DNA of 51,102 nucleotides from a virus: positions 1-51,102 of IMG/VR virus record IMGVR_UViG_3300025083_000055, one strand, 5' to 3'. Below, piece after piece: positions 1 through 51,102 of this stretch. The position numbers were made by a program, and so were the translations under genes. The notes below the pieces were generated by a model. The model worked only from the letters and a program-made list of their open reading frames with translations. It made no database searches and was not told where the DNA came from. Each line of letters begins with the position of its first letter. Position 1 is the first letter of the stretch.

Positions 1-231
1 CTAATGTACTATCTTTAGTAAATCCCCAGTTCTGTATCTTGTACCTACCGGTAGCCCAGCAGCTATAGCAGCAGCATTATCTGCATGCTCTGACACTGTT
101 TGAGTGTTTATGTAAGTAGTTATGTTCTGTATTGCGAAGTTCTTTGTCGTTACATTGTTTTCGTCAGTACCCAGTAGCTTGTCTGTTGAAGCTATAGTAC
201 CGTCTAATGGATATGTAGATATTCTTGCCAT
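1..231 (-). CDS. Small phage structural protein (76 aa), probable tail/virion accessory
   Basis: The protein opens with MARISTYPLDGTIASTDKL and ends with GLPVGTRYRTGDLLKIVH. Both ends match a layout I recognise in phage virion/fiber-associated proteins, where an 'ISTYPLD' N-terminus precedes a Thr/Asn-rich linker and an 'AGLPVGTxYRTGDxLKxVH' tail. The stop codon (TAG on the minus strand) is exactly at base 1, so the gene is complete. It follows the 81-aa gene at 233-478 by one base and is presumably co-transcribed with it from the divergent control region. The precise virion role is unknown. The assignment rests on recalled family resemblance, not a search. Confidence 0.6.
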   Translation of the reverse strand: MARISTYPLDGTIASTDKLLGTDENNVTTKNFAIQNITTYINTQTVSEHADNAAAIAAGLPVGTRYRTGDLLKIVH

Positions 232-232
232 G

Positions 233-478
233 TTATTTAGTTGTGTAGTTGTTGTTAGATTCCTTCTTTGTACCTAAACCATCGTTACCTCTGTTCTGTT
301 TAGGGGATTCCCATCTTTGATCTTTGTGATCATAGTCTTTATTCTTAGCTTTAGATGGATTCGCTCTTGCTTCTCTCTCTGCATGCGCTTTCTTCGCCTT
401 TCTAGCAGGCGTCATTGCATAAGCCTTATCTCTAGCGGCCTTGTCTCTTCGAGCAGTAGCGGAAAGTTTCTGGGTCAT
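233..478 (-). CDS. Small basic conserved phage protein (81 aa)
   Basis: Highly charged and Lys/Arg/Ala-rich, with a KLSATARRDKAARDKAYAM start, then an AMTPARKAKKAHAE helix and a KDYDHKDQRWESPKQNRGND tail. It is predicted soluble, helical and without a membrane segment. I recognise this composition and the 'TPARKAKKA ... DHxDxRxES ... NRGNDGxGTKKE' pattern from small proteins in late operons of marine Bacteroidetes phages, but no function is established to my knowledge. It is the first leftward gene after the divergent control region and is one base from the gene at 1-231. An AATACGTAAT element lies just upstream on its strand (488-497). Confidence 0.6.
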   Translation of the reverse strand: MTQKLSATARRDKAARDKAYAMTPARKAKKAHAEREARANPSKAKNKDYDHKDQRWESPKQNRGNDGLGTKKESNNNYTTK

Positions 479-845
479 ACGAGTATGATTACGTATTTAA
501 ATAAGTACTTAAAAGTGTGACAATAGGGTACTACTATTTATATATAACTACCTACTGTCTCAAAAAAAAATCATTACAAATATGGAGGTATAGGGTTGCT
601 TTTACCGTATTTACCCCGTATCCTATATGGGAAACAGTTTTTATTTACCCAGCCCCCCTACTCATTTAGGTTTTACGTTGTATATATGTCTGCAACCGAT
701 CAACTACATGCTATCCATCACTGGTAACTAATATATTTTCCTGTAAATGTTTTACCTTTTTTACTGTACATACTGCATCACGTATAGCATTACCCTAATC
801 ACCGTACCAAACCAGTTCAGTATATGAAGTAAGTGACTGATCGTC

Positions 846-895
846 ATGACACTATGACATATGACGTGTTGTCTTGTTGTATGACACAATGACAC
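846..895 (+). repeat. Iteron-like cluster of five ATGAC(A)(C) repeats
   Basis: ATGACAC occurs at 846-852, 881-887 and 889-895. The related ATGACA and ATGAC occur at 854-859 and 861-865. Start-to-start spacing within each group is 8, 7 and 8 bp, and the two groups are 20 bp apart. Short, closely spaced direct repeats in a divergent control region suggest protein binding, as operator or origin iterons. No binding protein can be assigned. Confidence 0.5.
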
Positions 896-955
896 TCGCT
901 ATAATACCTACAACTATTTTTCTACTACTAAACAATAGTACTACTTTACAAACCT

Positions 956-984
956 AATACGATTGGTATACGATAATATATATG
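956..984 (+). promoter_or_regulatory. Bipartite early promoter-like element, copy 1
   Basis: An upstream box TACGAT and a downstream box ACGATAATATATAT share a CGA exactly 11 bp apart (C960 and C971). The 9-mer CGATAATAT recurs in seven more places, always just before, or in one case over, a small rightward gene start. The downstream box contains GATAAT/TATAAT-like sequence and probably is the -10 region. It precedes the gene at 1009. Confidence 0.7.
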
Positions 985-1008
985 TAACAAACAAATACTA
1001 ATAATACT

Positions 1009-1233
1009 ATGTTAAGAACTTTACCACTTATTAAAAATGTAATCAACAAAGAAATTACAAAACTAAATGAAAAGCCAGAATATTGGGGAACTATTGAAAA
1101 TATAGAAAATGAAAATGAAATCTTCAATTACTTTCTAACTTATGAAATAGTAAATCAAGAATGGTTTGACGAAAGATTAAAGTACACAAACACTGAATTG
1201 TTAAGTGAATTACTAAACAAAATTACAAACTAA
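1009..1233 (+). CDS. Hypothetical early protein (74 aa)
   Basis: Not recognised. It is a small, charged, mainly helical protein (LIKNVINKEITKLNEKPEYW near the start) with no cysteine cluster or membrane segment. It is the first rightward gene, about 25 bp after promoter-like copy 1, and starts after an 'aataatact' leader without a Shine-Dalgarno sequence. Position suggests an early, host-directed accessory function, which is inference. Confidence 0.6.
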   Translation: MLRTLPLIKNVINKEITKLNEKPEYWGTIENIENENEIFNYFLTYEIVNQEWFDERLKYTNTELLSELLNKITN

Positions 1234-1261
1234 ACACGAAGAGTAAACGATAATATAAATG
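1233..1261 (+). promoter_or_regulatory. Bipartite early promoter-like element, copy 2
   Basis: Box CACGAA and box ACGATAATATAAAT, with the two CGA cores 11 bp apart (C1237, C1248). It lies at the stop codon of the 1009 gene and about 20 bp before the start at 1280. Confidence 0.7.
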
Positions 1262-1279
1262 TAAATAAATAAATATAAT

Positions 1280-1591
1280 ATGAGTAATAAAGAATTATTA
1301 GCGAAAGCTATCAGTAAATTAAGCACTGAAGAATTAAGTGCAATCTATCCACCAATCGAAAGAAAAAACTTTGTAGTAAGAAAGTCTTGGCTCGGTAGAA
1401 ATCAAATCATCTCTTTCACTAACAAGAAAGGTGTTAAAAGAACTTACAACCACGACGAAGTTCTAAAAGTAATGTTACCTAAGTTATCTATAATGCCTTG
1501 CTGGATTAAGAGACAATACTGGTCACAGTCAACCGATATGCCTAAAAACACTAGACATTTAATCCTAGACAGAAATCCAGTTACAGATTAA
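1280..1591 (+). CDS. Hypothetical early protein (103 aa)
   Basis: Not recognised. The start MSNKELLAKAISKLSTEELS is a charged helix. The middle (KKGVKRTYNHDEVLKVMLPK) is basic, and the C-terminal part has several Trp/Arg residues (MPCWIKRQYWSQSTDMPKN). It has no signal peptide and no zinc-binding cluster. It lies between promoter-like copies 2 and 3, so it appears to be its own transcription unit. The start is preceded by 'aataaatataat', the usual A/T leader here. Confidence 0.6.
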   Translation: MSNKELLAKAISKLSTEELSAIYPPIERKNFVVRKSWLGRNQIISFTNKKGVKRTYNHDEVLKVMLPKLSIMPCWIKRQYWSQSTDMPKNTRHLILDRNPVTD

Positions 1592-1619
1592 ATACGATCG
1601 GTAAACGATAATATAAATG
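1591..1619 (+). promoter_or_regulatory. Bipartite early promoter-like element, copy 3
   Basis: Boxes TACGATCGG and ACGATAATATAAAT with CGA cores 11 bp apart (C1595, C1606). Unlike the other copies it is followed by a leader of about 110 nt, which contains a tRNA-like minihelix (1673-1716) before the next start at 1728. Confidence 0.7.
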
Positions 1620-1672
1620 TAACAACTTTAAGTTCCACTTGTTTCTATAAGTATAAAAATGCGAACAAGTAA

Positions 1673-1716
1673 TGACATAACGGTTAATGTGAGTTCGATT
1701 CTCACTATGTCAACTA
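1673..1716 (+). ncRNA. tRNA-like minihelix (acceptor stem plus T arm only)
   Basis: TGACATA (1673-1679) pairs perfectly with TATGTCA (1706-1712). Enclosed are a 9-nt linker and a perfect T arm: GTGAG (1689-1693), consensus loop TTCGATT (1694-1700) and CTCAC (1701-1705). A discriminator-like A1713 and CTA (1714-1716) follow, close to a CCA tail. There is no D arm or anticodon arm. An ACTTGT/ACAAGT stem (1637-1642 with 1665-1670) lies immediately upstream. It sits in the leader of the gene at 1728 and could be a tRNA remnant, an RNA-processing signal or a mimic of the tRNA top half. Confidence 0.55.
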
Positions 1717-1727
1717 AAATTAATAAT

Positions 1728-1862
1728 ATGATATATACTTTAACCTGCCCTAACGGCAAAGAAATCGACATGACGCACTACATTGGTAAACAAATGGAAG
1801 GTGAAATAACTAGACAAGATGTCTTAGATAGAATAGAATTTTATAAATCAACAAATAAATAA
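1728..1862 (+). CDS. Hypothetical early protein (44 aa)
   Basis: Not recognised. The reading frame is open back to 1659, but I chose the ATG at 1728 because the longer version would translate through the tRNA-like minihelix and because 'aattaataat' before 1728 matches the leader of neighbouring genes. The protein runs MIYTLTCPNGKEIDMTHYIG and then a helical, charged C-terminus. No motif allows a function. It is followed one base later by the small membrane protein gene at 1864. Confidence 0.5.
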   Translation: MIYTLTCPNGKEIDMTHYIGKQMEGEITRQDVLDRIEFYKSTNK

Positions 1863-1863
1863 T

Positions 1864-2013
1864 ATGAGAAAATTTCACCATCATCCAGTAATCAATATAG
1901 TAATAGGCGTGATCGCTTATGCTCAAGTAACTCTAGTAATCCTTGGTTCAATATCATTAATAATAAATATGATACAAAACGGTGCTCCAACAAGCTTCGG
2001 AATCTATGGGTAA
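1864..2013 (+). CDS. Small membrane protein (49 aa)
   Basis: The 49-residue product begins MRKFHHHPVINIVIGVIAYA and has one strongly hydrophobic stretch of about 30 residues (roughly 9-38), followed by a short polar tail ending SFGIYG. A single transmembrane helix with a basic/His-rich N-terminus is the only supported prediction. It starts one base after the previous stop, so it is co-expressed with the 44-aa gene. Small early phage membrane proteins can alter host envelope functions, but nothing here shows a specific role. Confidence 0.5.
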   Translation: MRKFHHHPVINIVIGVIAYAQVTLVILGSISLIINMIQNGAPTSFGIYG

Positions 2014-2022
2014 CACAAAACA

Positions 2023-2051
2023 AATACGAATAATTAACGATAATATAATAA
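2023..2051 (+). promoter_or_regulatory. Bipartite early promoter-like element, copy 4
   Basis: Boxes TACGAATAA and ACGATAATATAATA with CGA cores 11 bp apart (C2027, C2038). The downstream box ends only about 12 bp before the start at 2064, implying a very short leader. Confidence 0.7.
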
Positions 2052-2063
2052 ATAAATAATACT

Positions 2064-2183
2064 ATGGCTCACATGAATACATATCTGCTTAAAATAAGCT
2101 ACAGAAAATACGGTAAGTGCTACAGCAAACTTACTTCAGAAGAAAAATCAACCGTTTTAGACATATACTATGACTTCTACTAA
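2064..2183 (+). CDS. Hypothetical early protein (39 aa)
   Basis: Not recognised. The 39-aa product (MAHMNTYLLKISYRKYGKCY and a charged helical tail) is rich in Tyr and Lys. Support comes from its position: it starts about 12 bp after promoter-like copy 4, has the usual 'aataaataatact' leader, and overlaps the next gene (start 2170) by 14 bp, as translationally coupled phage genes often do. It is short enough that chance cannot be excluded. Confidence 0.45.
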   Translation: MAHMNTYLLKISYRKYGKCYSKLTSEEKSTVLDIYYDFY

Positions 2184-2382
2184 GTTCAACGACTATCCTC
2201 AAGACCAAATCGACGCTAAATTAAAGCAAGTCGAAGCGTTCGAAGCAAAGTACGGTACTAACAATACAGTAAGTAAAGCTTGGCGTAAATGGTGTACCGA
2301 TCACGAATATCGCAGACGAGAGTGGCAATTCAGACAAAGTGTCGCTGCCAGTATACAACCAAATGTCGATTATACAAAGTAA
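2170..2382 (+). CDS. Hypothetical early protein (70 aa)
   Basis: Not recognised. It is a charged, helical, Lys/Arg/Gln-rich protein with several Trp residues (KAWRKWCTDHEYRRREWQFR in the middle). It has no membrane segment and no zinc-binding pattern; a single Cys is present. It overlaps the end of the 39-aa gene and ends at promoter-like copy 5. A nucleic-acid or host-protein binding role would fit the basic aromatic centre but is not demonstrated. Confidence 0.6.
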   Translation: MTSTKFNDYPQDQIDAKLKQVEAFEAKYGTNNTVSKAWRKWCTDHEYRRREWQFRQSVAASIQPNVDYTK

Positions 2383-2410
2383 ATACGAATAACTAACGAT
2401 AATATAATAA
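2382..2410 (+). promoter_or_regulatory. Bipartite early promoter-like element, copy 5
   Basis: Boxes TACGAATAA and ACGATAATATAATA with CGA cores 11 bp apart (C2386, C2397), almost identical to copy 4. The next start codon (2418) is only about 7 bp beyond the downstream box, so the transcript would be nearly leaderless. Confidence 0.7.
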
Positions 2411-2417
2411 ACAATAT

Positions 2418-2600
2418 ATGAATAAACTTAAAAAACTTCACGAAAAAAAATTAAAACTAAACGATATTACCTACAAACCATATAATCTTGGTAATCTACC
2501 ACCAACATTTGCATTCAAATACAATGACAAAGACGGTAGCGATCAAATCGGTATATCTGAATGGTTTAACTACAAAGGTTTAACATATATAAAAGCGTAA
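2418..2600 (+). CDS. Hypothetical early protein (60 aa)
   Basis: Not recognised. It has a Lys-rich helical N-terminus (MNKLKKLHEKKLKLNDITYK) and a beta-like, aromatic C-terminal half containing YNDKDGSDQIGISEWFNYKG. It has no cysteines and no membrane segment. It lies directly behind promoter-like copy 5 and two bases before the 2603 gene, with which it is presumably co-transcribed. Confidence 0.6.
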   Translation: MNKLKKLHEKKLKLNDITYKPYNLGNLPPTFAFKYNDKDGSDQIGISEWFNYKGLTYIKA

Positions 2601-2602
2601 CT

Positions 2603-2800
2603 ATGAGTAAAATGAAAGAAATCGACGAGGTAGCACAAGGTATTGCTGACGTCACTAAAGAATTAATGTATGACAGTATTCACTGGCAAATAGCAGAGTT
2701 TCACGTTGAAGGTGATTCTTATAACGAACTACATGCACATGTAATGTATTTAGCGATTAAAAAAATGTATGAAGAAATCGAAAAAGAAACGAAAGTTTAG
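2603..2800 (+). CDS. Hypothetical early protein (65 aa)
   Basis: Not recognised. It is an acidic helical protein (KMKEIDEVAQGIADVTKELM, then IHWQIAEFHVEGDSYNELHA and an acidic Glu/Lys tail). It is soluble, with no cysteine. Its last 32 bases overlap a possible 43-aa gene in another frame that starts at 2769. The start two bases after the previous stop suggests translational coupling. Confidence 0.55.
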   Translation: MSKMKEIDEVAQGIADVTKELMYDSIHWQIAEFHVEGDSYNELHAHVMYLAIKKMYEEIEKETKV

Positions 2801-2900
2801 TCATCACAAGATTAAACTAATGGAAATCGAGGCGATAGAGCGAGAGTATTGGACTAGATATAATTCCGAGATACCAAAGTGGCAACAAGATATGTATTAA
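2769..2900 (+). CDS. Possible overlapping small basic protein (43 aa)
   Basis: An ATG inside the end of the 2603 gene opens a frame giving MKKSKKKRKFSHHKIKLMEI, then a helix rich in Glu, Trp and Tyr ending WQQDMY. The extremely basic N-terminus followed by an acidic helix resembles many small phage DNA- or protein-binding proteins. An internal ATG at 2820 could give a 26-aa version. Without this gene about 150 bp would be empty in an otherwise tightly packed region. The evidence is moderate at best. Confidence 0.4.
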   Translation: MKKSKKKRKFSHHKIKLMEIEAIEREYWTRYNSEIPKWQQDMY

Positions 2901-2910
2901 ATACAAAACA

Positions 2911-2939
2911 AATACGAATACATATCGATAATATAAATG
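2911..2939 (+). promoter_or_regulatory. Bipartite early promoter-like element, copy 6
   Basis: Boxes TACGAATAC and TCGATAATATAAAT with CGA cores 11 bp apart (C2915, C2926). It precedes the zinc-ribbon gene (start 2959) and probably also drives the structured noncoding stretch and tRNA gene downstream. Confidence 0.7.
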
Positions 2940-2958
2940 TAATAATAAAATAAGTAAT

Positions 2959-3147
2959 ATGTATTGTAAATGCGGCGAAAAAGTACACCCAATAAGACTA
3001 GGTTATGGATATAAAACTTGTGTTCCTTGTAGCACAACCGAAAGCCACAGTTATGTACCAATCATCGCTAACAAGCAAGTACTTGAAATACAAATAGTTA
3101 GCCAAGAAGTTAGCGCATCTGTGCACAGAGCTTGGCGACGCAAGTAG
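2959..3147 (+). CDS. Small zinc-ribbon protein (62 aa)
   Basis: The N-terminal half has a CxC knuckle (MYCKCGEKVHP, Cys3 and Cys5) and a CxxC knuckle (YKTCVPCSTTE, around residues 21-24), forming a probable zinc ribbon. The C-terminal half is beta-like and ends with a basic helix (ASVHRAWRRK). I recognise the 'CKCG..HP.R...GYKTC..CST' arrangement from small proteins in marine phages. No activity is known to me. Zinc ribbons of this size usually bind nucleic acid or protein. Its stop codon lies within the first stem of the structured noncoding stretch. Confidence 0.65.
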   Translation: MYCKCGEKVHPIRLGYGYKTCVPCSTTESHSYVPIIANKQVLEIQIVSQEVSASVHRAWRRK

Positions 3148-3299
3148 CTAGACGAGTAAGTTAATTAGGTCGGACGGGTGAGGGATCGTTATGAACTCCG
3201 CGAGACACATAACTGAATTGCTAGCTACTATTGGGAGTGATAAGGTAAGCTAAGAAATAGGAGACGATATATGTATGTGGTGTCGAAGATTTGATCACT
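3143..3299 (+). other. Structured noncoding stretch with nested stem-loops
   Basis: No coding sequence is supported here. A 9-bp perfect stem (3143-3151 with 3221-3229; core GTAGCTAG/CTAGCTAC) encloses 69 nt, which contain an inner 6-bp stem GTTATG/CATAAC (3188-3193 with 3208-3213). A second closed unit follows, AGTGAT/ATCACT (3236-3241 with 3294-3299), then the palindrome GTACGTAC (3301-3308). The closed units are 87 and 64 nt, roughly tRNA-sized, and run straight into tRNA-like and tRNA elements. Neither has a T-loop consensus, so I do not call them tRNAs. Confidence 0.4.
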
Positions 3300-3308
3300 G
3301 GTACGTAC

Positions 3309-3373
3309 GGAAGTGTATTACATATTACGTCACACTAACTTAAACGGCGGTTCGATTCCGCCCACTTCCACTA
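3309..3373 (+). ncRNA. tRNA-like element lacking a recognisable D arm
   Basis: A perfect 7-bp acceptor stem, GGAAGTG (3309-3315) with CACTTCC (3363-3369), encloses a perfect T arm: GGCGG (3346-3350), loop TTCGATT (3351-3357), CCGCC (3358-3362). A discriminator-like A3370 and CTA follow. Only 30 nt separate acceptor and T arm, too short for D plus anticodon arms. The best anticodon-arm candidate (3326-3342) has a mismatch and no U33. Either a decayed or D-armless tRNA or a dedicated tRNA mimic. It shares the 'A-CTA' tail with the minihelix at 1673. Confidence 0.55.
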
Positions 3374-3375
3374 AC

Positions 3376-3461
3376 AGAGGGGTGGCAGATATGCAGAGAT
3401 ATACTTGTCCAACAAACAACGGCGGGTTTACGTAAACGAAGTACTTCGTGGGCACACCTCT
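3376..3461 (+). other. Hairpin-closed noncoding unit with two overlapping palindromes
   Basis: AGAGGGGTG (3376-3384) pairs with CACACCTCT (3453-3461) with one mismatch, closing an 86-nt unit between the tRNA-like element and the tRNA. Inside are two perfect palindromes sharing two bases, GTTTACGTAAAC (3426-3437) and ACGAAGTACTTCGT (3436-3449), plus a TTGT/ACAA stem with a 7-nt loop. The size resembles a class II tRNA, but there is no TTCGA T-loop. It could be an RNA structure or a protein-binding DNA site. Confidence 0.4.
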
Positions 3462-3471
3462 CTTAATATAT

Positions 3472-3547
3472 TGCGCGGTGGAGAAGATGGTTATCTCGCG
3501 AGTCTCATAAACTCGAGGTCGAAGGTTCGAATCCTTCCTGCGCACCA
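3472..3547 (+). tRNA. tRNA-Met (anticodon CAT), CCA encoded
   Basis: The cloverleaf is clear. D stem GAGA/TCTC with a GG-containing loop; anticodon stem CGAGT/ACTCG with loop CTCATAA (T33, anticodon CAT at 34-36, A37); 5-nt variable loop; T stem GAAGG/CCTTC with loop TTCGAAT; and CCA (3545-3547). The acceptor pairs GCGCGG with CTGCGC (one G-T). If CCA is the mature end, A3544 is the discriminator and the stem has only 6 bp; pairing T3472 with A3544 gives 7 bp but no discriminator. The anticodon stem lacks the three G-C pairs of initiators, so elongator Met or lysidine-modified Ile is more likely. Confidence 0.85.
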
Positions 3548-3559
3548 AAATTAAATAAT

Positions 3560-3820
3560 ATGAGTGATAAAAAATGTAATGGGTGGTCAAATTATGCCAC
3601 TTGGAAAATTAATAGTGAAATAGTATCAGACGGTGATTGGGAATTCCCAGTAACTTATGACTTTATTGAGGAGTATGTAGAGCATGTCGTATTCGATCAT
3701 TGCGGTGACATGGGTCTTATGGAAAGTTACGCAAGATCTTTCATTGCTCAAGTTGATTTTAGAGAATTAGCAGAGCATATAAATAAAGATTTAGAAATAC
3801 AACAACAATACGACAAGTAA
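3560..3820 (+). CDS. Early protein (86 aa), 'GWxNYATW' family (DUF7249-like)
   Basis: The N-terminal KKCNGWSNYATWKINSEIV matches a pattern I recognise in a widespread small phage protein family of unknown function (GWTNYxTW followed by acidic helices). The rest is acidic and helical, with conserved-looking Tyr, Asp and His residues. It starts 12 bp after the tRNA CCA end, so tRNA processing would generate its mRNA 5' end. It ends inside promoter-like copy 7. The family name is from memory. Confidence 0.6.
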   Translation: MSDKKCNGWSNYATWKINSEIVSDGDWEFPVTYDFIEEYVEHVVFDHCGDMGLMESYARSFIAQVDFRELAEHINKDLEIQQQYDK

Positions 3821-3835
3821 ACGATAATATAATAA
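3807..3835 (+). promoter_or_regulatory. Bipartite early promoter-like element, copy 7
   Basis: Boxes TACGACAAG and ACGATAATATAATA with CGA cores 11 bp apart (C3811, C3822). The upstream box lies inside the last codons of the 3560 gene; the next start (3845) is about 10 bp beyond the downstream box. Confidence 0.7.
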
Positions 3836-3844
3836 ATTAATAAT

Positions 3845-4069
3845 ATGACTATATACGAAAACCTTAAACCAGAGTTACAATCAGAACTCGACTCATCAAG
3901 CGTGAAGTACAGTACCGCTATGAGATTAAAGTATGTTTTACTTTCTAAATCATACTGGTCAGACTTAACAGTTGACAACGTAAAAGATTTAATAACATAC
4001 ACCGGTCAATCTGGCGTACAAGTATCCGCATTCGGTTTTATGTACGGTGATTCATTCTTAAAATCATGA
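3845..4069 (+). CDS. Hypothetical early protein (74 aa)
   Basis: Not recognised. It begins MTIYENLKPELQSELDSSSV, helical and charged, and continues with a helix-turn-like middle and an aromatic C-terminus (SAFGFMYGDSFLKS). It has no cysteine and no membrane segment. It directly follows promoter-like copy 7 and overlaps the next gene by four bases (ATGA), so the 3845, 4066 and 4278 genes look like one translationally coupled operon. Confidence 0.6.
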   Translation: MTIYENLKPELQSELDSSSVKYSTAMRLKYVLLSKSYWSDLTVDNVKDLITYTGQSGVQVSAFGFMYGDSFLKS

Positions 4070-4281
4070 GCGACTCTGTAACTAAATGGCACGAACTAAA
4101 CGAAGAAGGTTGGTGGACTAAAACACCCAATGTTCGTGTCAAAATCGACGAAAAAATAGCATTAGAATTAGCTGATGAAAAACTAAAAGAAATCAAATGG
4201 CTAATAGAAGAATACCATTACAATATGGATGCCACTGATCTTGTACATAAAATAAACGAAGTAATAAATAAAATAAAATGA
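4066..4281 (+). CDS. Hypothetical early protein (71 aa)
   Basis: Not recognised. The N-terminus is aromatic (KWHELNEEGWWTKTPNVRVK) and the remainder is a long amphipathic helix ending in an Asn/Lys-rich tail. It is a soluble, mildly acidic protein. ATGA overlaps join it to both neighbours. Confidence 0.6.
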   Translation: MSDSVTKWHELNEEGWWTKTPNVRVKIDEKIALELADEKLKEIKWLIEEYHYNMDATDLVHKINEVINKIK

Positions 4282-4718
4282 GTAAAAAAATAACAGATGA
4301 ACTTATCGAAGAAAAAATGATAAGCTATGGCTTCGGCGAAGTTGAATCACACGACGAAGAACATATTAGAAAAATAGTACTTGACCATTACGAAACTGAA
4401 TTAACAGATCAGTGGCGTGAAAATTGTGACTATTATATATACGAAGAATCGACTGCTGACGGCTACAGCGTTTATATAACAACTCATGACACCAGAAACA
4501 TTTGTGTAAATGAAAATGTTAATTACTACGAAAGCGAATTGAGCGGACACCTTCAAGATGCTATACGTGATGGCGGTGTAATATACGTTGACGACTTATA
4601 TCAAGACTTTATTGATGATGCAGTTCAAGAATTATATATATATTTATGTGATCGCCACCACGAGCAAGCGCTTGACGAATTACAAGACGAAGGTTACAAA
4701 CTTGATACGGATGAATAA
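4278..4718 (+). CDS. Acidic hypothetical early protein (146 aa)
   Basis: Not recognised. It is strongly acidic, with dense Asp/Glu throughout and Tyr-rich stretches such as YYIYEESTADGYSVYITTHD in the middle. Such negative charge in a small early phage protein can reflect DNA mimicry, as in known anti-restriction proteins, but no specific family is visible and the suggestion is inference. Its 3' end contains promoter-like copy 8, so the next gene can be expressed separately. Confidence 0.6.
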   Translation: MSKKITDELIEEKMISYGFGEVESHDEEHIRKIVLDHYETELTDQWRENCDYYIYEESTADGYSVYITTHDTRNICVNENVNYYESELSGHLQDAIRDGGVIYVDDLYQDFIDDAVQELYIYLCDRHHEQALDELQDEGYKLDTDE

Positions 4719-4732
4719 CGATAATATGAATG
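4704..4732 (+). promoter_or_regulatory. Bipartite early promoter-like element, copy 8
   Basis: Boxes TACGGATGA and ACGATAATATGAAT with cores 11 bp apart (C4708, C4719). It is embedded in the end of the 4278 gene, and the ATG at 4726 lies within the downstream box. Transcription from here would be leaderless for that ATG or would miss it. Keeping the motif inside coding sequence argues that it is functional. Confidence 0.6.
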
Positions 4733-4983
4733 AACAAGAAATGAATTATATCGCAGATAGAATAGCCTCTAGACTCATCGCATTTATGGAAAATCAAGCT
4801 GTAAATGTTTATAGCAGTTCCACATTCGACGGTCCTGTTGACGAAGAGCAGCAATTATTAGCTGACCTAGCGAAAGCTATGACTGAACTAGACTATAACT
4901 TGCAACAAGAAGACTATTCTAAATGCGATAAATTAAAAAAGAAAATAATAAAAATAGAAAACCAATTAAATAAATTTAAATAA
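4726..4983 (+). CDS. Hypothetical early protein (85 aa)
   Basis: Not recognised. The frame is open further upstream, but that part is out of frame with the real 4278 gene and composed of low-complexity residues. The ATG at 4726 (or 4711) gives a sensible helical protein, MNEQEMNYIADRIASRLIAF onward, with a Lys-rich coiled-coil-like C-terminus. It ends two bases before the ligase start. Confidence 0.55.
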   Translation: MNEQEMNYIADRIASRLIAFMENQAVNVYSSSTFDGPVDEEQQLLADLAKAMTELDYNLQQEDYSKCDKLKKKIIKIENQLNKFK

Positions 4984-4984
4984 T

Positions 4985-5836
4985 ATGATCAAACCAATGC
5001 TCGCATACAAAGTAGATGCCAAACCAATCGACTGGTCCGAGAAAGTATTTATGCAACCCAAACTAGACGGCGTACGCTGTGTAATCAAACAAAATGAATC
5101 CGGTGATGTTGTTGCGTTCTCTCGTAATAACAAACCTTGGCTAAATATTCATCACATTCTTGAAAATCTAAAACCATTCTTCGATCAGCACCCAGATATT
5201 GTGCTTGACGGCGAATTATACAATCACGAATTACGCAACGATTTCGAAAAAATAATATCATTAGTTCGAAAACAAAAGCCATCTGCCGCTGATAGAACAG
5301 AATCTGCAGCATATGTACAATTTCATTGTTATGACTATATTGAAAATATAATGAACGAAAACTATTCGTACAGAATGAATCAACTTGCTACCAGCGATAT
5401 GTATTCTTACTGTGTTAAGTATGTTCCGTCTTATGAAGTAACAAGTTACTCCGATGCTTTATATATGCACAAAAACAAATTCTTAGCTAATGATTACGAA
5501 GGCTCTATATTGCGTCTAGATAAACCATATGAATGTAAACGTTCTTACAATCTACAAAAATTCAAAGATTTCCATGATACTGAAGCGACAATAGTAGGCT
5601 ATGTACCCGGCAAAGGTAAGCGTACAGGCACACTCGGTAAGTTCTTAATGATCGATGCTGACGGTATTGAATTCGGTTGCCCTCCGGGTAAAGGCTACAA
5701 TTACAAAATGCTAGCTAATATGTTAGAAAATATTCATAACTATATTGGCCAAACAGCGACGTTCACTTATTTCGAACGAACTAAAGCTAATAGCTACAGA
5801 CACCCACAATTTAAAGCAATCAGAAACTATGAATAA
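4985..5836 (+). CDS. ATP-dependent DNA ligase
   Basis: Seals nicks by adenylyl transfer. The nucleotidyltransferase motifs are in order: motif I QPKLDGVRC with the AMP-accepting Lys26; motif III LDGELY (about residue 74); IIIa FHCYDYI; motif IV DYEGSILR (about 168); and motif V-like LQKFKDF (about 190). A C-terminal OB-fold segment follows, containing GKGKRTGTLGKF. At 283 aa it is a minimal phage-type ligase without accessory domains. It starts just after the 4726 gene and overlaps a 36-aa gene. It presumably joins Okazaki fragments and recombination products for phage replication. Confidence 0.9.
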   Translation: MIKPMLAYKVDAKPIDWSEKVFMQPKLDGVRCVIKQNESGDVVAFSRNNKPWLNIHHILENLKPFFDQHPDIVLDGELYNHELRNDFEKIISLVRKQKPSAADRTESAAYVQFHCYDYIENIMNENYSYRMNQLATSDMYSYCVKYVPSYEVTSYSDALYMHKNKFLANDYEGSILRLDKPYECKRSYNLQKFKDFHDTEATIVGYVPGKGKRTGTLGKFLMIDADGIEFGCPPGKGYNYKMLANMLENIHNYIGQTATFTYFERTKANSYRHPQFKAIRNYE

Positions 5837-5939
5837 ATTGATATGGCAGTTATACAACGACAACATGATAAGCGAGGAGATAGCAAACCTCTTATTAGAC
5901 AAACACTACAATAGACTAAACAACAAACGATACAGATGA
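5829..5939 (+). CDS. Small hypothetical protein (36 aa)
   Basis: Not recognised. It starts inside the last codons of the ligase (8-bp overlap) and ends with a four-base ATGA overlap with the next gene, an arrangement typical of genuine coupled phage genes. The product is MNKLIWQLYNDNMISEEIAN followed by a basic, Asn/Arg-rich tail. A longer upstream reading would lie within the ligase, so I use the ATG at 5829. Confidence 0.45.
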   Translation: MNKLIWQLYNDNMISEEIANLLLDKHYNRLNNKRYR

Positions 5940-6427
5940 ACATATTTTATTTAGACAGAGACCCAGCCGTTTCAGCTAGTTACTTTTATGATAAGCATAA
6001 AGTTAAAATGATCTTAGAGTCAGCACAAATGCTTTGTACAGCTCATATAGCACTGGGTAATGATAATGTTCCATATAAAAAAGCACATTTAAATCATCCT
6101 TCAACTATATGGTGCAGAACAAATAAAGCACAATACTTATGGTTATATAATCATATGTTAGCGCTTGGTAAAGAATATACAAATAGATATAATAAAACTC
6201 ACTTAACAATTACAAAATGCAAAGATATTTTAGCTACCCCTCCTCCAGGAATACCAACAGGTACTTTCGAAGAACCGCCTCAATGTATGCCAGACGAATA
6301 CAAAGTCGAGGGTGATAGTATTAGAGCATACTGGAATTATTATGAATTAGATAAATGTAAAATAGCAAATAAAAATGAGCAAAAAATTAGTAGACCACTT
6401 AATAAGCACGAATTACAATGGAATTAG
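5936..6427 (+). CDS. Pyrimidine-dimer DNA glycosylase-like protein (163 aa)
   Basis: The N-terminus reads MNIFYLDRDP, then DKHKVKMILESAQMLCTAH, a conserved NHPSTIWCR segment and a late PPQCMPDEYK motif. I recognise this set from a marine phage family usually annotated as pyrimidine dimer DNA glycosylase (Pyr_excise superfamily), although it has little obvious resemblance to T4 DenV. If correct it would start base-excision repair of UV lesions, which makes sense in sunlit water. Its place next to DNA ligase fits a repair role. The catalytic residue cannot be assigned by eye. Confidence 0.5.
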   Translation: MNIFYLDRDPAVSASYFYDKHKVKMILESAQMLCTAHIALGNDNVPYKKAHLNHPSTIWCRTNKAQYLWLYNHMLALGKEYTNRYNKTHLTITKCKDILATPPPGIPTGTFEEPPQCMPDEYKVEGDSIRAYWNYYELDKCKIANKNEQKISRPLNKHELQWN

Positions 6428-6612
6428 CAATAAAATTAAAGCTTATAGAAAGCCGAAGAAAGCGGCAACACAAAAGAATTTTAGAACAGGCAATAACAGA
6501 GCTTCATAACAGCATAGTATTATATGTTATAGAAGATAATTATGAGATGGCAAAAATAAAAAGCCAGCTTTTTCTTAAATACAACAGAAGATTAAAGTAT
6601 CTTTCCATATAG
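6418..6612 (+). CDS. Hypothetical basic helical protein (64 aa)
   Basis: Not recognised. It is a Lys/Arg/Leu-rich, apparently all-helical protein (KLKLIESRRKRQHKRILEQA) with no cysteine or membrane segment. It overlaps the end of the 5936 gene by 10 bp, suggesting coupling. After its stop a short gap (6613-6649) contains GGACGATAGGTAGTATAAT, a degraded relative of the early promoter element. Confidence 0.5.
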   Translation: MELAIKLKLIESRRKRQHKRILEQAITELHNSIVLYVIEDNYEMAKIKSQLFLKYNRRLKYLSI

Positions 6613-6649
6613 GGACGATAGGTAGTATAATAATAATAGTAACAGGCTA

Positions 6650-7270
6650 ATGTCACAGTACGAAAGAAATAAAGATTATCTCAACAGGCATAGGGTAATA
6701 TACAGGCGTAATCCGATCAGCGATAAACCCACAGAGCAATTTGCATGGGGTGACTTCTACGCTGACGGTACTCACGAATGTTATAACTTGTTTGCCTCAA
6801 GAGCAAAGATAACTACATATAGATCTTTAAAGTGGCACTTGTATGTATTATGGTACTTAAATCCCCAAATGGATGCAGATGCTTTTACAGCATTAACACG
6901 ATACGTTTGCGATAATAAAAATGGATTTGTTACTTTTAAAGTATCAGAACAATTAATGCAGAGCATGGTATATGATGTATCAATGCAAGATCTAGAAAAA
7001 CCACCACCAAATAAATTGCGTAAGGTTATATTCAAAGATCATTGCGGTTTAGATATGAGACAAAAGCTATCTATAGTAGGTCAAATGGTTGGTAGACAAA
7101 AATTATCAGCCGCTGAAATATATGATAGTATGCTTATATTGAATGATAACAAACAAAAAATTAATATATCAAAGATAAGTATAATGTTAGGTTGTTCAAC
7201 ACGTACAGTGCATAGAAATATGACAAATGAATTAAGACGAGAAAAAGAACTATTAAACCAGCAATTATAA
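6650..7270 (+). CDS. HTH-containing regulatory or replication protein (206 aa)
   Basis: The first 120 residues are mixed and aromatic with no motif I recognise. The C-terminal 40 residues (from about 165) form a helix-turn-helix: KINISKISIMLGCSTRTVHR, with the turn at LGCS and a recognition helix TRTVHRNM, followed by a charged helix. DNA binding is therefore likely. It lies immediately upstream of the phage sigma factor (6-bp gap), and the pair would make sense as the switch from early to later gene expression. A replication-initiator role is the main alternative. Confidence 0.6.
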   Translation: MSQYERNKDYLNRHRVIYRRNPISDKPTEQFAWGDFYADGTHECYNLFASRAKITTYRSLKWHLYVLWYLNPQMDADAFTALTRYVCDNKNGFVTFKVSEQLMQSMVYDVSMQDLEKPPPNKLRKVIFKDHCGLDMRQKLSIVGQMVGRQKLSAAEIYDSMLILNDNKQKINISKISIMLGCSTRTVHRNMTNELRREKELLNQQL

Positions 7271-7276
7271 TGAGTA

Positions 7277-8029
7277 ATGAAAAAATATAATATACAGAAT
7301 TATATCAGGTATAAAGAAGATGTCAAGTCTTCTATGCCTGATGAAGATATTGGCTACAGTGAATTATCAAGAGATAAACTTATAATTAGATTTCTACCGT
7401 TAGTAGAAAATTTAGCTCGTAAGTTTTCAACAACACAGCAAGCATCAGGGGTTTTAAGTATCAATGATCTACTGCAAGAAGGCGGCGCAGGATTAACCAA
7501 AGCTGTAGACAGATTAGACTGGGATGTTTTAAACGAATCAGAGGACATTGAAAAAACATTAAAGTCATTTCTAAGTAAAAGAATTAAAGGAGCAATTAGA
7601 AGATCAATAGATATTAACAGAGGCGACATTAAAATACCAGAACATAAGTTAAATGAAATACGCAAAAATCCGAAAGATGATAAGATGGTAGCTTTGTTTT
7701 TCAATAGCATGTTTTCAAGTTATGATATAACACCAGCTGATGAAGATAACTTTGCTTATCAATTACCTGATAAGTCTGAACCATATAATATAGCTTTGCT
7801 AAATACTTATTTACTTAGTTTAATGCAAGAACATTTAACATCAAAACAATATGACGTAGTTAGATTATTTTATGGTTTAGATTGCAATAAGCACTCTGCA
7901 AAAGAAATAGCAGACTATATTGGTCTCAAAGTACCGACTGCAACCGTTATAGTTTCACAGATTAAAAAAGAAGCAATCGACCATCTAATCGCTAATGTCG
8001 ACAGTAACCAAGTAATTGATTATCTTTAA
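7277..8029 (+). CDS. Phage-encoded sigma-70 family RNA polymerase sigma factor
   Basis: Two sigma domains are visible. Region 2 spans about 33-110, with FLPLVENLARKF, the core-binding SINDLLQEGGAGLTKAVDRL and a basic helix SKRIKGAIRRS. Region 4 spans about 185-238, with HLTSKQYDVVRLFYGLD and the HTH AKEIADYIGLKVPTATVIVS. There is no long region 1 and only a reduced region 3 between them. It should direct host RNA polymerase to phage promoters. The cognate promoter cannot be read off. Candidates are the CGATAATAT early elements, if some sigma is made early, or the AATACGTAAT elements near other gene starts. Confidence 0.85.
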   Translation: MKKYNIQNYIRYKEDVKSSMPDEDIGYSELSRDKLIIRFLPLVENLARKFSTTQQASGVLSINDLLQEGGAGLTKAVDRLDWDVLNESEDIEKTLKSFLSKRIKGAIRRSIDINRGDIKIPEHKLNEIRKNPKDDKMVALFFNSMFSSYDITPADEDNFAYQLPDKSEPYNIALLNTYLLSLMQEHLTSKQYDVVRLFYGLDCNKHSAKEIADYIGLKVPTATVIVSQIKKEAIDHLIANVDSNQVIDYL

Positions 8030-8079
8030 CTTATGAATAAAATACGTAATAATAATAATAAGAAACCAAACAAAACCTT

Positions 8080-8625
8080 ATGACCATAAACCAAAAGCTG
8101 GCCCAAATCCAGACAAAATTTAAATCGAAGAAGAGTAGATTTAATTCATTCGGCAAATACAACTTCAGATCAGCCGAAGACATCCTAGAAGCAACTAAAC
8201 CCTTTCTCTTAGAGTTAGGAGTATCAGTAAGAATTGATGAGGAACTAATTGACAATCAAGAATTTCCAATAATCAAATCAACTGCTATCATCTGCGATGG
8301 CGAAAATGCTATACGTGCTACTGCACTTGTAGGCGTTGACCTAACTCAGAAAGGTATGCAAATGCCTCAAAAGTTCGGTAGTGCATCATCTTACGGTAAA
8401 AAATATGCGCTAGGTAATTTATTTTTAATTGACGACACTGCAGATAGTGACGCAACAAACAACCACGGTAATGCACCGAGAGCTAACAAGCCGACCTTAA
8501 CATCAGACAAAGATCCAGCATTTGCTAAAGCAAAGGATTACGTTAAAGCAGGAGGTAAGATTGAAGCTATAAAAGCAAAGTATGCCTTATCTAAAGAAGT
8601 AGAGGCAAAATTGAAAACTCTATAA
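8080..8625 (+). CDS. erf: ERF-family single-strand annealing recombinase
   Basis: Hallmarks of the ERF superfamily are clear: KSRFNSFGKYNFRSAEDILE near residue 20, a beta-rich middle, and the signature FGSASSYGKKYALGNLFLID (about 105-124) followed by DDTADSDATN. It anneals complementary single strands during recombination-dependent replication and repair. The C-terminus (ending VEAKLKTL) is a typical variable tail. It is directly followed by a RecE-like exonuclease gene, the usual partner that makes the single-stranded ends. Confidence 0.85.
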   Translation: MTINQKLAQIQTKFKSKKSRFNSFGKYNFRSAEDILEATKPFLLELGVSVRIDEELIDNQEFPIIKSTAIICDGENAIRATALVGVDLTQKGMQMPQKFGSASSYGKKYALGNLFLIDDTADSDATNNHGNAPRANKPTLTSDKDPAFAKAKDYVKAGGKIEAIKAKYALSKEVEAKLKTL

Positions 8626-8626
8626 A

Positions 8627-9373
8627 ATGGAAAAAGCTAACAAGACAGAGGCGTTAGAAAAGCTTAAAGAAGATAAAAACTATTACGGCAGTTACGGTAA
8701 AAAGTTTTTAAGCAATTCTGACATCTCTACACTGTTAACAAATCCTCTGTCGCTAGGTATACCTCTAGAGAATAGACCTGCATTTTTAATAGGTGGGTAT
8801 TTTCATACAGCTATACTAGAACCTGAAAAGCTTAATAACTTTAAGATTGTAGAAGCCACAACTAGAAATACAAAAGCGTATAGAGAGATCTCAGGCGGTG
8901 AGATATGCTTATTGCAACACGAAGTAGATAAAACTGAATTGTTAGTAGATAAAATAATGTCTAATGATATATGCAGAGATTTAATTCGTGGTACAGGCGA
9001 AAGTGTAGTTTACGAACAGCCTGGGATTGAAGAGATAGGCGGCCATATGTGGAAAGGCAAAGCTGATATAATAAACCACGGTGAAAAATTAATTATTGAT
9101 TTGAAAACTACAGCTGACATATCAAAATTTCAGTATAGCGCACGAAAATATAATTACGATTCACAAGCTTATATTTACCAAAAATTATTTGGATATGAGC
9201 TAGTGTTTATGGCTATAGACAAATCATCTCATCAAATAGGTATATTTGATTGTTCTCCAAAGTTTTTGGAAAGCGGTAGGGATAAAGTTGAAAGAGCTAT
9301 AGAAGCATATGAACTATTTTTTAAAAACCCGGATTTCGATCCACAACAATTTTTTATTAACAAAACCCTTTAA
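8627..9373 (+). CDS. RecE-like PD-(D/E)XK exonuclease
   Basis: An N-terminal FLSNSDISTLLTNPLSL motif and a GGYFHTAILEPEKL helix (H followed by LEP) are characteristic of RecE/exonuclease VIII C-terminal domains and related PDDEXK_1 proteins. The catalytic core is MWKGKADIINHGEKLIIDLK (about 142-161), supplying the first Asp and the D-x-K pair, followed by the QAYIYQ helix. It would resect double-stranded ends in the 5'-to-3' direction to load the ERF protein encoded two bases upstream. Length (248 aa) fits phage-type versions. Confidence 0.8.
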   Translation: MEKANKTEALEKLKEDKNYYGSYGKKFLSNSDISTLLTNPLSLGIPLENRPAFLIGGYFHTAILEPEKLNNFKIVEATTRNTKAYREISGGEICLLQHEVDKTELLVDKIMSNDICRDLIRGTGESVVYEQPGIEEIGGHMWKGKADIINHGEKLIIDLKTTADISKFQYSARKYNYDSQAYIYQKLFGYELVFMAIDKSSHQIGIFDCSPKFLESGRDKVERAIEAYELFFKNPDFDPQQFFINKTL

Positions 9374-9382
9374 TTATTAATT

Positions 9383-9559
9383 ATGGCAAGACCAAGAAAA
9401 AACCAAACAAAAATTTGTACAGTAACAGGAATGAAAACAAGTGTAGATAATTTTTATACTAACCAAAATCATGTTAAAGCAGTAGACAATATGAGAAGAA
9501 ATACTGGCGCTACAAAAGAGCAATTAACAAGAATGTTTAATCAGATAAACGCGTACTAA
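9383..9559 (+). CDS. Small basic protein (58 aa), possibly a degenerate zinc-ribbon relative
   Basis: The product starts MARPRKNQTKICTVTGMKTS, continues VDNFYTNQNHVKAVDNMRRN and ends with a helix. The layout 'C-x-x-x-G-x-K ... F/Y-Y' resembles small phage zinc-ribbon proteins of the 'CxxCxxxKPxxxFY' kind, but only one Cys remains, so metal binding is unlikely. It fills the gap between exonuclease and SSB-like genes and starts after 'ttaattattaatt'. The N-terminus is strongly basic, compatible with DNA binding. Function unknown. Confidence 0.55.
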   Translation: MARPRKNQTKICTVTGMKTSVDNFYTNQNHVKAVDNMRRNTGATKEQLTRMFNQINAY

Positions 9560-9560
9560 T

Positions 9561-9869
9561 ATGGCAAGTATAATTAAAGCAAGTATTAACTTGAATGAAA
9601 TCCCCAAAGATAAAATCTATGTGGGTAAGAAAGGTAAGTATTTACCTATAACAATTACAATTAATGACGAAGTTGATAACTATGGTAATCAAGGACCAGT
9701 TATTGTTGAACAATCTAAAGAAGAACGTGAAGCTAAAGTAGCTAAAACTTATTTAGGTAATGTAAAAGTGGTGTGGACTAACGGCGATAATGTAGCCGCT
9801 GCACCTAGAACAGATCAACCACAACAAGCTCAACCGGTAGCTCAACCGGCAGATGATTTACCATTTTAA
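9561..9869 (+). CDS. SSB-like single-stranded DNA-binding protein (102 aa)
   Basis: A beta-rich N-terminal domain (about 1-75, with IYVGKKGKYLPITITINDEV and YLGNVKVVWTNG) is followed by a Gln/Pro/Ala linker and the C-terminal tip PADDLPF. That acidic-hydrophobic tip is the hallmark by which bacterial SSBs recruit partner proteins. The core is shorter than the usual OB fold of about 115 residues, so it may be a divergent or minimal version. Lying between recombination genes and the primase-helicase supports a replication role. It is one base from the previous stop. Confidence 0.7.
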   Translation: MASIIKASINLNEIPKDKIYVGKKGKYLPITITINDEVDNYGNQGPVIVEQSKEEREAKVAKTYLGNVKVVWTNGDNVAAAPRTDQPQQAQPVAQPADDLPF

Positions 9870-9882
9870 ATTAATATAATTA

Positions 9883-11601
9883 ATGCAGACAACAGAGATC
9901 AATGGATTCTTGATTGATGAGTTCAATCAATATAAGCTTGACGAAGGTAAGAAACAAGGGACGTGTCCTTTGTGCTCTTCTGATAGACAACCCAAGAAGC
10001 AAAAATTAAAATGCGCTTCTTACGATTGGGAACGTGGTCTCGGTACTTGTCATAATTGTAACACATCATTTCAATTACATACATATCAACGCAAGGGCGC
10101 TAGCGAGAAAGAATACGTTAGGCCCAATGCGTTGCATGTTGCAGATCCTGAACAATTAGGATCTAAAGTATATGAATGGTTTAAAACAAGAGGTATATCA
10201 CAGAAGACTTTAGACGAATTACACGTAACTGAAGGTTCTGAATATATGCCTCAAACCGGCAAGGCCGAGAATACGATTCAGTTTAATTATATAATGGGTG
10301 ATCAGCTTATTAATATTAAATATAGAGACGGTAGAAAAAACTTTAAACTATATAAAGGAGCTGAGAAAGTATTTTATAATATAAACAGTATAGTAGGATA
10401 TGAGTATTGTATTATAGTAGAGGGTGAAATGGACGTGTTAGCATTACACGAAGCTGGAATACCTAATGCAATATCAGTTCCTAACGGCGCAACACTAAAT
10501 AGTAATAACTTAGATTATCTAGATAATTGTATTGATTATTTTGAAGACAAAGAGAAGATAATATTAGCAGTTGATTCAGATGAAGCTGGACAAGCATTGC
10601 AATCAGAATTAGTTAGAAGGCTAGGAGCAGAGGTTTGTTACTTAGCAACGTTTGATGATTGTAAAGATGCTAATGAATATTTAATCAAGCATGGAAAAGA
10701 AAAACTATCAGAACGTATTACTGGAGCAAGACCCGTACCTCTTGAGAATGTTACGACATTCAGAGATATTGAGGATGAGGTTACTGACTTTGTTCGTAAT
10801 GGCTTTAAGAAAGGATACCAAGTTGGCTTATCCAATTTTGATGACATTTTTAGTACTTACACCGGTCAATTTATTACTGTCACTGGTATACCTAGTTCAG
10901 GTAAATCAGACTTTGTTGACCAGATGGTTGTCGGATATAATCGTAACTACGGTTGGAAGACGGCTTTTGCATCACCAGAGAATGCGCCAACGTATTTACA
11001 TGCTCACAAGCTAATGAGAAAAACCTGGGAAGGTATGCCATCAGCTTCAGATATACACGGTGACAAATGGAATCAGATAGCCGATCATTGTAATAGTAAT
11101 TATTTTCATATTGACATGGAACGCTACACATTAGAATCCGTGTTGCGTAAAGGCGCTGAGCTAGTAAAACGTAAAGGTATTAAATGTTTAGTTATAGATC
11201 CATTTAATAAAGTTAGAGATGTAGATTGCAGGACAGAAGATGTTAATAGATATACTATGGAGTACTTAACTAAGATTGAGATCTTCGCTAAGAAGTATGA
11301 TGTACTTGTATTTATAGTTGCTCACCCTACTAAGATGTATAAGACGCAAGATGGTAAGATTGAAGAACCTACAATGTATAACATTAAAGGTGGTGGTGAA
11401 TGGTATGATGCTTCTTATCATGGTATATTAGTTCATAGAAATTATGAAGAGAAGACTGTTAAAGCTAAAGTTCTTAAAGTTAAGTTTCAAAACTTAGGAG
11501 AGAATGGCGCTGAAGCTCATTTTAAATGGGAGCCAAAGTCGGGTTGCTTTATACCTCATGAACAATTAAACTTAACAGAAGAGGCTATGCCTTGGGAATA
11601 G
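9883..11601 (+). CDS. Bifunctional DNA primase-helicase (T7 gp4/Twinkle type)
   Basis: Domains in order. An N-terminal zinc ribbon has CPLC (Cys28, Cys31) and CHNC (Cys56, Cys59). A TOPRIM primase core has VEGEMD (about 179-184) and DSDEAG (about 231-236). A linker leads to a RecA-like helicase with Walker A GIPSSGKSD (about 335-343), Walker B CLVIDP (about 435-440), and the AHPTK motif (about 480). It would unwind the fork and lay primers as a hexameric ring. At 572 aa it is the usual length. No DNA polymerase gene lies beside it, which is unusual for this module. Confidence 0.92.
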   Translation: MQTTEINGFLIDEFNQYKLDEGKKQGTCPLCSSDRQPKKQKLKCASYDWERGLGTCHNCNTSFQLHTYQRKGASEKEYVRPNALHVADPEQLGSKVYEWFKTRGISQKTLDELHVTEGSEYMPQTGKAENTIQFNYIMGDQLINIKYRDGRKNFKLYKGAEKVFYNINSIVGYEYCIIVEGEMDVLALHEAGIPNAISVPNGATLNSNNLDYLDNCIDYFEDKEKIILAVDSDEAGQALQSELVRRLGAEVCYLATFDDCKDANEYLIKHGKEKLSERITGARPVPLENVTTFRDIEDEVTDFVRNGFKKGYQVGLSNFDDIFSTYTGQFITVTGIPSSGKSDFVDQMVVGYNRNYGWKTAFASPENAPTYLHAHKLMRKTWEGMPSASDIHGDKWNQIADHCNSNYFHIDMERYTLESVLRKGAELVKRKGIKCLVIDPFNKVRDVDCRTEDVNRYTMEYLTKIEIFAKKYDVLVFIVAHPTKMYKTQDGKIEEPTMYNIKGGGEWYDASYHGILVHRNYEEKTVKAKVLKVKFQNLGENGAEAHFKWEPKSGCFIPHEQLNLTEEAMPWE

Positions 11602-11880
11602 ATGAAAAGCTTATATAGAAAAGGTGCTAATTATAGCATGCCAAAATACGTTCCTACTACGGACGAGACAGAAGCTTGTTTGTATTGCATACGTAATAAT
11701 ATAAGAATTGCGCCTCAAGGAATACAGAACGATCCAGATAACTGGCGAATAACTATAACACTTGGCCCATACAAACGTGGAGAAAAACCTAATGTAGCAC
11801 CGAGTATATATAATAGAGATGCGATCTGGAAAGCGTATTATGAATTTTGTAAATATTATTATGATAAACATAGAAAATGA
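11602..11880 (+). CDS. Conserved hypothetical protein (92 aa)
   Basis: It starts immediately after the primase-helicase stop; a second ATG at 11638 (MPKYVPTTDETEACLYCIRN) may be the true start. Features are a YVPTTDETEA segment, a WRITITLGPYKRGEKP strand pair and a C-terminal helix rich in Tyr and Lys. I recognise similar small proteins from marine phages in nucleotide-metabolism clusters, but not a function. It overlaps the thymidylate synthase start by 20 bp. Confidence 0.6.
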   Translation: MKSLYRKGANYSMPKYVPTTDETEACLYCIRNNIRIAPQGIQNDPDNWRITITLGPYKRGEKPNVAPSIYNRDAIWKAYYEFCKYYYDKHRK

Positions 11881-12673
11881 ATATAAAGCACTTATGGGAG
11901 GTGTACTCCACGGCGGATCTAATAAAGAGGATCGAACAGGGACAGGGACGAGAGCTGTCTTCGGAAGAACGATTAAGCACGATATGTCACTTGGCTTCCC
12001 TATACTCACAGGTAAAAGGATAAGCTTTCAAGCAGTAAAGACAGAGTTGCTTTGGATATTACAGGGTAGAACAGACCTTAAATATCTTGAAGATAATGGT
12101 GTTAAATACTGGCGACCTGATTATAATAGATCAGGTAGAACAGATGGAACGTTAGGCCCTGTATATGGAAAACAATGGCGTGACTTCAACGGAGTTGATC
12201 AATTAGCAAACGTAGTAAATGCTATACGTGATACACCACACAGCCGTCGCATCATGTTATCCGCTTGGGCACCTCATGAAATGAATGATATGGTGTTGCC
12301 TCCGTGTCATTATGGATTTCAAATATACATAAACAACGGTGTTATGGATTTAATGTGGCAACAAAGATCAGTCGATATATTTCTTGGTCTGCCGTACGAT
12401 ATTTCAATGTATGGCTTACTATTAGAGATGTTAGCTAAAGGCTCTAATTTGAAGCCTGGGAAGCTTATAGGACAGCTTGGAGATTGTCATTTATATAACA
12501 ATCATTTAGAACAAGCAGATGTATACATAAACAGATCCAAAAGAGTATTACCAAAGCTTAAATTAGATAAAGGTTTAGATGTTTCTTTAGAAATACCTAA
12601 GCATAATGAAATAAATTTAATCAAATACAATCCTTATCCTGCTATAAAAGCAGAGCTGAGTGTTGGCAAATAA
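11861..12673 (+). CDS. thyA: Thymidylate synthase (ThyA type)
   Basis: Converts dUMP to dTMP with methylene-tetrahydrofolate. All main motifs are present: RTGTGTRAVFG for phosphate binding, ILTGKRISFQAVKTELLWIL, the catalytic Cys in LPPCHYGFQIY, the dUMP-binding QRSVDIFLGLPYDI, and QLGDCHLYNNHLEQA. The frame is open further upstream, but the ATG at 11861 (MINIENEYKALM) matches normal ThyA N-termini and gives 270 aa, the usual size. The overlap with the previous gene suggests coupling. Together with RNR and MazG it supplies dTTP for phage DNA. Confidence 0.93.
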   Translation: MINIENEYKALMGGVLHGGSNKEDRTGTGTRAVFGRTIKHDMSLGFPILTGKRISFQAVKTELLWILQGRTDLKYLEDNGVKYWRPDYNRSGRTDGTLGPVYGKQWRDFNGVDQLANVVNAIRDTPHSRRIMLSAWAPHEMNDMVLPPCHYGFQIYINNGVMDLMWQQRSVDIFLGLPYDISMYGLLLEMLAKGSNLKPGKLIGQLGDCHLYNNHLEQADVYINRSKRVLPKLKLDKGLDVSLEIPKHNEINLIKYNPYPAIKAELSVGK

Positions 12674-12682
12674 ACTAAAAAT

Positions 12683-13456
12683 ATGTACAACATTTATCAC
12701 ATTCCTGGTAAAAAAATTGGAGTTACACGTAATCTTAATAAAAGAGTTACGGAGCAACAAGGATATGCACCAGAAGAATATGAAGTTTTATTTACAAGCG
12801 ATGATATAGAAATTATATCTGCAAAGGAAATAGAACTTCAAAAGTCTTACGGCTATAAAGTTGATAGACAAACTTATAAAAATTTAATTAAATCAAATAA
12901 AATGAAAATTAACGCTACAGAGCAGACAAGTACATTCCCCTATCCAGTAAATAAACTTAAAGGTAATTTATCGGACCACATAGGGGCTAAATGGTCTACG
13001 GAATTTGGCACATTTGAAATAACAGCCAAAACAATACCTTGGATTATGCAGAATTGTAAAACATCAATGTACAATGATAAAAGAAGCTATATATATAATA
13101 AAGCTTTTTATGAAGCGTTTTATAACACAGACCACAATCCTGATGTACGTTCAGATGAAAGATTCGATCTTATAAGAAACTGGGCAGCAACAAGAGGATT
13201 ATATAATGAGGGTAATTCGCATACACAGTATGTTAAATTACAAGAAGAAGCTGGCGAACTAGCTAAAGCATTACTTAAAAACGATAGACCTGAGATAATA
13301 GATGCTATAGGCGATATTGTTGTAGTGCTTACAAATTTAGCGCATTTAGAAGGATACAATATAGAGTATTGTATTGATGAAGCTTACAAAGTTATAGCTG
13401 CAAGAACAGGTAAAATGATTAATGGAACATTCGTAAAAGATACAGACAATGAGTAA
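12683..13456 (+). CDS. GIY-YIG-like domain fused to MazG pyrophosphohydrolase
   Basis: Residues 1-65 resemble a small GIY-YIG module: YNIYHIPGKKIGVTRNLNKR supplies the aromatic/Gly strand pair and the Arg helix, and EIELQKSYGYKVD a candidate Glu. Residues about 165-245 are a MazG domain with EEAGELAKALL (Glu188, Glu189, Glu192) and EIIDAIGD (Asp207, Asp211). The 100 residues between are unassigned. MazG domains hydrolyse NTPs or ppGpp-like alarmones. The fusion could couple DNA or alarmone processing to phage growth, or the N-terminus may have lost nuclease activity. An 8-bp overlap joins it to the next gene. Confidence 0.7.
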   Translation: MYNIYHIPGKKIGVTRNLNKRVTEQQGYAPEEYEVLFTSDDIEIISAKEIELQKSYGYKVDRQTYKNLIKSNKMKINATEQTSTFPYPVNKLKGNLSDHIGAKWSTEFGTFEITAKTIPWIMQNCKTSMYNDKRSYIYNKAFYEAFYNTDHNPDVRSDERFDLIRNWAATRGLYNEGNSHTQYVKLQEEAGELAKALLKNDRPEIIDAIGDIVVVLTNLAHLEGYNIEYCIDEAYKVIAARTGKMINGTFVKDTDNE

Positions 13457-13667
13457 AAAACAAATAGAATTTAGAGATCCAGTTGTTGAACGAGTTGTAG
13501 ATAAATTTGTGTCTAGATCAGATGTAGGCTATGCTAAATACGGCGTTACACTAGATGAAGATCCTAGTAAAGTAATAGACTGGCTAAATCATTTACAAGA
13601 AGAGCTTATGGATGCTGTGTTATATTTACAAAAAGCAAAAGAAGCTTATGATGAGAAAACCTTATAA
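13449..13667 (+). CDS. MazG-like small protein (72 aa)
   Basis: The sequence RSDVGYAKYGVTLDEDPSKV followed by DWLNHLQEELMDAVLYLQKA is a pattern I recognise from short phage proteins annotated as MazG-like or NTP-pyrophosphohydrolase-related: an all-alpha fold with an EE-x-x-D helix. It may act with the preceding GIY-YIG/MazG fusion, whose end it overlaps by 8 bp. It lacks the second acidic helix of a full MazG domain, so independent activity is doubtful. Confidence 0.6.
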   Translation: MSKKQIEFRDPVVERVVDKFVSRSDVGYAKYGVTLDEDPSKVIDWLNHLQEELMDAVLYLQKAKEAYDEKTL

Positions 13668-14106
13668 GAGAAAAAAGAAGAGAGGACCAGTACAAGCAAA
13701 GAAGGTGTCATATGATGGCATTAACTTTGCTTCAGGCCTTGAACGTTATATGTATATGGCTTTAAAGAAAGCAAAGATTAGAGCCAAATACGAGGGAGAG
13801 ACGTTTGTTTTATTAAATGGATTTCATTTTGATAACAAAGTTTATGAAAGACAATCCAATGGGAAAGGTGATTACAAAAATAGAGGTGAGAAAAGAATAT
13901 TACCTATAAAGTATACACCAGATTTTATTGGCGAAGATTTTATAATTGAAACCAAAGGTAGAGCAAACGAATCATTTCCTATGCGATGGAAATTATTTAA
14001 GCAATTAATAGTTAGGCAGTTTCCGGGTACAACATTATATAAACCACAAAATCAAAAGGAATGCGACGAAACAATAAGCCTCATCCAAGCCAATCGAAAA
14101 GATTAG
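13648..14106 (+). CDS. PD-(D/E)XK endonuclease (T7 endonuclease I/DUF1064-like), possible junction resolvase
   Basis: After a basic N-terminus (RKPYKRKKKRGPVQ) the nuclease elements appear in order: NFASGLERYMYMALK with Glu, YTPDFIGEDFIIETKG with the PD and E-x-K pair, and the trailing RWKLFKQL helix. This layout fits T7 endonuclease I and DUF1064-type Holliday-junction/debranching nucleases. The ATG at 13648 (or 13651) is preferred because upstream codons lie within the previous gene; it overlaps that gene by 20 bp. It likely resolves branched replicative DNA before packaging. Confidence 0.75.
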   Translation: MMRKPYKRKKKRGPVQAKKVSYDGINFASGLERYMYMALKKAKIRAKYEGETFVLLNGFHFDNKVYERQSNGKGDYKNRGEKRILPIKYTPDFIGEDFIIETKGRANESFPMRWKLFKQLIVRQFPGTTLYKPQNQKECDETISLIQANRKD

Positions 14107-14237
14107 CTAGGCAAAAGTACGCTGAAAGACAAATTGATAAATGGTGTAAATGGAGTTGGGATGTTAGAGGCAAGATAAAATATAAAGAATTAGTTGAACT
14201 ACAAGATAAATATAATATTAAAGCATATGGAAAATAA
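14061..14237 (+). CDS. Small basic protein (58 aa)
   Basis: Not recognised. It begins within the 3' end of the nuclease gene (46-bp overlap) and gives MRRNNKPHPSQSKRLARQKY, then a Trp/Lys-rich centre (IDKWCKWSWDVRGK) and a helical C-terminus. The strong positive charge suggests nucleic-acid binding. Overlaps on both sides (11 bp with the next gene) match the packing style of this cluster. Confidence 0.5.
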   Translation: MRRNNKPHPSQSKRLARQKYAERQIDKWCKWSWDVRGKIKYKELVELQDKYNIKAYGK

Positions 14238-14367
14238 GAATTGGAGTTTATCTATAGGTACTTATCCTGGCGTATTACTAGGAGCAAGAACTTATGATGA
14301 AGAGACACAAGTAACACATGTTCTGTATTTACCTTTTGTAGATATAGCATTAGAAATATTTAAATAA
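14227..14367 (+). CDS. Conserved small protein of RNR clusters (46 aa)
   Basis: The 46-aa product has the pattern WSLSIGTYPGVLLGARTYDE, then THVLYLPFVDIAL. I recognise this 'YPGxLxGxRxY ... HVLYLPFVDI' family as a tiny conserved protein encoded next to ribonucleotide reductase genes in many marine phages. Function is unknown. Its stop overlaps the NrdB start as TAATG, so the two are translationally coupled, which supports a link to RNR or dNTP supply. Confidence 0.6.
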   Translation: MENKNWSLSIGTYPGVLLGARTYDEETQVTHVLYLPFVDIALEIFK

Positions 14368-15335
14368 TGGGATTGTTTGATGAGCGCGTAGCGTATAAAC
14401 CATTTGATTATCCTGAATATTATACAGAAGGTTGGTTAAAACAAGCTCAAGCATTTTGGTTGCATACTGAAATCTCAATGCAGAGCGATATAAAAGATTG
14501 GAATGAAAGACTTAACAAAAAAGAAAAAAACCTCGTTGGGAACATACTTCTTGGATTCGCGCAGACCGAATGCGCTGTTTCAGACTATTGGACCCAGAAG
14601 GTCGTATCGTGGTTTCCTAAACACGAGATAAGACAAATGGCTATGATGTTTGGTTCACAAGAAACTGTGCATGCTGTAGCATATAGCTATTTGAATGAAA
14701 CCTTAAAATTAGAAGACTATGAAGCATTTTTACATGAACCAGCTACGGCTGAGCGTTTTGATAACTTGGTTGCATATGGTGGCAATGATACCACAGGTAT
14801 CGCAAAGTCATTGGCTGTTTTTTCTGCTTTCGCAGAAGGAGTTTCTTTATACTCTGCTTTTGCAGTACTTTATAGCTTTCAGTTACGTAATTTACTTAAA
14901 GGTATCGGGCAACAAATGAAATGGTCTGTAAGAGATGAGTCATTACATAGTAAAATGGGTTGTCAATTATTCAGGCATATGTGCCAGGAAGATTCTAAAT
15001 TATTAGAAGCCTGCAGAGAAGATGTTGTTGAAGCTGCTAAGGTAATGGTTGACTTAGAAGAAAAGTATATAGACAAAATGTTTGAGATGGGTGACATTGA
15101 AGGCATTAAAGCAAATGACTTAAAACAATTTATAAGAAAAAGAACTAATGAAAAGCTTGTTGAACTGGGGTATATCGATTTGGGATCGTATTTCGCATAT
15201 GAAAAAGATGCAGCGGATAATCTTAATTGGTTTTATCATCTTACCGGGGGCGTCACTCATACTGACTTTTTCGCTATTAGGCCAACAGATTATTCTAAAG
15301 CTAACGAAGGGGAGGACTTCGAAGACATATGGTAA
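14367..15335 (+). CDS. nrdB: Class I ribonucleotide reductase, small (beta) subunit
   Basis: The ferritin-like four-helix core is clear. Candidate metal ligands lie in FWLHTEIS, in SQETVHAVAY with the Glu, His and following Tyr expected for the radical site, in FAEGVSLY, and in RDESLHSK with Glu and His. A length of 322 aa is normal. The C-terminus ends EGEDFEDIW, acidic and aromatic as needed to dock on the large subunit. It builds the tyrosyl radical used by the alpha subunit encoded 430 bp downstream. It belongs to the coupled nucleotide-metabolism operon. Confidence 0.93.
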   Translation: MGLFDERVAYKPFDYPEYYTEGWLKQAQAFWLHTEISMQSDIKDWNERLNKKEKNLVGNILLGFAQTECAVSDYWTQKVVSWFPKHEIRQMAMMFGSQETVHAVAYSYLNETLKLEDYEAFLHEPATAERFDNLVAYGGNDTTGIAKSLAVFSAFAEGVSLYSAFAVLYSFQLRNLLKGIGQQMKWSVRDESLHSKMGCQLFRHMCQEDSKLLEACREDVVEAAKVMVDLEEKYIDKMFEMGDIEGIKANDLKQFIRKRTNEKLVELGYIDLGSYFAYEKDAADNLNWFYHLTGGVTHTDFFAIRPTDYSKANEGEDFEDIW

Positions 15336-15580
15336 CACGAAGAAAATTACTTAAACTGTTAGCTTATACAAATAAGTTAACATCATATCAAAAGTTTGCA
15401 TCCCGTATAGGTTATATGGGTGCAGGCTTCCTGATAGCAGCGCAATGGACAATAGAGCCATCGCTTTATATAGTTGGATTTATATGTGTAATGATACAGA
15501 CAGCTTCAAGAAAACAATGGAATCTAGTTACTTTAAATTTAAATGGGTTGATAGCCTGGATAACACACTTTATGAAATGA
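15329..15580 (+). CDS. Small membrane protein (83 aa) between the RNR genes
   Basis: The product contains LLKLLAYTNKLTSYQKFASR and then two hydrophobic segments (about 28-42 and 44-58, around RIGYMGAGFLIAAQW and SLYIVGFICVMIQTAS) and a C-terminal NLNGLIAWITHF stretch. Two membrane passes are likely. I recognise similar small proteins in marine phage genomes near RNR genes, with no known function. It overlaps the end of nrdB by 7 bp and the next start by four bases (ATGA). Confidence 0.6.
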   Translation: MVTRRKLLKLLAYTNKLTSYQKFASRIGYMGAGFLIAAQWTIEPSLYIVGFICVMIQTASRKQWNLVTLNLNGLIAWITHFMK

Positions 15581-15780
15581 AAGAAAAAACTTTAATTAAT
15601 ATGAAGCATGACATGGGCAAGATAGTTCAAGGAATGCACAATAACACACAAGGTATAATGCACGTAAATACACTAGCTCAAGGTTTATTAGAGACAGTTA
15701 AAAGAATGCCTGGATACGAAGAAGCTATAGCTAAGTTATTAGAAGAACAACAAAAACAACCTGATGCAAATGTGGAATGA
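15577..15780 (+). CDS. Hypothetical helical protein (67 aa)
   Basis: The frame is open back to 15445, but that part overlaps the membrane protein. The ATG at 15577 forms an ATGA junction with the previous stop, so I take it as the start. The product, MKEKTLINMKHDMGKIVQGM and an acidic, Gln-rich C-terminus, looks fully helical. It overlaps the start of the large RNR subunit by 17 bp. No function is assigned. Confidence 0.5.
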   Translation: MKEKTLINMKHDMGKIVQGMHNNTQGIMHVNTLAQGLLETVKRMPGYEEAIAKLLEEQQKQPDANVE

Positions 15781-17488
15781 TGACTGGAAAAAAGGAGAGG
15801 ATTACCCTGCGTGGGGTAATAACGACGTATACAAGAAGACTATATCCGGGGGATATTTATTCAACGGAGAAACACCTAAAGAAGCATACCATAGAGTCGC
15901 TAAGACAGTTGCTCGTAGATTATATAAACCAGAAATGGCGGAAACTTTCTTCGAATACATATGGAATGGTTGGCTTTGTCTCGCTAGCCCAGTATTATCT
16001 AATACAGGCACTGATCGTGGTTTGCCTATTAGCTGTTTCGGTATTGATGTGGCTGATAGTATACAAGATATAGGACAAAAGAATTTAGAGATGATGCTAC
16101 TCGCTAAGCACGGCGGTGGGGTTGGTATCGGTATAAATCAAATAAGACCCGCTGGCGCTAAAATAACAGGAAATGGAACATCTGATGGAGTTGTGCCGTT
16201 TTGTAAGATTTACGATTCAACAATACTCGCCACTAATCAAGGATCTGTCCGACGAGGAGCTGCTTCAGTTAACATCAATATTGAGCATGCCGATTTCGAA
16301 GACTGGATCGAAATTAGAGAACCTAAAGGAGACGTTAATCGTCAATCCCTCAACCTACACCAGTGTGCTGTGGTCGGCGACAAGTTCATGCGAAGAGTTG
16401 AAGGAGGCGATAAAGATGCAAGGAAGAGATGGTCAAAATTATTACAAAAGCGAAAAGCAACTGGAGAACCTTATATTTTATTTAAGGGAAATACAAACAA
16501 AAATAACCCAGCAGCATACAAAGATAACGGTCTCAAAGTTCATATGACAAACATATGTTCTGAGATTACATTACATACAGATGAGAATCATAGCTTTGTC
16601 TGTTGCTTATCATCATTAAATTTAGCTAAATATGAAGAGTGGAAAAACACAAACCTTATATACGACTCTATATGGTTTCTTGATGGCGTTATGGAGGAAT
16701 TTATTCAAAGAGCAAAAGGGCTTAGAGGTTTTGAAAATGCCATTCGTAGTGCTCAGAAAGGACGAGCACTTGGGTTGGGTGTCTTGGGATGGCACACGTA
16801 TCTCCAAGAAAAGGGAATACCTTTTGAAGGTTTGCTTGCTCAGTTTGAAACTAGGAAAATATTTTCACAAGTTAAAATTGAAAGCGAAAGAGCTTCAATG
16901 GATCTTGCAGAAACATACGGCGAACCTTTGTGGTGTGCTGGAACTGGTATGCGCAATACTCATTTACGTGCTATTGCTCCTACTGTTAGCAACAGTAAGC
17001 TTAGTGGAAATGTTTCGCCAGGTATTGAGCCTTGGGCTGCGAATGTTTTTACAGAACAGAGTGCGAAGGGGACTTTCATTAGGAAAAATCCGACACTAGT
17101 TAAGCTGTTGAAAAAACTTAAAATAAACAATAATGAAATATGGGATAAGATATTGGCTGATGGAGGGTCTGTTCAGAATATACCTGAACTTAGTAATGTT
17201 ACAATCGGACATGACATTCCTGCTAAGGAAGTGTTTAAAACTTTTAAGGAAATAAATCAATTAGAATTAATCAATCAAGCTGGACTGAGACAGCAATATG
17301 TAGATCAGTCGGTTAGTTTAAATTTAGCGTTTCCAAGTATTGCTACACCAAAGTGGATTAACAAAGTGCATTTTGAAGCATGGAAACGAGGAGTTAAAAC
17401 TTTATATTATACGAGGACAGAATCAGTTCTTCGTGGAGATATTGCACAGCAAGCAATGAATGAAGATTGCTTAGCGTGTGATGGATAG
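15764..17488 (+). CDS. nrdA: Class I ribonucleotide reductase, large (alpha) subunit, short form
   Basis: The catalytic set is visible. Redox Cys91 in PISCFGIDV and the active-site N-x-C-x-E triad (Asn263, Cys265, Glu267 in MTNICSEI) are present. The partner Cys is in FVCCLSSLNL (280/281), and a C-terminal CLAC pair is available for re-reduction. At 574 aa it lacks the N-terminal ATP cone of cellular NrdA, so dATP feedback inhibition is probably absent, as in many phage enzymes. The start may be 15764 or 15770 (MWNDDWKKGEDYPAW). It is the last rightward gene before the terminator. Confidence 0.93.
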   Translation: MQMWNDDWKKGEDYPAWGNNDVYKKTISGGYLFNGETPKEAYHRVAKTVARRLYKPEMAETFFEYIWNGWLCLASPVLSNTGTDRGLPISCFGIDVADSIQDIGQKNLEMMLLAKHGGGVGIGINQIRPAGAKITGNGTSDGVVPFCKIYDSTILATNQGSVRRGAASVNINIEHADFEDWIEIREPKGDVNRQSLNLHQCAVVGDKFMRRVEGGDKDARKRWSKLLQKRKATGEPYILFKGNTNKNNPAAYKDNGLKVHMTNICSEITLHTDENHSFVCCLSSLNLAKYEEWKNTNLIYDSIWFLDGVMEEFIQRAKGLRGFENAIRSAQKGRALGLGVLGWHTYLQEKGIPFEGLLAQFETRKIFSQVKIESERASMDLAETYGEPLWCAGTGMRNTHLRAIAPTVSNSKLSGNVSPGIEPWAANVFTEQSAKGTFIRKNPTLVKLLKKLKINNNEIWDKILADGGSVQNIPELSNVTIGHDIPAKEVFKTFKEINQLELINQAGLRQQYVDQSVSLNLAFPSIATPKWINKVHFEAWKRGVKTLYYTRTESVLRGDIAQQAMNEDCLACDG

Positions 17489-17508
17489 TTAGTTAGTTAG
17501 TTGTAAAG

Positions 17509-17538
17509 AAGGGATGCTGGAAACGGTGTCCCTTTTTT
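17509..17538 (+). terminator. Rho-independent terminator with GAAA tetraloop
   Basis: An 11-bp stem, AAGGGATGCTG (17509-17519) with CGGTGTCCCTT (17524-17534), includes three G-T pairs and is capped by GAAA. Six T follow (17533-17538). It lies 20 bp after the large RNR subunit stop, where the rightward and leftward units converge. It is preceded by four TTAG repeats (about 17488-17502). Confidence 0.85.
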
Positions 17539-17896
17539 AGTATACCCACATTACATCCGTCGACTTATCAGGATCAATGTCAGCGTGGATAAATGTTTTA
17601 GCAACACCTAATCTTTTAAAACCTACTTTACGCAAGGCTTCATACATTGCAAATCTATTATCAGATCCATTGATACTCACATCTACCGCTAATCCTTTTA
17701 GGTGAGACGAAGTATTAACACCGCCAACTTTTGCATTGTGTTCTTTGGTTCTAAAACCGCTATTAATTTTTATAGGTTTACCATAATGTTTTCTAGCAGC
17801 ATCAAGCATACCTAATAACACAGGGCTCATTTTTTTACCACTTCCCGGTTCATCAGGAGAATCAAATTCACTGTGTTTGAAATACCTTAACTTCAT
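17537..17896 (-). CDS. M15-family peptidase endolysin
   Basis: Zinc peptidase of the peptidase_M15 type, which cuts peptide cross-bridges of peptidoglycan. The zinc-binding motifs are HLKGLAVDV (the SxHxxGxAxD signature, about 84-92) and IHADIDPD (about 104-111, final HxD). The substrate-binding NSGFRTKEHN lies in between-strand position at about residue 45. At 119 aa it is a single-domain enzyme with no signal peptide, so it needs a holin, which is encoded directly upstream with a 4-bp ATGA overlap. It is the last gene of the leftward unit, as expected for lysis. Confidence 0.88.
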   Translation of the reverse strand: MKLRYFKHSEFDSPDEPGSGKKMSPVLLGMLDAARKHYGKPIKINSGFRTKEHNAKVGGVNTSSHLKGLAVDVSINGSDNRFAMYEALRKVGFKRLGVAKTFIHADIDPDKSTDVMWVY

Positions 17897-18054
17897 TTCT
17901 TTTTATCTTTCTTAACGCCAATCCATTTACTTATGGTGTATCCTATAGTAACCAGCAGTAATATAATTTTTAAAGCGTCTTCAAAGTGCATGAATGTTGT
18001 TGCACCAAGAGTTGTTGTATTTAATGCGTATAATTTTGCGTCGTCTATAGTCAT
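17893..18054 (-). CDS. Holin-like small membrane protein (53 aa)
   Basis: The 53-aa product has a short polar N-terminus (MTIDDAKLYALNTTTLGATT), a hydrophobic helix (about 27-42, ALKIILLLVTIGYTIS) and a very basic C-terminus ending VKKDKKK. One clear transmembrane segment with a positive tail, immediately upstream of the endolysin and overlapping its start by ATGA, fits a class III-type or other small holin. It is likely co-translated with the endolysin. The assignment rests on topology and context. Confidence 0.7.
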   Translation of the reverse strand: MTIDDAKLYALNTTTLGATTFMHFEDALKIILLLVTIGYTISKWIGVKKDKKK

Positions 18055-18055
18055 T

Positions 18056-18313
18056 TTATTTCTTTTTATATCTACTAACTCTACCTTTAGTATTTTTTTC
18101 TTTTTGTCCTCTTGCTTTTTCTGCAGGGGTTAATTCATTCCAAGTTGCTGGCGTATCTTTAGATACTCTTTTAGTAGGCCTAAATGTATTCTCTCCGCCT
18201 TTATAATCTTCTTTACCTTTAGGCGTTTCCCACTCTTCTTTAAACCAGCGTTTAAGCGCTAATCCCTTTTTAGTTTTTCTAACTTTAAGGGGTGAATCCA
18301 TTTTAAATGCCAT
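18056..18313 (-). CDS. Small basic SPxK-motif protein, DUF5872-like (85 aa)
   Basis: It opens MAFKMDSPLKVRKTKKGLAL, combining the MAFK start and the SPxK tag shared by several late proteins here. The body has LKRWFKEEWETPKGK and a late WNELTPAEKARGQKEKN stretch. This resembles a basic phage/giant-virus domain that I recall as DUF5872 (GLKxWFKExW...). It is extremely Lys-rich and soluble. Late expression and charge suggest a DNA-associated virion protein. That is inference. Confidence 0.6.
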   Translation of the reverse strand: MAFKMDSPLKVRKTKKGLALKRWFKEEWETPKGKEDYKGGENTFRPTKRVSKDTPATWNELTPAEKARGQKEKNTKGRVSRYKKK

Positions 18314-18314
18314 A

Positions 18315-18623
18315 CTATTTTATTTTACCTTTCTTTTTTCTACACTTAGCTATATAACCTGAGGCATAAGCAGAAGGAAATACATCATACTTAGCTTTAG
18401 CTTTGTGATAACAATTATCTTTTAATTTAGCGGGTGATCCTATGTGATACCCATTATTACCTTTCTCGCCTAAACCTTGAGGTCCAATTTTTTTAGCGGG
18501 TGATGGATTTTTTTCTGGTACAGCTCCTCCGCTTCCGTCTGCGTTCATAGATATTTCCATACCTTCTGGCGCTTTAACATTGCTTCTAGCTTTTCGTACT
18601 CTAATTGTAATTGGTTCGTTCAT
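18315..18623 (-). CDS. Basic SPxK-motif protein with PSAYASG domain (102 aa)
   Basis: Residues about 37-70 carry two SPAK tags (PSPAKKIG and GSPAKLKD) in a Gly/Lys-rich linker. The C-terminus (KAKAKYDVFPSAYASGYIAK, then CRKKKGKIK) matches a small domain I recognise in phage and large-virus proteins, where 'KxRYxVWPSAYASGxLVKCRK' recurs. The function is unknown, but strong basicity suggests DNA contact. The start overlaps the giant gene's stop as TAATG. Confidence 0.65.
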   Translation of the reverse strand: MNEPITIRVRKARSNVKAPEGMEISMNADGSGGAVPEKNPSPAKKIGPQGLGEKGNNGYHIGSPAKLKDNCYHKAKAKYDVFPSAYASGYIAKCRKKKGKIK

Positions 18624-21600
18624 TATTTTATTTTTTTCAAGTAATCAATTCTTTTAGATATGGACATACCTTTAGTGTCTTTTTTAAATTTTTTGTATTG
18701 AGAATATTCTAAAGCTTTTATTAATTTTTTTTCTTCAGCTTTATTCTTTTCTCTTGTTTCTTTTGCTTTCTTTTTTCCTTCTATTTTTCTTTTGGCTTTT
18801 GCTTCAACTTTTATAAGATCCTCTTCTTCATTTTTAGCACCAACACCCCAGGTTCTCCAACCTAGCGCTAAAGCTATTCTTTGATATAAAGTATTTCTTT
18901 CGTCTAATGCTTCCGTTATACCCTCTATTTCCATTAGTGCTCTGTCTAGTGGTAAATTTATTAAAGCAGAAGATAGATTACCTATTATATTATATGTTGG
19001 GCTAATGTTTAATTTACCATTTAAAGTAACATCAAACCCTCTTTCTTTTATAACATCTTTATCAAACTTCCATGTTTGTATTGCACCGTACAATTTTCTT
19101 AATTTAGATCCAATTGGTGGCGATATATTAGCTGCCTCTATAATAGTATAAGTATGATCCGCAGTAAATCCTTTCTCTTCTTGTTCTAAAAATTTTCTAA
19201 TAGTATTTTTAGTAGTAGTTGCAACCGCTCCTGCTAAGCCAGACCCTCTTAGTATTGTGTCCACCATACTGTGTACTATCCTACCTGTTTTTTGGTTTTC
19301 TTTCTTTTTCTTATCTTCTTCAGTCTCTTCTTCATCATCAAACCCGGGTATCATAGCAAACAATGCATTTTGCAAAGCCGAGAATATAAAGTTTTGAACA
19401 GCACCGTAATATATTATTTTACTAAAATTTGTTTTGAAATCACCACGTCTATTTATAATATCAAGTCCAGCTTTTTTCATTAATCTAGTATACTGCATGG
19501 GTGTATTTTGAAAAGCCAATACTAATCTACCAAGAACACTAGCTTGCTGTTGAGACACTAAAGCTGGGTCGCCTGATTGCTGTGCTTCGTCTGATATTTT
19601 ACTAAAGTCTGCCCAGGCTTTTGTTTCAGCTTCTGTTTTAGACATTCCTTGTTTTACGTATGTGTTTATTCTATTTCTATAAAATGTTGCACCACCGGTT
19701 GCAATAGCCATACTATCTGCAATTTGTGTTGGGGTAAAACCTATTTTTAATAAGTAAGCTATTATAGCTGATGATTTATCTTTAGAATTTTTAGCTTGAC
19801 TTGCTATTTCTTGTTCTTGTATATCTGATTTTAAACCGCCACGTCTTTGTTTTAATTTATCAGAATTAAAAATTCTAACCCAATCTTTCCAGTATTGAGG
19901 TTGATTAGCAAACGCTATACCAGCCTTTAATGGATTGTTATCAGACCAATTTATAAAGTTTACTGTTGATAATAATTGTAACAAAGCTGACCTTCTGTTA
20001 AAGAACATAATAGTTCCTACAGAATTATTAACCCAATTGTTCCAAGCATTCGTTAGCCTACTTCCTCCTGACGGTCTATTGGTTCCGTTGCGCATTCTGT
20101 ACAAAGCATCTTCTAACGCTTCTCTATGTCTAGAACCGTAGATAGCCTCAATCTTATTCATATTTTCAGGGCTAAATAATATCTCTGAGTTAGCTATGAA
20201 TTCACCTAGGTATTCTTTTCTATTTACTTTTTCAGTTAACTCGTTCAAATCCCTAAGTATAGTTCCTGCTTGCCAATGTTCTGAAGGCTCAGACCATTGT
20301 TCTTGCTTAGAAGATAACAAAGCCCCATCAGCAAACGCTGACAAGTCTGAATCATTATTAATCACACTAACAAGTTTCTTTAAATCTCTTTTAGATAAGC
20401 CAGGAATATCGTAGCCAGCTTTATTCCATAAGTAAACTCTTATTGCTTGATCATAAGTATAACTTGTGTCAGGTATTAATTTATTAAGTTTCTTTCTTAC
20501 TGGTTTCATTTGCTTCAGTAAGTTGCTATACGCATTCTTCATCATTTGTCTAGAAGATTCGATAGCAGATACCCCAGCAAAATAAGGGTCCATTAATGCT
20601 TTCTCAAAAAATGCTTGATCAGCCTCTCCTTGTTTTCCTTTACCTGCAAAAGTATACTGTGTTAATCCTCTAAAGTCATCAGCTGATGAAGGAATAAACC
20701 ATCTATATTTACCTTTATTTGCGCCCCGCTTTCTTGCAACAGCATCTGAGAATTGAGCTTCAGATTTTATACCTTTATTACGCTCAATCATATCATTAAA
20801 ATTTCTATTTAATGATTTATTAAATTTGACTCTAGCTTGTTGTACTTTAGATTTAACATCCAATGCATTCAATACATCTTGCACTGCCTTAACATTTTTA
20901 TAAGCATCGTCTACAAAATAAAAATCATTATAGCCTTCAGCAAATTTATCTATCATCCAATCGGCTTTAGCAGATGGCCTGCCGTCTTGTAATCCTGTTA
21001 TGTTTTGCATTGGTATTTCTAACCCAATACCTTTTAAGAATTCGTATATAGCCGGTGCAGAAGCTTGCGGTCTAGCGGTTAAAACATATATATTTTTATT
21101 ACCGAATTTTTTTATTGCTTTTTCTAATCTTGCGGCTAATGGTCCTTTCGTTCCTTTTACAACTTTATTAAATTCACTAAAATCAAAAGTAGCGCCTTGC
21201 TCAGATAAAGTTTCATCTTTAGCTGCAAATTCAGCGGGTGTGATTTTTACAACTTTGCCATTAGGCATGGTAACTATAATTTTGCTTTTACTAAAAGCTA
21301 GTGTATCGTCAAAATCATAAACGCTTATTCCTTTTGGATTAATAGCATAATCAGGCAATCTAGCCGCGTTCATTGCTTTATCAGCTCTATTTGCAGATCT
21401 AGAATTTTTAGCAGCATAAGGTTTTAAAACATTATTGAACTCAACCCAAGCCTCCCCTTGTATATCGCCTTTATTTTCTCCACTTAAGGTCTCTATAGGG
21501 AACATATTGGGATAACCAAAAGTATTCTCATTAAAGTATCTTTTGTATTCAGGGTCATTCATTAAATCAAACGAACTATTCATTTGAGATTGGGTAAGAA

Positions 21601-24600
21601 CATTGAAGTTATTGTCCATAACCACGGGAACTATTGCTACATTATATTTATCTCTTAAAGTATCTAAATCAAAGGTTTTACCATTTTTGTAATAATTAGT
21701 TAATCTAACTATCATTTCTTTTGTAGGTATAACATGCTCATATCTTAGTCGGCCATTGTAATCACCTTTGAAGTGATATTTTACAGGAGCTGCGGCCTTT
21801 AGCACCGCTGACATATTAGATTTTAAAGATTGCATAGCCATAGCCCAATCCAACATATTGCCGTTTGTATTTACATATGATAAAAACTCGTTTAAATAAT
21901 TCCAAGCTTCTCTAGCTTGTTCTTCTCTATAGTCGCTTTCATCCCTGAATTTTTGTATTCCACCATCAGCTGATTGACTAGGTGTTTTAATTCTTTCTTT
22001 CCAATTCTTTACTTCTATTCCTTGATAAAAAACAGCTTTAATTGATGTTGATTTACCTTTTTTATAAACAACTTCAACGTCTGGAATATTATTTAAATTA
22101 TTATCTATATAATCAGGGTTTCCTGCATACGCTTGATCTCTTCCGCCGCCAATTTTACCAGATGTTACTTGATGCCCTCTACCCCATTTTAATATTTTTA
22201 TTAAACCATCGGCACCTTCTTTAGAAACTAGCTCTGAATTGAAAGCATATTCCATACCTCTTTGGTTAGAAATATTATCTGCATTTTCAAATAGCTCAGT
22301 GGCTGATCCTTCTAAACCGAAAACCTTCATTAAAGAAAAATCTTGACTCTTCAATATATCTGCTTCAGTTAAAAATTTAATAAAGTCTAGATTTTTAGTT
22401 ATATCTATTTTTTTAACAAATCTATTAATTGAATTAATACTTTCACTAGCAAATTCCTCTAATACCTTTAAGGGTATTTCGGGATAAGTGTCTTGCAGCA
22501 TGGGTAATAATCTTTTTTTAGTAAGATTAATATTTGCATCAAGTATTTTATTTATTAAAGCGTCTTTCTTAGAATTTATTATTTTAGCTTGCGCTCTATT
22601 TAGTGATTTACTAAACTTAACGTTGCCTCTTTCGGTTTGCTTAGCAACCTCAGCGACATAATTATCTAAAAGTATTGTTCCTTTTAAAGATTGATTCTGT
22701 TCAAAAGCCTTGCTTATCTCGCTATTTTCATTCTGTAGTTCAGCATTAAATATCTCTAAAGATATTTCTTCAGCCATAGCTTTAGCAAGCGATTCTTTCC
22801 TGCCTCTAATAAGTTTATTGTCAGCAACAAAATAACTTAAAAACTCTGCATCAGGCATTGACGCTACATTAGGTTTTCTTCGTGTTATTTCTGCTCCAGA
22901 TGTTCTGCCCGCGCTATCAGTGCTAACTGTTTCTCTGTCTATTTTCTGCCCTTGCCAGTTAGAAATAAATTTTCCATTAACTTGTTTTTGTACAGCGCTT
23001 GGAATTGCACCCATTAACCACGTAGTGGTCATATTCTCTAATATAGATTTTTTATTTTTAGTTAAAAATTTTTGTATGGCATTATCTTTAATACCACCCA
23101 TAGCTTTCTTTAAATCTATGTCAGCTTGTTTACCAAGATCTTTTTTAATTTCAGCAATTAAAGGTGTGATTGTTCTGTTCTTAGAAATTTTTTCATCTAA
23201 TTTAGACTTTAAGGTTCTTACAGTTCTAAGTACTTTAGAGTTAATATTAGATATAACATCACTAGATAGTATATTGCTTTTTAATAAATTTCTATATTTA
23301 GGTTTGGACTTTTGCGAAGCTGTAGAGCTTTCTGTAATTTCATTAGCAGCTTTTTCTAATTGCTCAAATTGATTACTATCAACGTTTTCTAAATATGTGC
23401 TATCTGAACGAACTGCATCAAGTATTCTTTTGGCAATACGGCCATTTATAAAGCCATATAGATCACCCCTGCCGTCCCATTTAGTAGTTTCCTGTGCTTT
23501 ATATATTCTTTCAATTACGTCGTCTCTAAGATCTTGTTTTACTTGTGGTCTTAAATTGAATCTATTCCCGATTTGGGTATCTACCATGTTAAATAACTCA
23601 CTTGCTATAGTGTTTTGAGCAGAGCCTGATTGAAAATTATCTTCTAAGCTTTTAAATTTATCTTTTGTTTTTGCTAAAGCAGCAGTTGATTTATTTTGTT
23701 TAGCTCTTTGAACAGCTTCAGGCCCAGTAAATCTTTTTATTTTTTTACCAACAACAGCACCTTCTTTTGAAGCTTTGTTTATAGCCTTGCCCAAGTTTCC
23801 TCTGCTAACACCTTTGTTGTAGTCTTTCAAAAAGTTGTATACATCCTTGCCACTATTAAATTCAATATCTTTTAAACCCGCGTTTTGCAATAACCTTCTT
23901 AATATATCCTTAAGCTTAGTGAAAACGCCATCATTATATTGTATATCACCATAGTACAATGCGTCAGCAAACAATGTTAAAACCTCTTCTGCTCTAATAC
24001 TAGATGGCTCTTTTTGATATAATCTTATTCTTTCTGCTAATTCAGGAGTTTTTATTATATCAGGATCTAAGTTATTCAATTCTGTTTGCAATGCTTGCGC
24101 TAATCCACGAACAACATTTTTTCCTTCAACATTTCCAGAATCGTTTATAGTATATAATGTCTTGAACAAGATAGCATGCAACATTTCATGCGCAGCTGTG
24201 TTTACCTCGCCGAGTTCAGCAGCTTTAGACATGTCTATTATTATGGTCTTCCCATCTTGTGAAGTGTATCCCGTAGAGTTTGCATCCTCACCAAGATTCA
24301 TTTTATTATTTTCAGCTTCTTTTTTTGCATCAGATGCATCTTTAGCTTCAATAATAGTAATTCCTAGATCACCTTTTTTATTTGCTTTTAAAACTTTTTT
24401 GGTTAAAGCATCTGTATCACTAATATTCTTTAATTGCAAATCTATCTCAGCAATTCTATTAAGCTGTTCGGTTACTAGACTTTTGTCTTTATCTTTTGTT
24501 TGTTTCTCTAATTGATTTTTTTCAATTAATAAATCTAAAGATTGTTTTTTAGATTCATTATTAAAATCTCCAGGTATTTTTGTATTGGCATTTCTTACTT

Positions 24601-26620
24601 CTAATAAAGCGTCTCTTTTGTTTTGTAAATCTTCTTGTACAGCTGGATCTGTTTCGTTAACAATTAAGTTGTCTAATTGTTTTAGCTGTCCATTAAAATA
24701 CGCTTCAGTGCTTTTGGGGTTTAACTTACCCGCAATAACATTAGCTACGGTTTTAAATTCAGCAACGCTTTGAGATTTTACTGCAGCAACCCCTGGCAAA
24801 ACAGCGCCAACTATAAAACCAGTAGCTCCAGCTTCAAACATATTTTCAGTGTTCAGTTCATTACCACTTGCTACACTTTGTACTAAATCTTGACCTATTT
24901 CTGTTAAAGCTTCACTAAAACCACCTTTAGACATATTTCCGCCAGTGGCTAATGCGTTTTTAATAATTTTTTTACTTCCACCTCTTAGTATAGAAGCTAC
25001 CCCTTTTATTGCAAATGGCTTAAACACTTTAGCAGCACCAATTCTTTCCAATTGACCACCAATGAAACCACCGCTAACAGCTCTCATTGCTGCTGAATCT
25101 GCAAAATTATCGTCTTCTAATACAGATATCATTTCTTCTGGTGATACCGGCGAATATAGTTCTTCTTCAGTTAGCACTAGCCCTTGAGCTTTCGCATTAG
25201 CTTGTCTTACCTCTCTTGCTTTATTTTGTATTTGATCCCAATATACATCACCGCCAATTTGTATAGCAGGTAGGGCTCCCATAGTCAATACAGCCCCAAG
25301 CATATTAGGTAGTTGCTCTGTAACCAGCGCTCCCACGTTTTTACTAATCTCTATGCCTTGGGATAATTTATCAAATGCACCTTCGTCATAAGCCGCTGCT
25401 ATAATGTCATCTTCCAAAAGCTTGACAGCTCTTGTGTTCATTTGATCTACTCTTTCGTCTTTTCTATTAGCATATAATTCTTGAAATTCTTTCCAAGTCA
25501 TTTCCTTGCCTTGATTCCAATTAGCAATAATACCGTCGTCTTCATAACCAATAGAACTCATTTGTTTAGGGCGAAATCTCATAGATTGAGCTACATTGCT
25601 TGGATCGTCAACAACGTATCCTACAGTTTCGTCAGACCAATTATACTTATTAGCTAAGTTTTTATTTCTTTGTAAAGACTTATCCCTTTCTGCTTGTTCC
25701 CTTGCGGTTAAGCCTAATGCTGTTTTTTGTGCGGATGTATTAAAGCTTCTACCCCAATTATAAAATATCTTAGGTATTTTAGATACATTTTCAATTTGCC
25801 CTAAGCCCATAACATCTGGCAATGCATCATCTATTTTTTTACCCCCAAGCTCTAAATATTTCATCCACTCGGGTGTGTGAACATCTTTAATATATTTAGC
25901 ATGATCTGATCCTAGTCTAGACTGAAAGTCTTCATTAAAATCAGTCATTACATTTTTAAACTGGAAGTCACTTGACAAAGCGGTATTCATTAATTCACCG
26001 TAATAGCTTTGTACATCTTTATTAAACAAGTCTATGTTTTCTTGAGTAATATTATTTGGATCTGTTAAATCGTATTTTTCTTTGGCATTAGCTATATACA
26101 ATTCTAATTGAGGTTGTACAGTTTTTTCAACTCTTGGTACAATCTTATTTTGTATTATAGGATTATTTTTAACAAATTCTGTAGTTGTTTTTGATCTAAA
26201 GTTTTGTATTTCTTCTGGCTTGTCAAAATCTAAGCTACCCCAATCTGTAACTGGCATTTCTGAAGCATTAGCTTTATACAGCTCATCGGCTTGTGTTTTA
26301 ATTTCGCCTCTGTAATTTTCGTATACTTCTTTAGCCTCTCTATCTTTTATAATTTTTATTGGATCAATAAATTTATTTCTTGCAACAACTGTGTTGTCCC
26401 TTGCTATTTCGCGAGATGCCAATAAACCATTGTCCAAATTGGAGACCGTATTTGTTTCCGACCCTGCACTTGTCTCCGCATCTGCAGGATCTATTTGAAA
26501 ATCCACTTCATTGCCAACAACAGTAGCATCGGGATATAATTTTAAAAACTCCTCTAATCTGTCGTCGGAAACGTTCATGTAAGATACTTTACCATTTACG
26601 GTGTACTTATATTTTTTCAT
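18623..26620 (-). CDS. Giant polyvalent virion protein (2665 aa) with zincin, sigma-like and HAD domains
   Basis: Probably packaged and injected with the DNA. Hydrophobic stretches lie at about 428-455, 595-618 and 2401-2424. A zincin motif AAHEMLHAILF (HExxH 811-815) has a candidate third ligand in AEEVLTLFADAL (about 888). Residues about 1003-1075 resemble sigma-70 region 2 (LRDDVIERIYKAQETTKWDG and GFINGRIAKRILDAVRSD). A family-specific block starts at TTTWLMGAIPSAVQKQV (about 1198). An HAD phosphatase spans about 1766-1915, with DFDDTLAF, VLTARPQ and YFVDDAYKN. The C-terminus is Lys-rich. No RNA polymerase motif is seen. The role of each domain is inferred. Confidence 0.75.
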   Translation of the reverse strand: MKKYKYTVNGKVSYMNVSDDRLEEFLKLYPDATVVGNEVDFQIDPADAETSAGSETNTVSNLDNGLLASREIARDNTVVARNKFIDPIKIIKDREAKEVYENYRGEIKTQADELYKANASEMPVTDWGSLDFDKPEEIQNFRSKTTTEFVKNNPIIQNKIVPRVEKTVQPQLELYIANAKEKYDLTDPNNITQENIDLFNKDVQSYYGELMNTALSSDFQFKNVMTDFNEDFQSRLGSDHAKYIKDVHTPEWMKYLELGGKKIDDALPDVMGLGQIENVSKIPKIFYNWGRSFNTSAQKTALGLTAREQAERDKSLQRNKNLANKYNWSDETVGYVVDDPSNVAQSMRFRPKQMSSIGYEDDGIIANWNQGKEMTWKEFQELYANRKDERVDQMNTRAVKLLEDDIIAAAYDEGAFDKLSQGIEISKNVGALVTEQLPNMLGAVLTMGALPAIQIGGDVYWDQIQNKAREVRQANAKAQGLVLTEEELYSPVSPEEMISVLEDDNFADSAAMRAVSGGFIGGQLERIGAAKVFKPFAIKGVASILRGGSKKIIKNALATGGNMSKGGFSEALTEIGQDLVQSVASGNELNTENMFEAGATGFIVGAVLPGVAAVKSQSVAEFKTVANVIAGKLNPKSTEAYFNGQLKQLDNLIVNETDPAVQEDLQNKRDALLEVRNANTKIPGDFNNESKKQSLDLLIEKNQLEKQTKDKDKSLVTEQLNRIAEIDLQLKNISDTDALTKKVLKANKKGDLGITIIEAKDASDAKKEAENNKMNLGEDANSTGYTSQDGKTIIIDMSKAAELGEVNTAAHEMLHAILFKTLYTINDSGNVEGKNVVRGLAQALQTELNNLDPDIIKTPELAERIRLYQKEPSSIRAEEVLTLFADALYYGDIQYNDGVFTKLKDILRRLLQNAGLKDIEFNSGKDVYNFLKDYNKGVSRGNLGKAINKASKEGAVVGKKIKRFTGPEAVQRAKQNKSTAALAKTKDKFKSLEDNFQSGSAQNTIASELFNMVDTQIGNRFNLRPQVKQDLRDDVIERIYKAQETTKWDGRGDLYGFINGRIAKRILDAVRSDSTYLENVDSNQFEQLEKAANEITESSTASQKSKPKYRNLLKSNILSSDVISNINSKVLRTVRTLKSKLDEKISKNRTITPLIAEIKKDLGKQADIDLKKAMGGIKDNAIQKFLTKNKKSILENMTTTWLMGAIPSAVQKQVNGKFISNWQGQKIDRETVSTDSAGRTSGAEITRRKPNVASMPDAEFLSYFVADNKLIRGRKESLAKAMAEEISLEIFNAELQNENSEISKAFEQNQSLKGTILLDNYVAEVAKQTERGNVKFSKSLNRAQAKIINSKKDALINKILDANINLTKKRLLPMLQDTYPEIPLKVLEEFASESINSINRFVKKIDITKNLDFIKFLTEADILKSQDFSLMKVFGLEGSATELFENADNISNQRGMEYAFNSELVSKEGADGLIKILKWGRGHQVTSGKIGGGRDQAYAGNPDYIDNNLNNIPDVEVVYKKGKSTSIKAVFYQGIEVKNWKERIKTPSQSADGGIQKFRDESDYREEQAREAWNYLNEFLSYVNTNGNMLDWAMAMQSLKSNMSAVLKAAAPVKYHFKGDYNGRLRYEHVIPTKEMIVRLTNYYKNGKTFDLDTLRDKYNVAIVPVVMDNNFNVLTQSQMNSSFDLMNDPEYKRYFNENTFGYPNMFPIETLSGENKGDIQGEAWVEFNNVLKPYAAKNSRSANRADKAMNAARLPDYAINPKGISVYDFDDTLAFSKSKIIVTMPNGKVVKITPAEFAAKDETLSEQGATFDFSEFNKVVKGTKGPLAARLEKAIKKFGNKNIYVLTARPQASAPAIYEFLKGIGLEIPMQNITGLQDGRPSAKADWMIDKFAEGYNDFYFVDDAYKNVKAVQDVLNALDVKSKVQQARVKFNKSLNRNFNDMIERNKGIKSEAQFSDAVARKRGANKGKYRWFIPSSADDFRGLTQYTFAGKGKQGEADQAFFEKALMDPYFAGVSAIESSRQMMKNAYSNLLKQMKPVRKKLNKLIPDTSYTYDQAIRVYLWNKAGYDIPGLSKRDLKKLVSVINNDSDLSAFADGALLSSKQEQWSEPSEHWQAGTILRDLNELTEKVNRKEYLGEFIANSEILFSPENMNKIEAIYGSRHREALEDALYRMRNGTNRPSGGSRLTNAWNNWVNNSVGTIMFFNRRSALLQLLSTVNFINWSDNNPLKAGIAFANQPQYWKDWVRIFNSDKLKQRRGGLKSDIQEQEIASQAKNSKDKSSAIIAYLLKIGFTPTQIADSMAIATGGATFYRNRINTYVKQGMSKTEAETKAWADFSKISDEAQQSGDPALVSQQQASVLGRLVLAFQNTPMQYTRLMKKAGLDIINRRGDFKTNFSKIIYYGAVQNFIFSALQNALFAMIPGFDDEEETEEDKKKKENQKTGRIVHSMVDTILRGSGLAGAVATTTKNTIRKFLEQEEKGFTADHTYTIIEAANISPPIGSKLRKLYGAIQTWKFDKDVIKERGFDVTLNGKLNISPTYNIIGNLSSALINLPLDRALMEIEGITEALDERNTLYQRIALALGWRTWGVGAKNEEEDLIKVEAKAKRKIEGKKKAKETREKNKAEEKKLIKALEYSQYKKFKKDTKGMSISKRIDYLKKIK

Positions 26621-26631
26621 ATGTATTAAAT

Positions 26632-27924
26632 TTAAAATGTAGGTACTATATCAATACCAAATTCTTCCTTAGCTCTTTTAACGTCTGCTTCATTAGCTGG
26701 ATCAAAAGTGTCTCTTGGTTTAGCTTGACCATTTCCAACATCTTCTTTGCTTGTGCTTATTAAAATTTTACCATCATTGTTTTTAGTAAAATAATAAGTT
26801 TGAGTTACTGAATCCCCAAGCTTTCCCTGTCTTTTTAAGTTTATAATATCCACAACACCATCCGAAAAATAAGTATCATTAAGAATTTTATTCTGCATAA
26901 TACCAAGAGCTTCAGCAATTTTGGGAATTGCAAAATAGCCTACTCCCTCTTCCTCTGCTTCTTGTTTTAATTTCTTTGCATTATAAATACCTTTACCTGA
27001 ATTAAAAACATCTTTTCTGGCATTAACCAATTTGTCTACTACTTTTGTTCTTAAAGCATCATAACTTATTGTTCCATTTTTAAGAGCGGTACTTAAAACT
27101 GTTTCTTCATCTTTAGTAAATAAATTAAACTCAGATTCATAATCAAACACAATAGATCTTAATGCGTCTCTATTTTGTAACTGATCATCTAAATTAACTC
27201 TATACGCCTTTAGCATTTCAGGATTTAATTCACCTCCGCGTAATCCTGAATTATAAACATTTTCATTCTTGCTTAAAATATCATTAGCTAGTTTATTGTC
27301 TTTCAAACCCGGCATAGGCATATCATTATAAGATATTTCTTGTCCATCAATGTCAAACCCTAAGTTACCACCAGCTAAAATTTTAAATGGTGAGTCAACA
27401 CCCTTATCTGCTCTTTTATCTTTATTTTCATCCGCAAAACCAAAAATTGTTGCGGCATTGTTATTTACGCCTGGATCATTTCCATTAGAATACAATCCAT
27501 TTAATTGATTTTGGGCATAATCAAGTTTGCCCTTTTTATAAGATTTTAATTGCGCTGCTAAATTTGTAAAACTATTATTAACATTTTGCATTTGATCTAC
27601 GTATAGCATGTAATCCGGATCTGTAGTGTCATCAAAAGCCGCTGCATTTTTAGCAGCTTCAGCATATATAGATCTTTGGCTAAGCAAAAAGTTTCTCATT
27701 GTTCTCGTTTCTTCGGGACTAAAGCTAGTGAAATCCATATCGGTTTTCATCTTGCTCATGTAATTATTAACTCTAGCCTGTATTGCTTTGTTCTCATCTA
27801 CTCTAGACGTAATTTGTCTATTTGAGCTTCCAGAGCTAGCAAACCCCTGACTAACTGCCCCAGCAACATCTAAAAATTTCTTACCCGTTAAAGCAGCACC
27901 CTGTATTAATGCATTATTTGCCAT
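26632..27924 (-). CDS. Hypothetical virion-associated protein (430 aa)
   Basis: Not recognised. The N-terminus MANNALIQGAALTGKKFLDV shares the nine-residue string GAALTGKKF with the C-terminal region of the 50022 protein. The body is helical and charged, rich in Asn and Lys, and ends in a beta-like segment (TQTYYFTKNNDGKILIST). It has no membrane segment. It sits directly upstream (in transcription) of the giant polyvalent gene with an 11-bp gap, so an internal or ejection-protein role is plausible. Confidence 0.6.
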   Translation of the reverse strand: MANNALIQGAALTGKKFLDVAGAVSQGFASSGSSNRQITSRVDENKAIQARVNNYMSKMKTDMDFTSFSPEETRTMRNFLLSQRSIYAEAAKNAAAFDDTTDPDYMLYVDQMQNVNNSFTNLAAQLKSYKKGKLDYAQNQLNGLYSNGNDPGVNNNAATIFGFADENKDKRADKGVDSPFKILAGGNLGFDIDGQEISYNDMPMPGLKDNKLANDILSKNENVYNSGLRGGELNPEMLKAYRVNLDDQLQNRDALRSIVFDYESEFNLFTKDEETVLSTALKNGTISYDALRTKVVDKLVNARKDVFNSGKGIYNAKKLKQEAEEEGVGYFAIPKIAEALGIMQNKILNDTYFSDGVVDIINLKRQGKLGDSVTQTYYFTKNNDGKILISTSKEDVGNGQAKPRDTFDPANEADVKRAKEEFGIDIVPTF

Positions 27925-27930
27925 ATTGTT

Positions 27931-28344
27931 TTAATTATTTTTTCTTACCTCTACCTTGGTAGAATTAACTTCTGGCCTACCTATTATTTTAGGGTTTACT
28001 GGCATTGAGTTTTCTGTCGGTTTAACCACTCTTGGTTTCGTATAGTTAGGCTTTATAGAGCTGGGCCTATTAAAACTAGGTCTTTGATTTATACGTGGAT
28101 TTGGGTATACATTATAGTTCCATCTCCAATCTTGTCTATACTGATATCTAAACGCGTTACGATCTATTAATTCTTCTATTCTTCTATCAAGCACCCTAAA
28201 TTTAAAATCTCTAACAGGTACAGCTAATGTATCACCAGCTTCCGTTATTGTTAATATACTCTTAATTTTATAACTTGATAAATTGTATTTGCTTCCGCAA
28301 GATGTAAGTATTAACGCTAACGCTATGATTATTATTTTTTTCAT
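27931..28344 (-). CDS. Phage-encoded lipoprotein (137 aa)
   Basis: It begins MKKIIIIALALILTSCGSKY: a basic n-region, a hydrophobic core and a lipobox LTSC, so Cys16 should be lipidated after signal peptidase II cleavage. The mature part has a KIKSILTITEAGDTLAVPVR strand pair, an aromatic Tyr/Trp/Asn stretch and a Pro/Asn/Lys-rich C-terminus. In a late operon this could be a superinfection-exclusion or receptor-blocking lipoprotein, or a spanin-like outer-membrane component. The distance from the lysis genes makes a spanin less likely. I recall similar lipoproteins from Bacteroidetes phages. Confidence 0.7.
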   Translation of the reverse strand: MKKIIIIALALILTSCGSKYNLSSYKIKSILTITEAGDTLAVPVRDFKFRVLDRRIEELIDRNAFRYQYRQDWRWNYNVYPNPRINQRPSFNRPSSIKPNYTKPRVVKPTENSMPVNPKIIGRPEVNSTKVEVRKNN

Positions 28345-28364
28345 AATTAAATTTTATTATATTA

Positions 28365-29003
28365 TTATCCTAATAAATTACCAATAAAACTTCCCTCACC
28401 TTTTTGGTCCGCTATGCCTGGTAAGCTTGGAATAATAGATCCAGCTGCTCCGGCAACTCCACCAATTATTGATTTAGTGGCTGCATCTCTAGCCGCGTTA
28501 GCAGCTCCGAGTCTTTGTTGCGACATACCTAGCATTGTTTCTGTTTTATCTTTTTCGGCAGCTCTTGAATCATAAGCTCCTTGTAACTCTTGCCTTTGAA
28601 GTTGCGCAGCCATTTGTCTTTCTGCCATTTGGTTTTGAGCTTCTTGCTGTCCAATACTTGCGGATGCTGATTGAGCATTTGCAGTTTGCTGTTGAGCAAG
28701 CGATTGCGCTAGTGCAGCTATACCTGAACCACCGGCTGCACCAGATAATTTATCCATAGTATTAGCCATGCCAGCCTGTTGCTGTTGATTAATAAAATCT
28801 GACTGTTGTGTATTAACAGTCAAATCCTCCATAGTGTTTTCTTGATTAACAGCTAAATTAGATGTATCTAAGCCTTCCATACGTGCTTTATTTCTATCAA
28901 ATTCTTTCTGAGCTTCTCTTTGTTCTCGTTTTCTTTTACCGCTTCCTATGATCCCCCCGGCTATTCCCGCGAGACCCTGTACGGCACCTAACATTGGTAT
29001 CAT
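28365..29003 (-). CDS. Probable internal virion/ejection protein (212 aa)
   Basis: Gly/Ala-rich hydrophobic ends (LGAVQGLAGIAGGIIGSGKR at the start and a SIIGGVAGAAGSIIPSLPGI stretch near the end) flank a long Gln/Ala-rich coiled coil (about 75-170, with QQQTANAQSASASIGQQEAQ). This architecture is typical of internal core or ejection proteins that form membrane-spanning channels during DNA entry. Position next to the giant virion protein supports this. No enzymatic motif is visible. Confidence 0.6.
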   Translation of the reverse strand: MIPMLGAVQGLAGIAGGIIGSGKRKREQREAQKEFDRNKARMEGLDTSNLAVNQENTMEDLTVNTQQSDFINQQQQAGMANTMDKLSGAAGGSGIAALAQSLAQQQTANAQSASASIGQQEAQNQMAERQMAAQLQRQELQGAYDSRAAEKDKTETMLGMSQQRLGAANAARDAATKSIIGGVAGAAGSIIPSLPGIADQKGEGSFIGNLLG

Positions 29004-29038
29004 ATGTATTGAATTGTTTTATAGGTTATTATTACGTA

Positions 29039-29377
29039 TTATTTGCTACTTTCAAATATTTCAGAACCAACTAAAAATAACTCTGCATAATCTAATGAAT
29101 CATTTTTTAATTGCATTTCAGCATAGTAGCCTTTTAATCCGCTTGTATTTACGTTTGCTGTTTTACTAAACAGTATAAAACTAGTAACAGTTGGTCTTGT
29201 TTGAGTGCTTAATATATTACAAACTATTGAATTAGCATTAGGTATAGCTGTTATTTCGCCTATTAAGACAATATCTTTTCCATTTATATCGTTAGTGTAA
29301 TATGCTGTATCTCCCACTTGAACGGAAACATTCAGTGGCTGAGGAAATGTTAATGTTATAGAATCTATTGCCGCCAT
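29039..29377 (-). CDS. Small conserved virion protein (112 aa)
   Basis: A beta-rich protein with GDTAYYTNDINGKDIVLIGE, then the block FILFSKTANVNTSGLKGYYA and the C-terminus AELFLVGSEIFESSK. I recognise the 'SFILFSK...VN.SGLxGYYAE...N.S...AELF.VGSEIxESSK' pattern from small structural proteins of marine phages. It lies in a group of four adjacent small to medium beta-rich genes after the large tail protein and may be part of the tail tip or fiber. The exact function is unknown. Confidence 0.65.
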   Translation of the reverse strand: MAAIDSITLTFPQPLNVSVQVGDTAYYTNDINGKDIVLIGEITAIPNANSIVCNILSTQTRPTVTSFILFSKTANVNTSGLKGYYAEMQLKNDSLDYAELFLVGSEIFESSK

Positions 29378-29382
29378 AAGTA

Positions 29383-29721
29383 TTAAGGTGTATTACAATT
29401 AGAGCATTGGTTATAAGGCCCGTTGCCGCTGTTACCAGCTTCGTCAATTTTAGCGTTAGCTGGGGTTGATGATATAGCTATTATTTCTGCACAGCTTATA
29501 GCTCCGCCTGCTGATTGCTTAACCCAAACAACATCCCCTACTGAATAAGTATATTGTAGCGCTATCAATTGGTTTCCGTCGTAACCGCTTGTAGTATCTA
29601 AATAATATTGCTGTACTTGTCCACAAACCTGCGCTCTCCAAGAGTTTGAACAAGTCGGGCAAGTCTGGCCAATTTCTAAGGTTCCCCCTGACGCTGTTGT
29701 TAGCTGTCTATAAGTTGCCAT
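29383..29721 (-). CDS. Cys-rich small tail-tip protein (112 aa), paralog A
   Basis: The N-terminus MATYRQLTTASGGTLEIGQT followed by CPTCS aligns with the start of the next upstream gene (MANYRQQTGGTL...QTCATCS), showing a duplicated 'MAxYRQxT..GGTL..xQTCxTCS' module with a CxxC pair. The body is Thr/Tyr/Gly-rich and beta-like, and the C-terminus has another Cys pair (YNQCSNCNTP). CxxC pairs in a secreted-type virion protein could bind metal or form disulfides. A receptor-facing or fiber role is inferred from context. Confidence 0.6.
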   Translation of the reverse strand: MATYRQLTTASGGTLEIGQTCPTCSNSWRAQVCGQVQQYYLDTTSGYDGNQLIALQYTYSVGDVVWVKQSAGGAISCAEIIAISSTPANAKIDEAGNSGNGPYNQCSNCNTP

Positions 29722-29732
29722 ATTAAATTATA

Positions 29733-29990
29733 TTAAGGTGTTGTACAAGTTCCCGCATCGTCACTATAGTATCCTGCTGCTGCTATTGTTGTTAAAGCCG
29801 CGTCAGAGTAAAGCAATGTTGCTGTAGCGAAAGTAGCACCTGCTGTTACATATACTGTAGCTGTAGTTGACGTGCCACAGCATACTGTGTTTGCCGTAGT
29901 AGCGTAACATAAGATTAGTTGAGTTGAACACGTGGCACACGTTTGTGACGATCCTAATGTTCCTCCTGTTTGTTGTCTGTAATTTGCCAT
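29733..29990 (-). CDS. Cys-rich small tail-tip protein (85 aa), paralog B
   Basis: It shares its N-terminal module (YRQ, GGTL, TCATCS) with the 29383 protein. Its second half (ATTANTVCCGTSTTATVYVT, then a GATFATATLLYSD segment and AAAGYYSDD) matches the last 50 residues of the 29997 protein, which has TANTACC, SGTYFVASGQTF and AADGFY. It therefore looks like a mosaic of two repeat modules. I recognise the 'ATxLYSDxALTTxxxxGYYSD' motif from fiber-tip domains in marine phages. Receptor contact is plausible but unproven. Confidence 0.6.
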   Translation of the reverse strand: MANYRQQTGGTLGSSQTCATCSTQLILCYATTANTVCCGTSTTATVYVTAGATFATATLLYSDAALTTIAAAGYYSDDAGTCTTP

Positions 29991-29996
29991 GTTTAT

Positions 29997-31466
29997 TTAT
30001 TGTTTATAAAATCCGTCAGCTGCAGGGTTGCCTGAAGCATCTAGTACTGATGTTGCTGTTAAAAATGTTTGTCCGCTTGCTACAAAATAAGTTCCACTTG
30101 AAGCTGTGCAACAAGCTGTGTTAGCTGTTGAGCCAAAACTTAGTTGAACTGGAACTAAAGCACCTTGTATATGCTTATCTAAATCTAAAGTACTTAATAA
30201 GCTGGGTGTACCTGTTCCGTATATTGTAACATCAAGTACAGCAGTTAATGTTTTAGTTGCTGGTACGTTATCTATTGTTATTGCTTGTGAATTTACATTA
30301 AATTCATAATTAGGAAACACAGAAGCTTGATTTGTCCAATCCTGAACATTTATAGGATTAGAAATAACAAAGTTTGCTGTAGATGTAGCTGCTACTGTAT
30401 ATGTAAAATCTTGGTTAAATGTTTCGTTGCCTGGAATAAAAGTATTAGAATCAGCAGCGCCTACTGTTACGTTAGTATTTGTGCTTGTAAATCCAAAAGA
30501 TAAAGATGTATTTATATATTGATTAACTACAATTGTTGATGATTGCCCATTTGGTGTATTAAAAGTGCTTGCTAAATTACCGGTTAAAACAAAAGTATAT
30601 GTTTGATTTACGGTTGTTGGTGGAAATATAACATTAACCAAAGCTCGCCCAGTTGAATCTATTGTACCTGAAGTATTAACTATATTAGTGTTGCCTGGCG
30701 TTGCTGTACATATTAAAGCCCAATTTGCGCCTGTTATACCATTAATTGTAAATGTTCTGGTTGCACCACCAACATTAGCGTTGCTAGTATTAAATACCCA
30801 AGATTGTATTTCAACCGAAGGACTATATATATCAATAGCGTTAGCAGTTAAACAAAATTCATCTCCTGTAACGTTGTTAACCGGAAAATTATAAGTTACA
30901 GTAAAGACTATACTTATTAACTGATTATTACTATTATATGTTTTAGATTTGGTAATAGAGTAGTTATTTATATTACCTATTGTCAATGCTAATATCGGCT
31001 CCACCTCAAAATAGTAACCGGTGCTTGCTACAACACTTTGTGTTAATACTGTCGCTGTTGTATTAAAATCCCCCGACCCACTATAGTTAGCTGGCAGCTG
31101 CCCTGCTTTTGGAAAAGATATATTAGATGTGCCGCAAGCTTTTATTGTGCCTGCTAAAGTTACAGGTGTTTGCTCAGCGTATCCCGAAGCACATATGTCA
31201 ATCAACACGTCATTTGCTGGCATTACACTTGGTGAAATATAATTAACAACACAATTTATATTAGCCCCATCCTGCGAAAAAGTAACACTGCTGACATAAC
31301 TAGGTAATGGTGCTGTGGCTGAAAAATTACTAGCGGTTACAGTATACCCAGGATCCGGTGTTATTAAAAGTACAACAGACGGATTATCTTGCGTCCAATC
31401 AACTCCTACTACCTCTGGAAAACTTACTATAGTTACTGAAAAGTTGTTTATATTTATTGATGCCAT
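29997..31466 (-). CDS. Beta-rich tail fiber/tip-like protein (489 aa)
   Basis: The whole sequence is Thr/Ser/Asn/Val-rich and predicted beta. Several repeats resemble Ig-like or carbohydrate-binding domains (for example VTIVSFPEVVGVDWTQDNPS at the N-terminus and FTINGITGANWALICTATPG in the middle). The last 50 residues contain the TANTACC...GTYFVASGQTF...ADGFYKQ module shared with the 29733 protein. It has no catalytic motif and no signal peptide. It follows the 1918-aa tail protein by two bases. A role in host recognition is inferred. Confidence 0.6.
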   Translation of the reverse strand: MASININNFSVTIVSFPEVVGVDWTQDNPSVVLLITPDPGYTVTASNFSATAPLPSYVSSVTFSQDGANINCVVNYISPSVMPANDVLIDICASGYAEQTPVTLAGTIKACGTSNISFPKAGQLPANYSGSGDFNTTATVLTQSVVASTGYYFEVEPILALTIGNINNYSITKSKTYNSNNQLISIVFTVTYNFPVNNVTGDEFCLTANAIDIYSPSVEIQSWVFNTSNANVGGATRTFTINGITGANWALICTATPGNTNIVNTSGTIDSTGRALVNVIFPPTTVNQTYTFVLTGNLASTFNTPNGQSSTIVVNQYINTSLSFGFTSTNTNVTVGAADSNTFIPGNETFNQDFTYTVAATSTANFVISNPINVQDWTNQASVFPNYEFNVNSQAITIDNVPATKTLTAVLDVTIYGTGTPSLLSTLDLDKHIQGALVPVQLSFGSTANTACCTASSGTYFVASGQTFLTATSVLDASGNPAADGFYKQ

Positions 31467-31468
31467 AT

Positions 31469-34400
31469 TTATAGTATTTCCCCTGTTAATACATTTATAG
31501 TTACTGCACTGTTATTTGGTTGCTTTTGTGAATATATTTCAACACCTGATTTAAATACTTGTAAATAAACACCATCCCCGTGTGTATTTAATACTCCACC
31601 CGCATTCCACGTGTCTGCAATTAAGCCAAAAGAAACAATCTCTGGGTTAGGCCCAGTCGTGTTAGCAACTATATTGTTAGCAGTTGTTTGATCTATAGTG
31701 ATTAAGTTATATCTATCCTTAACGCTAAATGAATCTGTGCTTAGTATATATTTTTGATAAGGTGCTGATGACCTCAATTCTGTACTCGTAACGTTTTGAG
31801 CTACTGCCGAAGGAATTGTAGCACTTCCTTGAACATCACCAGTCGGGCTATTAGCAAATCCATTTTGATCTACAGTATATGTATCATAAAAACCTGTAAC
31901 CCCTAAATTGTTACCTACATATGCTCTAGCTATATCTGTTGTATTACCAACTATTCTATAAGTACCTCTGTTACAAGCATGGCTAGCCGAAACAGTATTT
32001 GCCATTGCGGTTACTTGACCTGTTGTTGGGTCTGTATAACTTCTAGCAATTTGAGCTCCTCTTGTTGTAACTAAAAATTCTAGATCTAATAAAGCCGCTT
32101 CAATTGTGTCACCAGTTACTTGTTGTGTACCTGTATTTCCATCGGGATCAACTACAGTCATTGTAAAATCAATAGCTCCCGCGCCACCAGATACCGTACT
32201 AGGAGGTATATACCAATTACCACTACCATCATTTAATGGAGCAGGTTGATTCATCCAAGATGGCATATTAGCTTGTGGTAAAGCTATAAACAATTGTTGT
32301 GGTGTGTGGTCAGGATCGTCAATACCTATAGGATTATATGTCCAAACATCACCGTCAACCAATCCTGTTAAAGCTGGATGATTTGTTGTAAAGTAAGGAT
32401 TTTCTGCTACAGGTAAAATATCTATAGATATAGTTGCTGGAGCGCTACAAACGCCCGCGCAGCAAACCTCTACTGTAAAAGATCCAGCATCACCATAAAA
32501 GTTTAAATTAGGATTAAAAGTAAATGAACCGCTACTTTGTAAAACAAGTGTTCCACTGTTTGTTGCATCATTTATTAAATTAAATGTAACACCAGTAGCA
32601 CAAGTATTTGTATCAGCTATTTGGAATGTTCCTAATGTATCTTCAACGCCAGTAAAAGATTGATCATTAAGTAATGGAGGTATGGTTGCTGTAAAGCAAG
32701 TATCATCCAAAGATGTTGTTACAGTAAAACTAGTAGGAGTAACATCTCCTGTAATAGAATTAGCTCGTCCAATACCTTGTACATTAAATTCGTGAGAGTC
32801 CACGTTGTTATCACAGTTTGTATTAAAAAATGTGTCTAATCCTTTTATATAATTAAAATACTTACCTTCTTTGTCTAAAAATTCCTTAACCTTACCCTCT
32901 TGTAAATCTGTAACAATAGAATTAGCATACCAACCTTTTGTTGCAGAAAAGTCATTTGGATTTAATTGTTGTGCTTGTACTTGAGCTAATGAATAAGTTT
33001 TTTGACTTGGTAGCACTTTATAAATATATTCTTTAGAATTAGTTCCACTGTAGTTTAATGTTTTAAATCCTTTTACTGATGCGGGATTTTCGTTAAATAT
33101 AACATTAAATGAGCTTTCATAGTAATCACCTAAAGTTTCATCACTAGGCCCTATATTATAAAAGTTATTGTGCGAAGTATTAATATTATGCTCCCATAGC
33201 CTACCGTCTTTAAATGTATAATACTTATTATTTAAAAATACACTAGCCTCTGGTATATATGTTTTTCTAGAAGTCCAGCCGTTAACTGGTGCTTCTTTAA
33301 AAGATATGGTTGTGCTAGTTGTAGGTTTTGTATTTAAAAATTGACCACAAGTAGGGTCTGGGTTTGTTCTGTCAAACTCACCAGCGCCTAAAGTTTGTTG
33401 CCAATATGGAGAAAGCGTTGAAAGAGAGACATTATAGTTTCTTCTATGTGCATCCCATCCACCAATAATTTTATCATTTAACCCTAAGTTGTCTGAGAAA
33501 AACCCATGCATACCGTAATCAGATATCTCTGTTATCCCGTCTCCTGACAATCTTATTACAGTACCTCTATTTGCGTCAGTATAATACATTCTAAAGCCAA
33601 ACTCTGCAAAAGATTCTGGATTGGTTGCAATACCAAATTCTCCCGAAAAAGTTATAGTTTGTCCTAGCACGGCTTGATTGGATGTAACATTAGCGCTGCC
33701 ATCAGCGTTAAATAAAGCGTCCTTATTAGCCAGGATCTTCATGGACTTATTTTCGCATAGAGTAACTAAGTTGGTGTCTCTAGAAAATAGTTTTTGTATG
33801 CTTCCGTATTCAGGGTTAACGTCTTTAGTTATAGATTCAGCTTGTATAAATTGGTTTAAACCATTAACACCAGATGTTGAATTGTATATTTGAGAAAATA
33901 TTAATCCATTGCTTCTATGTTCTTCATTATACGGCTCATCTAATGTAGCCGAAGCTTTAACACCGTTTTCAATAACAGGTTGATTAAAGTCATCTCTTAT
34001 ACGATCCGACTCTACACCATTTGCAAAAGAATAACAGTTAAAAAAGTTTAATGTATGCTCAACGCCATGTTGTGTTGCTGTTTCATAGGAGCCCGGTACT
34101 TCGTAATATATATCAAGTTCGGCTGCTTCTTTTGGTTCTGTTTCAAATATAGCTGGATTAGCCGAAGTAAAACCTTTATCTTCTGGATTTAAAGTTAAAA
34201 ACTCAATACCAACATAATTGCTGTTATTAGAACAAGTGTAGCTTGTTAAGCCACCATCAACCACCGGATCCCATTGTAACCCACCTGTTCCTTCAATTGG
34301 CTTTATAGTAAGTTTATATCTTCTTAAAGTATTTAAGCTGTCGTCGTACATTGTGTTACTACTATTACAAGCGTATGTTCTGATCACTGGGTGTTGATCT

Positions 34401-37225
34401 ATAGCTGTAATTCTATATATAGTACCATTAGGATCCTCGGGTATACCACCACCCGCATCTATAAATCGAAATAAAGAACCAACGGAATTTAGAGCATCGT
34501 GCAAAGCAGGGTATTTAACCTCCATCGATCTATTACCGCCATAAGCTCCCGCTCCAGTCCAACTAATTTCAATAGTACCTTCTGTTGCACCTAACGTTGT
34601 TCCTTGTCCTTTTCTAGCGCAGTCAGTTTTTACTCTATCAATAAAAAGCCTACTGTCGTTTCCTTGTGCATCATCACAAAGCCAATTATAAGAACTACGA
34701 TGCCAATCCCTTCTCCTATCTTTAGTAGCATCTAAATAATAACAAAACCCTAAAGCTTTTCTTATATATTGATCATCAGTGGCTCTTGCCGCTAATATAT
34801 TTTCAGTAAGCACTACATCCTGATTCACTTTAACAAAAAATCTACCTGTAAATTCCGGCTTATTTTGAATTTCAATTTCAGCTATTTCTAATTGTAATCC
34901 GTCTACAGCGTATGTCCAGCCATAAGGATCTGTTGATGTGAAGTTCATATCCGCTCCAAAAACTGAAGAAGAAGTTAATGTATATTTTTCACCACCAATA
35001 TCAATTTTCCCAATAGATCCTATTTTGTACCAATTACTAATATTAAAGCCATCTGTAATTCTCATAACCAAACCAGAAGTTGAAGCAGTCTCTACACCAA
35101 ATGTTTGTTCAAAACCTGGGTGATCAGAATTATTATCTGAAGCATCTACAGCAATCTCAACACCTCCTTCTATAGGAAAATAACCATTAGGAAATAATAA
35201 TTGGGAGTTACCATCGGATCTTGTCATAGTACCTTTTGATAACTTTGTTTCCTTTAGATACTGAGGCGCTTCATTTTCAATAGCTATAATTTTATATCTA
35301 GCTTTTTCTGTTACAGGATCATCACTATCATGTTCTTTTTTAAGTATAATAAAAGTTTCTTCATCTACTTTGTTTCTTTCCGCTGATGGAAAAGATAACC
35401 AAACATTCCCATCCTCCGCGTCATAATATCGATCTAAACATAGATTATAATACTCCTGAGATGTTTCTTTTATGTAATATTTAAAATTAGGGAATTGATT
35501 TTGTTGATCGTAATAAGGAACAGAACTTGCGATCTTTGCTTTGATCTTATTTGACTTTTGGGCATCCTGCTTTTCAATAACAGCAGTCGCTTCTTTACTT
35601 GTAAATACAGGTGTTGTTCTTCCGTATTTATCCATATAAGCAACGCCAACTTGGTAAGTTCTAATAGATTTAACAGATTCAGCTACTGTATTATTACCAA
35701 TTATTACACTTGAAATTGGTTCACCACTGGGGGTTAATATATCTAAAGAGTCTGTAGCTACATCAATAACTGTTTGGGTAGGATTACCTAAAGAATCAAT
35801 TAAATTAAAATTCTGTGTATAATTACCGTATATCAGTCTGTTAGCGGATATTTCTTGGGCTAGTGCTTTTCTAGGCACATTGTCGTATGGCCTTAGCAAT
35901 TGGTTAGCGTTTACAACCGAAGTTATAATTTCTGTTTTAATATTTAAAGAGTTGGAAAGCCACTCATCATCCGTGTTAGTAAAAGAATCAACAACGTAAA
36001 CATTAGCGTTGTTGGTAGCTTTATATAATATGTCTACCTCAACCACATCAATGGGTATATTAGACGGTATAAAATTAGATATCGTTAGCTGTCTAATATT
36101 ATTAACCATCGCTAAATTATAACCCTCCTGAGGGGAGTAATTAAAATCTCCAGGTATAAAAGCAGGATTACTAAAAGGCGAGAAAGCAGAAATTTCATTA
36201 TTCTCGTATTTATATCTATAGCCAAATCTAGCAAACCTCATTTCAAAAAATGGTGTTTCTTGCTCTAATACTACATCATATAATTTAGGGGTTGTTGTTT
36301 GATTTTCTATACCGACCCCAACAGAATTAACAATTACTACAGCGCCTGTTTGATTTTGTCCACTTCCTATTATAGATTGAACAGTACATCGTGAGATTGC
36401 ATCGTTATCCAAGGGATCATTTTCTGACCACGAAAAAAGCAAGACGTCGTCAACTTTAAAATAAGGCGGTGTGTTTCCAAGCCATGTAAGTGTTTGCGGC
36501 CCGCTTTCGCTGTTCAGCGGAACAACTTCACCGTTAATAGTTTCTGCAAAAGAAAATAATGTTTGAGTTTCTACAGTTGCAATTTCCGGCGGGTTTGTAC
36601 CGTCAATGGTTCTGTCTGTAGAATATGCTTCTATAGTGGGAGGTTGTAGCGGATATTTTTTTATTACAGTTAGATCAGACTCTATAAAGTCTCTACCGTA
36701 TATTTGCGAATGAGTTAAAAAGTTTACTGGAGGAACCCAATCTTTTATAATTATTTTTTTAGGTTCAGTTTGATTATCTGTCCATATTAACATACCATCA
36801 AGTACATTAACACCTGTTATTAAATAATCTTTATTAAACTTTAAAATATTTTGCGTGTCTACAATTAAAGGTAAAGTTACCGTAGTCACAGAATTATACG
36901 AAGCAATAACACTAATATTATCTGAAGCTATAAACCAATATATTTCGTCTGAATTCTCATTAGACACAGCACCAATACAAATTGGATTACTTAAATCGCT
37001 TATATAATCACTAGTCCATGACGTAAGTTTACCTGTAGTTTCGTTTAAGTATTTAGATTTCTTTTCTCTATTACCTTTTATATTTTGAAATGAACCGACC
37101 TGTGAATTATCAGAGGACGCTATCTCTAAATTTAAAGCATCGCGATATTCACCGTTGGGAACCAATCTCTCATCGAAATCTTTATTCATTTTCCCATTGG
37201 TAAACGTATGTATTAGTTCTGCCAT
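31469..37225 (-). CDS. Large tail/'stabilization'-type structural protein (1918 aa) with cadherin-like C-terminus
   Basis: The N-terminus HTFTNGKMNKDFDERLVPNG followed by EYRDALNLEIASSD is the signature of a large structural protein found after connector genes in Bacteroidetes podoviruses and crAss-like phages (often called stabilization protein). The main body to about residue 1500 is beta-rich. Residues about 1518-1700 hold two tandem bacterial Ig/cadherin-like repeats (TGVEDTLGTFQIADTNT and VDPDGNTGTQQVTG), followed by a distinct C-terminal domain (about 1715-1918). The repeats suggest surface exposure and adhesion. The gene is 7 bp from the connector gene upstream. Confidence 0.7.
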   Translation of the reverse strand: MAELIHTFTNGKMNKDFDERLVPNGEYRDALNLEIASSDNSQVGSFQNIKGNREKKSKYLNETTGKLTSWTSDYISDLSNPICIGAVSNENSDEIYWFIASDNISVIASYNSVTTVTLPLIVDTQNILKFNKDYLITGVNVLDGMLIWTDNQTEPKKIIIKDWVPPVNFLTHSQIYGRDFIESDLTVIKKYPLQPPTIEAYSTDRTIDGTNPPEIATVETQTLFSFAETINGEVVPLNSESGPQTLTWLGNTPPYFKVDDVLLFSWSENDPLDNDAISRCTVQSIIGSGQNQTGAVVIVNSVGVGIENQTTTPKLYDVVLEQETPFFEMRFARFGYRYKYENNEISAFSPFSNPAFIPGDFNYSPQEGYNLAMVNNIRQLTISNFIPSNIPIDVVEVDILYKATNNANVYVVDSFTNTDDEWLSNSLNIKTEIITSVVNANQLLRPYDNVPRKALAQEISANRLIYGNYTQNFNLIDSLGNPTQTVIDVATDSLDILTPSGEPISSVIIGNNTVAESVKSIRTYQVGVAYMDKYGRTTPVFTSKEATAVIEKQDAQKSNKIKAKIASSVPYYDQQNQFPNFKYYIKETSQEYYNLCLDRYYDAEDGNVWLSFPSAERNKVDEETFIILKKEHDSDDPVTEKARYKIIAIENEAPQYLKETKLSKGTMTRSDGNSQLLFPNGYFPIEGGVEIAVDASDNNSDHPGFEQTFGVETASTSGLVMRITDGFNISNWYKIGSIGKIDIGGEKYTLTSSSVFGADMNFTSTDPYGWTYAVDGLQLEIAEIEIQNKPEFTGRFFVKVNQDVVLTENILAARATDDQYIRKALGFCYYLDATKDRRRDWHRSSYNWLCDDAQGNDSRLFIDRVKTDCARKGQGTTLGATEGTIEISWTGAGAYGGNRSMEVKYPALHDALNSVGSLFRFIDAGGGIPEDPNGTIYRITAIDQHPVIRTYACNSSNTMYDDSLNTLRRYKLTIKPIEGTGGLQWDPVVDGGLTSYTCSNNSNYVGIEFLTLNPEDKGFTSANPAIFETEPKEAAELDIYYEVPGSYETATQHGVEHTLNFFNCYSFANGVESDRIRDDFNQPVIENGVKASATLDEPYNEEHRSNGLIFSQIYNSTSGVNGLNQFIQAESITKDVNPEYGSIQKLFSRDTNLVTLCENKSMKILANKDALFNADGSANVTSNQAVLGQTITFSGEFGIATNPESFAEFGFRMYYTDANRGTVIRLSGDGITEISDYGMHGFFSDNLGLNDKIIGGWDAHRRNYNVSLSTLSPYWQQTLGAGEFDRTNPDPTCGQFLNTKPTTSTTISFKEAPVNGWTSRKTYIPEASVFLNNKYYTFKDGRLWEHNINTSHNNFYNIGPSDETLGDYYESSFNVIFNENPASVKGFKTLNYSGTNSKEYIYKVLPSQKTYSLAQVQAQQLNPNDFSATKGWYANSIVTDLQEGKVKEFLDKEGKYFNYIKGLDTFFNTNCDNNVDSHEFNVQGIGRANSITGDVTPTSFTVTTSLDDTCFTATIPPLLNDQSFTGVEDTLGTFQIADTNTCATGVTFNLINDATNSGTLVLQSSGSFTFNPNLNFYGDAGSFTVEVCCAGVCSAPATISIDILPVAENPYFTTNHPALTGLVDGDVWTYNPIGIDDPDHTPQQLFIALPQANMPSWMNQPAPLNDGSGNWYIPPSTVSGGAGAIDFTMTVVDPDGNTGTQQVTGDTIEAALLDLEFLVTTRGAQIARSYTDPTTGQVTAMANTVSASHACNRGTYRIVGNTTDIARAYVGNNLGVTGFYDTYTVDQNGFANSPTGDVQGSATIPSAVAQNVTSTELRSSAPYQKYILSTDSFSVKDRYNLITIDQTTANNIVANTTGPNPEIVSFGLIADTWNAGGVLNTHGDGVYLQVFKSGVEIYSQKQPNNSAVTINVLTGEIL

Positions 37226-37231
37226 TCAGTT

Positions 37232-38155
37232 TTACGATTTAATCCATTTGGATTGATTTCTCATTACTTGTGCCATTAGATCTGATTTTAATTCTGATAA
37301 ACGAATTTTAGCATTTCTTCTAGCTGCTACCATTTCTTTTTTAAATCTTTGTATAGCGTATTCTTGTGTATTAGCTCTTACTGATAATATAGCATGAGCT
37401 ATGTATTTATATATTGCATCAATAGCAAATTTATGTACAGTCATATCTTCGTCACAACCAAGTCCATCACTTATGTATTTTAAAGTTACAATTTTACCAA
37501 CTAAGTTTGAGCTGAATCTTATCATACCTTTCTTTTGATCTATATAAAATACACCATTTGCTTGCGTTTGCTCTGGATTTATTCCATATCTTCCGCCATA
37601 AGCATAAAGATTTAATAAATCTGGATTATTTTGCCAAGCATTCCATCCATTCTCAGAGTCACCCAAAGGGTATCTGCTATTTTCTTGCCATCTTCTTAAG
37701 GTTTCAGACGGTTGTGGGTATGCAACCTCACCGTTTTCATCAAATATATATTCATAATTGCCGTCTTGCGCATAAGGCAATGGGTTACTAGTTAGATCTG
37801 TTCTATATATTATTCTTTCGATACCTTTGTTATCTACCCAAGATAATTTAGTATAGTTAACATAATCCTGAGGCATAACCATATATAAACCAGGAGGACA
37901 CTCAATTTCAACTGATTTTTCTTGCGGCAAAGTATCGAAGCTAAACTCTTGTATAGCTTGTTGAGCATGGAATGCAACATCTGTTCTTTTAACTTTTGTA
38001 ATTATTTTTTCTTCTCCAACATAAACAACCATAAAATTATTTATGATATCTGATATGCTTACAAATTGATAGCCACCGTAATTTTCATCATTACTGTCCC
38101 AAACACCGTCTGGGCCTAAATAATATTCTTCCTGTGTTTTATTTATTAATGCCAT
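37232..38155 (-). CDS. Tail tubular/connector-type structural protein (307 aa)
   Basis: It has a helical motif RTDVAFHAQQAIQEFSFDTL near residue 60, then a beta-rich centre with IECPPGLYMVMPQDYVNYTK, and a C-terminal helical part KRFKKEMVAARRN-like (EMVAARRNAKIRLSELK). This profile, with the position between the 250-aa adaptor gene and the 1918-aa tail protein, matches head-tail connector or ring proteins I know from Bacteroidetes podoviruses. It presumably forms a ring below the portal. There is no enzymatic motif. Evidence is contextual plus family resemblance. Confidence 0.65.
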   Translation of the reverse strand: MALINKTQEEYYLGPDGVWDSNDENYGGYQFVSISDIINNFMVVYVGEEKIITKVKRTDVAFHAQQAIQEFSFDTLPQEKSVEIECPPGLYMVMPQDYVNYTKLSWVDNKGIERIIYRTDLTSNPLPYAQDGNYEYIFDENGEVAYPQPSETLRRWQENSRYPLGDSENGWNAWQNNPDLLNLYAYGGRYGINPEQTQANGVFYIDQKKGMIRFSSNLVGKIVTLKYISDGLGCDEDMTVHKFAIDAIYKYIAHAILSVRANTQEYAIQRFKKEMVAARRNAKIRLSELKSDLMAQVMRNQSKWIKS

Positions 38156-38158
38156 CTA

Positions 38159-38911
38159 TTATTGTTTTTCTTGTTGTGTAGTTTGTGCCTCTATACTATT
38201 GGCAACCTGATACATTTGTATTTCTTTTGTAGACAAGCCAGCGAAAGCTAATATCTTAATAACTAGTTCAGTTTCTTCAGATTCGTGTAATTCAAAGTTA
38301 ACAGCAGTAGTAGCATCGTACAATGCTTCACCGTACACCATTTGATATCCCCACGCTACCTCTGACGGTACTTTTATATAATTACATGTTACACCAGTAG
38401 TTAACTCTCCAGCTGAACCATATACCTTATAGCCAGCATCGCTAGCCACAAAAACAGGTCTTGAGTTAGTAGGTTTTAAATACTCAGATTGATTAATCAT
38501 TAAGTATTCATTGTAATTTGTACGTTCCGCTTCAACAAGTGTTGTCGTATTTACTACAGTATTTGGTGTTGGATATAATGAAAGGGATGATACTGTGTTT
38601 GCATAAACAATAGTACCTAATCTATATAGATCAGCGGGTGCTGTCCAATAGTTTTGGGCGCTATAAGTCATAGCCCCATTTTTTTCGAATATGTTAATCT
38701 TTTCATTAAGGATGTTAAGCATATCGGAAAACTCGGTATCATTACCTGGTACTCTTCCAAACTGATTAATATCATAAAAGTATTGTTCGAATATATCTAA
38801 TTGAGCTTGATTAGCAAATAGATTAAATTCCTGAGGAGTAACATACCCTCTTTGTTCTTTATTAAGTATTGCTAATACTCTTTGATATACAGTATCTACG
38901 CTTACAGCCAT
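38159..38911 (-). CDS. Head-tail adaptor-like structural protein (250 aa)
   Basis: The helical N-terminus VDTVYQRVLAILNKEQRGYV and EFNLFANQAQLDIFEQYFYD fit the pattern of head-tail adaptor/connector proteins. The middle is beta-rich (YWTAPADLYRLGTIVY) and the C-terminus is helical and Gln-rich. It is 3 bp from the next connector gene and is preceded in transcription by a hairpin-bearing gap. Naming is by position and fold impression, so the exact ring identity is uncertain. Confidence 0.6.
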   Translation of the reverse strand: MAVSVDTVYQRVLAILNKEQRGYVTPQEFNLFANQAQLDIFEQYFYDINQFGRVPGNDTEFSDMLNILNEKINIFEKNGAMTYSAQNYWTAPADLYRLGTIVYANTVSSLSLYPTPNTVVNTTTLVEAERTNYNEYLMINQSEYLKPTNSRPVFVASDAGYKVYGSAGELTTGVTCNYIKVPSEVAWGYQMVYGEALYDATTAVNFELHESEETELVIKILAFAGLSTKEIQMYQVANSIEAQTTQQEKQ

Positions 38912-38933
38912 AATTTATTTTTTATTATTATAA

Positions 38934-38961
38934 TAATAGGCCACCGTTTAGTAGCCTATTA
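38934..38961 (-). terminator. Intercistronic hairpin (possible attenuator)
   Basis: TAATAGGC (38934-38941) pairs perfectly with GCCTATTA (38954-38961) around a 12-nt loop, in the 64-bp gap between the 38976 and 38159 genes. On the transcribed minus strand it is followed by an A/T-rich stretch, but not a clean T run. It could reduce read-through or protect an mRNA 3' end rather than terminate fully. Confidence 0.5.
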
Positions 38962-38975
38962 CTATAAGGTGACTA

Positions 38976-39782
38976 TTAAAGTCTTTTTTCAATTGCTTTG
39001 TATATTTCCATACCTTCATCTGTTTTAAAGAAAGCAGATAGAGCTGAATAAGGATGCTCATCAAATGGTACAGTCATTACTTTTCGACCATTTCCACCAT
39101 AAGTGAAAGTTCTTTGGTCTTGTGATAAATTTAATATTCCTGCTTCAACAGCTTTAATACCAAAATTTCTTAACTGAGTATTATCGTCTGTCGCTAATTC
39201 AAGGAATAATTGTGGATTTTTTCTAGCAAATATTAATACATCTCTTTTTAATTCAGATGATGATAATGTATTTACCTGCTCTCCAACTTCTACACGCAAT
39301 ATAGCCTCAGCATCTTCTAAGGATAATCCTTTAGCCATATTTAATGCTTGTAATTCAAACTCAATCCATTCTACTTCATTAGTAGCAACTTGTTGAGGTT
39401 TATATTCTTTATATATTAAACCCAAGTCTGGGTGATATAATGATAATAGTTTTTGTAATGCAACATCTTCTTTTCTCACTGATAACTTACCATTCCTAAA
39501 AATGATTCTCCCCATTATAACTTGACCTTTTTGTTCGTCAACAAATGGTGATCTTTGGTTAGTTGCGTATCTTAGTTCTCTTTGATACCCTTTCTCTTCA
39601 TCAAACCAAAGTAGTGATTTAACTCTTGAATGCGCTGTTGCTATAGAATATACCAAAGGTTCTTTACCTGTGGCAAGTTCATATAATCTATCTTTAATTA
39701 CCCAAGTATCTTTTTTTACTTTAGGTACTTTTATTTCTTGAGGTGCAACCTCAATAGCTTCTGCTTGTGCTTTTTTAGCCAT
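38976..39782 (-). CDS. Conserved hypothetical head-region protein (268 aa)
   Basis: Not recognised by function. The N-terminus is Lys/Ala-rich (MAKKAQAEAIEVAPQEIKVP), followed by a mixed alpha/beta body with SLYHPDLGLIYKEYKPQ and a long helical C-terminal half (SELKRDVLIFARKNPQLFLE). I recall similar proteins immediately downstream of capsid genes in marine Bacteroidetes phages. It is framed by two hairpins (39819-39845 upstream, 38934-38961 downstream), so its expression may be tuned separately from the capsid gene. Confidence 0.55.
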   Translation of the reverse strand: MAKKAQAEAIEVAPQEIKVPKVKKDTWVIKDRLYELATGKEPLVYSIATAHSRVKSLLWFDEEKGYQRELRYATNQRSPFVDEQKGQVIMGRIIFRNGKLSVRKEDVALQKLLSLYHPDLGLIYKEYKPQQVATNEVEWIEFELQALNMAKGLSLEDAEAILRVEVGEQVNTLSSSELKRDVLIFARKNPQLFLELATDDNTQLRNFGIKAVEAGILNLSQDQRTFTYGGNGRKVMTVPFDEHPYSALSAFFKTDEGMEIYKAIEKRL

Positions 39783-39818
39783 GATATAATATAATATAAA
39801 TGTTAATAAGAGTAATAA

Positions 39819-39845
39819 TTACCCCCGTCAATTCAACGAGGGTAA
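39819..39845 (-). terminator. Hairpin terminator downstream of the major capsid gene
   Basis: On the transcribed strand, TTACCCTCG pairs with CGGGGGTAA (39837-39845 with 39819-39827; 9 bp including one T-G pair) around a 9-nt loop, followed by TTATTACTCTTATT. It starts about 20 bp after the capsid stop. It is probably a partial terminator or 3' stabiliser that sets a high capsid mRNA level relative to downstream genes. Confidence 0.65.
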
Positions 39846-39864
39846 CCACTACTTGATAGTCAGC

Positions 39865-41322
39865 CTAAGCTTTTAATAATACGAAGTTGTTCGCTGCTTG
39901 AGTACACATTGTTCTTTCTGATAAGAAATGCACATTCATAACATCCGTGTCGCTTGTATAGTTTCCGCCAACTGAACCAGTTACCCAAGATTTTAATCTT
40001 CTGTCATCAGCTTCAGAAGCTCTGTATCTGATGTGTAAGAAAGGTCTTGAAATGTTTTGTCCTAATTGTTGGTCGTAAACTGTAGAAGTTCCAGCTGGTA
40101 CAATAACACCTTTGATATCGTTAATTAATCCACGAGTTGTAGAATCATTTAAATATTTCCAGTCTGTTTTGTAGAAATCGTAAGCTCCTCTTCTGAATCC
40201 AGAGAATCCAAGGTTTAGGGCCATATCTTCAGAGTTATCAAATACACCGTAAGATGTACCTCCAGCTCCGTAAGAATTTTGAGCAGCCAACATGTCATCA
40301 ATACCTAGAGACGTAGCTCTATCTAAGAACATCATGTTTTCCTCAATAGCTCCCTGCTTATCTAGCTCTTGTAAGATTGTATCAAACGCGTCGATCCCTG
40401 TCCCTGCACCTACTGTTGCAAAATCAGTTCCTGACCATACTAATCCTCTTTCTTCTAGTGTAGAGAATAATCCTTGCATACCTGAAAGTGTAGCTCCTGC
40501 TGCATTCGTAAATGGAGTAGCTGCATTTTCTGCTTCAACCATACTCATTTCTAAGTAGTCTTCGAATCTAATTCTTGACTCATGCTCAGATTTTAAGTAC
40601 CATAAGTATCCACCAGTTCCTATTTCAGTAGTAACTTCAACCCATCCAATTTGAGCAACGTCTGAACCGTTAACCTCATACTTGTCTCTTAAGATGATTG
40701 GTTTGTTACTGAAAGTTGTAAAAGATGCATCAACTGAATTACCAGCTAATGAAGATCCTTTTCCATATTCAGAACCAAATACGAATAAGCTTAAGTTACC
40801 GTTACCATTTGTTGCTCCTTGTAAAGCTACTGTAAGGTTTCTGTTTGCGTTATCGTATACTTCAATAGCGTAAGTCTGAACACCACCTGCTAAAGCCCCT
40901 ACAGACTTAACAAATGCTTTGTTAGTTACATTACCTTTAGCAATAACGATAGTCATACCAGGTCCTAATAATGGAACTTTTCCATCTGCTCCTGGAGAAG
41001 GTAAACCAATAGTTTGAGTACCAGCTGCTCCTGCAGGCGCGTTAGATACTGCTGTATCGTAAGCTATGTGTAATCTTCCTTGTTCTGACCAAACTACTTG
41101 ATCTGATGCCATAGGCATCTCTGCTCCTACCATTCTTAAGAATCCAGTGATAGTACGGTTACCGTATCTCTCTACTTCTTTCTCGTAAACTTCAGGTAAA
41201 AATTGTTGAGTCCAGCTCATATCTGCTAAAGATAAATAGTTATCTCCAAACAGTCCCTTTACTGGTCTCGGTGTAAGGTGGTTTAAATTTGCCAACGTTG
41301 CTGGCGCTACATCAAATGCCAT
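39865..41322 (-). CDS. Major capsid protein (485 aa)
   Basis: Position after portal and scaffold-like genes, a length near 480 aa and its own downstream hairpin point to the major capsid protein. The sequence MAFDVAPATLANLNHLTPRP, followed by LADMSWTQQFLPEVYEKEVE and RTITGFLRMVGAEMPMASDQ, matches the helical N-arm and spine region of capsid proteins I recognise from marine Bacteroidetes phages. The rest is mixed alpha/beta with Gly/Ala-rich loops, as in HK97-fold shells. Codon and amino-acid use is noticeably balanced (more Gly/Ala/Val) compared with neighbours, typical of a highly expressed virion protein. Confidence 0.8.
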   Translation of the reverse strand: MAFDVAPATLANLNHLTPRPVKGLFGDNYLSLADMSWTQQFLPEVYEKEVERYGNRTITGFLRMVGAEMPMASDQVVWSEQGRLHIAYDTAVSNAPAGAAGTQTIGLPSPGADGKVPLLGPGMTIVIAKGNVTNKAFVKSVGALAGGVQTYAIEVYDNANRNLTVALQGATNGNGNLSLFVFGSEYGKGSSLAGNSVDASFTTFSNKPIILRDKYEVNGSDVAQIGWVEVTTEIGTGGYLWYLKSEHESRIRFEDYLEMSMVEAENAATPFTNAAGATLSGMQGLFSTLEERGLVWSGTDFATVGAGTGIDAFDTILQELDKQGAIEENMMFLDRATSLGIDDMLAAQNSYGAGGTSYGVFDNSEDMALNLGFSGFRRGAYDFYKTDWKYLNDSTTRGLINDIKGVIVPAGTSTVYDQQLGQNISRPFLHIRYRASEADDRRLKSWVTGSVGGNYTSDTDVMNVHFLSERTMCTQAANNFVLLKA

Positions 41323-41328
41323 AATAAA

Positions 41329-42579
41329 TTATTTTAAATGTTTAAAAGTTTTAATTCGTAATTTTGAATCGGCACTTCCTGAATCGACTGATCTAACTGT
41401 AAACCCGTTGGCAGTTTTAACTTCTTGATGAACGCCTCTCGCTCCCATCTGTACGTTTTTACTTTTTGCCATACTGTCTTTCATAGCGTCGGCTTTGCCT
41501 TGCTCATAAAAGTGATTTGCAATTGAGTCTGCATTCATAGCTGTGAATAATCCTTTGTGATAACCTTTGGCATCTGACATTTCGTTTTTTTCATTCAAGA
41601 ACTTCTTGACAAAATTATTAATATCGCTTTGGTTTTCTTTAACGGAATTAGCGTCTTTAACTTTAAAACGGTATTTTTTGTCTCCGACTTGATAATCAAA
41701 ACCTTTGAAATCATCACCAAAAACATTACTCGTTTTATTTAAAAACACTTCTGTTTGCTTCTCAGCTATTCGAGTTGCCTCCTCGTTTTCTTTTGTATAG
41801 CGATTGAAAAAATCTACCGCTTTTTGTTGCTCAGGTGCTAATTTAGAACCTGATTTTATTTCTTTGTAATATTTAGACTTTAAACCGTCTAAATGATTCT
41901 TAGCTTTAGCTAATTCTTCTCTTTGTGATATCTTCTTACGTCTTACTTCTTTTTCGTCATCGACTTCTTCATCGTAAGAAAATTTATCTTCCATAAGAAA
42001 ATCAATATCTTCTTTATCTAAGTGAGGTCTTGTAGTTTCATAATACTCTCTTAGCAATTGATTCTCATTTAAAGAACTATAATCTTGATTAAGCTTTACG
42101 TAATCTTCCAGGCTTCCACCGGTTTCATTCATAAACTCTACAACTTTCTGTATGTTTTCAGGTAAAGGTTCAGCGGTGTCTTGTGATTGCTGAACAGCTT
42201 GTTCTATTTCTTCTTTTAGCTCTTCTGTTTTTTCTTCAACCTCTTCGTCTGTTATTTCTTCAAGAACGGATTCTTCAGCTTGAACGGGCTCTGGTTGTTG
42301 TGGTATTTCTTTTTCCACTTCTTGTACAGGTTCGGCTTGTTGATCTGCAGCCACGTCTGTTGTTTCTTGCTCTGTATTGGCATCTTCTTGTGGTTTATTA
42401 AGTTGAGTTAAGTCTAATTTAATACCACCACTTTCTTCATCTATTGAAACCGGGGAATCAACTTTTAGCTGAGGTTCAGCTTTAACTTCTTCAGGAGCTT
42501 CTTTAACTTGTTCAGCTACTGGTTCTTTTTTTTCAGGGGCTTTAACTTTAAAGCTACCTTCTGTTTTAATTTCTGACAT
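41329..42579 (-). CDS. Scaffolding-like acidic protein (416 aa)
   Basis: The first 150 residues are extremely Glu/Gln/Pro/Val-rich (for example EQVKEAPEEVKAEPQLKVDS and EEITDEEVEEKTEELKEEIE) and likely disordered. The remainder is charged and helical with NRYTKENEEATRIAEKQTEV. This composition and the place between portal and capsid genes fit a scaffolding protein that organises the procapsid and leaves before DNA fills it. It has no protease motif. It ends 6 bp before the capsid start. Confidence 0.7.
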   Translation of the reverse strand: MSEIKTEGSFKVKAPEKKEPVAEQVKEAPEEVKAEPQLKVDSPVSIDEESGGIKLDLTQLNKPQEDANTEQETTDVAADQQAEPVQEVEKEIPQQPEPVQAEESVLEEITDEEVEEKTEELKEEIEQAVQQSQDTAEPLPENIQKVVEFMNETGGSLEDYVKLNQDYSSLNENQLLREYYETTRPHLDKEDIDFLMEDKFSYDEEVDDEKEVRRKKISQREELAKAKNHLDGLKSKYYKEIKSGSKLAPEQQKAVDFFNRYTKENEEATRIAEKQTEVFLNKTSNVFGDDFKGFDYQVGDKKYRFKVKDANSVKENQSDINNFVKKFLNEKNEMSDAKGYHKGLFTAMNADSIANHFYEQGKADAMKDSMAKSKNVQMGARGVHQEVKTANGFTVRSVDSGSADSKLRIKTFKHLK

Positions 42580-42611
42580 GATAAAATATTATATAATTGT
42601 TACTATTATTA

Positions 42612-45041
42612 TTACCTAGGATCAAAAGCACCTAAGCCAAATCCACCTCCCATTGTGTCATTCCCTCCAGATTCGAAGTTAGTTGGTGGTGTATCGTTTT
42701 TTCTTTGTGCAATCATTTCACTTTGCTGTGTACCTTGTATTCTTGTACGTTGATCTTTTCGATCTTCAATTTCTTTTTCTTTGTCTTTAGCACTCTGAAC
42801 CTCCATACCTTTAAGCTGCATGTTATATTGGAATTCTAAAGCCATCAATTCTTTTTTAGCACCAACTTCAACACCTATTCTTTGCTCTTCAATTTGACCC
42901 TTTAATTGCTCTAATTGAGATTTAGTTTGAAATAATGCTTGATCTTTTTGTATTTCAGCCTGTGCTGCTACTTGCTGAGCTTGTGCGTTTGCTTGAGCTT
43001 GAGCTTGTATATTTGCTTGCTGTTCTTGTTGTAATCTTTCTTGACGTTTCTTTTGCCTAACTTTCAATAACTGATTAGCTAATTTTATATTTTTAACTTC
43101 TCTTATATCTATAGCATCGGATAAATCAATTAACCCAGCTGATAACGCTTGTTGCACGTTGTTTTCTAAAAGCTGTTGCTCTTCTTCGTCAGGCGTTAAT
43201 TCCAAGAATATACCGAAATCATGTAAATGTAAATCCCTTAATTCATCTAAAGTAGCCACATTAAACCCACCTATTTTTTGAATAAATGATTCTTTTGCTG
43301 GGTGATATTCAAGTATATCGGATATTCTTAAAGATAAACACTCTGCTGTTTCTCTTGTTAAATATAAACCCGCGTCAAGTATATGCCTTGTTGCTGTATT
43401 AGAGTTAGCTGCTGCCAGTTTTTGTACACCTACTAAAGCTCTTGCGTCTGGAGTACTACCATCTCTTGCTTCATTTAATCCGGTTACATCTCTTATCATT
43501 TGTAGATAATAATTATAAGTAGATATAAGTGTTTGTAACTTTTGGCCTCCGCTTCCGGTTTGAACTTCCTGTATTGGCACTTTGCCAGGGTTCATATCAC
43601 CCTCTTGTGTAAATGATCTACCTATTATAGATCCTGTTTGAAAGAACATATTAAGTGCTTCTTGAGGATTATAATTTGTACCATTACCCAAATCAACTTC
43701 ATTTATACCATCAGCATCTAAGTAAACACCGTCTGGTATCATTCTTTGTAATACTTGCTGTAATTTTAAATGTGTTAATTGTATCATATCAGCAAAAGCA
43801 GTACAACGACTTACTATTGATTCTATTCTACCTTGATACATTCTAGGAGCTGTTATAGCGTAATTCATTTTAACCTTAGAACTATCACTTTTTGGTCGCA
43901 TCATATTCTTGGCCATCTCCCATTTAAGTAATATATCAGTTCCCAATACCATTACACCTTCGTATAATACTTCAAGTGATCTAGACATTTTACCAAATTG
44001 CTCTTCGTACATTTCAATAGGTGGATTGAATTGATCATCCCTTACTATTATTTTTGAAGCACCTGTTGCAGTCTCTTTTACTTTATAAACTTCATTCATG
44101 TAAGTTTTATAATTAAAGTAAAGTATCTGAACTATGTTTTGATCTCTATTATTATTGTTTGTATTACTTATATTATTATTCCAAACCCCATAATTTTGTG
44201 ACCCTTGTGATTGTATCTGATCCATTTGCTCTTCAGATAGGTTCGGAAACTGCTTTTTAAGCTCGTTTAAGGGCACGAATTTAACTTCGCCTGCATAATA
44301 TATATCTTGAAAATACGGGTCCTCTGTGTAAGAATAAATTAAATAAGCCGGATCAACATATTCTACTGTTACACCCTCTGCTTCTGTGAAATTATTTTTA
44401 ACAGCACCAATACCAAGAGTAGTTATATCATAGTAATATCTTTTCTTTGTTAAGTCATATCTATTTTCATCAAACATAACACTCAAAGCTTCTTCTTCTG
44501 CTATCTCAATACCTTGCTTGTAACTAAGTTGCATATGTAAATCTAACTCTTCTTCAGAGTCTGGCAACTTATCTGGATTGTTTTCAAATAAATTTATTCC
44601 AAAATTCTCTTGAGCAAATACATTCAGCTCTTCTGTTTGTAAATCTCTTATAATGGATTCCATATATTTAGTTCTTTTGCTAACTCCGTATGGATCTTGA
44701 GAATAAGCAGTAAGATCAAAAGATCTATCAGCTATACCATTAACAACTATATCAACAAACTTTGATAATATAGGTACTGGTTTCCAATCTAAATTAAGAT
44801 AAGACAAATCGCCATTAATAGACATTTCATCTTTGTATTTTTGTATAGGCTGTTCGCCTCTTGCATATAGCCTTAAGCTATGGAATGTGTTTTGATTGCT
44901 TCTGAATCTAGTTACACCAGAGTTGTTCGAGAACCACTCATTTTGAATTGCTCTTCCAACTTGGAGTCCGTAGTCTCGTGACATCTTCTCAGAGTCACTT
45001 GCAACTTGACTTGGGAAAAAACTATTTACTACTCCTGCCAT
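42612..45041 (-). CDS. Portal protein (809 aa)
   Basis: The dodecameric DNA channel of the capsid. Evidence includes position directly after the terminase, size, and LDWKPVPILSKFVDIVVNGI (about 84-103), a segment characteristic of large portals in crAss-like and other Bacteroidetes podoviruses. The central part has strands around VTVEYVDPAYLIYSYTED and a later helical RMIPDGVYLDADGI/MIRDVTGLNEARDG block typical of the stem and clip. The last 170 residues are a Gln/Ala-rich coiled coil and a Gly-rich tail (MGGGFGLGAFDPR). It is separated from the terminase by 4 bp. Confidence 0.82.
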   Translation of the reverse strand: MAGVVNSFFPSQVASDSEKMSRDYGLQVGRAIQNEWFSNNSGVTRFRSNQNTFHSLRLYARGEQPIQKYKDEMSINGDLSYLNLDWKPVPILSKFVDIVVNGIADRSFDLTAYSQDPYGVSKRTKYMESIIRDLQTEELNVFAQENFGINLFENNPDKLPDSEEELDLHMQLSYKQGIEIAEEEALSVMFDENRYDLTKKRYYYDITTLGIGAVKNNFTEAEGVTVEYVDPAYLIYSYTEDPYFQDIYYAGEVKFVPLNELKKQFPNLSEEQMDQIQSQGSQNYGVWNNNISNTNNNNRDQNIVQILYFNYKTYMNEVYKVKETATGASKIIVRDDQFNPPIEMYEEQFGKMSRSLEVLYEGVMVLGTDILLKWEMAKNMMRPKSDSSKVKMNYAITAPRMYQGRIESIVSRCTAFADMIQLTHLKLQQVLQRMIPDGVYLDADGINEVDLGNGTNYNPQEALNMFFQTGSIIGRSFTQEGDMNPGKVPIQEVQTGSGGQKLQTLISTYNYYLQMIRDVTGLNEARDGSTPDARALVGVQKLAAANSNTATRHILDAGLYLTRETAECLSLRISDILEYHPAKESFIQKIGGFNVATLDELRDLHLHDFGIFLELTPDEEEQQLLENNVQQALSAGLIDLSDAIDIREVKNIKLANQLLKVRQKKRQERLQQEQQANIQAQAQANAQAQQVAAQAEIQKDQALFQTKSQLEQLKGQIEEQRIGVEVGAKKELMALEFQYNMQLKGMEVQSAKDKEKEIEDRKDQRTRIQGTQQSEMIAQRKNDTPPTNFESGGNDTMGGGFGLGAFDPR

Positions 45042-45045
45042 ATTA

Positions 45046-47256
45046 CTATTTTATTATTTTTGATGTTGATCCTTCGATTTGATATTTAGCAAATCTTATA
45101 TTAATTGGTGCTCTTTCCATTCTGATATTTGGTCTATATAAATCTTTATGACAAGCCATAATAGCAAGCCCTGAGCTAATAGCGGCATCAAATTTTGTTC
45201 TGTTATTTATATCGAATTTGGCCCAGTCTTGTAATGTTTCATTAAAATACATTGTTCCATATTCGTTTTGGTCGTTTAAACCTACGTGCTTATCTATATA
45301 CATTTCAATAGCAGCAGCGTGAGCTTGTTTAATATCTTCACTTGAATTAGGTATTCCACCTATTTCTCTTTCGGTTACTGATAGCTTGTTCCATAATTTA
45401 TCAGGACGATTCATTGAGTAACCTCTATAACCTCTCCTTTTAAAATAATATAAAAGTCTTGGTTTATTATTTTCACAAAGAAGTGGCATACCATAAAACA
45501 CACAAGCCATTAATACATCTTCAAAAAACATTTCAGCTGTTTGTGGTCTTGCTACATATTCTAAAAAAAATGTGCTCGGTGGCGCATCCTCCATACTAAA
45601 CTTAGTCAACCCATGTAAAGCACCTTTAGATCCTCTCCCGTCTGTTGTTCCTGATATATCATAACTATCACAACCAAAAGCACCCATATGTTCGTTGCCA
45701 GGCCATTTAATACCGTTTTTTGATATCTGTCTATTTTGTATATCATAATTAGGTATCCAGCTTATTAAAAATCTTCCATTTGGATTTGGTGAAAAAATTA
45801 CTTTTGAATCTTTTATACCATTTTCCCATTGAAAACTTCCTTTTGTTAAAACATTGCTGTTACCTAAGTCTTCGTTATAATCTATTTGTTCGTATATTTT
45901 TGCTAAATTAAATATACTATTTTTAGTTTCATCTCTAAAAGCGTGCTCTTCTGTTCTTGGAAACTGTCTGTAGAATTCGTTTAAAGCATCTTGATCACCT
46001 TTTAATCCTTCAACTTCATTATTCCAATGCTCTATTACACCCTGGTCTATTTCGTCCCCATGAGGCCCGACAGTTTTGTCTTTTGGTGTGTTGAATACAG
46101 GTAACCCATAAGAATCAATGAATCCCTCGTAGTTCCATTCCATAGGTATGAACAAACTATATAATCCCGAGCGAGTCTGTCCATTGGCGTTTCTTTTTGT
46201 AACATCTGAACTATTATATAATTTTTTAAAATTATCCCCTCCTTTATCTAAAGCATTTGATGTTGATCCCATCATACACTTACCAATAATTCTAGATCCT
46301 AACCTTAATGTTGTTTTAGTAACCCTCCAATTGTTGAGGATATTATTTGGTCTTTCCCATTTACCTGACTCATCGTGAACTAATAACTTAAGTTTTTCCC
46401 CATCATAAGCATTGTCTCCTGTGTTTTTCCAATCGATTGTTGTGTCAAGGCCAGTGAGTATTTCTTTAGATTCGTTGTTATCAAGTTTTCTTCTTGTAAA
46501 TTTAGAAGCGGGTACACGATAGGCGAGTTCGGTTTTTGGCCTATCCATACCGTCTTGTATTGGTTTAAAGAAAAATGGGTAGTTAACACTAATGGGTACA
46601 ACTTTGTCGGTAAACATTTTTTTTGCATCAGAACCAGACTTGGATAATATACCAAATCTTGAGTCACTTGATATTGTGGCCATGTTAACTGTTTCCCCTG
46701 AGGCCATGAATGAAAATCCACTACGTCTGTTTTTGAGGTAAGACATACCGTAGCATCTTCGATCTGCTTTACAAGCTTCCCAGAATATATAGAATAATCT
46801 GTTTGACTCCCTAAAATCTGGTCGCCCAACATCAATCTTGGACCACTGCAAGTACATAAAGTGAGCACCAGTAATGTAAGTATCCACACCCTTATTATTG
46901 AACCAGTGACCGTATTCTCTTTTATTGAAATTTTCATCTATATATTTCCCCCAAGTTTTTTTAAATCCCTCAGGATAATCCCTCCAATCAAAAATACTTT
47001 TAATACCTTTTAATTGTTTAGGATATTCTTCAGGTGTCCATTTATCTGTAACTTTACTAAGCTTACCAGGTGATTTAGGTAAAGCTATTTTAAGATTTTG
47101 TATATTGTATATTTCGCCTATTTGCCCAGTCTTACTTATAACAACTATATCGTGTTCTTTGTTATAACCGTATTCCCATTTTTTACCTTTATTTAATCTA
47201 GATAAGGTAGTGCGTTTTACTGGCTCTATGATCTCGTATAAGGTTTGTTTATACAT
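45046..47256 (-). CDS. terL: Terminase large subunit (736 aa)
   Basis: DNA-packaging ATPase and nuclease. A degenerate Walker A is at NRRSGFSF (about 176-183), without a classic GKT/S, as in several phage terminases. Walker B is KLLVHDESGKWE (about 290-301, Asp295 and Glu296). The RNase H-like nuclease has MGAFGCDSYD (Asp530, Asp533), a later acidic segment FLEYVARPQTAEMFFED, and the terminal RTKFDAAISSGLAIM (Asp690). The 170-residue N-terminal extension (ATP-binding adaptor part) is long. The gene is followed by portal and preceded by the 91-aa small-subunit candidate, whose stop overlaps its start (TAATG-type). Confidence 0.85.
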   Translation of the reverse strand: MYKQTLYEIIEPVKRTTLSRLNKGKKWEYGYNKEHDIVVISKTGQIGEIYNIQNLKIALPKSPGKLSKVTDKWTPEEYPKQLKGIKSIFDWRDYPEGFKKTWGKYIDENFNKREYGHWFNNKGVDTYITGAHFMYLQWSKIDVGRPDFRESNRLFYIFWEACKADRRCYGMSYLKNRRSGFSFMASGETVNMATISSDSRFGILSKSGSDAKKMFTDKVVPISVNYPFFFKPIQDGMDRPKTELAYRVPASKFTRRKLDNNESKEILTGLDTTIDWKNTGDNAYDGEKLKLLVHDESGKWERPNNILNNWRVTKTTLRLGSRIIGKCMMGSTSNALDKGGDNFKKLYNSSDVTKRNANGQTRSGLYSLFIPMEWNYEGFIDSYGLPVFNTPKDKTVGPHGDEIDQGVIEHWNNEVEGLKGDQDALNEFYRQFPRTEEHAFRDETKNSIFNLAKIYEQIDYNEDLGNSNVLTKGSFQWENGIKDSKVIFSPNPNGRFLISWIPNYDIQNRQISKNGIKWPGNEHMGAFGCDSYDISGTTDGRGSKGALHGLTKFSMEDAPPSTFFLEYVARPQTAEMFFEDVLMACVFYGMPLLCENNKPRLLYYFKRRGYRGYSMNRPDKLWNKLSVTEREIGGIPNSSEDIKQAHAAAIEMYIDKHVGLNDQNEYGTMYFNETLQDWAKFDINNRTKFDAAISSGLAIMACHKDLYRPNIRMERAPINIRFAKYQIEGSTSKIIK

Positions 47257-47531
47257 TACTTAGATCTTTTTTCTGCAAACCCACCAAATGAAGTTGTTTC
47301 AATTTCTTTCTTAGGCTTATTATCTAATATTCTTTCCTCCTCTTCAATGCGGTTAAGTATTTCGAAAGCATCAAAAATTGCAAGCTTTTTAGTAGCTGCA
47401 GCATTCTTTAATCTATCAGCAGATATGTCATCATCTGAATCAACTATATCTTCTTTAGCTACTTTTATAAGTTCCTCAACTGCTCTGTGCCCAGCCTGGA
47501 TTATACTCTTCTTCGTTTCCTTGATGTTCAT
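47256..47531 (-). CDS. Possible terminase small subunit (91 aa)
   Basis: The protein is helical and acidic: IKETKKSIIQAGHRAVEELI, then KEDIVDSDDDISADRLKNAA, a helix DAFEILNRIEEEERIL and the C-terminus SFGGFAEKRSK. The location directly before the large terminase subunit and the small helical character fit a DNA-recognition subunit, but no clear HTH is visible. No later ATG exists, so the 56-bp overlap with the 47476 gene appears real. Confidence 0.5.
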   Translation of the reverse strand: MNIKETKKSIIQAGHRAVEELIKVAKEDIVDSDDDISADRLKNAAATKKLAIFDAFEILNRIEEEERILDNKPKKEIETTSFGGFAEKRSK

Positions 47532-48069
47532 ATTTGATTGTAATTGAATTGACGGGTACTCGGTATAACCTCTGCCCTTCTATTATAAATTCATATTCTG
47601 AATTTGGTCTAAACCCTATCAATTGCTCTTTTTCAAATTCACCATTTGAGTATTTTACAATACCTATTAGTGGTCTTTCATCATTTACCGAAAACATTCT
47701 TGTTTCTTTTATAGGCATAACAAACACAAAACCTTCTAAAGCTTTCCATTCGTTATTTCTTTTATAAGCATATACTTGATCTGGTTGAACTAAATATACA
47801 TTTTCACTTAAATAGTTTTTACTATCTTTTTCTTTACCCCTAACATCTCTGAATCTTCTAAAAACATTATGATGCACAATAACGTCATCACCTTCTTTTA
47901 ATTCTTTATATACAGTTACTAATGGCAAACTTAATATAGTACCTATTCTATTCACGTATTCGTGATTTTGTAATTCTGTATTTAATAATAGTTCTTGTCC
48001 CTCTATATTTTTTTTTCCAGTTGACCTACTACCCTTTGGTTCAACTAGGTAATTAAATACACTGTGCAT
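47476..48069 (-). CDS. Possible GroES-like co-chaperonin with two repeats (197 aa)
   Basis: The segment VNRIGTILSLPLVTVYKELK, then EGDDVIVHHNVFRRF, follows the GroES logic (G-x-V strand, K-x-GD-x-V strand). It ends with QVYAYKRNNEWKALEGFVFV, like the terminal strand of a co-chaperonin subunit. A second, shorter copy begins at PLIGIVKYSNGEFEKEQLIG and ends LYRVPVNSITIKYE. Phage co-chaperonins (T4 gp31 type) adapt host GroEL to fold capsid protein; position beside terminase and capsid genes fits. The assignment is from pattern only and could be wrong. Confidence 0.45.
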   Translation of the reverse strand: MHSVFNYLVEPKGSRSTGKKNIEGQELLLNTELQNHEYVNRIGTILSLPLVTVYKELKEGDDVIVHHNVFRRFRDVRGKEKDSKNYLSENVYLVQPDQVYAYKRNNEWKALEGFVFVMPIKETRMFSVNDERPLIGIVKYSNGEFEKEQLIGFRPNSEYEFIIEGQRLYRVPVNSITIKYEHQGNEEEYNPGWAQSS

Positions 48070-48294
48070 TTACCATGAAAGATCATATTCCACGGATATA
48101 GACATGTTTTTATTGAAATCTTTCCAAGGCATTAACATATCTTTTTTTGTAATGTAGATAGAGTACTTTTCTTCCTCCTCTACAATATGGGCTATAGTAT
48201 GACCGCCATACACTTCCTGTCCAACAGCATAGTGCATAGCGTCATTCTTATAGTCTTTTCCAACACTGATTTTTCTAATTACTTGCTGGGACAT
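48070..48294 (-). CDS. Conserved hypothetical protein (74 aa)
   Basis: The frame could begin with GTG at 48303, but the ATG at 48294 (MSQQVIRKISVGKDYKNDAM) is more likely. The protein continues HYAVGQEVYGGHTIAHIVEE, then ITKKDMLMPWKDFN, a small beta-sheet-like fold. I recall similar proteins next to terminase genes in Bacteroidetes phages, with no known function. It overlaps the upstream gene by 20 bp and ends at the base before the 47476 gene's start. Confidence 0.6.
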   Translation of the reverse strand: MSQQVIRKISVGKDYKNDAMHYAVGQEVYGGHTIAHIVEEEEKYSIYITKKDMLMPWKDFNKNMSISVEYDLSW

Positions 48295-48553
48295 CTTGTT
48301 CACTAATTTCCCCCGTAGTTAAATCAATATTAACTGGTCCATATTCTTTTTCCAAATCAGCTTGTAATTTTTGTAACTCACTAACTACCTCTTGCAACTG
48401 GGATAATAAACCGGCTTTATGCCCTTCAATACCGCCAATTTGCATTTGTATTTGGTTTTGCTTATTTACTGTTTCTTGCAATGATTTTAATTGCTCTTCA
48501 GAAATTGACTTTACTTCTTTGTGATCTACGTCTACTGTTTTTAATTTACTCAT
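48275..48553 (-). CDS. Coiled-coil protein (92 aa)
   Basis: Residues about 15-70 form a clear heptad-type coiled coil (KSISEEQLKSLQETVNKQNQ and LLSQLQEVVSELQKLQADLE), followed by EYGPVNIDLTTGEISEQ. I recognise the 'GKVNINIxTGEI' tail and coiled coil as a recurrent small phage protein of unknown function near terminase genes. It is presumably a virion or assembly accessory. Confidence 0.6.
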   Translation of the reverse strand: MSKLKTVDVDHKEVKSISEEQLKSLQETVNKQNQIQMQIGGIEGHKAGLLSQLQEVVSELQKLQADLEKEYGPVNIDLTTGEISEQDVPASN

Positions 48554-48564
48554 AATGATTTAAT

Positions 48565-48720
48565 TTAATTGTTTGGTTTTTGTTTGTAAGGAAATGCTTT
48601 ATTTAACATTTCTTTTCTATTATTGCATCCGCAATCACCAGGTAGTTTATCTACTAGTTTCTTTATTCCGGTTGCTTTGGTTATTTTTTCTATGGTATCT
48701 CCTAATCCTTTTGATTTCAT
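48565..48720 (-). CDS. Small conserved protein with CGC motif (51 aa)
   Basis: The product contains GLGDTIEKITKATGIKKLVD and then GDCGCNNRKEMLNKAFPY. I recognise this 'GLGDTIEKxTKATGIKKxVD...CGCxxRKExLNKxFPY' family as a tiny conserved protein encoded near terminase genes in many Bacteroidetes phages. Function is unknown. The basic helix plus CGC may contact DNA or metal. It was identified by direct reading of the 180-bp gap between the 48275 and 48734 genes. Confidence 0.65.
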   Translation of the reverse strand: MKSKGLGDTIEKITKATGIKKLVDKLPGDCGCNNRKEMLNKAFPYKQKPNN

Positions 48721-48733
48721 TTAATTATTTGTT

Positions 48734-49093
48734 CTAGCAATTCCATTTACGTCTTGCTGCTTTACCTCTTTCACCAGTCCAGCCTCTTGATCTTGCACAA
48801 AATGATTTACGTCTTTTTGCTGCTTTGCTATCCGGATCTAATTTTGATGGAGGTGTTGTTACTGCGGTTTTTAAATTACCACCAGTTTTTTTATTGTAAT
48901 TAGCAACACCTTTAGCTGTCATTCCGCCTCCAGCATCTTTACCAGTACCCCCGCCTTTTTTAACTTCAGCATAGTTACCAGATTTTTTATTACGCTTAGG
49001 TGCGTACGATTTTGACTTTGCCTTTTTAAGAGGACTTGCGTATCTCTCAGTCGTCATTAGAGCTGGAGAACAAGGTTTCATTTTGAATGCCAT
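48734..49093 (-). CDS. Basic SPxK-motif protein, DUF6321-like (119 aa)
   Basis: It opens MAFKMKPCSPALMTTERYAS followed by PLKKAKSKSY, with the MAFK start and an SPLK tag. The C-terminal domain (GGGMTAKGVANYNKKTGGNL, then KRRKSFCARSRGWTGER and RRKWNC) matches a small conserved phage domain I recall as DUF6321. It is strongly Lys/Arg-rich and probably DNA-associated in the virion or during packaging (inference). The A of its start codon is the last base of the upstream gene's stop (TAATG). Confidence 0.65.
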   Translation of the reverse strand: MAFKMKPCSPALMTTERYASPLKKAKSKSYAPKRNKKSGNYAEVKKGGGTGKDAGGGMTAKGVANYNKKTGGNLKTAVTTPPSKLDPDSKAAKRRKSFCARSRGWTGERGKAARRKWNC

Positions 49094-50007
49094 TATTTAA
49101 AGTATTTTTTCTTCATTGGTGACTTTGATTTAAAAAAGTTTGGAGAACTTTTTTTGCCTGTAGCTTTCGCATCTCTAATTTTTTTAGCTTCTATTTCTTT
49201 TTTATTTCTTGCGTCTTGCTCCTCTTTAGTTAAATCTCCTTTTTCTAAATTTCTTTGTGCGCTTTTAAATGTTCCACCTTTCAATGGGTCTTTACTCATT
49301 TCAACCTGTCTTGTTCTAGCTGTCATGTTTTTATTGAAAGCGTCAAGCTCACTTGTATTTTCTTTTTGCTTAGCGGTTAATCTGTCGAATTTTCTACCAG
49401 AAGTGATGCCAGCATCTGATAATTTTTTTAATTTTCTATTTGTAGCGTCTAACTTATTTTGAGATTGGCGAACATCTTTTCCAGATTTTTTAATTGATCT
49501 GCTTTGCTGTCTAACTCTCCACGGAGACATAGCATCTAAATTATCTTTAGTCTGCAACGGTATTGAATCAACTTCATCTATACCATCAATAGCATCAGAA
49601 CCAGGAGTAGCATTAGTGCCGCTTGTTCCATAAAGTGGATCTTTCATAGCTCTAGCTGAATATGTTTCAAACTTCTCATCGGCTTTTCTATAACCTAAAG
49701 TCAAAGCATCATCATACGCTTGCCTTAATGATTTTTTGCCTGTAGCAGGGGTGCCCGCAACAGCAGGAGTGTCTTCTCCGTAAGTAATAACATTAGTATT
49801 TACCTGCTTTATTGGCGACTCAGTTTTTTTTTTCATTGAGAAACCTCTTAGCTTACTTGGCGATGGTATATCTCTAGTTTGATTATTGCCATGCACACCA
49901 GCCGGTCCTACATTTAATAAAGGCTCTTTCACACCTTTCTTTTGATTAAATAAACCTGATTCTACTCTTGCAGTAATCGGTATGTTCTTTTTTCCTTTTG
50001 TTCCCAT
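49093..50007 (-). CDS. SPxK-motif late protein (304 aa)
   Basis: Three SPxK tags occur (IPSPSKLRG, ESPIKQVN and, at the extreme C-terminus, KSPMKKKYFK). The body is Lys/Gln/Asp-rich and helical, with TPATGKKSLRQAYDDALTLG, a Trp-Arg segment DAMSPWRVRQQSRSIKKSG and a charged coiled-coil tail. It has no cysteine and no membrane segment. I know similar proteins from Bacteroidetes phages only as hypothetical. A structural or DNA-condensing role is inferred. Confidence 0.6.
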   Translation of the reverse strand: MGTKGKKNIPITARVESGLFNQKKGVKEPLLNVGPAGVHGNNQTRDIPSPSKLRGFSMKKKTESPIKQVNTNVITYGEDTPAVAGTPATGKKSLRQAYDDALTLGYRKADEKFETYSARAMKDPLYGTSGTNATPGSDAIDGIDEVDSIPLQTKDNLDAMSPWRVRQQSRSIKKSGKDVRQSQNKLDATNRKLKKLSDAGITSGRKFDRLTAKQKENTSELDAFNKNMTARTRQVEMSKDPLKGGTFKSAQRNLEKGDLTKEEQDARNKKEIEAKKIRDAKATGKKSSPNFFKSKSPMKKKYFK

Positions 50008-50021
50008 TATAGTTAGTTATG

Positions 50022-50435
50022 TTATTTTGTTAGATCCGCCGCTTTAGGTTCCTCTTTTTCTTCAAAGATTTTACCTACTTCAGCCCCTGCATCTACAAAT
50101 TTTTTGCCAGTTAATGCAGCGCCAGCTACTAAAGTTTCGTTAATTTTGAAAGGTGAAGATTTTGATTTTTGTGTTATTGGATTCATTTTAGCAGGACTAG
50201 CTAAATCACCACCGTATCCATCTTGAAAATACGCTTCCCCGCCGTAAAAATTTTTCTTTTTACCTGGCGACGAAAGTCTTTCTTGAAAAGATGCTTTAGC
50301 TTGCTTCAAAGAAACTTCCTCTCCGCCAACACCTTGTCTTGGTCCTGGATCTGATTTTTCTTGAAACCCACTTGCGTTTTGTTTAGACTCAATTTTATTA
50401 AGCCTATTTGCTTGTCCTCTATATGTAATTGCCAT
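50022..50435 (-). CDS. SPxK-motif late protein (137 aa)
   Basis: It contains SPGK, SPAK and SPFK tags in succession (LSSPGKKKNF, LASPAKMNP, SSPFKINE) within a Gly/Tyr-rich, probably disordered middle (YGGEAYFQDGYGGDL). The C-terminal part has GAALTGKKFVDAGAEVGKIF, sharing GAALTGKKF with the N-terminus of the 26632 protein, and ends in an acidic tail. The shared string suggests a common binding partner. Function unknown. Confidence 0.6.
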   Translation of the reverse strand: MAITYRGQANRLNKIESKQNASGFQEKSDPGPRQGVGGEEVSLKQAKASFQERLSSPGKKKNFYGGEAYFQDGYGGDLASPAKMNPITQKSKSSPFKINETLVAGAALTGKKFVDAGAEVGKIFEEKEEPKAADLTK

Positions 50436-50437
50436 AA

Positions 50438-50791
50438 TTATGATTGTTTATATGCTTCGTCTTCCCATTCAAAATCAGGATGGCCTTCGTTCATTTCAGA
50501 TCGCTTGTATACTTTCATTGGAGACTTTGTGTCTCTTTTCCAGGTTACAGAATCTTCTGTGTATTGTAATCGACCTGTAGCTAGCTGATCTAAATGTACT
50601 TTCTCATGAGCAACGGCTTTTTCTATTTTTTTATCAGATAACTTAGAACTAACAAAAATAGTACCGTCTCTATTAGCTTCAGCTTCAACCCCTTCTTCCA
50701 AATCATCTTTTAAAATAACAGGAGTACCAAACTGGGATGTTTTTTCGTGTATCCCAAATACTTCCGAATGAGGTTTTAACTTAAATGCCAT
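50438..50791 (-). CDS. Mini zinc metallopeptidase with SPxK tag (117 aa)
   Basis: It starts MAFKLKPHSEVFGI. A strand and helix pair leads to AVAHEKVHLDQL, a HExxH zinc motif (His62, Glu63, His66), and the C-terminal GHPDFEWEDEAYKQS supplies a candidate third Glu ligand in the 'W-E-x-EA' style of small phage and DUF4157-like peptidases. Between them is an SPMK tag (KRDTKSPMKVYKRS). A capsid-maturation or peptidoglycan-related peptidase, or an inactive structural relative, are all possible. The metal site is visible; the substrate is not. Confidence 0.6.
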   Translation of the reverse strand: MAFKLKPHSEVFGIHEKTSQFGTPVILKDDLEEGVEAEANRDGTIFVSSKLSDKKIEKAVAHEKVHLDQLATGRLQYTEDSVTWKRDTKSPMKVYKRSEMNEGHPDFEWEDEAYKQS

Positions 50792-51102
50792 TATCCTTTA
50801 TATCCAGATTTTGAAGCAGCTTGTGCGTTTTCTGCGTAATGCTTTCTTGCTTTAGCGCTTAATTTTTGGTTTGAGGCTTCTTTAATATCATACTTCATAC
50901 CTTTGTTCATTTTGGCTGGTGATTTACCTTGTTTAGCAGCAATTGCATCCACTATTTGTTTTGGTAAATTCTTTTTCTGCTTAGCTGTTTGCTTAGCAGG
51001 CGATGCGTAATCTTTTTTTGATTTGCTTTCGTCACCTTTTTTGCCACCGTACATTTTTGCAGGTGATTCGTAATCTAATTTACTTTTAGATTCATCTCCT
51101 TT
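50791..51102 (-). CDS. SPxK-repeat basic protein, 5' end outside the window
   Basis: The frame is open to the right edge, so the true start lies beyond 51102; an internal ATG at 51054 would give 87 aa. Two imperfect copies of KGDESKSK(L/K)DY(E/A)SPAK occur in tandem (51102-51055 and about 51036-50992), and a third SPAK follows in QGKSPAKMNKGMKYD. The C-terminus is helical (KLSAKARKHYAENAQAASKS). The protein is very basic and low-complexity. Its start-stop junction with the mini-peptidase gene is TAATG. Confidence 0.6.
   Translation of the reverse strand, partial: KGDESKSKLDYESPAKMYGGKKGDESKSKKDYASPAKQTAKQKKNLPKQIVDAIAAKQGKSPAKMNKGMKYDIKEASNQKLSAKARKHYAENAQAASKSGYKG

Follow-up and report, generated by a model that had tools for sequence, protein, structure and literature searches.

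In the Kuravirus-like podoviruses phiEco32 and 7-11, one early promoter class is followed by a different class, served by a phage sigma factor, before middle/late genes on both strands, and the late operon is opposed by an early/middle block that holds the sigma gene (PMC8948821). The early promoters of these phages are a few ordinary host sigma-70 promoters. Phage T4, without its own RNA polymerase, has multi-copy early promoters that are conserved beyond the -35/-10 and match the host sigma-70 elements excellently; at its middle promoters, a phage box near -30, the MotA box (a/t)(a/t)(a/t)TGCTTtA, replaces the -35, and the -10 is read by sigma (PMC2988021). The crAss-like phage phi14:2 has its early genes in one block, with the late genes opposite, and the early genes are transcribed by a virion RNA polymerase (reviewed in PMC10136315).

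The window (the whole stretch of 51,102 nucleotides analysed here) is a fragment of an approximately 66-kb podovirus, with muzzle, portal, and terminase matches that make it distant kin of crAss-like phages. The virus very likely infects Bacteroidota. Its layout resembles that of phiEco32 and 7-11, with one early class of promoter-like elements, here called class E, a sigma gene opposite the late operon, and a second class, class M. However, class E is a tripartite, phage-specific element in 5–13 copies and departs from the expected host consensus, and class M is unlike tAATGTAtA and GTAAtg-(16)-aCTA of phiEco32 and 7-11. Class E shares with the T4 early promoters its copy number and extended conservation in a phage with no RNA polymerase gene found, but it does not match the host-type TTTG/TAnnTTTG, and TTTACAAAC-n-AAATACGA, where T4 middle promoters have the MotA box, is a different sequence. 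The layout of phi14:2 is also similar, although phi14:2 has neither class E nor class M. The features of the window are collected in Table 1.

Table 1. Class E and class M elements of the window and associated genes
Feature	Position	Strand	Details
Class E copy 1	946..984	+	39.0 bits; predicted +1 = 984; first ATG 1009
Class E copy 2	1223..1261	+	40.8 bits; predicted +1 = 1261; ATG 1280
Class E copy 3	1581..1619	+	36.5 bits; predicted +1 = 1619; ATG 1659
Class E copy 4	2013..2051	+	34.6 bits; predicted +1 = 2051; ATG 2064
Class E copy 5	2372..2410	+	37.0 bits; predicted +1 = 2410; ATG 2418, 8-nt leader
Class E copy 6	2901..2939	+	39.2 bits; predicted +1 = 2939; ATG 2959
Class E copy 7	3797..3835	+	29.2 bits; predicted +1 = 3835; ATG 3845
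Class E copy 8, upstream core CGG	4694..4732	+	29.0 bits; predicted +1 = 4732; likely start ATG 4741
Class E copy 9, weaker	6885..6923	+	366 bp before sigma gene, within ORF 6650-7270
Phage sigma-70 family factor, regions 2 and 4	7277..8029	+	PHROG_351 E=9e-16
Predicted class M promoter between sigma and Erf genes	8025..8054	+	40.6 bits
Erf-like annealing protein, first gene past class M	8080..8625	+	PHROG_155 E=9e-37
Predicted class M promoter, head of late operon	484..513	-	first ORF 233-478, - strand

The first-pass annotation had described eight plus-strand copies of a bipartite element with an 11-bp spacing. The copies are where it had placed them: CGATAATAT has 8 matches in the window, all on the + strand, compared with 0.74 expected and a maximum of 3 among 100 dinucleotide shuffles of the window, and the spacing CGA-N8-CGATAATAT is constant in all eight sites. 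The two boxes and their spacing thus stand, but a third box, TTTACAAAC, as conserved as the other two and 11 bp farther upstream, had been missed. The full element is TTTACAAAC-n-AAATACGA-N9-GATAATAT, then a purine 12 nt past the G; its upstream block is represented by TTTACAAACTAAATACGA, and C occurs at -23, -12, and, in the window's clade, -1, counted from the G of GATAATAT. Nor are the CGA core and TACGA box as uniform as had been proposed, since the copy at 4708 has CGG where the other seven have CGA, and the box at 1237 is CACGA. The probable ninth copy scores 23.5 bits, while the best of 100 simulated windows gave 16.8, and it has the same location in the near relatives L060, L061, and L068. 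Apart from these nine copies, the class E matrix finds no site above 5 bits in the window. Between the window and a 93%-identical relative, G001, the class E boxes differ at 3 of 208 positions and the rest of the region at 286 of 3826. By this comparison, the boxes are under purifying selection.

The matrix scan of both strands and of relatives that had been suggested as a check came out in favour of the proposal. Across 88 related loci, of which 82 carry the element, the class E matrix scored 506 early-strand copies and 3 copies on the opposite strand. GATAAT is 99–100% conserved among the matrix sites of the related loci, with an invariant G at -12, and the base before it is uniform within one phage: all C, all G, all A, or all T, depending on the clade. 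A purine is found 12 nt past the G in 499 of 503 sites, as counted with a matrix that ended at +6, short of the +12 position. Furthermore, an ATG is located exactly at +12 in 36 sites, and in the adjacent registers in 1 and 4. The purine and the start codons placed exactly there mark the predicted transcription start, which would be 12 nt after the G of GATAAT and 7 nt past the -10. Class E is situated before small ORFs, the ligase, and sigma; in 13 loci among those listed, several of them the same contig type, a copy is 12–15 nt before the sigma ATG. Strand bias, placement, and the start-site purine bear out the promoter status of class E, which is a real element supported by hundreds of copies in related viruses, and the suggestion that it drives tiny early genes is supported as well. 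Exactly leaderless copies exist in relatives. However, the two copies in the window for which leaderless transcripts had been proposed are not among them: ATG 2418 would have a leader of 8 nt with the start 12 nt past the G, and ATG 4726 precedes the predicted start, which leaves 4741 as the likely start codon, behind a leader of 9 nt. The leaders are A-rich without an obvious Shine-Dalgarno sequence, as in Bacteroidetes.

Other searches bear on the specificity of the element. A spacing control, TAC-N10-GATAATA, gave scattered single matches on both strands, while the N11 spacing gave 3–11 matches clustered on one strand. Some relatives show + strand enrichment of TGCTATACA/G, most of it inside coding sequence. 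When 84,980 bacterial and archaeal genomes (257 Gb) were scanned, the strict core was found in only 10 stretches; those with multiple copies are short, apparently phage contigs, and the singleton matches in bacterial genomes (L285–L288) were judged to be chance.

Of 71 distinct junctions between sigma and Erf, most have class M, [T/G]TAAA-N14-[C/T]GTAATTATA, after the sigma gene, and this class also heads the late operon. An initial late-promoter matrix had picked up antisense primase sequence; the late matrix used here was trained on the divergent region only, and it gives the late site of the window 23.8 bits, compared with 17.0 for the post-sigma matrix. The sigma protein has a profile match (E=1e-9) and also a fold match to primary sigma factors in the PDB. 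In an alignment to primary sigma, its residue 228 corresponds to E. coli Q589, which contacts the -35T (PMC8561392). At the sites after sigma, G at the -35 base is paired with E at residue 228 in 28 cases and T with Q in 26; at the late sites, the numbers are 20 and 13. On a tree built without sigma, residue and base each switch 8 times, and 7 of 7 independent pairs agree (p=0.0156). Since residue 228 explains every -35 G/T switch in class M (63/63), sigma very likely reads class M. No comparable pairing was seen for class E. Comparison of each class E position with seven proteins gave no partner that stands out like residue 228/-35, and control proteins track the clade-specific base before GATAAT as well as sigma residues do, residue 110 among them.

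What, then, reads class E? Given that sigma appears to read class M and shows no link to class E, we suggest, with a probability of about 70%, that class E is the early promoter class of a phage sigma-factor cascade and is read by host RNA polymerase, probably with a further factor, host or virion-borne, acting on the upstream block. A cascade of the phiEco32/SPO1 kind has a phage-encoded sigma-70 family factor and a second promoter class before middle/late genes; both are present here, the second at the level of sequence. Each class E copy has the layout of a sigma-70-type promoter, with the -10 GATAAT at -12 to -7, containing the conserved A-11 and T-7, and a predicted start on the purine about 7 nt downstream. 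Where a normal -35 would be, it has the recognition block TTTACAAAC-n-AAATACGA (-38 to -22), whose two half-boxes are phased by 11 bp. Class E would be used first, as the layout suggests, and would drive the small early genes. It would also drive sigma, by a nearby copy in some relatives or by read-through. Sigma would then turn host RNA polymerase to class M, with its -35 [T/G]TAAA and -10 region GTAATTATA, which fronts recombination/replication genes and the late operon.

The departure of class E from host promoters counts against this proposal, since a promoter read by the host should resemble the host consensus. As the first-pass annotation had recognized, class E is neither the Bacteroidetes promoter nor a -35/-10 pair with 17-bp spacing. 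All eight copies have GATAATAT at -12 to -5, which agrees with TAnnTTTG, the -7 box, at only two of six fixed positions. There is no TAnnTTTG in the + strand of 900-6900, TAHHTTTG shows no enrichment in any part of the window, and TTTACAAAC at -38 to -30 takes the place of the -33 TTTG/TTG. The distance from TTTACA to GATAAT is 20 bp, and the -12 base is G, unlike TTGACA-N17-TATAAT of E. coli. Six sigma motifs have been reported for F. psychrophilum, none described as GATAAT-like (PMC9723704), and class E matches no reported flavobacterial promoter. The unusual recognition mode that had been proposed is still needed.

The phage sigma itself might instead read class E, alone or alongside class M, so that the early regulon would be self-amplifying, with the first sigma coming from the virion or from leaky host transcription. 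Sigma and class E co-occur completely: sigma is present in 27 of 27 motif-selected records of at least 55 kb, and both are absent from the sister clade (0/18). Sigma could therefore read class E via region 2 alone, and in the alignment region 2.4 has Gly and Arg at E. coli Q437 and T440, compatible with the invariant G at -12. The copy just before sigma in part of the clade fits as well. However, the class E region ends with the sigma gene, so that sigma would itself be made from class E. Residue 228, in region 4.2, covaries with class M (8025-8054, 484-513) and with no class E position, no sigma column explains class E variation, and the upstream block is identical in Q228 and E228 phages. 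We therefore find no support for the earlier hint at phage sigma as the reader and regard this role as improbable, at odds of roughly one in five or a little better. We give still less weight to an unrecognised virion RNA polymerase as in phi14:2, even though the distant crAss kinship and the unhost-like appearance of class E would suit it. Within detection limits, neither the window nor G001 has a candidate ORF, and the giant proteins of the window and all large ORFs of G001 lack a catalytic DxDxD in an RNA-polymerase context. The 2665-aa giant protein was rejected for this role: hhalign against the phi14:2 RNA polymerase gave a probability of 0.3%, there is no PDB or polymerase Pfam match, and its conserved C-terminus is modelled, at low confidence, as mostly helical. 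A layout from -38 to -7, with the start 7 nt past the -10, is also the geometry of sigma-type promoters.

Flavobacteria carry several ECF factors (PMC9723704), and AAC-N17-CGATAAT of this clade loosely recalls the ECF -35 AAC and -10 CGT. Yet all four bases occur before GATAAT, at -13, in different phages, which leaves CGA without conservation; no CGT is found, the spacer block AAATACGA is untypical, and the strict core is rare in the bacterial and archaeal genomes scanned, with its multi-copy stretches on short, apparently phage contigs. That such a host alternative sigma reads class E unaided is, in our judgment, quite unlikely, slightly more so than a virion polymerase. The rigid internal spacing of the repeats might suggest protein-binding or replication sites rather than promoters, but this is very improbable in view of the strict strand bias, the location just ahead of start codons, and the start-site purine with exactly leaderless genes there.

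With class E read as early promoters and class M beside it, a two-stage promoter cascade can be predicted in full for a clade that is widespread, apparently uncultured, and akin to Flavobacteria phages. The pairing of Q or E at residue 228 with T or G at the -35 forms a natural sigma specificity code of one residue and one base; such a code is rare, and this one, with at least 7 independent switches, can be tested directly. Infection would start from promoters that the likely hosts are not known to use, which makes the start of transcription an approachable question. Tentatively, a phage without its own RNA polymerase, whose early promoters match no known host sigma, may combine the host polymerase with a virion-delivered specificity factor, which would parallel the crAss virion RNA polymerase strategy without a polymerase. 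Strong promoters that are orthogonal in Bacteroidota would make useful tools.

The 51,102-base window, an IMG/VR virus record, is a fragment of a genome of about 66 kb, and along its length it aligns with its relative G001 (66,183 b), the two being about 93% identical. Comparison of terminase, portal, and muzzle-type proteins places it near the crAss-like and Pervagoviridae/Elemovirus phages of Flavobacteria; we infer the phage host from relatives. The early and replication genes run rightward, from about 1.0 to 17.5 kb, and the structural genes leftward. The relatives compared are metagenomic contigs. One of these, IMGVR_UViG_3300047157_000162 (129,537 b), carries two different sigma loci, L090 and L112, with different class E types, and is probably two phages fused during assembly.

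The repeated early element, class E, had been described in the first-pass annotation as eight copies of a bipartite, promoter-like sequence. All eight copies of its 9-mer are found at the positions given, on the plus strand only. The two boxes were confirmed, but a third, TTTACAAAC, had been overlooked and was revealed by aligning the copies from the window and its relatives. The 11-bp phasing of the cores is exact; the eighth upstream core is CGG, not CGA. The iterated matrix gives the consensus TTTACAAAC-t-AAATACGA-N9-GATAATATAAATG. When both strands of 88 de-duplicated loci were scanned, as had been proposed, class E was present in 82, with 506 early-strand and 3 opposite-strand matches. 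In the window, the scan returned the eight copies and a ninth, and no other match above 5 bits; the maximum in simulated windows was 16.8. Between the window and G001, 3 of 208 box positions and 5 of 64 spacer positions have changed, compared with 286 of 3826 in the remaining sequence.

A purine lies 12 nt past the class E G in 499 of 503 copies, counted with a matrix that ends at +6. The ATG of real ORFs falls exactly on this base at 36 sites, versus 1 and 4 in the adjacent registers, the pattern expected of leaderless genes starting at +1. Leaderless mRNAs occur in flavobacteria (5.5% in F. psychrophilum; PMC9723704). The predicted +1 puts GATAAT at −12 to −7. Judged from sequence, class E is a putative promoter with a readable start site. 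By the predicted +1, leaders in the window are 8–40 nt, and the two window genes previously called leaderless are not.

Six classes of sigma motif are reported for F. psychrophilum, namely three TAnnTTTG variants, sigma-54, TAnnTTGY, and a CGT-type ECF motif (PMC9723704). Class E matches none of them, in agreement with the earlier view that it is not the Bacteroidetes TAnnTTTG promoter. Neither strand of the window shows TAHHTTTG enrichment; the sister phage MW202828 has an approximately twofold excess of it on its late strand (30 vs 13.8). At 43.8–50 kb of MW202828 (L161), which has no sigma, a 16-bp perfect palindrome, GTGTCGTTAACGACAC, precedes many early genes in place of class E. In 257 Gb of genomes from bacteria and archaea, just 10 stretches contain the strict class E core; those with several copies resemble phage contigs that were binned into MAGs, some of them labelled Bacteroidota.

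Coordinates of features in the window
Feature	Position	Strand	Remark
Class M, window copy	484-513	-	late-operon head
Imperfect palindrome	~510-560	-	GTGACAATAGG ... TTGTGTCAC
tRNA-like minihelix	1673-1712	+	just 3' of class E copy 3
tmRNA-like RNA	3233-3373	+	141 nt
tRNA-Met	3472-3546		adjoins tmRNA-like RNA
Class E, ninth copy	6911		position of G
Sigma-70 family protein	7277-8029		phage-encoded
Class M, window copy	8025-8054	+	after sigma gene
Ejection-type protein	18623-26620	-	2665 aa

The tRNA-like minihelix (TGACATA ACGGTTAAT GTGAG TTCGATT CTCAC TATGTCA) has a 7-bp acceptor-type stem and a T-arm only, with no D or anticodon arm, and is a weak beta-tmRNA match. The compact tmRNA-like RNA matches Rfam tmRNA with E = 1.7e-11, but its 35 bits fall short of the gathering score, 47.

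The sigma factor is carried by 37 of 44 records picked via the class E pattern, and by all 27 of those that reach 55 kb. The sister clade shows no sigma and no class E beyond background (0/18); the same holds for phi14:2, elemoF, Panino, and phi38:1 (50 kb examined). The co-occurrence of sigma and class E may stem from a single ancestral event. A class E copy lies 12–15 nt upstream of the sigma start codon in part of the clade. In locus L138, sigma region 4 is missing or diverged in the match, yet both promoter classes are intact; a natural exception or a frameshift is possible.

The second promoter class, class M, is [T/G]TAAA-N14-[C/T]GTAATTATA. It lies directly after sigma, before the annealing-protein gene Erf, at most of 71 distinct sigma–Erf junctions, and also heads the late operon on the opposite strand. 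The palindrome beside the late copy is kept in relatives and folds as a hairpin. The −35 base of class M is G or T, depending on the phage. Residue 228 of sigma lies in the recognition helix of region 4.2 and aligns to E. coli Q589, which contacts −35T (PMC8561392). E at residue 228 goes with G (28 post-sigma and 20 late copies), and Q with T (26 and 13); the exceptions are four C copies and a single sigma sequence in which this residue is not covered. This residue explains all the G/T variation in 63 phages, with a normalised mutual information of 0.95; the runner-up column in any of seven proteins reaches 0.56. On a tree of Erf, exonuclease, primase, and the gene upstream of sigma, residue and base change eight times each, and independent pairs are concordant in 7/7 cases (p = 0.0156). 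Readout of A by Q and of C by E is the expected chemistry. The covariation makes it very likely that the phage sigma reads class M.

Does sigma also read class E? In the same test, no variable class E position found a partner in sigma or the six other proteins, and Q phages and E phages share a similar upstream block. Since sigma is a product of the class E region, class E has to work before any sigma is present, unless sigma is packaged. A phage RNA polymerase would be another candidate, but no gene for one was found, and a DxDxD search gave no candidate; the evidence for this apparent absence is sequence comparison together with a model of low confidence. The part of G001 outside the window encodes tail-fibre-type proteins. 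The giant virion-type protein, which is the 2665-aa ejection-type protein of the table, is unrelated to the phi14:2 polymerase in profile comparison, and its conserved C-terminal region is mostly helical in the low-confidence model. It also has an invariant HExxH (811–815) and a HAD-like DFDDT segment. Given the lack of a partner in sigma, the need for class E before sigma, and the apparent lack of a polymerase gene, we prefer, with moderate confidence, host RNA polymerase aided by a further factor acting at the −38 to −22 block. The half-boxes TACAAA and TACGAA are 11 bp apart and 9 bp from the −10, a layout that appears to resemble class II activator sites.

Class M and its code of one residue and one base, 228 Q/E with −35 T/G, are arguably more decisive than the class E finding.
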